IMG/VR virus record: IMGVR_UViG_3300049827_000390
Span: 1-26,714 of that record
From: a virus
Direction: 5' to 3' (one strand)
DNA: 26,714 bases
Shown one piece after another: positions 1 through 26,714 of the stretch; position 1 is the stretch's first letter, and each line of letters opens with the position of its first letter. The position numbers and the translations under genes were made by a program. The notes beneath the pieces were generated by a model, which searched no databases, was not told where the DNA came from, and saw nothing but the letters and a program-made list of their open reading frames with translations.

Positions 1-626
1 AACGTTTCCTTCTCAGAAGGTTCCAGACGAATAGGAGCTACCTTTCTTTCAACCTTGGTCCACTTGGTCGTGGCCTTGACATCCTTCGGCTTCGGATGAG
101 TCAGGAACATGACGTCACGAAGAGCAATGCTCTTATCCTCGTCCTTGTACTTGGCTGCCGAGTAGGCGTTAAGGCGGTTTAAAGCCTCAGCAAGGCCCTT
201 CTTAACCTGGGCAGCTAGTGGGACCTTACCTTCGCTCCAATACAGCTCTAGGAAGGCTGTAATCTCGTCGGCTCTCTGGATCACTTTCGGCAAAGCCTTA
301 CCGGCAACAATCCGGGCCTCTGGCCGACGAAAAAGTTCTCTGATCAAGAACAGCGGAGTGTGACGAAGATTCTGCTTGGTTCTGATCTCGATAGCCAGGT
401 CAGCCACGTCTTCAGGGTTGCACTTGGCAACTAAATCCTTGATTGCCTTCTGGTTGGAATTAGAGCTGACGTAAGCTTGGTTATCCCAAAGTAAAAAAGC
501 GAGAGTGAGTCTGCGGAGTTCTTGCAAGTTGGACTGACGAGCTGCCAGCATACCGGCACCACCAGCAGTACGAATGTCCGTATGCATACGAACATCGGCA
601 CCATCTAAAACCAGATTATCGAACAT
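1..626 (-). CDS. rsr: Ro60/Rsr-like TROVE-domain RNA-binding protein (3' end beyond window)
   Basis: The open frame starts at ATG 626-624 and runs off the left edge after 208 codons without a stop. An AAGGAT Shine-Dalgarno site lies 5 nt upstream. Ro60 proteins form a HEAT-repeat ring that binds misfolded RNAs in its hole and Y RNAs on its outside; in bacteria (Rsr) a Y RNA can tether the ring to nucleases such as PNPase. The visible part fits the TROVE N-terminal half: an AGG segment near residues 21-24, the helix LRRLTLAFLLW (37-47), RHTPLFLIREL (88-98), and VKKGLAEALN followed by YSAAKY (141-160), then LRDVMFLTHPKPKD (169-182), which matches the family pattern of (L)RL(S)HLKP. The C-terminal vWA-like domain would lie outside the window. 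The six Y-RNA-like elements directly upstream on the same strand strongly support the call. Confidence 0.9.
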   Translation of the reverse strand, partial: MFDNLVLDGADVRMHTDIRTAGGAGMLAARQSNLQELRRLTLAFLLWDNQAYVSSNSNQKAIKDLVAKCNPEDVADLAIEIRTKQNLRHTPLFLIRELFRRPEARIVAGKALPKVIQRADEITAFLELYWSEGKVPLAAQVKKGLAEALNRLNAYSAAKYKDEDKSIALRDVMFLTHPKPKDVKATTKWTKVERKVAPIRLEPSEKET

Positions 627-662
627 GTTTAATCCTTGAGAGTTAGAGGAATAAAAATTTTA

Positions 663-731
663 TTAACAGGAACGAACTTTGACAGTTGGTTTTCATTAGC
701 TGTGAAGTAGCTGTCAAATACACCATGTTAA
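663..731 (-). ncRNA. Y RNA-like element Y6 (minimal, no tRNA-like module)
   Basis: Read on the minus strand, the ends TTAACA and TGTTAA pair (6 bp). They are followed by the family-wide TGGTG on the 5' side and TTCC on the 3' side, and by the inner helix TTTGACAG/CTGTCAAA (711-718 with 678-685). The interior holds CTACTTCA and a small hairpin CTTCA-CAGCTAA-TGAA close to that of element Y4, so Y6 looks like a Y4-type RNA without the tRNA-like module. The terminal helix has A-T where other copies have G-C, with both strands changed. It is the copy nearest to the Ro60 gene, about 37 nt upstream of its start. The call as a Y RNA rests on structure and on linkage to rsr. Confidence 0.75.
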
Positions 732-744
732 TTTTTACAGTTAT

Positions 745-877
745 AACGGGAACAAAACAAAAGAGAGCTTAAGAGCAGCTGTCCTAACCACTAGACGACA
801 TCACCTTGCGGTCGATGATAGGAATCGAACCTACGTTCGCAGCTTGGGATTGAAGTAACTCTTTTTACACCACGTTT
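745..877 (-). ncRNA. Y RNA-like element Y5 with Glu-type tRNA-like module
   Basis: The ends AACG/CGTT pair, then come GTGGTG and GTTCCC, then the helix AAAAGAG/CTCTTTT (859-865 with 759-765). The interior is a permuted tRNA. First comes a T-arm (GTAGG, loop TTCGATT, CCTAT), then an acceptor-like stem that folds back through a GCAA tetraloop (799-805 with 810-817, one bulged G), then a D-arm with GTC, TAGTGGTTAG and GAC like that of tRNA-Glu. There is no CCA end: the two acceptor strands are joined by the tetraloop. This is the architecture described for bacterial YrlA RNAs. It lies between a small membrane-protein gene (stop at 883) and element Y6, 13 nt away. Confidence 0.82.
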
Positions 878-882
878 AAAAA

Positions 883-1206
883 TCAGTTATCTTTAGGCTT
901 TCTCGGTCTAACCAATGGAAAATTAAAGTATTTATCAAAAGATTCTTTAATAAAATCTATGTGGGCATCTAATACATTAACCAGGTAGAACAAGATATTT
1001 ATAAAGGGAGTAAGAGAAGTGACCAACATAAGAAATACGACGCCTATTGTGACTCTACCACGATAGTACTTATTATATTTTTCTGCTGCATCTCTTTCTG
1101 CTAAATCTTCTTTAATCATCCCAACCAACTCTTTACCGTCATAGTAAAGATTTGACACGGCAAAGAATAAATAGGACCAAAGGGCAATTTGAATGAGTAA
1201 TTCCAT
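883..1206 (-). CDS. small putative membrane protein within the Y RNA cluster
   Basis: This 107-aa protein is preceded by AAAAGGAT, 4 nt before the ATG, a good Shine-Dalgarno site. The site begins only about 6 nt after the 3' helix of element Y4. Two hydrophobic stretches are visible, about residues 3-20 and 53-78, separated by a charged segment (residues 24-50), and the C-terminus is basic (RPRKPKDN), so a two-pass inner-membrane protein is likely. No family is recognised. The stop codon lies just upstream of element Y5, so the gene sits between two Y RNA-like elements and is probably co-transcribed with them and with rsr. Whether it works with Ro60 or is a passenger cannot be told from sequence. 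Confidence 0.75.
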   Translation of the reverse strand: MELLIQIALWSYLFFAVSNLYYDGKELVGMIKEDLAERDAAEKYNKYYRGRVTIGVVFLMLVTSLTPFINILFYLVNVLDAHIDFIKESFDKYFNFPLVRPRKPKDN

Positions 1207-1220
1207 TTTTATCCTTTTAA

Positions 1221-1350
1221 TAACGGGAACAAATTAAGACAGAAATTTTAGCGCTCTACCAACTGAGCTACAGACCCCGAAGGACCTGGACGGATTCGAA
1301 CCGCCGACCTCTTCATTAGGCGTGAAGTAACTGTCTAAATCACCACGTTA
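1221..1350 (-). ncRNA. Y RNA-like element Y4 with permuted tRNA-like module
   Basis: The terminal helix is TAACG/CGTTA, with TGGTG and GTTCC inside it, and the inner helix is AGACAG/CTGTCT (1331-1336 with 1237-1242). The interior reads: hairpin CTTCA-CGCCTAA-TGAAG resembling an anticodon arm, T-arm GGCGG-TTCGAAT-CCGTC (1289-1305), acceptor strand CAGGTCC, a TTCG tetraloop (1278-1281), acceptor strand GGGTCTG, then TA and a D-arm GCTC-AGTTGGTA-GAGC. All seven acceptor pairs form, two of them G-U. The order 3' half then 5' half, closed by a stable C(UUCG)G loop, means no CCA tail and no free acceptor end. It is therefore a tRNA mimic rather than a tRNA gene in normal order. Confidence 0.85.
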
Positions 1351-1358
1351 AATTTAAA

Positions 1359-1477
1359 GACTAAGCCAAACAAAGACGCCTACGAGAGAACTTATCCTAA
1401 CCGGGATCGAACCGGCATGTTGCCAAACCTGGATAACACGTAGTCGTACGTTCTAGTACGAATTGTTTAGCTTAGTC
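1359..1477 (-). ncRNA. structured RNA with T-arm-like hairpin, unknown family
   Basis: The minus strand can form a 15-bp basal helix between GACTAAGCTAAACAA (1463-1477) and its partner ending at 1359. Inside are a hairpin TCGTAC-TAGAAC-GTACGA, a CTACG/CGTAG helix, a TTATCC/GGATAA stem, and a T-arm-like hairpin (GCCGG, TTCGATC, CCGGT). The RNA overlaps the last codons of the 63-aa gene upstream and ends about 9 nt before element Y4. It lacks the GGTG/TTCC element of the Y RNA copies. It may be a diverged Y RNA, a degenerate tRNA or an unrelated RNA. Confidence 0.5.
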
Positions 1478-1658
1478 TATACTCAAGATAGTTTTCTAAA
1501 TCTAGCAAACTGTCTTTAAATCTTTGAGGAACAAAGTTATAAATTTCTAATTCCCTACGTAATTTTGCAACTTTGTCCGCAATATGTTCTACTTCTTGCT
1601 TCTTGGTTTTTGCCGCTTTTTCAGCTTCATATTCATAAGCATCGCTGTAATGACTCAT
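1467..1658 (-). CDS. 63-aa charged hypothetical protein in the Y RNA cluster
   Basis: The ATG is preceded by AAGGA 8 nt upstream, which supports real translation. The protein is strongly charged (many K/E between residues 10 and 37) and could form a helical or coiled-coil segment; no domain is recognised. It begins about 14 nt after the 3' end of Y RNA-like element Y3, and its last codons overlap the basal helix of the structured RNA at 1359-1477. It thus sits in the same transcript as the Y RNA-like elements. No function is proposed. Confidence 0.6.
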   Translation of the reverse strand: MSHYSDAYEYEAEKAAKTKKQEVEHIADKVAKLRRELEIYNFVPQRFKDSLLDLENYLEYRLS

Positions 1659-1671
1659 ACAGATCCTTATC

Positions 1672-1817
1672 TAAACAGGAACAAACAAAAGAGAGCTTTA
1701 TACCCTTGCGTATACCAATTCCGCCACCCCGCCCCAGTGTGGCAGGGGAAGGTCTCGAACCTCCAGGTGTCTTGCGACGAGGGTTCCCTTGAAGTAACTC
1801 TTTTTTCACCATGTTTA
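1672..1817 (-). ncRNA. Y RNA-like element Y3 with Leu-type tRNA-like module (long variable arm)
   Basis: The terminal helix is TAAACA/TGTTTA, again A-T at the position that is G-C in Y4 and Y5. TGGTG and TTCC flank it, then the inner helix AAAAGAG/CTCTTTT (1798-1804 with 1687-1693). The permuted module has a long variable arm with hairpin GTC-GCAA-GAC, a T-arm (GGAGG, TTCGAGA, CCTTC), an acceptor strand CCCTGCC, a short connecting loop, an acceptor strand GGCGGGG, and a D-arm of tRNA-Leu type (TGGCGGAATTGGTATACGC). The D-arm is followed by AGGGT, which can pair with ACCCT to give an anticodon-stem equivalent. It is a class II tRNA mimic, unlike Y4 and Y5. Confidence 0.82.
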
Positions 1818-1830
1818 AAACTAATTTTTC

Positions 1831-1898
1831 AAAGCGGGAACAATATTTTGAGGGTGGATACTATTTAGACGAAGTAACCCTCAAATTCACCACGCTTA
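1831..1898 (-). ncRNA. Y RNA-like element Y2 (minimal)
   Basis: The terminal helix AAGCG/CGCTT differs from the other copies on both strands. TGGTG and GTTCC are conserved. The inner helix is TTTGAGGG/CCCTCAAA (1878-1885 with 1847-1854), again changed on both strands relative to TTTGACAG. The interior is only about 23 nt and starts with the family motif TTACTTC; no tRNA-like module is present. It lies 13 nt from element Y3 and about 10 nt from Y1, in tandem. Confidence 0.75.
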
Positions 1899-1908
1899 AC
1901 TTTTATTT

Positions 1909-1977
1909 AAACCGGGAACCATACTTTGACAGTGTTTTTCGATTCTATTGAAGTAACTGTCAAATTCACCACGGTTG
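1909..1977 (-). ncRNA. Y RNA-like element Y1 (minimal)
   Basis: The terminal helix is AACCG/CGGTT, with TGGTG and GGTTCC inside it, then the inner helix TTTGACAG/CTGTCAAA (1957-1964 with 1925-1932). The short interior begins TTACTTCA. It is the first copy in the direction of transcription, just after the XRE gene and its possible terminator. There is no tRNA-like module. The helix sequence equals that of Y6 although the loops differ. Confidence 0.75.
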
Positions 1978-1984
1978 AAACCAA

Positions 1985-2022
1985 ATTCAACTAAAAGCTA
2001 AAGACAAGATTTTAACCTTGTC
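1985..2022 (-). terminator. possible weak terminator after XRE gene
   Basis: A GACAAG/CTTGTC hairpin with an 8-nt loop lies just downstream of the XRE stop and is followed on the minus strand by TTTAGCTTTTAG. The stem is short and the U tract is interrupted, so read-through into the Y RNA cluster is plausible. Confidence 0.35.
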
Positions 2023-2033
2023 CAAACTCGGCT

Positions 2034-2414
2034 CTAGCCTTGGATCAGCTGAGTCTTGTCGTATTCTGTACCTTCGGCGTCACGAACGTCGAAGACTACT
2101 TTGACCTTGTCCCGGCGAAGGTCTTGCTCTGTTGCATCCAGTTCTTGGAGAAGCTCCACGAATGGCAAGTCCAGAGACCAGCACATGGCGATCATGGCGG
2201 ATAGGTGGCAGGGGTGTCTACCCTGTTCTATCTTGGCCAACCACTCCCTACTTCTGTACACCTGGACAGCCAGTTCTTCTTGTTTCAACCCCTTCTTCTT
2301 GCGGTAGTTGTGGATGATGACACCGAGGATGTCATCGATCGTCGTCCAAGCCACATATTCCCCAACTGGCGGAGGTTTGGGATTGAAAACAGAGAATCCC
2401 TTAAGTTCGGACAT
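2034..2414 (-). CDS. XRE-family helix-turn-helix regulator
   Basis: The ATG has AAGGAG 6 nt upstream, and the phage promoter motif TTGGTATAAG lies about 25 nt farther up. The 126-aa protein carries a Cro/C1-type HTH at about residues 26-90: IIHNYRKKKGLKQEELA forms helices 1-2, and YRSREWLAKIEQGRHP the recognition helix and the conserved IEQG turn. The C-terminal part (95-126) is charged and unrecognised. Such proteins bind DNA as dimers. Its target is not known; the Y RNA/rsr cluster directly downstream is a candidate by position only. It is the first gene of a minus-strand unit that may include the Y RNA-like elements. Confidence 0.85.
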   Translation of the reverse strand: MSELKGFSVFNPKPPPVGEYVAWTTIDDILGVIIHNYRKKKGLKQEELAVQVYRSREWLAKIEQGRHPCHLSAMIAMCWSLDLPFVELLQELDATEQDLRRDKVKVVFDVRDAEGTEYDKTQLIQG

Positions 2415-2439
2415 AAATACTCCTTGGTTGAGTACTATT

Positions 2440-2470
2440 CTTATACCAAACTAATTGTAAAAATTGAAAT
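2440..2470 (-). promoter_or_regulatory. phage promoter motif copy 1 (TTGGTATAAG)
   Basis: The minus strand reads CAATTT, 11 nt, TTGGTATAAG, ending 25 nt before the XRE start codon. It is one of six copies in the window, each upstream of a minus-strand gene or tRNA. The TATAAG part resembles a -10 box; CAATTT is the conserved upstream half. Confidence 0.7.
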
Positions 2471-2475
2471 TAGTT

Positions 2476-2973
2476 TTAGCTTTTTATTCGAACCACGGTG
2501 GCTTCAATGTCCGGGCCAAGAGCATTGCAAATCTTTGGAGCAATCTCTTCCCATTTCCCCCCACCAAGTCCGGCACCGATAGTAGGGAAATAAACTGGAA
2601 GATGAGTATCTCTGGCTATCATTTTTACCTTGGCGAAGCAGGCTGCGATTGCATCATAATCGACATGCCTCTTATCTCTGCCATATTCAAACTGGGTAAA
2701 GGCATTGATAACGATTACGTTTTCGGGAATATCATTCGTTACCCAAGCTCCATATTTACTAGTCAAATCTACGTTTGGAGCATGAATACAAACTTGGATA
2801 TCCCCTAAGTGCATATTGCGTTCTGTATGAAGAATTTGATATGCTCTGAAAACTTTAGGGAATTTTTGTTTGACTAAAAAAGCTACTCCGGAACCCATTA
2901 CACCTTGACAATTACAGCCATGAACAATGATTCCGCGTTCGATGGCTAAAAGATCACCTACAATTTCTTTCAC
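2476..2973 (-). CDS. macro-domain ADP-ribose-binding protein
   Basis: This 165-aa protein is a whole single macro domain. It shows GDLL (6-9), the nucleotide loop HGCNCQGVMGSGVA (18-31) with the Asn that contacts the distal ribose in the family, and FPTIGAGLGGGKWEEI in the C-terminal third, which forms the diphosphate loop. Macro domains bind or hydrolyse ADP-ribose and its derivatives; phage versions may reverse ADP-ribosylation or act on NAD-derived signals, but which applies here is not visible. The start is GTG, with AGGGGG 5 nt upstream, and it overlaps the TGA of the TnpB-like gene (GTGA), so translation is coupled to that gene. Its C-terminal codons lie next to promoter copy 1. Confidence 0.85.
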   Translation of the reverse strand: MKEIVGDLLAIERGIIVHGCNCQGVMGSGVAFLVKQKFPKVFRAYQILHTERNMHLGDIQVCIHAPNVDLTSKYGAWVTNDIPENVIVINAFTQFEYGRDKRHVDYDAIAACFAKVKMIARDTHLPVYFPTIGAGLGGGKWEEIAPKICNALGPDIEATVVRIKS

Positions 2974-4091
2974 GACATCCCCCTATTTAAAAACATAGGA
3001 TTCCCTTCAAAATCAGGTTTTATTAAATCTAATTTCGGTGGCGATTCATGCCTGAATCGGAGAATATTTTTGGCCGCATTTATATCTCTATTATGTTTTG
3101 TTCCACAATGGTTGCAGGACCATTCTCTTATTTTTAAACCTTTAACGCCCTTTGGAGACGAGCTTGAAATGCAGCCACATTCAGAACATATCTGAGTGCT
3201 ATATTTCTCACTCACTTCTTTATAGACAGACCCTCTAGCTGATGCTTTATATTTGAGGAAGGTCTTTAGCTGAAACCAGCCAGCGTCATAAACAGACTTT
3301 GCCATATTATCTTTAGCAATTATGTCTGTTGAACTTACATTCCCAACTACTATAGTTCCAAACTTAGACACTATTTCGGTACTAAGTTTGTGATTAAAAT
3401 CTTTTCTAGAGTTGGCAATTTTCTTGTGAATATTTTGAACTTGTTTCTTTTTGTTTGCTCTTTGAGCCTTTGCTAATTTATTTTCATATTGTCTAGTATA
3501 TCTGACGGCCTTAACAGTTTTACCTGTGCTTAAAGCAACTATATCTTTAAGTCCTAAATCAATTCCAACAGAATCACTTTTTACTGGACCAAAGATTTCA
3601 GGAACTTCACAGGTTAGATTTAAGTACCAGCGGCCTCGGTTGTCACTAACGACATTGCCAGATTTAATAGTACCTTTAATAGGTCTTGAATTCCAGAACT
3701 TGAATTCTAGTCCAGAAAAACGAGCACTATTACTTTCAAGATTTATAATTAAAGAGTTGGTTTTTAAAGGTATCCAAGGTAAAGATTTTTTACTGCGCCA
3801 CTTTAAAGCTTTTTTCTTAGTTTTTCTACGTCTTGTGTCATATTCAGTACAAATACTTTGGATAGTATTTGCAGGTATCCTAAGTTCTTTACTAGAACCT
3901 GCCGTTAAATTAGATAACTCAAATCCGGTAGGCCCTTCCCAAGGAAGTTTCTCCTTTCGTAGGGCCGCTAGTTGAGTCTCATTGCAGAAGTTCCAGACGA
4001 AATTTACTGCCCTAGCTTTTTCAAAAAGCTCTCTTTTCAGAGACTTTTTAGAGTCTTTGATTCTAAAAGAATAGGTTAAATAATTGGTCAC
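2970..4091 (-). CDS. TnpB-like RuvC protein (IS605 OrfB family), second RuvC motif altered
   Basis: The 373-aa protein has the TnpB layout: a basic N-terminal region, RuvC-I GIDLG (Asp178), an arginine/lysine-rich helical segment (200-235), RuvC-II, a four-Cys zinc finger (C302, C305, C326, C329) and RuvC-III NRDINAA (Asp336). In active TnpB, RuvC-II reads like VVENL with a catalytic Glu; here the aligned stretch is VVGNVSS, with Gly250 at that place and Asn251 after it. The following MAKSVYDAGW-type segment is typical of one TnpB subfamily. No TnpA gene or IS ends were seen, so it looks like a solitary domesticated or stranded copy. The start is GTG with no clear Shine-Dalgarno site. A good sigma-70-like promoter lies just upstream and a macro-domain gene is coupled downstream. 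TnpB proteins are RNA-guided nucleases; activity here is uncertain. Confidence 0.85.
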   Translation of the reverse strand: MTNYLTYSFRIKDSKKSLKRELFEKARAVNFVWNFCNETQLAALRKEKLPWEGPTGFELSNLTAGSSKELRIPANTIQSICTEYDTRRRKTKKKALKWRSKKSLPWIPLKTNSLIINLESNSARFSGLEFKFWNSRPIKGTIKSGNVVSDNRGRWYLNLTCEVPEIFGPVKSDSVGIDLGLKDIVALSTGKTVKAVRYTRQYENKLAKAQRANKKKQVQNIHKKIANSRKDFNHKLSTEIVSKFGTIVVGNVSSTDIIAKDNMAKSVYDAGWFQLKTFLKYKASARGSVYKEVSEKYSTQICSECGCISSSSPKGVKGLKIREWSCNHCGTKHNRDINAAKNILRFRHESPPKLDLIKPDFEGNPMFLNRGMS

Positions 4092-4116
4092 TACTAACTA
4101 AATAATTTAAACATTT

Positions 4117-4145
4117 ATTATACTTAGTAATACATCAGTATGCAA
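4117..4145 (-). promoter_or_regulatory. sigma-70-like promoter of the TnpB-like gene
   Basis: The minus strand has TTGCAT, a 17-nt spacer and a perfect TATAAT, placing the transcription start about 20 nt before the GTG codon. It differs from the phage promoter motif used elsewhere and would be read by host polymerase. Confidence 0.6.
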
Positions 4146-4166
4146 GTTTATTTTAATTTTTAATTA

Positions 4167-4189
4167 TGCCTGGGACTCAGGTGCCCAGG
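4167..4189. other. hairpin GCCTGGG/CCCAGGC between tRNA-Lys and the TnpB-like gene
   Basis: A perfect 7-bp stem with a 9-nt loop lies about 100 nt downstream of tRNA-Lys. On the minus strand an A/T-rich stretch follows but no clear U tract. It may be a processing or termination signal for the tRNA transcript. Confidence 0.35.
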
Positions 4190-4292
4190 CCTTCACCAGC
4201 TTCGATCGAGGACCCAACAAACGAATTGTGGGTGAAAACGAGGTTGAATCTACTTCATTAGGTTAGTTCCTTGTTGAGTTGGATTGGAATCG

Positions 4293-4369
4293 TGGTAGGG
4301 GGCACGGGACTCGAACCCATGACCTCGATCTTAAAAGGATCTTGCTACTACCAACTGAGCTAGCCCCCC
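4293..4369 (-). tRNA. tRNA-Lys (TTT), CCA encoded
   Basis: A cloverleaf in normal order: acceptor GGGGGGC/GCCCCCT (one G-U), TA, D-arm beginning GCTC-AGTTGGTA, anticodon loop CTTTTAA (anticodon TTT), variable AGGTC, T-arm ATGGG-TTCGAGT-CCCGT, discriminator A, then CCA at 4295-4293. The encoded CCA and normal order contrast with the permuted tRNA-like modules in the Y RNA cluster. The outer anticodon-stem pair is A-G and the D-stem is only three pairs. Confidence 0.92.
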
Positions 4370-4403
4370 ACGTTTGTTCATGCTCCCCAAGCTGCTACCA
4401 AGA

Positions 4404-4421
4404 ACTGGCACAAGGCACTTG
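4404..4421. repeat. repeat copy A (GGCACAAGGCACTT), partial
   Basis: It matches the second half of the repeats at 4556 and 4798 (ACTGGCACAAGGCACTT). It lies just upstream of tRNA-Lys on the minus strand. Confidence 0.5.
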
Positions 4422-4555
4422 TCCGGATAGCGAGGTCATCATTCGTAATATAATTATTTATATAATTATAAACCAGTTTGACCCCAGAGTTTTAGAGATT
4501 GGCACGGACCTGTCCTCCCAGGGAGTTCCTGTTCCTTTTACGGAGAGGGGTAAGG

Positions 4556-4594
4556 TACTGGCACTAGGTATCACTACTCGGCACAAGGCGCTTC
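4556..4594. repeat. repeat copy B (39 bp)
   Basis: It begins TACTGGCACTAGG and ends CGGCACAAGGCGCTTC. It matches the copy at 4798 along its whole length with about seven or eight differences. It contains the internal half-repeat GGCAC(T/A)(A/C) twice. Confidence 0.55.
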
Positions 4595-4712
4595 GTGGAA
4601 CCTGGTTAATAAAATCATAATATATTTAGGTCATCCATATTTTTACATCTTTAGCCCTGGACTCCATAATAATCAAATAAAGCCCAGGGGTAAAAAGTCT
4701 TTAAGGGAAACA

Positions 4713-4750
4713 CGGCGGACAACCCTCCTTCCGGAGAATTCAGTCCGCCG
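4713..4750. other. 8-bp GC-rich hairpin with nested stem
   Basis: CGGCGGAC (4713-4720) pairs with GTCCGCCG (4743-4750), and CTCC/GGAG with a TTCC loop is nested inside. No U tract follows on either strand, so it is more likely part of a structured RNA than a simple terminator. Confidence 0.45.
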
Positions 4751-4797
4751 GCTTCTTACAACAAGAGATTGGCTCGGGAAATCCCTTTTGGAGATAA

Positions 4798-4836
4798 CAC
4801 TGGCACTCGGCATCCATACTTGGCACAAGGCACTTC
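4798..4836. repeat. repeat copy C (39 bp)
   Basis: It begins CACTGGCACTCGG and ends TTGGCACAAGGCACTTC. It pairs with copy B at 4556 as a diverged direct repeat about 240 bp away. Confidence 0.55.
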
Positions 4837-4942
4837 AAGAGGCCGTCCACATATAATTTAACATCCCAACTCCTTTAAGGAGGGATTCCATCTTTTCTTT
4901 AACGTCCAAGAATCATCAGTTAAGTTTGGACGGGGGTAAGGG

Positions 4943-4972
4943 CCAGACCAAGCCTTATCAGGGCTGGTCTGG
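4943..4972. terminator. stable hairpin downstream of the 108-aa gene
   Basis: CCAGACCA/TGGTCTGG (8 bp) continues through GCC/GGC with one bulged A. It starts 24 nt after the stop of the gene at 4996 on the minus strand. No U run follows, so termination is possible but not intrinsic in the classic sense. Confidence 0.4.
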
Positions 4973-4995
4973 GTTGGGTTGGCCGGTACCGAAGT

Positions 4996-5322
4996 TCAGG
5001 GAGTGCCGTTGGCCTCTTGCAAAGCCGTACGGAACTCGTAGTCGTCCTTGAAGTTGCCGACCTTCGGCAGGAGTTCCTTCAGGGCCTTCATCCGGCGGCG
5101 AGCCTTGGCGCCAGAGCGGTCGGCGGAGCGGACGTCCTCGATCTGGAGGCAGAAGTGGTCATAGACCGTCTTGCCACGGGCCTTGATCCTGACGGCCTTT
5201 TCCTTGACCAGCTCGGCCTTCAGCTCGGTCATCGCAGCCGTCGTCTCAGCATCGCTGGCGTCCAGCATGTTCTCGTCGAGGAAGTCCTCGAACGTCGGCT
5301 TCGCAGCCTTTTCGCTTGCCAT
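4996..5322 (-). CDS. 108-aa GC-rich hypothetical protein
   Basis: The ATG lies 1 nt after the stop of the upstream gene, and its AAGGAG Shine-Dalgarno site is inside that gene's last codons, so the two are one coupled unit. The protein is acidic at its start (FEDFLDENMLDASDAE) and basic in the middle (ADRSGAKARRRMKALKELL), mostly helical by composition, with no recognised domain. The gene is clearly richer in G and C than the AT-rich helicase and RNAP genes, which suggests a different origin. Confidence 0.7.
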   Translation of the reverse strand: MASEKAAKPTFEDFLDENMLDASDAETTAAMTELKAELVKEKAVRIKARGKTVYDHFCLQIEDVRSADRSGAKARRRMKALKELLPKVGNFKDDYEFRTALQEANGTP

Positions 5323-5323
5323 C

Positions 5324-5518
5324 TCAGTTCTCCTTGGTTGCAGTTGAGCCAGTGTCCGACTGGCGGCGGGTTAGAGGTTGAAGGAAGGCCTGAATCGCCT
5401 GACGATCGGCGGCTTCAGACACGATTTCTTGTGCCTTCTTGGATTGGGGGTTGTCCCGCTTATGCTCAAAGAGCATCCTGTTCAGGCGGGCAATGAATTC
5501 GGCGTCCGATTCTTCCAT
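5324..5518 (-). CDS. 64-aa GC-rich hypothetical protein
   Basis: The start ATG at 5518 is chosen because AGGAG lies 8 nt upstream; a longer frame extending to 5668 has no such site. The product begins MEESDAEFIARLNRMLFEHK and is a charged, helical small protein without recognised domains. It is coupled to the following 108-aa gene, whose ribosome-binding site it contains. Base composition matches that neighbour. Confidence 0.65.
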   Translation of the reverse strand: MEESDAEFIARLNRMLFEHKRDNPQSKKAQEIVSEAADRQAIQAFLQPLTRRQSDTGSTATKEN

Positions 5519-5822
5519 TGTCTTTTCTCCTGTTGCAAAATAGGTGCCCGACCTGTCCCTACCCAATTCAACCAAGGATTTTTTGGAGATCCACCAGGTA
5601 ACTTGCGAAGGACTGGTGTATACCAACGGGACTAAGCTCATCCGGCGGGGAGGCGCGGAGAAGCTCACGAAACAGGCCGGGCGAAACGGTTGTCAAAACG
5701 AGCCCACCGCAGTGCAACCCCAGTGTTTGCGGGCATTACGGCGGTGGGCTTAAATCCCCGAAGCTGAGCGATGCCGACGGCCAGGGAGGAAAGCCGGGGG
5801 CGAACTTCGGGGGAAACTGGAT
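5519..5822. other. gene-free stretch between 64-aa gene and tRNA-Gly
   Basis: About 300 bp without a supported gene. The left 150 bp would be the leader of the 64-aa gene; a GTTGGTATAC sequence there resembles the phage promoter motif but lacks its upstream half. The right part forms the two long hairpins listed next. Confidence 0.5.
5701..5812. ncRNA. two adjacent strong stems, possible structured RNA
   Basis: AGCCCACCGC (5701-5710) pairs perfectly with GCGGTGGGCT (5741-5750), 10 bp. Five nucleotides later CCCCGAAG (5756-5763) pairs with CTTCGGGG (5805-5812), 8 bp. It is GC-rich and directly downstream of tRNA-Gly in the direction of tRNA transcription. It could be a small RNA, a tRNA processing or attenuation element. 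No known family is recognised. Confidence 0.4.
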
Positions 5823-5823
5823 T

Positions 5824-5898
5824 TGGAGCGGGTGACAGGAATCGAACCTGCGACCTACAGCTTGGAAGGCTGAGACTCTACCCCTGAGTTACACCCGC
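5824..5898 (-). tRNA. tRNA-Gly (TCC), CCA encoded
   Basis: Acceptor GCGGGTG/CACCCGC, D-arm ACTC-AGGGGTA-GAGT, anticodon loop CTTCCAA (anticodon TCC), variable AGGTC, T-arm GCAGG-TTCGATT-CCTGT, discriminator T and CCA at 5826-5824. All stems pair well. It follows tRNA-Ser by about 6 nt, so both come from one transcript. Confidence 0.95.
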
Positions 5899-5904
5899 GT
5901 TGGC

Positions 5905-5992
5905 TGGCGGAGAAAGTGAGATTCGAACTCACGGACCCTTTCGAGTCGCCGGTTTTCAAGACCGGTTCCTTAAGCCACTCGGACACTTCTCC
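5905..5992 (-). tRNA. tRNA-Ser (TGA), CCA encoded
   Basis: A class II tRNA: acceptor GGAGAAG/CTTTCTCC region, D-arm TCCGAGTGGCTTAAGGA, anticodon stem CCGGT/ACCGG with loop CTTGAAA (anticodon TGA), long variable arm CGACTCGAAAGGGTCC, T-arm GTGAG-TTCGAAT-CTCAC, discriminator G and CCA. The phage promoter motif at 6017-6047 lies about 25 nt upstream. Confidence 0.95.
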
Positions 5993-6016
5993 AAAATATC
6001 CTTTCCCTGCATTAAT

Positions 6017-6047
6017 CTTATACCAAATTACAACTAAGAAATTGAAA
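6017..6047 (-). promoter_or_regulatory. phage promoter motif copy 2, for tRNA-Ser/tRNA-Gly
   Basis: The minus strand reads CAATTT, 12 nt containing TTAGTTGTAA, TTGGTATAAG. It is almost identical to copy 3 at 7925. Its position right before tRNA-Ser shows that the motif serves RNA genes as well as protein genes. Confidence 0.72.
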
Positions 6048-6048
6048 C

Positions 6049-6270
6049 TTAGTTTCCACCTATTATAACCACTTCTACCCGTCGTCCATGTTTCTTCCAC
6101 GGGGTTATTTCTTCGCCAAAATCTTCGATCAAGATTCCCGTCTCAGGACTCACTAAAGCCGTTTCAAATCTTGCATGAGTCTCTACATAGGTGTGGTCAA
6201 ATCCCGGAACAACTACTTGAGCTGAATCCGGGATTTGATCAAGAAATCTTTTTAATTGTTTTACGTTCAT
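6049..6270 (-). CDS. 73-aa small phage protein, MNVKQL...D-type
   Basis: It starts 1 nt after the stop of the upstream 80-aa gene. The pattern NVKQLKRFLDQIPDSAQVVVPGFDH resembles a common small phage and bacterial family whose members start with a helix ending in PxDAxVvv, followed by strands; no function is established for it. The C-terminal GRRVEVVII is a typical final strand. It is the last gene of a three-gene unit headed by a metallophosphoesterase. Confidence 0.7.
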   Translation of the reverse strand: MNVKQLKRFLDQIPDSAQVVVPGFDHTYVETHARFETALVSPETGILIEDFGEEITPWKKHGRRVEVVIIGGN

Positions 6271-6271
6271 T

Positions 6272-6514
6272 TCAAGCTCTTTCCGGCCCTGGTTCTACTT
6301 GGTCTACCTGAACTTTTACGTTCTCAATCAAAAGCAAAGCCGGGCCTTTGAATTCTTTCGGCGAGGAAACTTGTTCCGCTTCTAGTTTTACTTGATGAAG
6401 CAGGTACTCAAGTACACTTTCTTCACCTCTCACCTCTCCAATTTCCCACATGGCTAAACCCGTCTTTCCAGGGATTCTAGCATAGCCTTTGATCGCAGCC
6501 GTAACGATCATCAT
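6272..6514 (-). CDS. 80-aa hypothetical protein
   Basis: The ATG overlaps the TGA of the metallophosphoesterase (ATGA), with GAGGTGG as ribosome-binding site. The protein reads as alternating strands and helices (MIVTAAIKGYARI, then a helix around residues 33-48) and ends acidic. No domain is recognised. Tight overlap on both sides shows it belongs to the same operon. Confidence 0.7.
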   Translation of the reverse strand: MMIVTAAIKGYARIPGKTGLAMWEIGEVRGEESVLEYLLHQVKLEAEQVSSPKEFKGPALLLIENVKVQVDQVEPGPERA

Positions 6515-7329
6515 ACCACCTCGCTCAAATCAATGAAACAACGTGGCTCATACCCGGCTTCCTCATTAGGATATCCAAGAGGATTACAGACAACTCTAGT
6601 ATCCCCAAGAACTTTGTCAATGTGGTGATGGATATGGCCGCAGATCCAGATTTTAGGTGCAAACTCACCGGAAAGCAAGTGGTTATAGTTAGAGGCAAAG
6701 AGTCCATCGATCAAACTAGGAGAATGCCTAGGATCACACAGAGAATAAGAGGGGAGATGGTGGGTGACTACGATCTTGGGACCAGTACCCATTCGAAGCC
6801 CGGTTTCCAGCATGGCTACCTGCTTTTTACTCAAATCCTGCATATCCTTCAAGGTAAACTTGTTGAGTCCCTTTCTGATATATTGGAAATCATTCGTCTT
6901 CGACACAGCCGAATTCTCGAACGGGTTTGTGCCACCTGAGGCCCAAAGAGTTATGGCGAAAATCGTTATCCGTCCGCCAAGAATACCTCTTAAATACTCT
7001 TGGTTTACAACAGAGATCGGTTTATTCCCATCGTCATAGATTTGCTCCTGCTGCTTGGCAAAGTTTGTCCACAGATCTAAATCGTTCCCATAGTACTCGT
7101 GGTTTCCAGGAACGTGCAAGATCTTGGCAAAACGAGGATGCAATTCTTGATAAATAATTGGGAAATGAGGCCAATAAGAAGAAATGTCTCCTGCCAGAAT
7201 CAACATCGAGTCTTCATCTCTTGCATCGACAGGTAAGACTTCAGAAAGGATTTCCGGTATTGTCTGTTTTCTTGTTCTGAACTCTAGATGAAGATCAGAA
7301 CAAACTCGTAAAAATTGGATTTGGTTCAT
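6511..7329 (-). CDS. calcineurin-like metallophosphoesterase
   Basis: The 272-aa protein has all five metal-binding motifs of the family in order: SDLHLE (11-16), GDIS (47-50), GNHEYYG (75-81), THH (189-191) and GHIHHH (231-236). Such enzymes use two metal ions to cleave phosphomonoesters or phosphodiesters of nucleotides or nucleic acids; the substrate here is unknown. The start at 7329 is preferred over an upstream ATG because AGGA lies about 9 nt before it and because the D-x-H motif then sits at the usual distance from the N-terminus. It heads an operon of three overlapping genes. Confidence 0.9.
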   Translation of the reverse strand: MNQIQFLRVCSDLHLEFRTRKQTIPEILSEVLPVDARDEDSMLILAGDISSYWPHFPIIYQELHPRFAKILHVPGNHEYYGNDLDLWTNFAKQQEQIYDDGNKPISVVNQEYLRGILGGRITIFAITLWASGGTNPFENSAVSKTNDFQYIRKGLNKFTLKDMQDLSKKQVAMLETGLRMGTGPKIVVTHHLPSYSLCDPRHSPSLIDGLFASNYNHLLSGEFAPKIWICGHIHHHIDKVLGDTRVVCNPLGYPNEEAGYEPRCFIDLSEVV

Positions 7330-7385
7330 GGTTGTTTTCCTGGTTAAAAGACGGGTTTGTGACTCGTCTTCTTGGGACAACCAGG

Positions 7386-7700
7386 TTAACCGGCTGCCTT
7401 TTTGTCTTTCTTTACTGGCTTCTTGGCCGAAATCGTCTCAAGCTTTTCAGCCTTGACTTCGGACTTTTCAGCCTTCTTCTGGCCGGCTTCGACCTTCTTC
7501 TTCGCTTCGGCGATGATGGTGCTAATTTCACCGTCTAAGCTGGTGTCATTCTTGCGAACACCGATCCAGGTCTTGACAAGTTCCAGCGAACGCTCGGCAA
7601 TGCCCTTCACCATGCCGGGAGAGTCTTCGTGAAACCGTCGCTTGAACGAGAAGAAGTTCCTTTCTATTGCCTCGTTGTACTTTATTGTATCCGACTTCAT
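7386..7700 (-). CDS. 104-aa hypothetical protein with Lys/Ala-rich tail
   Basis: AAGGAT lies 5 nt before the ATG. The N-terminal two thirds look helical; from about residue 65 the chain is Lys, Ala and Glu rich (AEAKKKVEAGQKKAEKSEVK), ending in a strongly basic tail (KKPVKKDKKAAG) that may bind nucleic acid. No domain is recognised. It is preceded by an unusually long, structured leader of about 215 nt from phage promoter copy 3. Confidence 0.7.
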   Translation of the reverse strand: MKSDTIKYNEAIERNFFSFKRRFHEDSPGMVKGIAERSLELVKTWIGVRKNDTSLDGEISTIIAEAKKKVEAGQKKAEKSEVKAEKLETISAKKPVKKDKKAAG

Positions 7701-7924
7701 TTGTAATCCTTGCTAAGGAAGGGTGCGGGATTGTGGGGATTGTCTAACAGCAGGCTAAAACACTTCAGGCCCCCGGCATGGGAACCTGAAATTAACTCAC
7801 AACTTCAGTTGTATGCAAGCAACCTTGCGGTTTTAACGACCCGTAGGTCATTAATTATTGTCACTTCACCTATCACTGGACTCTCCCTTATCCAAGTGTT
7901 TAGCGTGTGCTGCTATACATAACT
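7701..7924 (-). promoter_or_regulatory. long structured leader of the 104-aa gene
   Basis: Between promoter copy 3 and the ATG lie at least three tidy hairpins: GACC/GGTC (7838-7849), AACC-GCAA-GGTT with a GNRA loop (7821-7832) and ACAACT-GA-AGTTGT (7799-7812), plus CAGG/CCTG around 7765-7790. No open frame with a ribosome-binding site was found. It may be a cis-regulatory leader or a separate small RNA. Confidence 0.4.
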
Positions 7925-7955
7925 CTTATACCAAATTACAACTAAGAAATTGAAT
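7925..7955 (-). promoter_or_regulatory. phage promoter motif copy 3, overlapping the helicase 3' end
   Basis: The minus strand reads CAATTT, 12 nt, TTGGTATAAG. The upstream half lies inside the last codons and stop (TAG) of the SNF2-like helicase, so coding and promoter information overlap. Confidence 0.72.
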
Positions 7956-9726
7956 TATCAACTTCCGAGGTTTCCTCGGTACTTAACAAGGTTTCAACAA
8001 CGTCTACCAGCATTTCTTCTTTCAGGTAGACTTTATCAGCAATAGTCTCTCTTAATTTAGTTTCCACCGGGCTTAAAGCAAAGATTCTATAGTAGTGACA
8101 TTCGTGTTCTTGTCCTAATCTGTGGATTCTATCTTGCTGCTGCAAATAAACTTCCAGGCTGAAGTTGATACTATAGAAGACTTGGTTCCAAACTGAAGGA
8201 TCTACCCCTGGGAAAACCTCAACATCCTCGTCTTCCAACTCTTCTTTTTTAGAACCTAACACAGTAATACCATAGTTTACTGATTTAGCCTGGCAAACCA
8301 ATCTTTTAATAGAAGGATCTTTGTTGAATCGTCTAACCTTTTCTCCGAGTTTCTTGTCTCCACCTTGAATAGAAAGATAAGACTCTCCAAGTTCGTCCAA
8401 CAACTGTTGGATTAGCTGAAATTCTCCATCCAGGTTAAACCAGATCATGCACTTTTTATCAGAAAGCGTAGTTTGAAGTAACTTTTTCAAGGCTTCAATC
8501 TTCGGTTGTTCTGGAAAGTAATATACCTCCCTGTCCGATTTCTTCTTCTTTTTCTTAGCTTTGATTTCTCCAGCTAAAAGCTCTGCTTCAACTTCTTTTT
8601 CTTCCTCATTATACAGATATAGAAATCCTTGAGAAATCTGGTAAAGCTTTGAGAGCATTACTAAAGGGTTATCAATCAAAATCTCCTTGTTTCCTACTTG
8701 AAGATAATAGTTCTTCATTAATTGGTAGTAGGACTTCTTCTGAGTCTCCCCCATTGGAACATAGATGTCGTGAAAATGCTTTTCTGGTAACTTTAACCAC
8801 TTGTCCTTTGTCATGACGATAGAACAACTTTCAAGAATAGCTCTTATCTCGTCTTTACCTCGAAATGCCACTATAACTTTTCTTGTAGTCTCTGAATCAA
8901 ATCTAGCTTTAGCTTCTTTTATGACAGCATAAGTATTCAGGAAGTTACTATAGTTCCAACCGACCAGAGAAGGTTGTAAATATCTAGTAGGACAGAAGGC
9001 GTCCATTGGAGAATTATTAATCAAAGTCCCTGATCCCCCAGCCCGGTAAGGAATCTTCCTTGAAAGTTCAGTTATGGACTGAGTTCTGTTAGTAGAAGGA
9101 TCCTTGATGAGAAATTCATCGACGTGAATAAAATCCGTATCCAATTCCTTTAGTCTATGCTTAAGTATAACTGCTTTGTTATAATTAAGAATAACCACTT
9201 GCTTATCTACTAATTTAGGAAGCTCTACTTCCCAATCCGTAGAACCTAGGACATGGTATGTAAGATCAGGTCTATGTCTAAGTATTTCGTCTTCCCAGAC
9301 GAATAATAGAGGGGCTGGGCAAATTATGTAACTACGTTTAAATCCCTGTAAAGCTATGTAATCAAGGATTACCTTAGACTTACCCATACCTGGATCTAAC
9401 AGAATCCCTGCAGATCCTAGGGTATAAAGAAACCTTAAAGCTATTTCCTGGAAGTCCTTAGGCTTAGTAAAATACTCAAAATTTTCTGGAATGACTTTAA
9501 GTTTAAAAGGCTCTGTCAGCCACGTTTGTACTTCGTTGGAAAGCTCTACCCTAAAGTGCCTTGTACATCTAGCTATTACATTATGTACAACCGGTAAAAC
9601 TGCATGACAACCGTAGTACTGGTCTACTTTTATAAAAGCTGGAAATTTGGTTAATGCCTTATATTCTTTATGGTCCTTATGTATGAATAAAACATATTTT
9701 TTATTTTGACTAAAAGTTACTTGCAT
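7942..9726 (-). CDS. SNF2-type SF2 helicase/ATPase
   Basis: The 594-aa protein has a two-RecA helicase core. Motif I is LDPGMGKSK (110-118), motif Ia is near ICPAPLLFVWE (135-145), motif II is VDEF (202-205), motif III is the SGT after RAGG, and motif VI is QQQDRIHRLGQ near residue 545, the SNF2 hallmark arginine finger. The first ~85 residues form an N-terminal extension like that of phage UvsW/SNF2 proteins, and a lysine run (about 390-400) interrupts the second lobe. Such phage enzymes remodel or anneal DNA or displace proteins. The gene overlaps the 93-aa gene upstream by 17 nt and is the last of a four-gene operon (10799 to 7942). Confidence 0.9.
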   Translation of the reverse strand: MQVTFSQNKKYVLFIHKDHKEYKALTKFPAFIKVDQYYGCHAVLPVVHNVIARCTRHFRVELSNEVQTWLTEPFKLKVIPENFEYFTKPKDFQEIALRFLYTLGSAGILLDPGMGKSKVILDYIALQGFKRSYIICPAPLLFVWEDEILRHRPDLTYHVLGSTDWEVELPKLVDKQVVILNYNKAVILKHRLKELDTDFIHVDEFLIKDPSTNRTQSITELSRKIPYRAGGSGTLINNSPMDAFCPTRYLQPSLVGWNYSNFLNTYAVIKEAKARFDSETTRKVIVAFRGKDEIRAILESCSIVMTKDKWLKLPEKHFHDIYVPMGETQKKSYYQLMKNYYLQVGNKEILIDNPLVMLSKLYQISQGFLYLYNEEEKEVEAELLAGEIKAKKKKKKSDREVYYFPEQPKIEALKKLLQTTLSDKKCMIWFNLDGEFQLIQQLLDELGESYLSIQGGDKKLGEKVRRFNKDPSIKRLVCQAKSVNYGITVLGSKKEELEDEDVEVFPGVDPSVWNQVFYSINFSLEVYLQQQDRIHRLGQEHECHYYRIFALSPVETKLRETIADKVYLKEEMLVDVVETLLSTEETSEVDNSIS

Positions 9727-9991
9727 TAGTTGGTGTTCGCTCTTTTACGAAAGCTTCCAAGTTAAATCCGATTGATTTACAAAAGTCACTGACTTTTCTC
9801 GTGGGTAGTTCTTTTCTCTTAAGGGAAGATAATAGGTCATACATACCAGCCTTGTCTTCTGAATCAAACTTCCAGACTATATTTATGAAATGTGCGTTTC
9901 TACCCCAAAATCCTGGATCTTCACCTTCAATAAATTCCAATGTCCGTACGTTCAAGTTATCATCATTATCTAAGTACACGTAACCCTTCAT
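9710..9991 (-). CDS. 93-aa hypothetical protein
   Basis: The ATG overlaps the TGA of the upstream gene (ATGA) and the gene runs 17 nt into the helicase gene. The product begins MKGYVYLDNDDNLNVRTLEF, looks like a strand-rich small domain followed by helices, and has no recognised family. The overlaps on both sides argue for real coupled translation. Confidence 0.7.
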   Translation of the reverse strand: MKGYVYLDNDDNLNVRTLEFIEGEDPGFWGRNAHFINIVWKFDSEDKAGMYDLLSSLKRKELPTRKVSDFCKSIGFNLEAFVKERTPTNASNF

Positions 9992-10479
9992 GGTTCAAAA
10001 TTCCTATCAAAAATAAGGCCTCTGTCTATTGCAATAGCTTCAGCCAAAGTATCTGGGGTTCTTTCTATGAGTTTTCGTGCCTGTTCTCTGGAGTCCATTT
10101 GAATGAACACATAATCTTCATTAAAGACTCCGACGGAAACTCCTTCGAAGCGATCCAAGGTTCTCCCGAGGGTGTAAGTATTTATATTATAAAGGATGAC
10201 TCCTACCCCGGATCCAAATTCTGAGATAGAAACTCTCTGTAACATTTCTTCGAAAGAAATACCTTTTATACCCTTCTTCTTTTGCTTGGCTATGATCTCT
10301 ACTAAGGTATTTTTACGACCTATTTCTAACCAGTATTCGGAAAAAGAATTAAAGTGAAACCCATACAGGGTACTAAAAAAAAGTTCTTGTCGAGGAAGTT
10401 CCCGACGAATGAATCTTTCAAAAAACCAGGATATCTTTGTTTCAACAATATCTCCCGTACTCTTAATTTTGAATTTCAT
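9988..10479 (-). CDS. 163-aa hypothetical protein
   Basis: The start at 10479 is chosen because its ATG overlaps the TGA of the upstream gene (ATGA) and an AAGG site lies about 10 nt before it; an in-frame upstream ATG at 10497 lacks such support. The sequence begins MKFKIKSTGDIVETKISWFF and has a basic middle segment (KKKGIKG) followed by FEEMLQR. No domain is recognised. It belongs to the four-gene operon ending in the SNF2 helicase. Confidence 0.7.
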   Translation of the reverse strand: MKFKIKSTGDIVETKISWFFERFIRRELPRQELFFSTLYGFHFNSFSEYWLEIGRKNTLVEIIAKQKKKGIKGISFEEMLQRVSISEFGSGVGVILYNINTYTLGRTLDRFEGVSVGVFNEDYVFIQMDSREQARKLIERTPDTLAEAIAIDRGLIFDRNFEP

Positions 10480-10799
10480 TTGATTAAAACCTTGCAAAGT
10501 TGATAAATTCGTCTAAGAGTTTCTAGTATTAAGGGTGCTGATTCTTCAGTAATAGAATTTATTTGGGAAGCCAAGGTTTCTGCTTGGCTTTTTAGTTTTA
10601 ACCCGACACCAGATTTTTTATTAGAACTGACTAATTCTTCACTGGCTAAATTTATCATAACCTCTATCTCAGATAAGAAATTATGTTCTATAAAATGAGT
10701 ATGAACATACAGCAATTCTCCGATAGGAGCTAATTCCGAAGATCCCTCTAGATAAGATTTGATCTTTGGATTGTTTAAGGTAAAGTCTAAAAATGGCAT
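10476..10799 (-). CDS. 107-aa helical hypothetical protein, first gene of the helicase operon
   Basis: The gene starts directly after a TATAAT box (10806-10811) with no Shine-Dalgarno site, so its mRNA may be leaderless or nearly so. The product is helical throughout and hydrophobic at intervals (about 22-34 and 60-66), without a clear membrane segment or known domain. Its stop overlaps the next start (ATGA). Confidence 0.65.
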   Translation of the reverse strand: MPFLDFTLNNPKIKSYLEGSSELAPIGELLYVHTHFIEHNFLSEIEVMINLASEELVSSNKKSGVGLKLKSQAETLASQINSITEESAPLILETLRRIYQLCKVLIK

Positions 10800-10805
10800 A
10801 GCAGC

Positions 10806-10834
10806 ATTATAAACTAAAACAAAGCCCCGATCAA
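10806..10834 (-). promoter_or_regulatory. sigma-70-like promoter embedded in a terminator
   Basis: TTGATC, a 17-nt spacer and TATAAT lie upstream of the 107-aa gene. The -35 box falls in the loop of the terminator of the preceding gene. The TATAAT ends 6 nt before the ATG, so transcripts would start at or close to the start codon. Confidence 0.45.
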
Positions 10835-10844
10835 GAGGCTTTGT
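10812..10844 (-). terminator. Rho-independent terminator of the 164-aa gene
   Basis: On the minus strand ACAAAGCC pairs with GGCTTTGT (8 bp, 10-nt loop) and is followed by TTTAGTTT. It lies 19 nt after the stop of the gene at 10863. Confidence 0.75.
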
Positions 10845-10862
10845 CTACTAACAAGGTTCCGG

Positions 10863-11357
10863 CTAGGGAGCCTTCTTAGTTTCTGCGTGGACGCCGAGAG
10901 CGATGCCCGTGATAATCGCAGCGGCTGCAGTGAGATTCAAGAAGAACATAGACAAGGTCAATGCTCGTTGATCTCGCTGATTTCTCAGGTTGATTTCGAA
11001 GATCTTCATCTGCTGTTCTTCGGTCGCAGGGCCCTCCATGTGGCCTCCGCCAACCATCGGAATGTTCATGATGATCTCGGGCTTGCCTGGATTCTCGACG
11101 GTATCGTTTTTTGTCTTCTTCTCCAGCCGCCGGTCCTTGAATAGCCTCATGTGGCCTCCTTCGGGATCGATAGCTTCGAATGTTCTATCCCCTGGCATCG
11201 GGGGCTCCAGGGGCTCTAGGTTGTCTTGGTCCGACAATGTCGGGACTACTTTTTCCTCTGACTTGGGGTGAGTTGAATTTCTGACTGACACGGTAGGGGC
11301 TCCTACTTTTATTGCATCTCTTAATGCCTGTAGTTGATCCCCTAGTGAACCTGGCAT
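10863..11357 (-). CDS. 164-aa protein with C-terminal membrane anchor
   Basis: A CGGAG site lies about 6 nt before the ATG. The protein is proline-rich and charged for the first 100 residues (PLEPPMPGDR), contains MNIPMVGGGHMEG around 95-107, and ends with a helix rich in Asn/Arg/Gln then one hydrophobic segment, about residues 135-157 (LSMFFLNLTAAAAIITGIAL), followed by a short polar tail. It is likely tail-anchored with the bulk in the cytoplasm or virion. No family is recognised. GC content is higher than in the operons around it. Confidence 0.7.
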   Translation of the reverse strand: MPGSLGDQLQALRDAIKVGAPTVSVRNSTHPKSEEKVVPTLSDQDNLEPLEPPMPGDRTFEAIDPEGGHMRLFKDRRLEKKTKNDTVENPGKPEIIMNIPMVGGGHMEGPATEEQQMKIFEINLRNQRDQRALTLSMFFLNLTAAAAIITGIALGVHAETKKAP

Positions 11358-11384
11358 AGGCAGCTCCGGTAGGGTTAGGGTAAA

Positions 11385-11411
11385 GAGAGGGGCAGTTGCC
11401 CATCCCCTCTC
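11385..11411 (-). terminator. terminator-like hairpin after the 79-aa gene
   Basis: GAGAGGGG/CCCCTCTC (8 bp) starts 19 nt after the stop at 11430 and is followed by TTTACCC on the minus strand; the U tract is short, so some read-through into the 164-aa gene is likely. Confidence 0.55.
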
Positions 11412-11429
11412 ACCTGCCGTGAGGCTGGA

Positions 11430-11669
11430 TCAGCTTGCGCTGGTCTGGCCGTCGGGCTTGCGGTTGTGAGCCACCGTGGCCCCGCCGTAGCCGAGCGCCA
11501 CGCCGACGACGCCGATGCCGATGCCCTTGAGGGTCGTGCCCCAGCGCTGCCAGAAAGTCGGTTGCAGGGCCGCTGCCTTGTCAACGAACGTCTCCAGCCT
11601 CTCGGCGGCGGCGCGGTCTTCCGGGCTCATGGCGGCCAGGATTTCGGGAGTAATGCGAAGCGTCTTCAT
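11430..11669 (-). CDS. 79-aa small membrane protein
   Basis: AAGGAG lies 6 nt before the ATG. Residues 1-35 are charged and helical (SPEDRAAAERLETFVDKAAA); residues 47-67 form one glycine-rich hydrophobic segment (LKGIGIGVVGVALGYGGATV), followed by a short polar tail. A single-pass membrane protein is likely. The gene is very GC-rich relative to the neighbouring portal gene, a sign of separate origin. Phage promoter copy 4 lies about 75 nt upstream. Confidence 0.7.
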   Translation of the reverse strand: MKTLRITPEILAAMSPEDRAAAERLETFVDKAAALQPTFWQRWGTTLKGIGIGVVGVALGYGGATVAHNRKPDGQTSAS

Positions 11670-11743
11670 GAAGATCTCCTTGAACTAGGTTGCGAAAACT
11701 TCTTCCCTTGGTTGCTGCGGATACTATTTTTCTCCGCACTATA

Positions 11744-11771
11744 CTTATACCAAATACAGTTGCCAATATTG
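11744..11771 (-). promoter_or_regulatory. phage promoter motif copy 4 (minus arm of a divergent pair)
   Basis: The minus strand reads CAATAT, 12 nt, TTGGTATAAG. It drives the 79-aa gene. Its upstream half CAATATTG is a palindrome shared with a plus-strand promoter. Confidence 0.7.
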
Positions 11772-11788
11772 AAAAAAATAGGTATAAT
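11760..11788 (+). promoter_or_regulatory. promoter of the portal-RNAP operon (plus arm of divergent pair)
   Basis: It can be read two ways: TTGCCA, 17 nt, TATAAT (a good sigma-70 promoter), or CAATATTG followed by TAGGTATAAT, the plus-strand mirror of the phage motif. Either way it points into the portal gene, whose ATG is 30 nt downstream. Confidence 0.65.
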
Positions 11789-11817
11789 TTTGTCTTTCAG
11801 CTAAAATCCGAATATCC

Positions 11818-13647
11818 ATGACAGCACTCTATCAAGCACCGCTAATCCCCGGCTTGGGATCCTCGACAGGTCCTATTGGGCCAGGTTCCTACGCTCCGAC
11901 CAGAAATCCCTTCTTTACCGTAGGGAACCAGTTTCTACCCAGAAATCTTCATGACGTAATTCGTTGGGTAAGATTTATTACTTTGCATAGCCCAGTAACT
12001 ACTGAGGTGATGCGTAAGCTAGCTACTTACCCTATTACAAAGTTTACTTTCGAAGCTAAAGATCCGGCTGTAAAATCAAAGTATGAACAGATAGTAAAAA
12101 GCTTCAGACTAAAGACAACATTACACGATATCGGATTTCAGTACTTTACTACTGGTAATGTCTTCATAAGCCTCTATTATCCTTTCTTAAGGACTTATAC
12201 CTGCCCGTTTTGTAAATCAGCATATAATTCTGAGACCGCTGGTTTCCTTAAATTCAAGAATTACGAAATGGTAGGAGTTTGTCCTAAATGCGGTAGTTCA
12301 AGGACATTTGAACGAGCAGAGCATAAATCCAAGAATATCAATGACATGAACTTGATTATTTGGGATCCCTTGAATATCTCAGTAAATCATAATCCAATTT
12401 CTGGGAAAAGCAAGTATTACTATAAAGTTCCTAATGATATTCGAAGAAAGATTCAATTAGGGGATAGACTGACTATTGATTCTACACCTTGGGAATTCGT
12501 CGAGGCTGTTAAAGAACAAAAAGACTTTGAGTTTTCCGACGATCATATTTTCCATTTAAGAAACGTGGACATGGGCATGTCCTTGAATGGTATATGTATC
12601 CCTCCCATGATTAGTCACTTTAATCTAGTTTTCTACCAGGCTACTCTCCGTAGAGCTAATGAAAGTATAGCTACGGATTTCATGGCACCCATGAGAGTTA
12701 TTTTCCCACAGCCGCAAACGGCCAACTCTGATCCTGTCGTATCTATTTCCATGAGAAACTTTGTTTCTAAAATGGAAGAGGCTTTAGTTAAACATAAGAA
12801 TGATAACAACCACGTACTAATAGCTCCAGTACCTATTGGATATCAAGCTGTAAGTGGTGAGGGTAAGACTTTGCTAGTAAATCAAGAAATTGCTCAAGCA
12901 GAACAAAGTCTTTTATTAAGTATGGGAGTAAGCTTAGAACTTCTCAGTGGGACTACGAACTGGACCAGTTCCACCGTCGGCTTGAGAATGTTAAAAAACA
13001 CTCTAGATAGTTATGTAGGTCAGATCATTGAATTCCTAGACTGGCTAACGACCAAAGTTTCTTCATATTTAGGAATTACTAATTCCAAAATAGGACTAAC
13101 TCCGTTCCAGTTAACAGACGATGAGGCTCTTAAGGGCGTCCTAATGGCCTTAGCACAAGGTGGCAATGTTTCTATGACTACGGTCTACGAAGCTCTGGGT
13201 AGGGATTATGAAGAAGAACTGGGTAGAATGGAGCAAGACGCCAAGATCAAGGCTAGACATGACGTCAGAACCCAGTTTGCCGTTGAACAGTCTCAATACC
13301 TAGAAGGGTTGGAAATTAACAAGAATACGCAAAAAGACGATTCCTACATGGAAATGCTCAAGGTTTGCCAAGACATGGCTAGCCAGCTTATCAATGCAGA
13401 TCCTGTTACTACTAGAGAGGTTCTCAATGAACTCAAAGTTACTGACTACGCCAAGTACTTGATGGTGGCTAAGCTTGTAGAAGAAGGCAGGACTCAACAA
13501 ACACAACAAGTTTCAGCAGAAAATGAAGCAATGGCACAGCAAGAAGCAACAACTCCAGGTGGTCAAAACGCACCTAAGGCTGAACCTGCTCCGGGAACTC
13601 CACAAACAGAGGATCAAGCAGCAAGCCAAGGGGAGGATAAGCTGTGA
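11818..13647 (+). CDS. phage portal protein with zinc-ribbon insertion
   Basis: The 609-aa product fits a portal protein, the dodecameric ring at the capsid vertex through which DNA is packaged and ejected. Supporting features are length, the early MRKLATYPITKFTFEAKD segment, the central DHIFHLRNVDMGMSLNGICIPPM, a long helix region (YQATLRRANESIATDFMAP), and the late LLLSMGVSLELLSG followed by helices and a Gln/Pro-rich tail (from about 560). An unusual insertion at about residues 128-165 carries two CxxC pairs (CPFC, CPKC), a likely zinc ribbon. No Shine-Dalgarno site is visible; GCTAAAATCC lies just before the ATG. It heads an operon that continues, with overlapping codons, into RNAP beta. 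Confidence 0.85.
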   Translation: MTALYQAPLIPGLGSSTGPIGPGSYAPTRNPFFTVGNQFLPRNLHDVIRWVRFITLHSPVTTEVMRKLATYPITKFTFEAKDPAVKSKYEQIVKSFRLKTTLHDIGFQYFTTGNVFISLYYPFLRTYTCPFCKSAYNSETAGFLKFKNYEMVGVCPKCGSSRTFERAEHKSKNINDMNLIIWDPLNISVNHNPISGKSKYYYKVPNDIRRKIQLGDRLTIDSTPWEFVEAVKEQKDFEFSDDHIFHLRNVDMGMSLNGICIPPMISHFNLVFYQATLRRANESIATDFMAPMRVIFPQPQTANSDPVVSISMRNFVSKMEEALVKHKNDNNHVLIAPVPIGYQAVSGEGKTLLVNQEIAQAEQSLLLSMGVSLELLSGTTNWTSSTVGLRMLKNTLDSYVGQIIEFLDWLTTKVSSYLGITNSKIGLTPFQLTDDEALKGVLMALAQGGNVSMTTVYEALGRDYEEELGRMEQDAKIKARHDVRTQFAVEQSQYLEGLEINKNTQKDDSYMEMLKVCQDMASQLINADPVTTREVLNELKVTDYAKYLMVAKLVEEGRTQQTQQVSAENEAMAQQEATTPGGQNAPKAEPAPGTPQTEDQAASQGEDKL

Positions 13648-13970
13648 GTGTAACTAATCTAGGAAACTTAGACATTACCAAGAATGGTGGGACTACTAGC
13701 CCAGTAGAACCTGGATCTTTACCCGGTATTCTACCCCTTTTACCGAAAGGGGCCTGGGATCCTGATAAGTTCAAGATTAGGTATCAAAAACTAGACTTAG
13801 ATCAGCCCGGAGATGTAACAGAATTGGAAAGTATTGAAACTAGGGCTATACGGAATAGAGGCGTCTACGTTATATCCAAGAAAGACTTTGTTTTCATGGA
13901 TAGAATCTTCATGCTGATCTGTTACATGGAAGAAGACCAAGAGGCCAAGAAGCCAGAGGCTAAGAAATGA
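13644..13970 (+). CDS. 108-aa hypothetical protein between portal and RNAP beta
   Basis: The GTG start overlaps the portal stop (GTGA), with GGGGAGG about 8 nt upstream, and the stop overlaps the ATG of the beta gene (ATGA). Residues 1-45 are Gly/Pro/Leu-rich and probably extended; the second half reads as alternating strands and helices (RAIRNRGVYVISKKDFVFMD) with a basic tail (EAKKPEAKK). No family is recognised. The double overlap suggests equal expression with portal and polymerase. Confidence 0.75.
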   Translation: MSVTNLGNLDITKNGGTTSPVEPGSLPGILPLLPKGAWDPDKFKIRYQKLDLDQPGDVTELESIETRAIRNRGVYVISKKDFVFMDRIFMLICYMEEDQEAKKPEAKK

Positions 13971-16900
13971 CTGTCGATCCTAAATCCTTAACTCCGATTT
14001 TTTCTTCGCCTGTAAATATCAACAATAAAGTTGATGAAGTCCTCATCAGAGGCTTAGCTACCCAATTCCCAGTAGAGGGGAAAAGATACAGGTTGGAAGC
14101 TCATAATCTCAGGGCTGAAAGAAAGATTTATAGCCATGATGATGAGAAGAAAGCCATTCTTGAAAGTAAAAGCTTAACTTATCCTATTAAGGGAGATCTT
14201 AGACTTATCGATAAAGAAACTGGCAAAATTGTAGATGAAGCTAAGGATTTTTCGCTTATGGATGGATTCCATATGACGAATAAGCACACCTTGCTATATA
14301 AAGGCAATAACTATACTGTAGCTAATCAACTTCAACTACGCCCAGGCGTATATACTCGTATAGACAACGTGGGCGGATTGGAAACTCACTTTAACACGGG
14401 GTCTGGTCGAAGCTTTAAATTGGAATTAGACCCTCAGACTGGACTATTCACCATTACCCCAGACAGTACCAGTGCCAAAACTCCTTTAGCACCCTTGTTA
14501 ACTAAAGTTTTTGGAATTGGCCCTAGAGAAGTTAGTAATTATGTTCCACCTGAAGTTTGGAATGATAACTTAGCAGCTACGGCTGGTAAAGAAGATAGGT
14601 ATATAGCTGCCCTTTACCACAAAATGGTTTCTACCTCCAAGCAAATAGAAAATGCTTCTATGGAGCAGATGGCTGCTCAGCTTAAGGAATCCTTAGCAAA
14701 TTCTGCTCTAAATGAACAGACTACAAAAGCTACTTTAGGTAAATCTTTCTCCGGTGTAAACCATGAAACTTTACTTTTAGCTATGAAGAACTTGGCTGAT
14801 GTTTCTAGCGCCAAGAGAAGTGAGGACAATCGAGACTCTCTCCAGTTCAAGCGTGTTCAGAACTTACCAGACTTCTTAACCACTAGATTTGCTAAAGAAC
14901 ACCAAGTAGTGAAATTGATCAAGGGGAGAATGGCTAGAGAAATTGATCGTTTAGACCAAGAGAGACCAAAGATTCGTGGAAATATGATCCCGAAGCCTTT
15001 CAACAAGTTCATGTCTGGGTATCTTCTAGATTCGAATCTAGTAGCAACACCATCGGAAACTAATCCTCTGGAATCCGTAGAAAACGTAGCCAAGGTAACT
15101 GTATTAGGAGCTGGCGAAGGCGGCATTTCTTCTGACAGAGGGGTACCTATCAGTGCTAGAGACATTGATCCCTCTCATTTGGGTATAATCGATCCTAGCC
15201 GTACCCCGGAATCTGGACATGCCGGTATTGATCAAAGATTTACCATCTCCGCTTTAAGAGATGATGACGGAAACCTATATGCTCGTGTCAAGGATAAATA
15301 TGGAAAAATAAAATCTCTTAGCGTACATGAGATGATGACTTCTACTGTCGGTTTCCCCCATCAAGAAGGTAAAAAGAAAGTTCAAGCTCAAATCAAAGGG
15401 GAACTTGGGGAATGCGATGTCAAAGATGTAGATTATTGGCTCGGTGATACTACGGACATGTATACTATTACAACCAATCTGGTTCCGTTCCTGAATAGTA
15501 ATCATCCCGGTCGGTTAACTATGGCTGGCAAAGCTATTCCTCAAGCTCTTAGCTTAGTTAACAGAGAAGCCCCTCTGGTTCAGACTACGGATGAGTACAT
15601 GACTCCGTTCGTTAGAAAATTAGCCACAGTAGTTAGTACTATAGCCCCTCATGAAGGTGAAGTGACTAAGGCTACTAAGCACGAAGTTGTAATCAAAGAT
15701 CCCAGCGGGATTTTGACTTCGGTAAAAGCTGTGAAAAATTTGCCTTTTAACATGAAGGGTTTTCACGACGATGAGAAACCAGTTGTTTCAGTGGGTAGTA
15801 GAGTTAACTACGGAGATCAACTCTTTGAAAGTAACTACACCAAGGATGGAACTTTAGCTCTAGGTAAAAATTTAAACGTAGCTTACCTACCTTGGAAGGG
15901 TTATAACCACGAAGACGGTCTTGTTATCAGCAAGTCCGCTGCTGATAGCCTGTCTAGTCACCATGCATATAAGATAGACTACGAAATAAACGAAGGTTCA
16001 GTGCCTAAAAAAGCTTTGATTTCTAGATTCTTTCCAGGTAGGTGGACAAAAGAACAACTAGATAACTTAGATGATCGCGGTTTTGCTAAAGTTGGGGCCA
16101 TTTTACACCATGGAGATCCTGTCTATATCGTTTTAGAACATAGAGAACCTAGTCCTCAAGATAAAATGCTGGCCAGACTTCACAAAACTTTAGTTACTCC
16201 GTATCGTCCAGCTACTGAAGTATGGAATCATGATGAAAACGGTGAAGTAGTGGACGCTCATACTTCGTCAAAACAGGTTAGATTCATTATCAGATCGGTA
16301 AAAGGATTAGAAATAGGGGATAAGCTAACTGGGCTTCACGGAAATAAGGGAATTGTGTCCTTGATTCTAGAAGATCATCAAATGCCGTATATAAAAGAGA
16401 CTGGTAAGCATGTAGATTTACTACTAAATCCAGCTTCTGTTACGTCTCGTACAAATTTTGGTCAGCTTATGGAAACAGCTGCGGCTAAAATCGCAGCAAA
16501 AACGGGGAAACCTTACTTAGTTCATAATTTTTCCAAGAACAGTAACATTTCTGAGATAAAAAAAGAACTTGATTCCCACGGAATTTCCGATTCTGAGCAT
16601 ATGGTTGATCCAGGGACTGGTAAAGAATTGGGTAAGATTCTTACCGGACCTCAGTATTTCTTAAAATTGTATAAAACTTCGGATCAGAATTGGTCGGCTA
16701 GAAATACTGGCGGTTATGATGCTAACATGCAACCAAGTAAAGGCGGGGAAGAGGGGTCTAAGAGCGTGGGGTTTATGGAAGCCTTAGGGCTATTAGGCAG
16801 TAATGCCCGTAAGAATTTAAAAGAAATTTCCACGATTAAATCCGAGAGTAATCAAGAGTATTGGGACAAGTTCTTATCAGGACAGCCTCTTCCTAAGCCA

Positions 16901-17380
16901 CAAACTACATTTATAACGAACAAATTCCTAGATTATCTACGGGCCTCTGGTATCAAGACTACTATAAAAGATGGTAAGATAACGGCTGCTCCTTTAACTG
17001 ATAGAGATATTTTACATATGTCGCATGGAAATATCCGAGAGCCTCTAATGTTATCTTCTAAGAACTTAACTCCAGAGAAACACGGACTCTACGATCCTGT
17101 TCTGACCGGCGGTATTAAGGGTACATTTTGGACTCATTATAAGCTAGCCGAGCCAATCCCCTCTCCCCTCTATGAGAAACCTATCAAGTCTATTCTCGGT
17201 CTCTCTACGGCTGAGTTTGAAGGTATATCTCATGGTAAAATCGGCGTAACTAAAGAGGATAAGGATTTATTCCATTTACATGATATTTTGACTGGGAAGA
17301 AACTTAGATCTGTCCAGGTTAATTCATTGAAAGCAAGGCCGGAAATAGAAGAGGTCGTGGAAGTGGAAAAAGACGATTGA
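13967..17380 (+). CDS. rpoB-like: phage multisubunit RNA polymerase beta subunit
   Basis: The 1137-aa protein is an almost full-length beta homologue in one piece. The two active-site barrel parts are clear: YNHEDGLVISKSA (about 645-657) and GDKLTGLHGNKGIVS (about 784-798), the latter carrying the basic residues that contact the transcript, followed by LLNPASVTSRTNFGQLMETAA. The C-terminal SKGGEEGSKSVGFMEALGLLG (about 924-945) matches the GGxxxGxMExxAL element that locks into beta'. It acts with the split beta' encoded downstream. GAGG lies 8 nt before the ATG, which overlaps the preceding stop. Linkage to the portal gene is notable: the enzyme may be made late or be packaged, but that is inference. 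Confidence 0.93.
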   Translation: MTVDPKSLTPIFSSPVNINNKVDEVLIRGLATQFPVEGKRYRLEAHNLRAERKIYSHDDEKKAILESKSLTYPIKGDLRLIDKETGKIVDEAKDFSLMDGFHMTNKHTLLYKGNNYTVANQLQLRPGVYTRIDNVGGLETHFNTGSGRSFKLELDPQTGLFTITPDSTSAKTPLAPLLTKVFGIGPREVSNYVPPEVWNDNLAATAGKEDRYIAALYHKMVSTSKQIENASMEQMAAQLKESLANSALNEQTTKATLGKSFSGVNHETLLLAMKNLADVSSAKRSEDNRDSLQFKRVQNLPDFLTTRFAKEHQVVKLIKGRMAREIDRLDQERPKIRGNMIPKPFNKFMSGYLLDSNLVATPSETNPLESVENVAKVTVLGAGEGGISSDRGVPISARDIDPSHLGIIDPSRTPESGHAGIDQRFTISALRDDDGNLYARVKDKYGKIKSLSVHEMMTSTVGFPHQEGKKKVQAQIKGELGECDVKDVDYWLGDTTDMYTITTNLVPFLNSNHPGRLTMAGKAIPQALSLVNREAPLVQTTDEYMTPFVRKLATVVSTIAPHEGEVTKATKHEVVIKDPSGILTSVKAVKNLPFNMKGFHDDEKPVVSVGSRVNYGDQLFESNYTKDGTLALGKNLNVAYLPWKGYNHEDGLVISKSAADSLSSHHAYKIDYEINEGSVPKKALISRFFPGRWTKEQLDNLDDRGFAKVGAILHHGDPVYIVLEHREPSPQDKMLARLHKTLVTPYRPATEVWNHDENGEVVDAHTSSKQVRFIIRSVKGLEIGDKLTGLHGNKGIVSLILEDHQMPYIKETGKHVDLLLNPASVTSRTNFGQLMETAAAKIAAKTGKPYLVHNFSKNSNISEIKKELDSHGISDSEHMVDPGTGKELGKILTGPQYFLKLYKTSDQNWSARNTGGYDANMQPSKGGEEGSKSVGFMEALGLLGSNARKNLKEISTIKSESNQEYWDKFLSGQPLPKPQTTFITNKFLDYLRASGIKTTIKDGKITAAPLTDRDILHMSHGNIREPLMLSSKNLTPEKHGLYDPVLTGGIKGTFWTHYKLAEPIPSPLYEKPIKSILGLSTAEFEGISHGKIGVTKEDKDLFHLHDILTGKKLRSVQVNSLKARPEIEEVVEVEKDD

Positions 17381-17395
17381 GGTATCTGGCTACTC

Positions 17396-17611
17396 TCAGA
17401 ATAACTCCATCTGTACGGCATTAAAACCTAAGTAGGCTAAAGTATCCTCAGGAGATGCCCCTACATTGTAAAAATTTCTATAAAGTTCTTGCCACCCACT
17501 ATTGGTCAACTTATCGAAACCTCCGATTCCATCTTTAATTCTATGACCCCAAGTTCGACGGTCTAAACTATTGAGAGGATCTGAACTCTCTTCTGAATTA
17601 TAAAAAGCCAT
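17396..17611 (-). CDS. 71-aa hypothetical protein between beta and beta'
   Basis: The ATG has AGGAG about 8 nt upstream; that site lies inside the first codons of the beta' gene on the other strand. The product begins MAFYNSEESSDPLNSLDRRT and continues with a helical segment rich in aromatics (GWQELYRNFYN). No family is recognised. It is the only minus-strand gene within the beta/beta' N module and is divergent from the beta' N gene, with the two ATGs separated by one base. Confidence 0.65.
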   Translation of the reverse strand: MAFYNSEESSDPLNSLDRRTWGHRIKDGIGGFDKLTNSGWQELYRNFYNVGASPEDTLAYLGFNAVQMELF

Positions 17612-17612
17612 A

Positions 17613-18764
17613 ATGAATACTCCTATTTTTATTGAACCGAAGACCGGCGGATCAGCAATCCATGATATGCTGTCTGTTGTTGATATAAAAACTCAAATCG
17701 CAGAGCTTAGTAAGCAAATCCACGAAACAAAATCTGTCTCCAAACGAGACGGCATGGTTAAGCAGTTAAAATATCTGACAAGTCTAGATAAATCAGATAC
17801 CAGACCTGAAGACTCTTACGTTCTTCATCATATCCCCGTTATCCCCCCAATGGCTCGCCCAATCACCCCCAAGGCAGGAAATAGGATTGAGTATGCGGAC
17901 GTGGCTCATCTCTATAAAGACCATATGCTGGTGAATAATAAGCTTATGCCTTTGATCAATAAACTGGATGACTCTTCCTTAATGGCAGAGCGTTCAGCTT
18001 TATATGATGGGGCAAAGGCTATTATGGGTGTAGGAGATGCAATCACGGGTTCCAGCCGTGGTAATCAGCTTAAAGGATTCTTACAGCAAATTGGTGGTGA
18101 GGGTGGGCCTAAGACTGGCTTGTTTCAATCCAAGATTCTAAGCAAGAAGCAAGACTTTTCAGGTCGGGCCACGATTTATGCCGAACCTAACCTTGGTTTT
18201 AATGAGATGGCTGTACCGGAAGAAATGATATGGAAAATGTACGCATTCCATATTATTCGTGACTTAGTTAAAAATGGGTATAGCTATGTAGAAGCTAAAA
18301 AAGCAGTTGAAGATAGGACCCCGTCTGCACAGGCGTCCTTCTCCAAGCTGATAAAGCATATCCCTGTTATTGCCAATCGTGCCCCTACTCTTATGCAGAG
18401 TAACGTCACGGCTCATTTTCCAGTCCCAATCAAAGGTAAAACCTTGGGCATTAATCCCATACATTTAAAAATGTATGCTGGTGACTATGACGGCGATGCT
18501 TTGACAATTCACGTACCTATCACTCCAGAGGCAATTGAAGAAGCCAAAAAGAAACTCTTACCGGATCAACATATTTATGATTTCCGCAGAGGTTTAGGCG
18601 CTTCTTTAGCTGCCCCCGGTCATGAGGCTATATTAGGGTCAATGCATTTAACAGAGCCAGATACCAGTCAGCCCGTTCGAGAATTCAAGAACGAACATGA
18701 TGTTTTAGAAGCTCTGAAAAAGGGCGAGATAGAGGTTAATACTCCTATCCGTCTTACGTCTTAG
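17613..18764 (+). CDS. rpoC-like: RNA polymerase beta' subunit, N-terminal half (split)
   Basis: The 383-aa protein holds the catalytic core of beta'. IPVIPPMARPITP (74-86) matches the VIPPxLRPxxP rudder/lid element; FSGRATI (182-188) matches SGRSVI; NRAPTLMQSNV (255-265) matches NRAPTLHRxgi; and AGDYDGDAL (289-297) is the NADFDGDQM active-site loop whose three Asp residues bind the catalytic magnesium. The N-terminal zinc-binding clamp of bacterial beta' is missing, as in other jumbo-phage polymerases. The chain ends where bacterial beta' would continue; the C-terminal half is a separate gene at 25232. No Shine-Dalgarno site is visible; TATAAA lies about 8 nt before the ATG. Confidence 0.92.
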   Translation: MNTPIFIEPKTGGSAIHDMLSVVDIKTQIAELSKQIHETKSVSKRDGMVKQLKYLTSLDKSDTRPEDSYVLHHIPVIPPMARPITPKAGNRIEYADVAHLYKDHMLVNNKLMPLINKLDDSSLMAERSALYDGAKAIMGVGDAITGSSRGNQLKGFLQQIGGEGGPKTGLFQSKILSKKQDFSGRATIYAEPNLGFNEMAVPEEMIWKMYAFHIIRDLVKNGYSYVEAKKAVEDRTPSAQASFSKLIKHIPVIANRAPTLMQSNVTAHFPVPIKGKTLGINPIHLKMYAGDYDGDALTIHVPITPEAIEEAKKKLLPDQHIYDFRRGLGASLAAPGHEAILGSMHLTEPDTSQPVREFKNEHDVLEALKKGEIEVNTPIRLTS

Positions 18765-18930
18765 GTTTTCTAGGTTTAGGCGTCGTAAGCTTCATTCGAC
18801 AAGCTTGAGTGGCTATTGCCCCCTTAGGCTTCTCGGGTAAAGCCTGCTGAGCTTGAGCTAGTCCACCTAGTTGATATGAACTTTGTAGTAATGTTTTCTG
18901 AAGACTCGACCAAAAGTAGTTAGATGACAT
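18754..18930 (-). CDS. 58-aa hypothetical protein
   Basis: This short open frame begins MSSNYFWSSLQKTLLQSSYQ and ends with a basic tail (MKLTTPKPRKPKT). It overlaps the last 11 nt of the beta' N gene on the other strand. It fills an otherwise empty 220-bp gap and has no stop within a Gln/Ala-rich sequence, but no Shine-Dalgarno site is visible and a terminator lies just upstream, so expression is uncertain. Confidence 0.4.
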   Translation of the reverse strand: MSSNYFWSSLQKTLLQSSYQLGGLAQAQQALPEKPKGAIATQACRMKLTTPKPRKPKT

Positions 18931-18944
18931 ATTTAATTCTAGTT

Positions 18945-18989
18945 TTAAAAAAAGAAAAGAAAACTAAGCGGAACACTGGTTCCGCCTAG
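18945..18989 (-). terminator. Rho-independent terminator of the 113-aa gene
   Basis: On the minus strand GCGGAAC-CAGT-GTTCCGC, extended by CTA/TAG across a mismatch, is followed by TTAGTTTTCTTTTC. It begins a few nt after the stop at 18993. Confidence 0.8.
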
Positions 18990-18992
18990 GGT

Positions 18993-19334
18993 TTAGGTAG
19001 CTTTAATTAAAGCACTTTCGCCGGCTACCCACATACGGCGAAATCCAGTTTCCGGGTTCTGTTTCCCGGTCAAAGTGAAAGCGTTATTGTTCTCGTCTCT
19101 AAGAACATGTTTGTGTTGAATCCTAGTTCTAACTTTGGAAAGTTTAGGGTGTTGGCCAGAGTCCTTAGGATGACTAGCTTTCCACCTAGCCTTCTTCGAG
19201 GTGTGAAGATTCTTCAGGGTGGAACTACGAGTAGATCCTTTTCGCAAAGCCTTGATAAAGTCGTTGCCTTCCTTGCGGCGGACTTTGTAGTCCTCGAAGG
19301 TTTCTTCTGGTTGACGTTCAGGTTGTAGATTCAT
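18993..19334 (-). CDS. 113-aa basic hypothetical protein
   Basis: The protein is highly basic (ALRKGSTRSSTLKNLHTSKKARWKA in shorter runs around residues 29-53) and begins with a proline/glutamate segment (QPERQPEETFEDYKVRRK). It probably binds nucleic acid or another acidic partner, but no domain is recognised. It starts 14 nt after the 99-aa gene without an obvious ribosome-binding site and ends at a strong terminator, so the two genes form one transcription unit from promoter copy 5. Confidence 0.65.
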   Translation of the reverse strand: MNLQPERQPEETFEDYKVRRKEGNDFIKALRKGSTRSSTLKNLHTSKKARWKASHPKDSGQHPKLSKVRTRIQHKHVLRDENNNAFTLTGKQNPETGFRRMWVAGESALIKAT

Positions 19335-19347
19335 TGTTTAAGTTCTT

Positions 19348-19647
19348 TCAAGGCTTGGGAAGAGTTCCGGTACGAGCTGCATAGCAAAGATTGCTCAGAG
19401 CTGCACCTAGCTGCAGACGCTGATTATGGTTAGTGACCACGGTTTCCGCTTGTTTCTTACCATGGATCTTTACATAACGGGCATACAACTGTACCGTCAG
19501 AGTTACGACTTTAACGTTGTTATCCCACATATGCACCGCCCTTACGCCTGCACGGATGGCTTCCTCTGCGTTAACGGCAGTCTTATGGCGAACTGCAAAA
19601 GCAGCATGGGCATACACAGCAGAAATGTTTTTATCAGGGGATGACAT
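19348..19647 (-). CDS. 99-aa hypothetical protein
   Basis: AGGA lies 6 nt before the ATG. The product is alanine-rich and helical (AVYAHAAFAVRHKTAVNAEE), with a likely helical repeat character and a C-terminal AALSNLCYAARTG. No domain is recognised. Its leader contains a perfect tandem 11-bp repeat between the promoter motif and the ribosome-binding site. Confidence 0.7.
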   Translation of the reverse strand: MSSPDKNISAVYAHAAFAVRHKTAVNAEEAIRAGVRAVHMWDNNVKVVTLTVQLYARYVKIHGKKQAETVVTNHNQRLQLGAALSNLCYAARTGTLPKP

Positions 19648-19679
19648 AGTTTTCCTAAAAAGTTAGGACGTAAAAAGAC

Positions 19680-19701
19680 CCAGTTAAGGGCCAGTTAAGG
19701 G
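19680..19701. repeat. tandem 11-bp direct repeat in a leader
   Basis: CCAGTTAAGGG occurs twice in perfect tandem between promoter copy 5 and the 99-aa gene. It could be an operator or a translational control site; position is the only clue. Confidence 0.5.
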
Positions 19702-19714
19702 GTATTACAAGTTT

Positions 19715-19748
19715 CTTATACCAAGAAATTACAAATACTTGAAATTAG
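19715..19748 (-). promoter_or_regulatory. phage promoter motif copy 5
   Basis: The minus strand reads TTTCAAGTA, then TTGTAATTTC, then TTGGTATAAG. The upstream half is less well kept than in copies 2 and 3. It serves the 99-aa and 113-aa genes. Confidence 0.65.
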
Positions 19749-19759
19749 AAACTAGGAAA

Positions 19760-20647
19760 CTAGGAAACCGTGTCTATGTCGCCGTCAGCGTCTCCGTTAA
19801 AAACTGGCATTCTTAAAGCATTCACTGCAAAACCCATCGTTACCACTTGGATGGCTCTGCCTAACCACTTCTCTTTATGATTCCAGGCATCAATTCTATC
19901 TGCTCTGCTAAAACCCGTACCAACACGCCCAACGATTTTTCCAGTAGCATCCTTTAAGACTAAGGCCCCCATAGATGGTTTTATATTTCCATCCTTGTCT
20001 ACCTCCTGGATGATGTCAGAAACTTCTAGGTTATAGGTCAGTTTGTGCTTGATCTTAAATCTAACATTGCCTTCTGATTCGGGCTTGGTTAAGCTAGTGA
20101 TTATAACGCCTTCTTGCCCGCGTTCTTTGGTTCTACGGATGAGATTATCTATTGCCTCATGCCCGGAATAAATTTGCGGAACAAAGATTAAATCTGGTTT
20201 CCCTATTAATTTTTCTACTTTTTTAAGATGTTCTAATTTTTCTTTATAGGTAGGAAATTCTGGATTTATAACGTTATGTAAGGCTACTCTGGCAGGACCA
20301 ATCCTTCCCTGAGTTTCCACAGCCCTCGGTGGAAGAGAGTTTAATATTCCAGAGATTGTGGGATGGGACTCTACTTGAGTTTTATTAAACCCTGAATGGA
20401 ACACCTCCGCATTGAAGACCTGGCCAGCAAGTTCTGGGACTGTAAAGTCTAGATGTGGAAGAGCCGATGTCCTCTCAGGATAGGTACCCTTTACACTTAA
20501 ACGACGAGATATATAGTGAGGTTTTCCTTTAGAATCTATCTGAACGAAAAAGTTTGCCCCATCTATCTTTGCGGTTCCAATCGGGTCCTCTAAGGCCCTC
20601 CAGGTTTTTTTATCAGAAGATTCTAAATATTTAGCTCTTTGGAACAC
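19760..20647 (-). CDS. ATP-dependent DNA (or polynucleotide) ligase
   Basis: The 295-aa protein has the nucleotidyltransferase motifs of ATP-dependent ligases: motif I AKIDGAN with Lys27 as the AMP acceptor, RRLS as the motif Ia/Ib region, FNAEVF (motif III), EGVII (motif IV) and FKIKHK (motif V). A short OB-type domain follows. The enzyme would seal nicks in phage DNA; the N after KxDGx where Arg is usual is mildly atypical. The frame starts with GTG and overlaps the 52-aa gene upstream by 17 nt. It ends a minus-strand operon that also contains a helicase, an HNH endonuclease and a LigD phosphoesterase-like protein, which suggests a DNA repair or end-processing unit. Confidence 0.85.
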   Translation of the reverse strand: MFQRAKYLESSDKKTWRALEDPIGTAKIDGANFFVQIDSKGKPHYISRRLSVKGTYPERTSALPHLDFTVPELAGQVFNAEVFHSGFNKTQVESHPTISGILNSLPPRAVETQGRIGPARVALHNVINPEFPTYKEKLEHLKKVEKLIGKPDLIFVPQIYSGHEAIDNLIRRTKERGQEGVIITSLTKPESEGNVRFKIKHKLTYNLEVSDIIQEVDKDGNIKPSMGALVLKDATGKIVGRVGTGFSRADRIDAWNHKEKWLGRAIQVVTMGFAVNALRMPVFNGDADGDIDTVS

Positions 20648-20789
20648 TTGTCTTCTTCTTTTTATAAACAGTCTTAATCAAAGTCTCTCCCGGCTTAACC
20701 GGTTTATCCTCAGCTACCCAACGCTTCTTACCTTGTTTGTCCTGATATAAACTAAGTTTGACGGCGAGTTTGGTGAGGTAGGGGTTCAC
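20631..20789 (-). CDS. 52-aa small protein with MNxYLxK(I/L)A N-terminus
   Basis: The GTG start overlaps the TGA of the helicase gene (GTGA). It encodes MNPYLTKLAVKLSLYQDKQG and so on, a lysine-rich short protein ending KKKKTSVPKS. Its first nine residues resemble those of the helicase just upstream (MNRYLVKIA) and of the 56-aa protein farther up (MNKYLTKIA). No domain is recognised; the shared leader peptide is its main feature. Confidence 0.65.
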   Translation of the reverse strand: MNPYLTKLAVKLSLYQDKQGKKRWVAEDKPVKPGETLIKTVYKKKKTSVPKS

Positions 20790-22246
20790 GAATTTACCTT
20801 CATTACGTTCTTTATCTGATCAAAGACATCAGACTTGTCGTCACTCATTTCTCGTAGGTACTTATCTATGCTCGTAGGAGGTTTTCCAAATAAACCCTTA
20901 GGATGGACAGAAAGGAAATGTTCTACTTCGACTGTTCTTTCTTCCTTAGGTAGATGGGTGTGAGATTCGTATCTAGAAGCTCTACCTATAACTTGCTTGA
21001 TTTTACTAGGGTTAAAGTGGGGATCTAAGATTTGTACTCTTTTGACACCCTTCAAATCTATCCCCTCAGATCCGCTTGAACTAACAATTAATACAGGCAT
21101 TTTACCAGCATTAAAGTCATTCTTCAACACGTCTTTCTCTTCTTTAGATAAAGAGCCTACGAACTTACCGTGTTTAATACCCCTTTCTATCAAAGCTCTA
21201 GAATATTCATCTACACCGGCATCTAGATAGTTAGAATAAACTAATCCTTTAAAGTTTTTATCTTTTTTCATCCCGGCCTCCAGGCTGGAAACAGCCTTTT
21301 GAATCTTAGGAGTAAAATTCATGGAATCCCTATTCTGAACCAGATGTCTAGTTGAGTTAGAAACCTGTCTAATTCCTTGGGAGAACGCGTTAAGCTGAGC
21401 CTTTTCTTTTTTATCTAGAGGTAAGGAATGCCTGACTTTCATTTTTAACCAGAAAGGCATCTGACCTTCTAAAAACTTGTAGTACTTCTGCTGTTCAGGA
21501 CTAAGCTCTACTTCTACAGTTTTTTCAGTAATAGTAGGGAATTTATCTTTAGCAGCCGGATCATCTTTAGGATCATACATATGTACGTGTTCTTTAAAGA
21601 TTTCTCCCAGTTCTTCTTGTCGTATAAGCTTATCCTCTTGCTCTGGTTTACGTCCTAAGATTTTATCTGTTAAACCTTGTGGTTTATTGACTTTTCTTAG
21701 ATAACGGTTCTCAAAGTCTTTGCGCTTAGTAGGCATGACCTCCCTACCCGCTGCCAAATTAATCTGGTGGCTGACATCGGCCCCATGATTAAAATTAGCA
21801 GTGGCTGTGGCCAGAATTCTCTTATCTGCTTTTCTAAATATCTGTTCTAAAGATTGGGCTCGCTGAGTATCTGAATTACGTAATTTTTGGCTTTCATCGG
21901 CTATAGCAATAGAGTATCTATGCTTAGCTAGTTCATCAGAGATATTGTTCGCTTTCTCGTATGAGAAAACGTGTAATCTCTTACGATCAAGTTTTATCTT
22001 ATGCTTATCTAATTCTTTGTCTACGTTTGTGACTAAGCTAGCCGGAGCTACGATCAAGGCATCATGCTTTTTATCTTCGTCAAGGGCCTTCTTAGCCGCA
22101 TCCAAGAAAAATTTCGTCTTACCCGCCCCAGTTCCCCAGTGAACTATGAGGCCTTTACTGTCGTCTAATTTTTTATGGGCAGCGATAACATGAGGCTTAT
22201 CTTCCTCAGCCTTCTGCCTGGCGATTTTAACTAAGTAACGGTTCAC
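20786..22246 (-). CDS. SF2 DEAD-like/SNF2-like helicase
   Basis: The 486-aa protein shows motif I WGTGAGKTK (37-45), motif II ADESQ (116-120), motif III TATAN, the second RecA domain with SSSGSEGIDLKG (motif V), and QVIGRASRYES (motif VI with the arginine finger). It resembles the compact SF2 helicases of large DNA viruses and phages. The N-terminal MNRYLVKIA is a peptide shared with two neighbours. The start is GTG, overlapping the preceding TGA (GTGA). Its role in the operon may be DNA unwinding for repair, transcription or injection; the sequence does not decide. Confidence 0.88.
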   Translation of the reverse strand: MNRYLVKIARQKAEEDKPHVIAAHKKLDDSKGLIVHWGTGAGKTKFFLDAAKKALDEDKKHDALIVAPASLVTNVDKELDKHKIKLDRKRLHVFSYEKANNISDELAKHRYSIAIADESQKLRNSDTQRAQSLEQIFRKADKRILATATANFNHGADVSHQINLAAGREVMPTKRKDFENRYLRKVNKPQGLTDKILGRKPEQEDKLIRQEELGEIFKEHVHMYDPKDDPAAKDKFPTITEKTVEVELSPEQQKYYKFLEGQMPFWLKMKVRHSLPLDKKEKAQLNAFSQGIRQVSNSTRHLVQNRDSMNFTPKIQKAVSSLEAGMKKDKNFKGLVYSNYLDAGVDEYSRALIERGIKHGKFVGSLSKEEKDVLKNDFNAGKMPVLIVSSSGSEGIDLKGVKRVQILDPHFNPSKIKQVIGRASRYESHTHLPKEERTVEVEHFLSVHPKGLFGKPPTSIDKYLREMSDDKSDVFDQIKNVMKVNS

Positions 22247-22413
22247 GACTTCTTCTTCTTAGCCTGTACGACCTTCTTCAACTTAGCATTCCCCAGTTTC
22301 GGAGGCTTGTTAAACTGAGCCCTTAGAGAGTCCATGCTAACCTTCTTGTTTTTTTGCGCCTTTTCTTTCTTAGTTTTTAAAGAGGATGCAATCTTGGTTA
22401 AATACTTGTTCAT
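22243..22413 (-). CDS. 56-aa Lys-rich protein with MNKYLTKIA N-terminus
   Basis: The ATG overlaps the TGA of the HNH gene (ATGA) and its TGA overlaps the helicase GTG. The sequence starts MNKYLTKIASSLKTKKEKAQ and ends in a lysine run (QAKKKKS). Almost a third of the residues are lysine, so nucleic-acid binding or a structural role is plausible. No family is recognised. It shares its first nine residues, with conservative changes, with the helicase and the 52-aa protein. Confidence 0.7.
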   Translation of the reverse strand: MNKYLTKIASSLKTKKEKAQKNKKVSMDSLRAQFNKPPKLGNAKLKKVVQAKKKKS

Positions 22414-23063
22414 TCTATTTCAAACCTATTGTGCTTCGAGATATTTTCCTTAGCAGGAATAACTCTTAAATTATTTTCAACGTGTAATCCACTTACTAAC
22501 TTGCCTTGTAAAGGTATAATATGGTCTACATGGTGTGGTACACCCGTTTCTTCGGTTAATTTGCGTGCTTCTCTATATAGCTGTTTGATTTTTTCTAAAT
22601 TGGCCCAAGACACAGTGCGTTGTTTTTCTCTACATCTTCTTAACGCACGTTCGGCACACGCTAAATCTTTGTGATTTTTTCTATATTTAGCTCTATAACC
22701 TTTGTTAATACGTTCCAATTTAATTGGATCTGATCGAGTTTTTTTAGCTTGCTCTCTTTTTACAAGTCTTTGATTTTCTATATCTGAATGATATTTTTGG
22801 TACGAATATTCTTTAACCTTAGGCTTTATCTTTTCCGCATTTTCTGCATAATATTTTTTACCATATATAACCCCATTAAGGCGTTCTCTATCTATATTTT
22901 TTTCATAATAATTTTTTCTAAATGCCAAGGCACACAAAACACACTTACTATTAGCCGTGTATCTCATTGGAGAAAGATGCCCTTTACGACAATCTGAATC
23001 AGATTGAAATTTTTGTAGTCCAGCTAATTTAGCTGCCTCTCTAAGTTTGGATTTATTTGCCAT
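22410..23063 (-). CDS. HNH endonuclease, possibly homing type
   Basis: The C-terminal part carries HHVDHIIPLQGKLVSGLHVENNLRVIP in two runs, the HNH signature with DH as the catalytic pair and the later Asn and His (NISKHNRF). The N-terminal part has CxxGH and CVLC pairs (about residues 25-43) likely to bind zinc, followed by Tyr/Lys-rich repeats (YGKKYYAEN, YRAKYRKN) typical of phage HNH proteins that bind DNA along a long helix. It is inserted in the operon with overlaps on both sides. Such proteins are often mobile and free-standing homing endonucleases. Confidence 0.85.
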   Translation of the reverse strand: MANKSKLREAAKLAGLQKFQSDSDCRKGHLSPMRYTANSKCVLCALAFRKNYYEKNIDRERLNGVIYGKKYYAENAEKIKPKVKEYSYQKYHSDIENQRLVKREQAKKTRSDPIKLERINKGYRAKYRKNHKDLACAERALRRCREKQRTVSWANLEKIKQLYREARKLTEETGVPHHVDHIIPLQGKLVSGLHVENNLRVIPAKENISKHNRFEIE

Positions 23064-23502
23064 TTATTTTTTTCAAATACTTATTTTCTGGCTTCACTCC
23101 AAGATTCTTAAACAACCAAGATTTATCAGAGAATTTAGCTGAGTCTAATTTTTTTATTAAAAATCTATTTTTTTCACCACCACTAGTTACGGTAAATACA
23201 ATTTTTCCATCTTCGGTTTCTGGTTCAACCTTAGCTTTGCGAATGAAATCTAAAGAAACGGTGCCCGTACCATAATTTCCTTCAGGAATTGTTAATCTTT
23301 TACGTAGTGCATAATCTCTGGTGTGAACTGGCTGTTCATAAAGAATTATCGACTCTCCAATTTTTGGTAAGCTCTTCTTCGTGGCCCAGCTATAAGCATG
23401 GGAACCTAGCACCAATCTATAATCATAGTGAAACCCCGCCCTCTTGGCGTCGTGGCTCTGTCTAGTGAAGAGAATTTCTCGTCCGGTAAGTGGGTGTGGC
23501 AT
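23053..23502 (-). CDS. LigD-type 3'-phosphoesterase-domain protein
   Basis: The 149-aa protein matches the phosphoesterase (PE) domain of bacterial LigD: HDAKRAGFHYDYRL (17-30) corresponds to HDAxxLHYDLRL with His17, His25, Asp27 and Arg29, then YSWATKK (SWAVPKGPS in LigD), PVHTRDYA, and IPEGNYGTGTVSLD (IPxGxYGxGxV). In LigD this domain trims 3' ends to leave a 3'-OH before ligation. Here it stands alone, near an ATP-dependent ligase and a helicase in the same operon. The start lacks a Shine-Dalgarno site but has the AGCTAAAATCC element upstream, as the portal gene has. Confidence 0.82.
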   Translation of the reverse strand: MPHPLTGREILFTRQSHDAKRAGFHYDYRLVLGSHAYSWATKKSLPKIGESIILYEQPVHTRDYALRKRLTIPEGNYGTGTVSLDFIRKAKVEPETEDGKIVFTVTSGGEKNRFLIKKLDSAKFSDKSWLFKNLGVKPENKYLKKINGK

Positions 23503-23503
23503 G

Positions 23504-23524
23504 GGTGAACTGCGGATTTTAGCT
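23504..23524 (-). promoter_or_regulatory. AGCTAAAATCC element before the PE gene
   Basis: The minus strand reads TTTTAGCTAAAATCCG 13 nt before the ATG. The 11-mer AGCTAAAATCC is identical to that before the portal gene on the plus strand (11799-11809). It can be read as a -10 box (TAAAAT) for a short-leader transcript. Confidence 0.5.
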
Positions 23525-23553
23525 AAAAAAGAGCCCAGAACTTCAGGCTCTTT
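23525..23553 (-). terminator. Rho-independent terminator of the 514-aa gene
   Basis: AAAGAGCC pairs with GGCTCTTT and a T run (six) follows on the minus strand. It lies 18 nt after the stop at 23571. The stem has A on one side and T on the other, so it may also work for the plus strand. Confidence 0.8.
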
Positions 23554-23570
23554 CTATTTTAGCATTAAGG

Positions 23571-25115
23571 CTAAGTGGATGCAAACACTAGTTTATTTGC
23601 AAACCCAGGCCTGCCCAGTAAGTCTTGTAAATTTTCAGAGCTTACCTTTAGTTTTCCATCAATTAGTTGATCCTGCCGTGTTCTCAATATTTCCGACCAA
23701 GTCTGATGCATGGTAGTAGAATTCAGGATTTTTCTAAACGGGCTTATAAAGTCGTTGTCATTCCCGTTTTTGATCCCATCATAGATCGCAGTTAGTACCT
23801 TGTTTTTCAATTTTACAGGATCATTCAGAAATGACCCATAATTGCCACGTTTTACTAATGAACCTAGAGTTTTTAGTAGGTTGGGTTGGCTATTGAAATT
23901 TGAGTTTTCTGTAAAGTATCCACGAGCCCTCCCTCTAAGCGTACTTAAGTTAGTTAGCCCTATCCCTTCGAAACTAAAATTGTTTTCTGCGCCAAAGGCT
24001 ACAGCTTCTGTTGCATACCCATTATGTCTTCTAGTAGTCAATTTCATAGAAAATAGATCTTCCAGAACGGTAAGGGCTGAAACAGAAGAGAAAGATATTT
24101 CCTTTCCATCAACAACCATGTTTATTCTAGAGAATCCTAAAGGATCTATCTGTATACCTATTTGTGGCATCAGTAGATTGGCAAGAGTATAAGATATCAT
24201 GTGGGAGGCATAGAAGGGGCAAAGACTAATAGTCTCCACCTTTTGCTCGTAGGTGTATTCATTTAACCATAAATGAAATAGTCTAGCGCGTTCAGGATCC
24301 CTGTTCATGTATGCTAAGAACGAGAAGCAATAAGCTTTATCTGGAATAGCTTCGTAGATATTTATTAATCTAATACATGAAGTGTGTTCTGTTGCAGCTG
24401 AAGCAGTAAGAATATCCTTATAGTGATAGCCATTAACTTGAAAATTACACTTGAACGTTCTAAGAAAACCTTTTACGTCTGCTGCTAACTCTTCAGAAGA
24501 AATACAAATTCGTTTGAAGATGTTTATATATTCCGAGAAGCTTTTAGATGAAAGTTTATCTTTTAGGTTAGCCAGTTTTAATTCATAAAAAGACCCGTTG
24601 GGGCTATAATGGACATATTTGTCATTGTCTATACCAGGCGTTCCTTTAGAAACTTCTTTAAATCCTCCACCGAATCCATGTTCTAAGGAGTCCATATGCA
24701 TTATGTTACCTACAGAACTAAGTCCAGTAGACATATTTTTAGTTTTAAGAAACAGAGGTAATCCATTGTCATAATCTGAAGTATACCTAGGGGCAACCGG
24801 GATAAATTGTAAGACCGAATTTTTTATTGAACTATGAAATTCTTTGGAGTATGGAGAAAATTGCGTTACTTCATTTTCTTTAAAACCAATCCTGAATTTA
24901 AAATTGGGATGTTTAGCCATAAAAGAGTCTGGCGTTATTTCCACAAAAATATTATCAGATTTTTTAGTTGTTTCCCTACCAATCTCTTTGACCTCTGATT
25001 TTTTCGAGGTTTTAGATTTTTCCAGCTTCGGCGTAACGACTTTCTCCAATTCCGGCGGATTGCTGGCAGTAGAGATTTTCGAGGGATCTAAAAGTTCTTG
25101 GCGTATGTCTGACAT
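23571..25115 (-). CDS. 514-aa unrecognised protein, possibly virion-associated
   Basis: The first 75 residues are low-complexity and rich in Lys, Ser and Glu (KLEKSKTSKKSEVKEIGRET), probably disordered. The rest reads as a large mixed alpha/beta protein with no motif known to the annotator and no nuclease, NTPase or membrane signature. It stands alone in its transcription unit, with phage promoter copy 6 upstream and a strong terminator downstream. Its position next to the beta' C gene and its size would suit a virion or internal protein, but this is only a guess from context. Confidence 0.7.
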   Translation of the reverse strand: MSDIRQELLDPSKISTASNPPELEKVVTPKLEKSKTSKKSEVKEIGRETTKKSDNIFVEITPDSFMAKHPNFKFRIGFKENEVTQFSPYSKEFHSSIKNSVLQFIPVAPRYTSDYDNGLPLFLKTKNMSTGLSSVGNIMHMDSLEHGFGGGFKEVSKGTPGIDNDKYVHYSPNGSFYELKLANLKDKLSSKSFSEYINIFKRICISSEELAADVKGFLRTFKCNFQVNGYHYKDILTASAATEHTSCIRLINIYEAIPDKAYCFSFLAYMNRDPERARLFHLWLNEYTYEQKVETISLCPFYASHMISYTLANLLMPQIGIQIDPLGFSRINMVVDGKEISFSSVSALTVLEDLFSMKLTTRRHNGYATEAVAFGAENNFSFEGIGLTNLSTLRGRARGYFTENSNFNSQPNLLKTLGSLVKRGNYGSFLNDPVKLKNKVLTAIYDGIKNGNDNDFISPFRKILNSTTMHQTWSEILRTRQDQLIDGKLKVSSENLQDLLGRPGFANKLVFAST

Positions 25116-25161
25116 GAGTGGCTCTCGTTAAAAGAAAGGGGCGGTAAAAGGTTAGGTACTA

Positions 25162-25192
25162 GTCTTATACCAACAATTTGTTTAAATTGTAA
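25162..25192 (-). promoter_or_regulatory. phage promoter motif copy 6
   Basis: The minus strand reads TTACAATTTAAACAAATTG followed by TTGGTATAAG. The upstream half contains CAATTT and its mirror AAATTG. It lies about 47 nt before the 514-aa gene. Confidence 0.68.
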
Positions 25193-25213
25193 TTTCTAGA
25201 CTTAAACTCGTTC

Positions 25214-25231
25214 TTCTGCTAAAATAGCATC
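25214..25231 (+). promoter_or_regulatory. TCTGCTAAAAT element before beta' C
   Basis: TGCTAAAAT is an extended -10-like sequence, 6 nt before the ATG of the beta' C gene, where no Shine-Dalgarno site exists. It resembles the elements before the portal and PE genes. Confidence 0.5.
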
Positions 25232-26714
25232 ATGTCAGAAAAACTAACAACAGCAGGGGCTATATTAATCAAACATTCCCTGCCTACTCAAAAGACGAGA
25301 AATAATTTTGATATATACACACCTTTGGATAAAAAAGCTGTAGACGTTTTAGTATCTTCGCTTTTAAAAGACGGGGGGCCAGAGGCGGGAGAATTTATCA
25401 ATGGTTTAGCTAAAAAGTTTTTTAATCAAGCTACGACCATAGGAGCCACTACTCCCCTAAGTGACTACATTAATGACAGCGATGAAAAGCACGCTATTAT
25501 CCGGGAATTTGATACAAAAGCCGGACATATTATGCATTCTAATGATCACAAGGCGATAAAGAATCAGAAACTGATGAACTTAACCGGAGAGTACAATACT
25601 AGAATTGAGAAGCAAAATATAGATTATCTTATCTCTCAAAACTCTATGGCAGCTAAGATGGCTAAGACTGGGGCCAGAGGTAATCCAATGCAATTAGCCA
25701 CTGGTACTTCTAGCCCTCTCATGTCTCTAAACGTAAAAGGGGAATTGATCCCTCTCGTTATCAAACGTAGTTTTGCCGAAGGCATGAAGCCGGCAGAGCA
25801 TATTGCCTTGAGCTATATGGGACGCAGTTCCACGGTCATGTCTCAACTGAGCACAGCACTACCCGGGGCTCTATTTAAAAAACTAGCACCAACCGTCTTT
25901 CATGAAGTTATTACTATTCCGGACTGCAAGACGAAGAATGGTATACCAGTATCTATAAAGGACAAAAAGAATCTGCTCGGAAGATACACGGCAGGTACTA
26001 ATTCTCTTATTACAGAGCCTATGCTGGCTGAATTAAGTATGTCGACAGACGGTGTGATTAAGGTAAGAAGCGCTATGACATGCGAGGCCAAGGATGGGGT
26101 ATGTCAACACTGTTTCGGATTAATGGCTTCGGGAAAGCTACCAGAGATAGGTACCAATATAGGCGTCATAGCAGCTCAGAGCGTTTCTGAAGTTTTGACT
26201 CAGGCCATGCTAGGTACTAAACATAAGGCTACGGTAGGAGAACGTAAGGGTAACATCTACGAACAAGCGGCTAATCTTCTCAATAACCCGGCTGAAAACT
26301 TTAAAGACGAGGCCACAATTTCTACTATAAATGGAACGGTGTCTTCTATAAAGAAAACGCCTCTCGGTGCTACCCACGTCTATGTAAATGAGAAGATGCA
26401 TTTCGTACCTATTCAACAAGAAGTTAAAGTAAATATAGGTGATAAAGTCAAACCGGGACAAGCCCTGTCTTCTGGGATTATTAACCCAAGAAAACTAGTT
26501 GCTCTTAGAGGTATAGGGGATGGCAGGGCTTATCTATCCGATAAGCTAAGAGATACGTACCCAGACTTTTTAGATCCAAGACATTTTGAGATTATTGCTA
26601 AAAATCTAATAAAGTATGTAGAGGTTGTCCATCCTGGGAATACGGGTTTAATTCCGGGAGATAAGGTAGATATCAACACTATTAGAAAATATTTAGATAA
26701 GGGCTCCAAAGAAG
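25232..26714 (+). CDS. rpoC-like: RNA polymerase beta' subunit, C-terminal half (partial, runs off window)
   Basis: From ATG 25232 the frame stays open for 494 codons to the right edge. It corresponds to the second half of bacterial beta'. TGARGNPMQLAT (about 145-156) is the bridge-helix approach (SGARGN), RSFAEGMKPAEHIALSYMGR matches NFREGLxxxEYFIsthGAR of the bridge helix and trigger loop, a distant Cys (IPDC) plus CEAKDGVCQHC supplies the four Cys of the second zinc site, and IGVIAAQSVSEVLTQAMLGTKH matches the conserved [21 protein letters not shown]. It completes the polymerase with the beta' N gene, from which it is separated by about 6.5 kb. The TCTGCTAAAAT element precedes the ATG and no Shine-Dalgarno site is seen. 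Confidence 0.93.
   Translation, partial: MSEKLTTAGAILIKHSLPTQKTRNNFDIYTPLDKKAVDVLVSSLLKDGGPEAGEFINGLAKKFFNQATTIGATTPLSDYINDSDEKHAIIREFDTKAGHIMHSNDHKAIKNQKLMNLTGEYNTRIEKQNIDYLISQNSMAAKMAKTGARGNPMQLATGTSSPLMSLNVKGELIPLVIKRSFAEGMKPAEHIALSYMGRSSTVMSQLSTALPGALFKKLAPTVFHEVITIPDCKTKNGIPVSIKDKKNLLGRYTAGTNSLITEPMLAELSMSTDGVIKVRSAMTCEAKDGVCQHCFGLMASGKLPEIGTNIGVIAAQSVSEVLTQAMLGTKHKATVGERKGNIYEQAANLLNNPAENFKDEATISTINGTVSSIKKTPLGATHVYVNEKMHFVPIQQEVKVNIGDKVKPGQALSSGIINPRKLVALRGIGDGRAYLSDKLRDTYPDFLDPRHFEIIAKNLIKYVEVVHPGNTGLIPGDKVDINTIRKYLDKGSKE

What the first reader, a model, noticed from the sequence alone, without database searches (positions are those of the whole stretch)
1..1977. Phage-borne Ro60 with a cluster of six Y RNA-like genes
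A TROVE-domain (Ro60/Rsr) gene is preceded on the same strand by six elements that share paired ends, a conserved GGTG...TTCC bulged region and an inner helix. This is the layout of bacterial Ro60-Yrl loci, but six copies interleaved with two small protein genes in a phage genome is unusual. Seen directly: the repeats, the helices and the TROVE residues. Known: bacterial Rsr works with Y RNAs, and Y RNAs have been reported in some phages. Inference: the phage brings its own RNA surveillance or RNA-remodelling particle, perhaps to redirect host nucleases or to handle tRNA fragments.
Basis: partly seen in the sequence, partly recalled or inferred. Interest (0 to 1): 0.95.

Follow-up and report, generated by a model that had tools for sequence, protein, structure and literature searches.

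The report
Phage Ro60 with six Y RNAs
A fragment of a large phage genome carries a gene for Ro60, a ring-shaped RNA-binding protein, together with six small Y RNAs that Ro60 should bind, three of which imitate transfer RNA; such clusters turn out to be common beside Ro60 genes in phages and bacteria, so this is a rich member of a known kind rather than a new kind.

Summary
The partial ORF at 3-626(-) is the N-terminal part of a Ro60/Rsr (TROVE) protein. The six Y RNA-like elements at 660-1979 are real. Covariance models built without any window sequence find exactly these six (E 2e-8 to 4e-26), all on the rsr strand; the only other matches are weak fragments inside tRNA genes. Three are bare Ro60-binding hairpins. 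Three also carry a circularly permuted tRNA: acceptor stem closed by a small loop, cloverleaf opened at the anticodon end, grafted on the Ro60-binding stem. A seventh structured element (about 1355-1481) is not a Y RNA.

The layout is less unusual than claimed. A motif scan of viral contigs that ignored rsr still led to TROVE neighbours. Caulobacter phage CcrColossus has eight Y RNAs, several phages have four or five, and alphaproteobacterial rsr loci commonly have four or five. Phage Ro60 is known (a Thermus phage structure is in the PDB), and Y RNAs have been reported in mycobacteriophages.

One less expected result: many Y RNAs, in phages and bacteria, keep an exact tRNA anticodon arm that the Rfam YrlA model lacks. 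Their anticodons do not match the body of the mimic, so a decoy set tailored to particular tRNAs is not supported. Function is inferred.

The parts
3..626 (-). rsr/Ro60 gene, N-terminal 208 aa (TROVE HEAT-repeat part); C-terminal vWA part lies beyond the record end
   Evidence: PHROG 850, PDB TROVE E 2e-8, leave-one-out HMM E 8e-55, AlphaFold/Foldseek best matches all Ro60/TROVE; Pfam silent on the fragment
660..733 (-). Y1: short Y RNA, bare Ro60-binding hairpin
   Evidence: R1 54.3 bits E 8e-13; R2 E 2.5e-9
740..880 (-). Y2: Y RNA with permuted tRNA-like module (Glu-like D-arm by eye), closed by an anticodon-stem-like helix
   Evidence: R2 76.9 bits E 1e-17; T-arm, capped acceptor and D-arm parsed
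1217..1353 (-). Y3: Y RNA with permuted cloverleaf: anticodon-like arm (5 bp, 7-nt loop), 5-nt variable loop, T-arm, 7-bp acceptor with 4-nt cap, D-arm
   Evidence: R2 110.6 bits E 4e-26; Rfam YrlA 39.1 bits, below its cut-off; parse; fold
1355..1481 (-). Y4: structured element with long terminal stem and a T-arm-like hairpin but no Ro60 motif; not a Y RNA; role unknown
   Evidence: folding z -3.5; 19-nt inverted repeat; no R1/R2 match
1669..1819 (-). Y5: Y RNA with permuted class II tRNA-like module (variable arm), body nearest tRNA-Leu
   Evidence: R2 54.4 bits E 4e-12; nearest reference tRNAs are Leu
1828..1900 (-). Y6: short Y RNA
   Evidence: R1 54.8 bits E 6e-13; R2 E 2e-8
1906..1979 (-). 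Y7: short Y RNA
   Evidence: R1 56.2 bits E 2.5e-13; R2 E 2e-9
883..1206 (-). 107-aa ORF between Y2 and Y3, probably membrane protein by eye
   Evidence: ORF; AAGGA site by eye; no relative in phages
1467..1658 (-). 63-aa ORF between Y4 and Y5
   Evidence: ORF; AAGGA site by eye; no relative in phages
2034..2414 (-). HTH regulator upstream of the array on the same strand; link to the array not shown
   Evidence: Pfam HTH_31 E 1.4e-9
2476..2973 (-). Macro-domain phosphatase upstream on the same strand; a link to RNA repair is possible but not shown
   Evidence: Pfam Macro E 1.2e-7; PHROG 335 phosphatase E 5.8e-40

Best explanation
The locus encodes a phage Ro60 (Rsr) and its own set of six Y RNAs. 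Shown by homology and covariation: the protein is a TROVE protein, and all six RNAs carry the family's Ro60-binding stem on the rsr strand. Inferred from bacterial Ro60 biology: the Y RNAs compete for the outer surface of one Ro60 ring and so make alternative particles. The three bare hairpins would stabilise Ro60 and gate its RNA-binding cavity. The three tRNA-mimicking RNAs would act as tethers that bring enzymes recognising the tRNA elbow or acceptor, or a host exoribonuclease such as PNPase, to Ro60. The particles would then help degrade or remodel structured RNA in the infected cell. My estimates: about 0.95 for Ro60 plus Y RNAs, about 0.45 for the tether/gate function.
For: Protein identity. 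Six independent model hits. A motif scan of viral contigs that ignored rsr gave loci where 50 of 73 with paired Y structure had a TROVE gene in the fetched stretch. Chosen without any pairing criterion, 54 motif hits near TROVE have the outer helix 88% paired in the single register with a 1-nt bulge, against 47% (maximum 54% in 300) with dealt-out partners; 54 motif hits not near TROVE give 58%. The custom scan found 430 Y RNAs near TROVE on its strand against 6 elsewhere in TROVE loci; all 380 R2 matches in TROVE loci lie on the TROVE strand (some are partial tRNA matches). Covariation score 0.745 against 0.20 shuffled (that set was chosen for pairing). PMC7790460 states that in D. radiodurans Y RNA tethers Rsr to PNPase for structured RNA decay.
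Against: No expression or binding data. The vWA half of the protein is missing from the record. Two complete relatives of this phage, Salmonella phage Arash and Vibrio phage D69, have no match to the Ro60 fragment, so the locus is accessory in this phage group. No search for a phage PNPase was made. Only one phage sequence of this locus was found: a search with the neighbouring HTH protein found no close relative.
Confidence: 0.6

Rival explanations
1. The tRNA-mimicking Y RNAs are decoys. Parked on Ro60, they occupy host enzymes that attack tRNA, such as anticodon nucleases of anti-phage defence, and so protect phage and host tRNA. They would be poor substrates because the acceptor end is sealed and the anticodon loop is altered or absent.
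For: Three different permuted tRNA bodies in this locus. Many phage and bacterial Y RNAs keep an exact anticodon arm: 15/66 viral and 17/75 cellular fully paired at the 5-nt variable-loop spacing against 0-5 at other spacings, U33 in 36/40 viral arms. PMC7790460 proposes that the YrlA tRNA-like domain might competitively inhibit an anticodon nuclease and reports that it is not cleaved.
Against: The isotype read from the anticodon does not agree with that of the body: 5/64 against 3.2 expected, P 0.22, although the method assigns 122/150 real tRNAs. In the window only Y3 has an anticodon-like arm, and it lacks U33. Three of six Y RNAs have no tRNA mimic. Bacterial rsr loci have the same design without a phage context.
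Confidence: 0.18
2. The locus is imported cargo copied from a bacterial rsr locus and gives the phage little or no benefit.
For: Absent from two complete related phages. Bacterial loci have the same layout.
Against: Ro60 with Y RNAs recurs in crAss-like, Xanthomonas, Caulobacter, Brevundimonas, Rhizobium and Mycobacterium phages and many IMG/VR contigs. Helices are kept by compensating changes, which argues for selection.
Confidence: 0.12
3. The phage Y RNAs act mainly on the host's own Ro60/PNPase, displacing host Y RNAs and redirecting it.
For: The Ro60-binding stem is shared between phage and bacterial Y RNAs.
Against: The phage brings its own Ro60 beside the RNAs. The host is unknown and may have no rsr; a review puts Ro60 homologues in about 5% of sequenced bacteria (PMC4726728).
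Confidence: 0.07
4. The elements are degenerate tRNA genes or chance repeats unrelated to Ro60.
For: Three contain T-arms and D-arms, and related ones are annotated as tRNA-Thr or tRNA-Gln in phage records.
Against: Three have no tRNA part and match R1 at E about 1e-12. The arms are permuted relative to tRNA, and ARAGORN finds no tRNA here. Strand and neighbourhood association with TROVE is very strong.
Confidence: 0.02

Closest known systems
Rsr-YrlA/YrlB locus of Salmonella and related bacteria (Rfam RF02553 YrlA)
   Same: Ro60 homologue with Y RNAs on the same strand; tRNA-mimicking module with T-arm first, capped acceptor, then D-arm
   Different: No rtcBA seen in the 4 kb upstream; rsr is cut off downstream. 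Only one of six RNAs rings with the YrlA model and it stays below the cut-off. Y3 has an anticodon-like arm absent from the YrlA consensus. Half of the RNAs have no module.
Deinococcus radiodurans Rsr, Y RNA and PNPase particle
   Same: Ro60 bound by a Y RNA that can tether it to a nuclease (PMC7790460)
   Different: Nuclease partner unknown here; several Y RNAs instead of one main one
Ro60 of Thermus phage phiLo (PDB 9l5y)
   Same: Phage-encoded TROVE protein; among the best sequence and fold matches of the window protein
   Different: Distant; no Y RNA of this model within about 3 kb of the phiLo gene
Caulobacter phage CcrColossus TROVE locus (L005)
   Same: TROVE gene preceded on the same strand by an array of Y RNAs, short and tRNA-mimicking mixed
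   Different: Eight Y RNAs, at least one annotated as tRNA-Gln; unrelated phage group
Xanthomonas phages Olaya and 10KY502B TROVE loci
   Same: Four to five Y RNAs upstream of a TROVE gene annotated as hypothetical; one Y RNA is 75-77% identical to window Y3
   Different: Small phages of about 43 kb; no protein genes annotated within the array in the stretches seen

Membership tests
Ro60/Rsr (TROVE) proteins | TROVE-domain homology and fold | tested here: met
   Direct Pfam scan of the 208-aa fragment is silent, while the 10 aligned relatives all match PF05731
Ro60/Rsr (TROVE) proteins | C-terminal vWA domain with metal site | not testable with these tools
   gene runs off the record; full-length relatives have it
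Ro60/Rsr (TROVE) proteins | binds Y RNA and single-stranded or misfolded RNA | not testable with these tools
   needs binding experiments
Bacterial Y RNAs (broad sense) | Ro60-binding stem: outer helix, 1-nt bulge, GG/CC, internal loop, inner helix | tested here: met
   all six; R1/R2, unbiased pairing test on relatives
Bacterial Y RNAs (broad sense) | gene linked to a Ro60 gene on the same strand | tested here: met
   window layout
Bacterial Y RNAs (broad sense) | transcribed as a stable RNA and bound by Ro60 | not testable with these tools
   no transcript data for this phage
Rfam RF02553 YrlA | gathering score of 69 bits | tested here: not met
   only Y3 rings, 39.1 bits; not filed as a YrlA member
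Rfam RF02553 YrlA | permuted tRNA-like module: T-arm, capped acceptor, D-arm | tested here: met
   in Y2, Y3 and Y5; absent in Y1, Y6 and Y7
tRNA genes | cloverleaf in normal order | tested here: not met
   ARAGORN finds no tRNA in 640-2000; arm order is permuted

The most novel reading that the evidence does not exclude
Phage and bacterial Y RNAs form a broad class of sealed, circularly permuted tRNAs, many with an intact anticodon arm, presented on Ro60 rings as a mixed set in one locus. In phages the set serves to sequester or recruit tRNA-directed enzymes during infection, for example as a Ro60-borne decoy array against tRNA-cleaving defence. The structural half is supported here; the counter-defence half is not tested, and its version tailored to particular tRNAs is not supported.
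Probability: 0.15. Interest if true: 0.8.

Novelty: new member of a known kind. Interest (0 to 1): 0.52.

Why it matters
What bacterial Y RNAs do is still largely open. Phage clusters offer compact natural sets of bare and tRNA-mimicking Y RNAs bound to one Ro60, which can be deleted one by one in a laboratory phage. The results also give covariance models that find Y RNAs missed by the Rfam YrlA model and mislabelled as tRNAs in public phage records, and they show that many Y RNAs retain a genuine anticodon arm, a feature missing from the YrlA consensus.

Tried and rejected
1) Decoys tailored to particular tRNAs: a first test gave 10/64 agreement between anticodon and body, but the reference tRNAs included Y RNAs miscalled as tRNA; after removing them it was 5/64 against 3.2 expected, P 0.22. 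Dropped. 2) Recent tandem duplication of tRNA-like modules: module identity within a locus (median 0.60) equals that between loci (0.60), so not supported. 3) Support from the transcribed candidate RNAs beside an Rsr-like gene in Listeria phage CKA15 (PMC12282133): in the related phage P100 the gene of matching size (gp165) is DUF2828/DUF7788, not TROVE, and R2 finds no convincing full-length Y RNA there (one full-length match at E 0.09). 4) The locus in close relatives: the portal protein leads only to 5-6 kb fragments, the HTH protein to none, and phages Arash and D69 have no match to the Ro60 fragment. 5) Promoters and terminators in the array: close to chance level. 6) Key reviews and the 2014 survey of bacterial Y RNAs were not held, so how far multi-Y clusters and anticodon arms are already described could not be checked.
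Full report
What was checked. The window is a whole IMG/VR record of 26,714 bases, a linear fragment. It is phage DNA: a portal protein (PHROG portal; 91% and 72% identical to two other viral contigs) and a multisubunit RNA polymerase whose beta part is 50-53% identical to those of Salmonella phage Arash and Vibrio phages of about 187 kb.

The protein. The ORF at 3-626(-) gives 208 residues and runs off the record. PHROG 850 rings at 1.7e-9, TROVE chains in the PDB at 2e-8, and phage TROVE proteins align at up to about 49% identity, E down to 8e-47. An HMM built from 12 phage TROVE-family proteins without the window gives E 8e-55 at Z=1e6. An AlphaFold model (mean pLDDT 77.6) has only Ro60/TROVE structures as its eight best PDB matches, including Ro60 of Thermus phage phiLo.

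The RNAs. Read on the minus strand, six elements share an outer helix, a 1-nt bulge, GG/CC pairs, a GGTG...TTCC internal loop and an inner helix; each has at least four outer pairs after the bulge, seen directly in the sequence. Model R1, from 46 short Y RNAs of other loci, finds Y1, Y6 and Y7 at E about 1e-12 and nothing else in the window. Model R2, from 48 tRNA-mimicking Y RNAs of other loci, finds all six at E 4e-26 to 2e-8; the three weaker matches are partial and lie in the tRNA genes. Rfam YrlA rings only on Y3, below its cut-off.

Two kinds of Y RNA. Y1, Y6 and Y7 are bare hairpins of about 74 nt. Y2, Y3 and Y5 (137-151 nt) carry a circularly permuted tRNA: T-arm, acceptor stem closed by a loop of 4-7 nt, D-arm. 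Y3 also has a 5-bp, 7-nt anticodon-like arm and a 5-nt variable loop, though without U33. Y5 has a variable arm like a class II tRNA and its nearest reference tRNAs are Leu. The element between Y3 and Y5 (Y4, 1355-1481) folds well (z -3.5) but has no Ro60 motif and no model match.

Is it real structure, and tied to Ro60? Two motif scans of IMG/VR that ignored rsr and pairing gave loci of which 73 had a paired Y structure; 50 of these had a TROVE gene in the stretch fetched. Among 54 motif hits near TROVE, chosen without any pairing criterion, the outer helix is 88% paired in the one register with a 1-nt bulge, against 47% (maximum 54%) when partners are dealt out among loci; motif hits not near TROVE give 58%. 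The covariation score of 46 short Y RNAs is 0.745 against 0.20 shuffled (this set was chosen for pairing). In TROVE loci, 430 Y RNAs lie near the gene on its strand and 6 elsewhere; 358 of the 430 are upstream.

How unusual is six? In 80 viral TROVE loci the custom scan found 0-5 Y RNAs, in 80 loci from bacterial and archaeal assemblies 0-5, with 4 the commonest in the latter. R2 raises some counts: CcrColossus 8, Rhizobium phage RHph_Y65 5, viral contig L260 5. Several alphaproteobacterial loci have 5. The window, with 6, is near the top but part of a continuum. Within a locus the tRNA-like modules are as different from each other as modules of different loci (median identity 0.60 in both), so the clusters did not grow by recent duplication of those modules.

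Anticodon arms. At exactly the 5-nt variable-loop spacing of tRNA, 15 of 66 viral and 17 of 75 cellular modules have a fully paired 5-bp, 7-nt arm, against 0-5 at other spacings (4 and 5 at the neighbouring 4-nt spacing, which is also tRNA-like). The loop reads C32 U33 ... A37 A38, with U33 in 36 of 40 viral cases. So many Y RNAs keep a real tRNA anticodon arm, which the Rfam YrlA consensus does not have. The isotype read from the anticodon does not agree with the body: 5/64 against 3.2 expected, P 0.22, with the method recovering 122 of 150 real tRNAs. This does not favour a decoy set matched to particular tRNAs.

A possible origin. R2 weakly matches (E 0.001) the junction of the adjacent tRNA-Ser and tRNA-Gly genes at 5875-5932 and similar tRNA junctions in other phages (model positions 49-105 only). 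The 3' half of one tRNA followed by the 5' half of the next has the same arm order as the permuted module. This is a lead only.

Mechanism. Shown: a Ro60 gene and six Ro60-type RNAs on one strand. Inferred from bacterial systems: bare Y RNAs gate or stabilise Ro60, tRNA-mimicking ones tether partners. PMC7790460 states that Y RNA tethers Rsr to PNPase in D. radiodurans and suggests that the YrlA tRNA-like domain may inhibit an anticodon nuclease. I rate tether/gate most likely for function, decoy second.

What is known. Phage TROVE genes are annotated in crAss-like and other phages, jumbo-phage surveys mention TROVE proteins (PMC7824862), a phage Ro60 structure was released in 2025, and Y RNAs in mycobacteriophages are cited from Chen et al. 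2014 (via PMC12282133). That survey itself was not readable here, so the novelty of the anticodon arms and of multi-Y clusters is uncertain. I therefore call this a new member of a known kind.

Noticed in passing
1355-1481 (-): Seventh structured element with a long terminal stem and a T-arm-like hairpin but no Ro60 motif; folding z -3.5; no match to R1, R2 or Rfam.
   Followed up: partly
5875-5932 (-): The junction of adjacent tRNA-Ser and tRNA-Gly genes weakly matches the permuted tRNA-like part of the Y RNA model, suggesting how such modules could arise from tandem tRNA genes.
   Followed up: partly
L005 3119-3186, L011 4032-4110, L013 3759-3826: Y RNAs beside TROVE genes are annotated as tRNA-Gln or tRNA-Thr in public phage records; the anticodon arm inside the permuted module misleads tRNA finders.
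   Followed up: yes
2970-4091 (-): TnpB/IS605 OrfB-like gene (Cas12f1-like TNB domain) overlapping the start of the macro-domain gene; a guide RNA was not looked for.
   Followed up: no
13967-26713 (+): RNA polymerase genes are split: the beta-prime parts (17613-18764 and 25232-26713) are separated by several kilobases of minus-strand genes; in phage Arash the polymerase lies in two ORFs.
   Followed up: no
23053-23502 (-) and 19760-20647 (-): Proteins that look by eye like a LigD-type 3'-phosphoesterase and an ATP-dependent DNA ligase; not tested.
   Followed up: no
L371 9571-11091 (-): Listeria phage P100 gp165 (PHROG 850) is DUF2828/DUF7788 rather than TROVE; PMC12282133 reports a protein of the same size, CKA15_055, likened to Rsr, in purified virions of the related phage CKA15.
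   Followed up: partly
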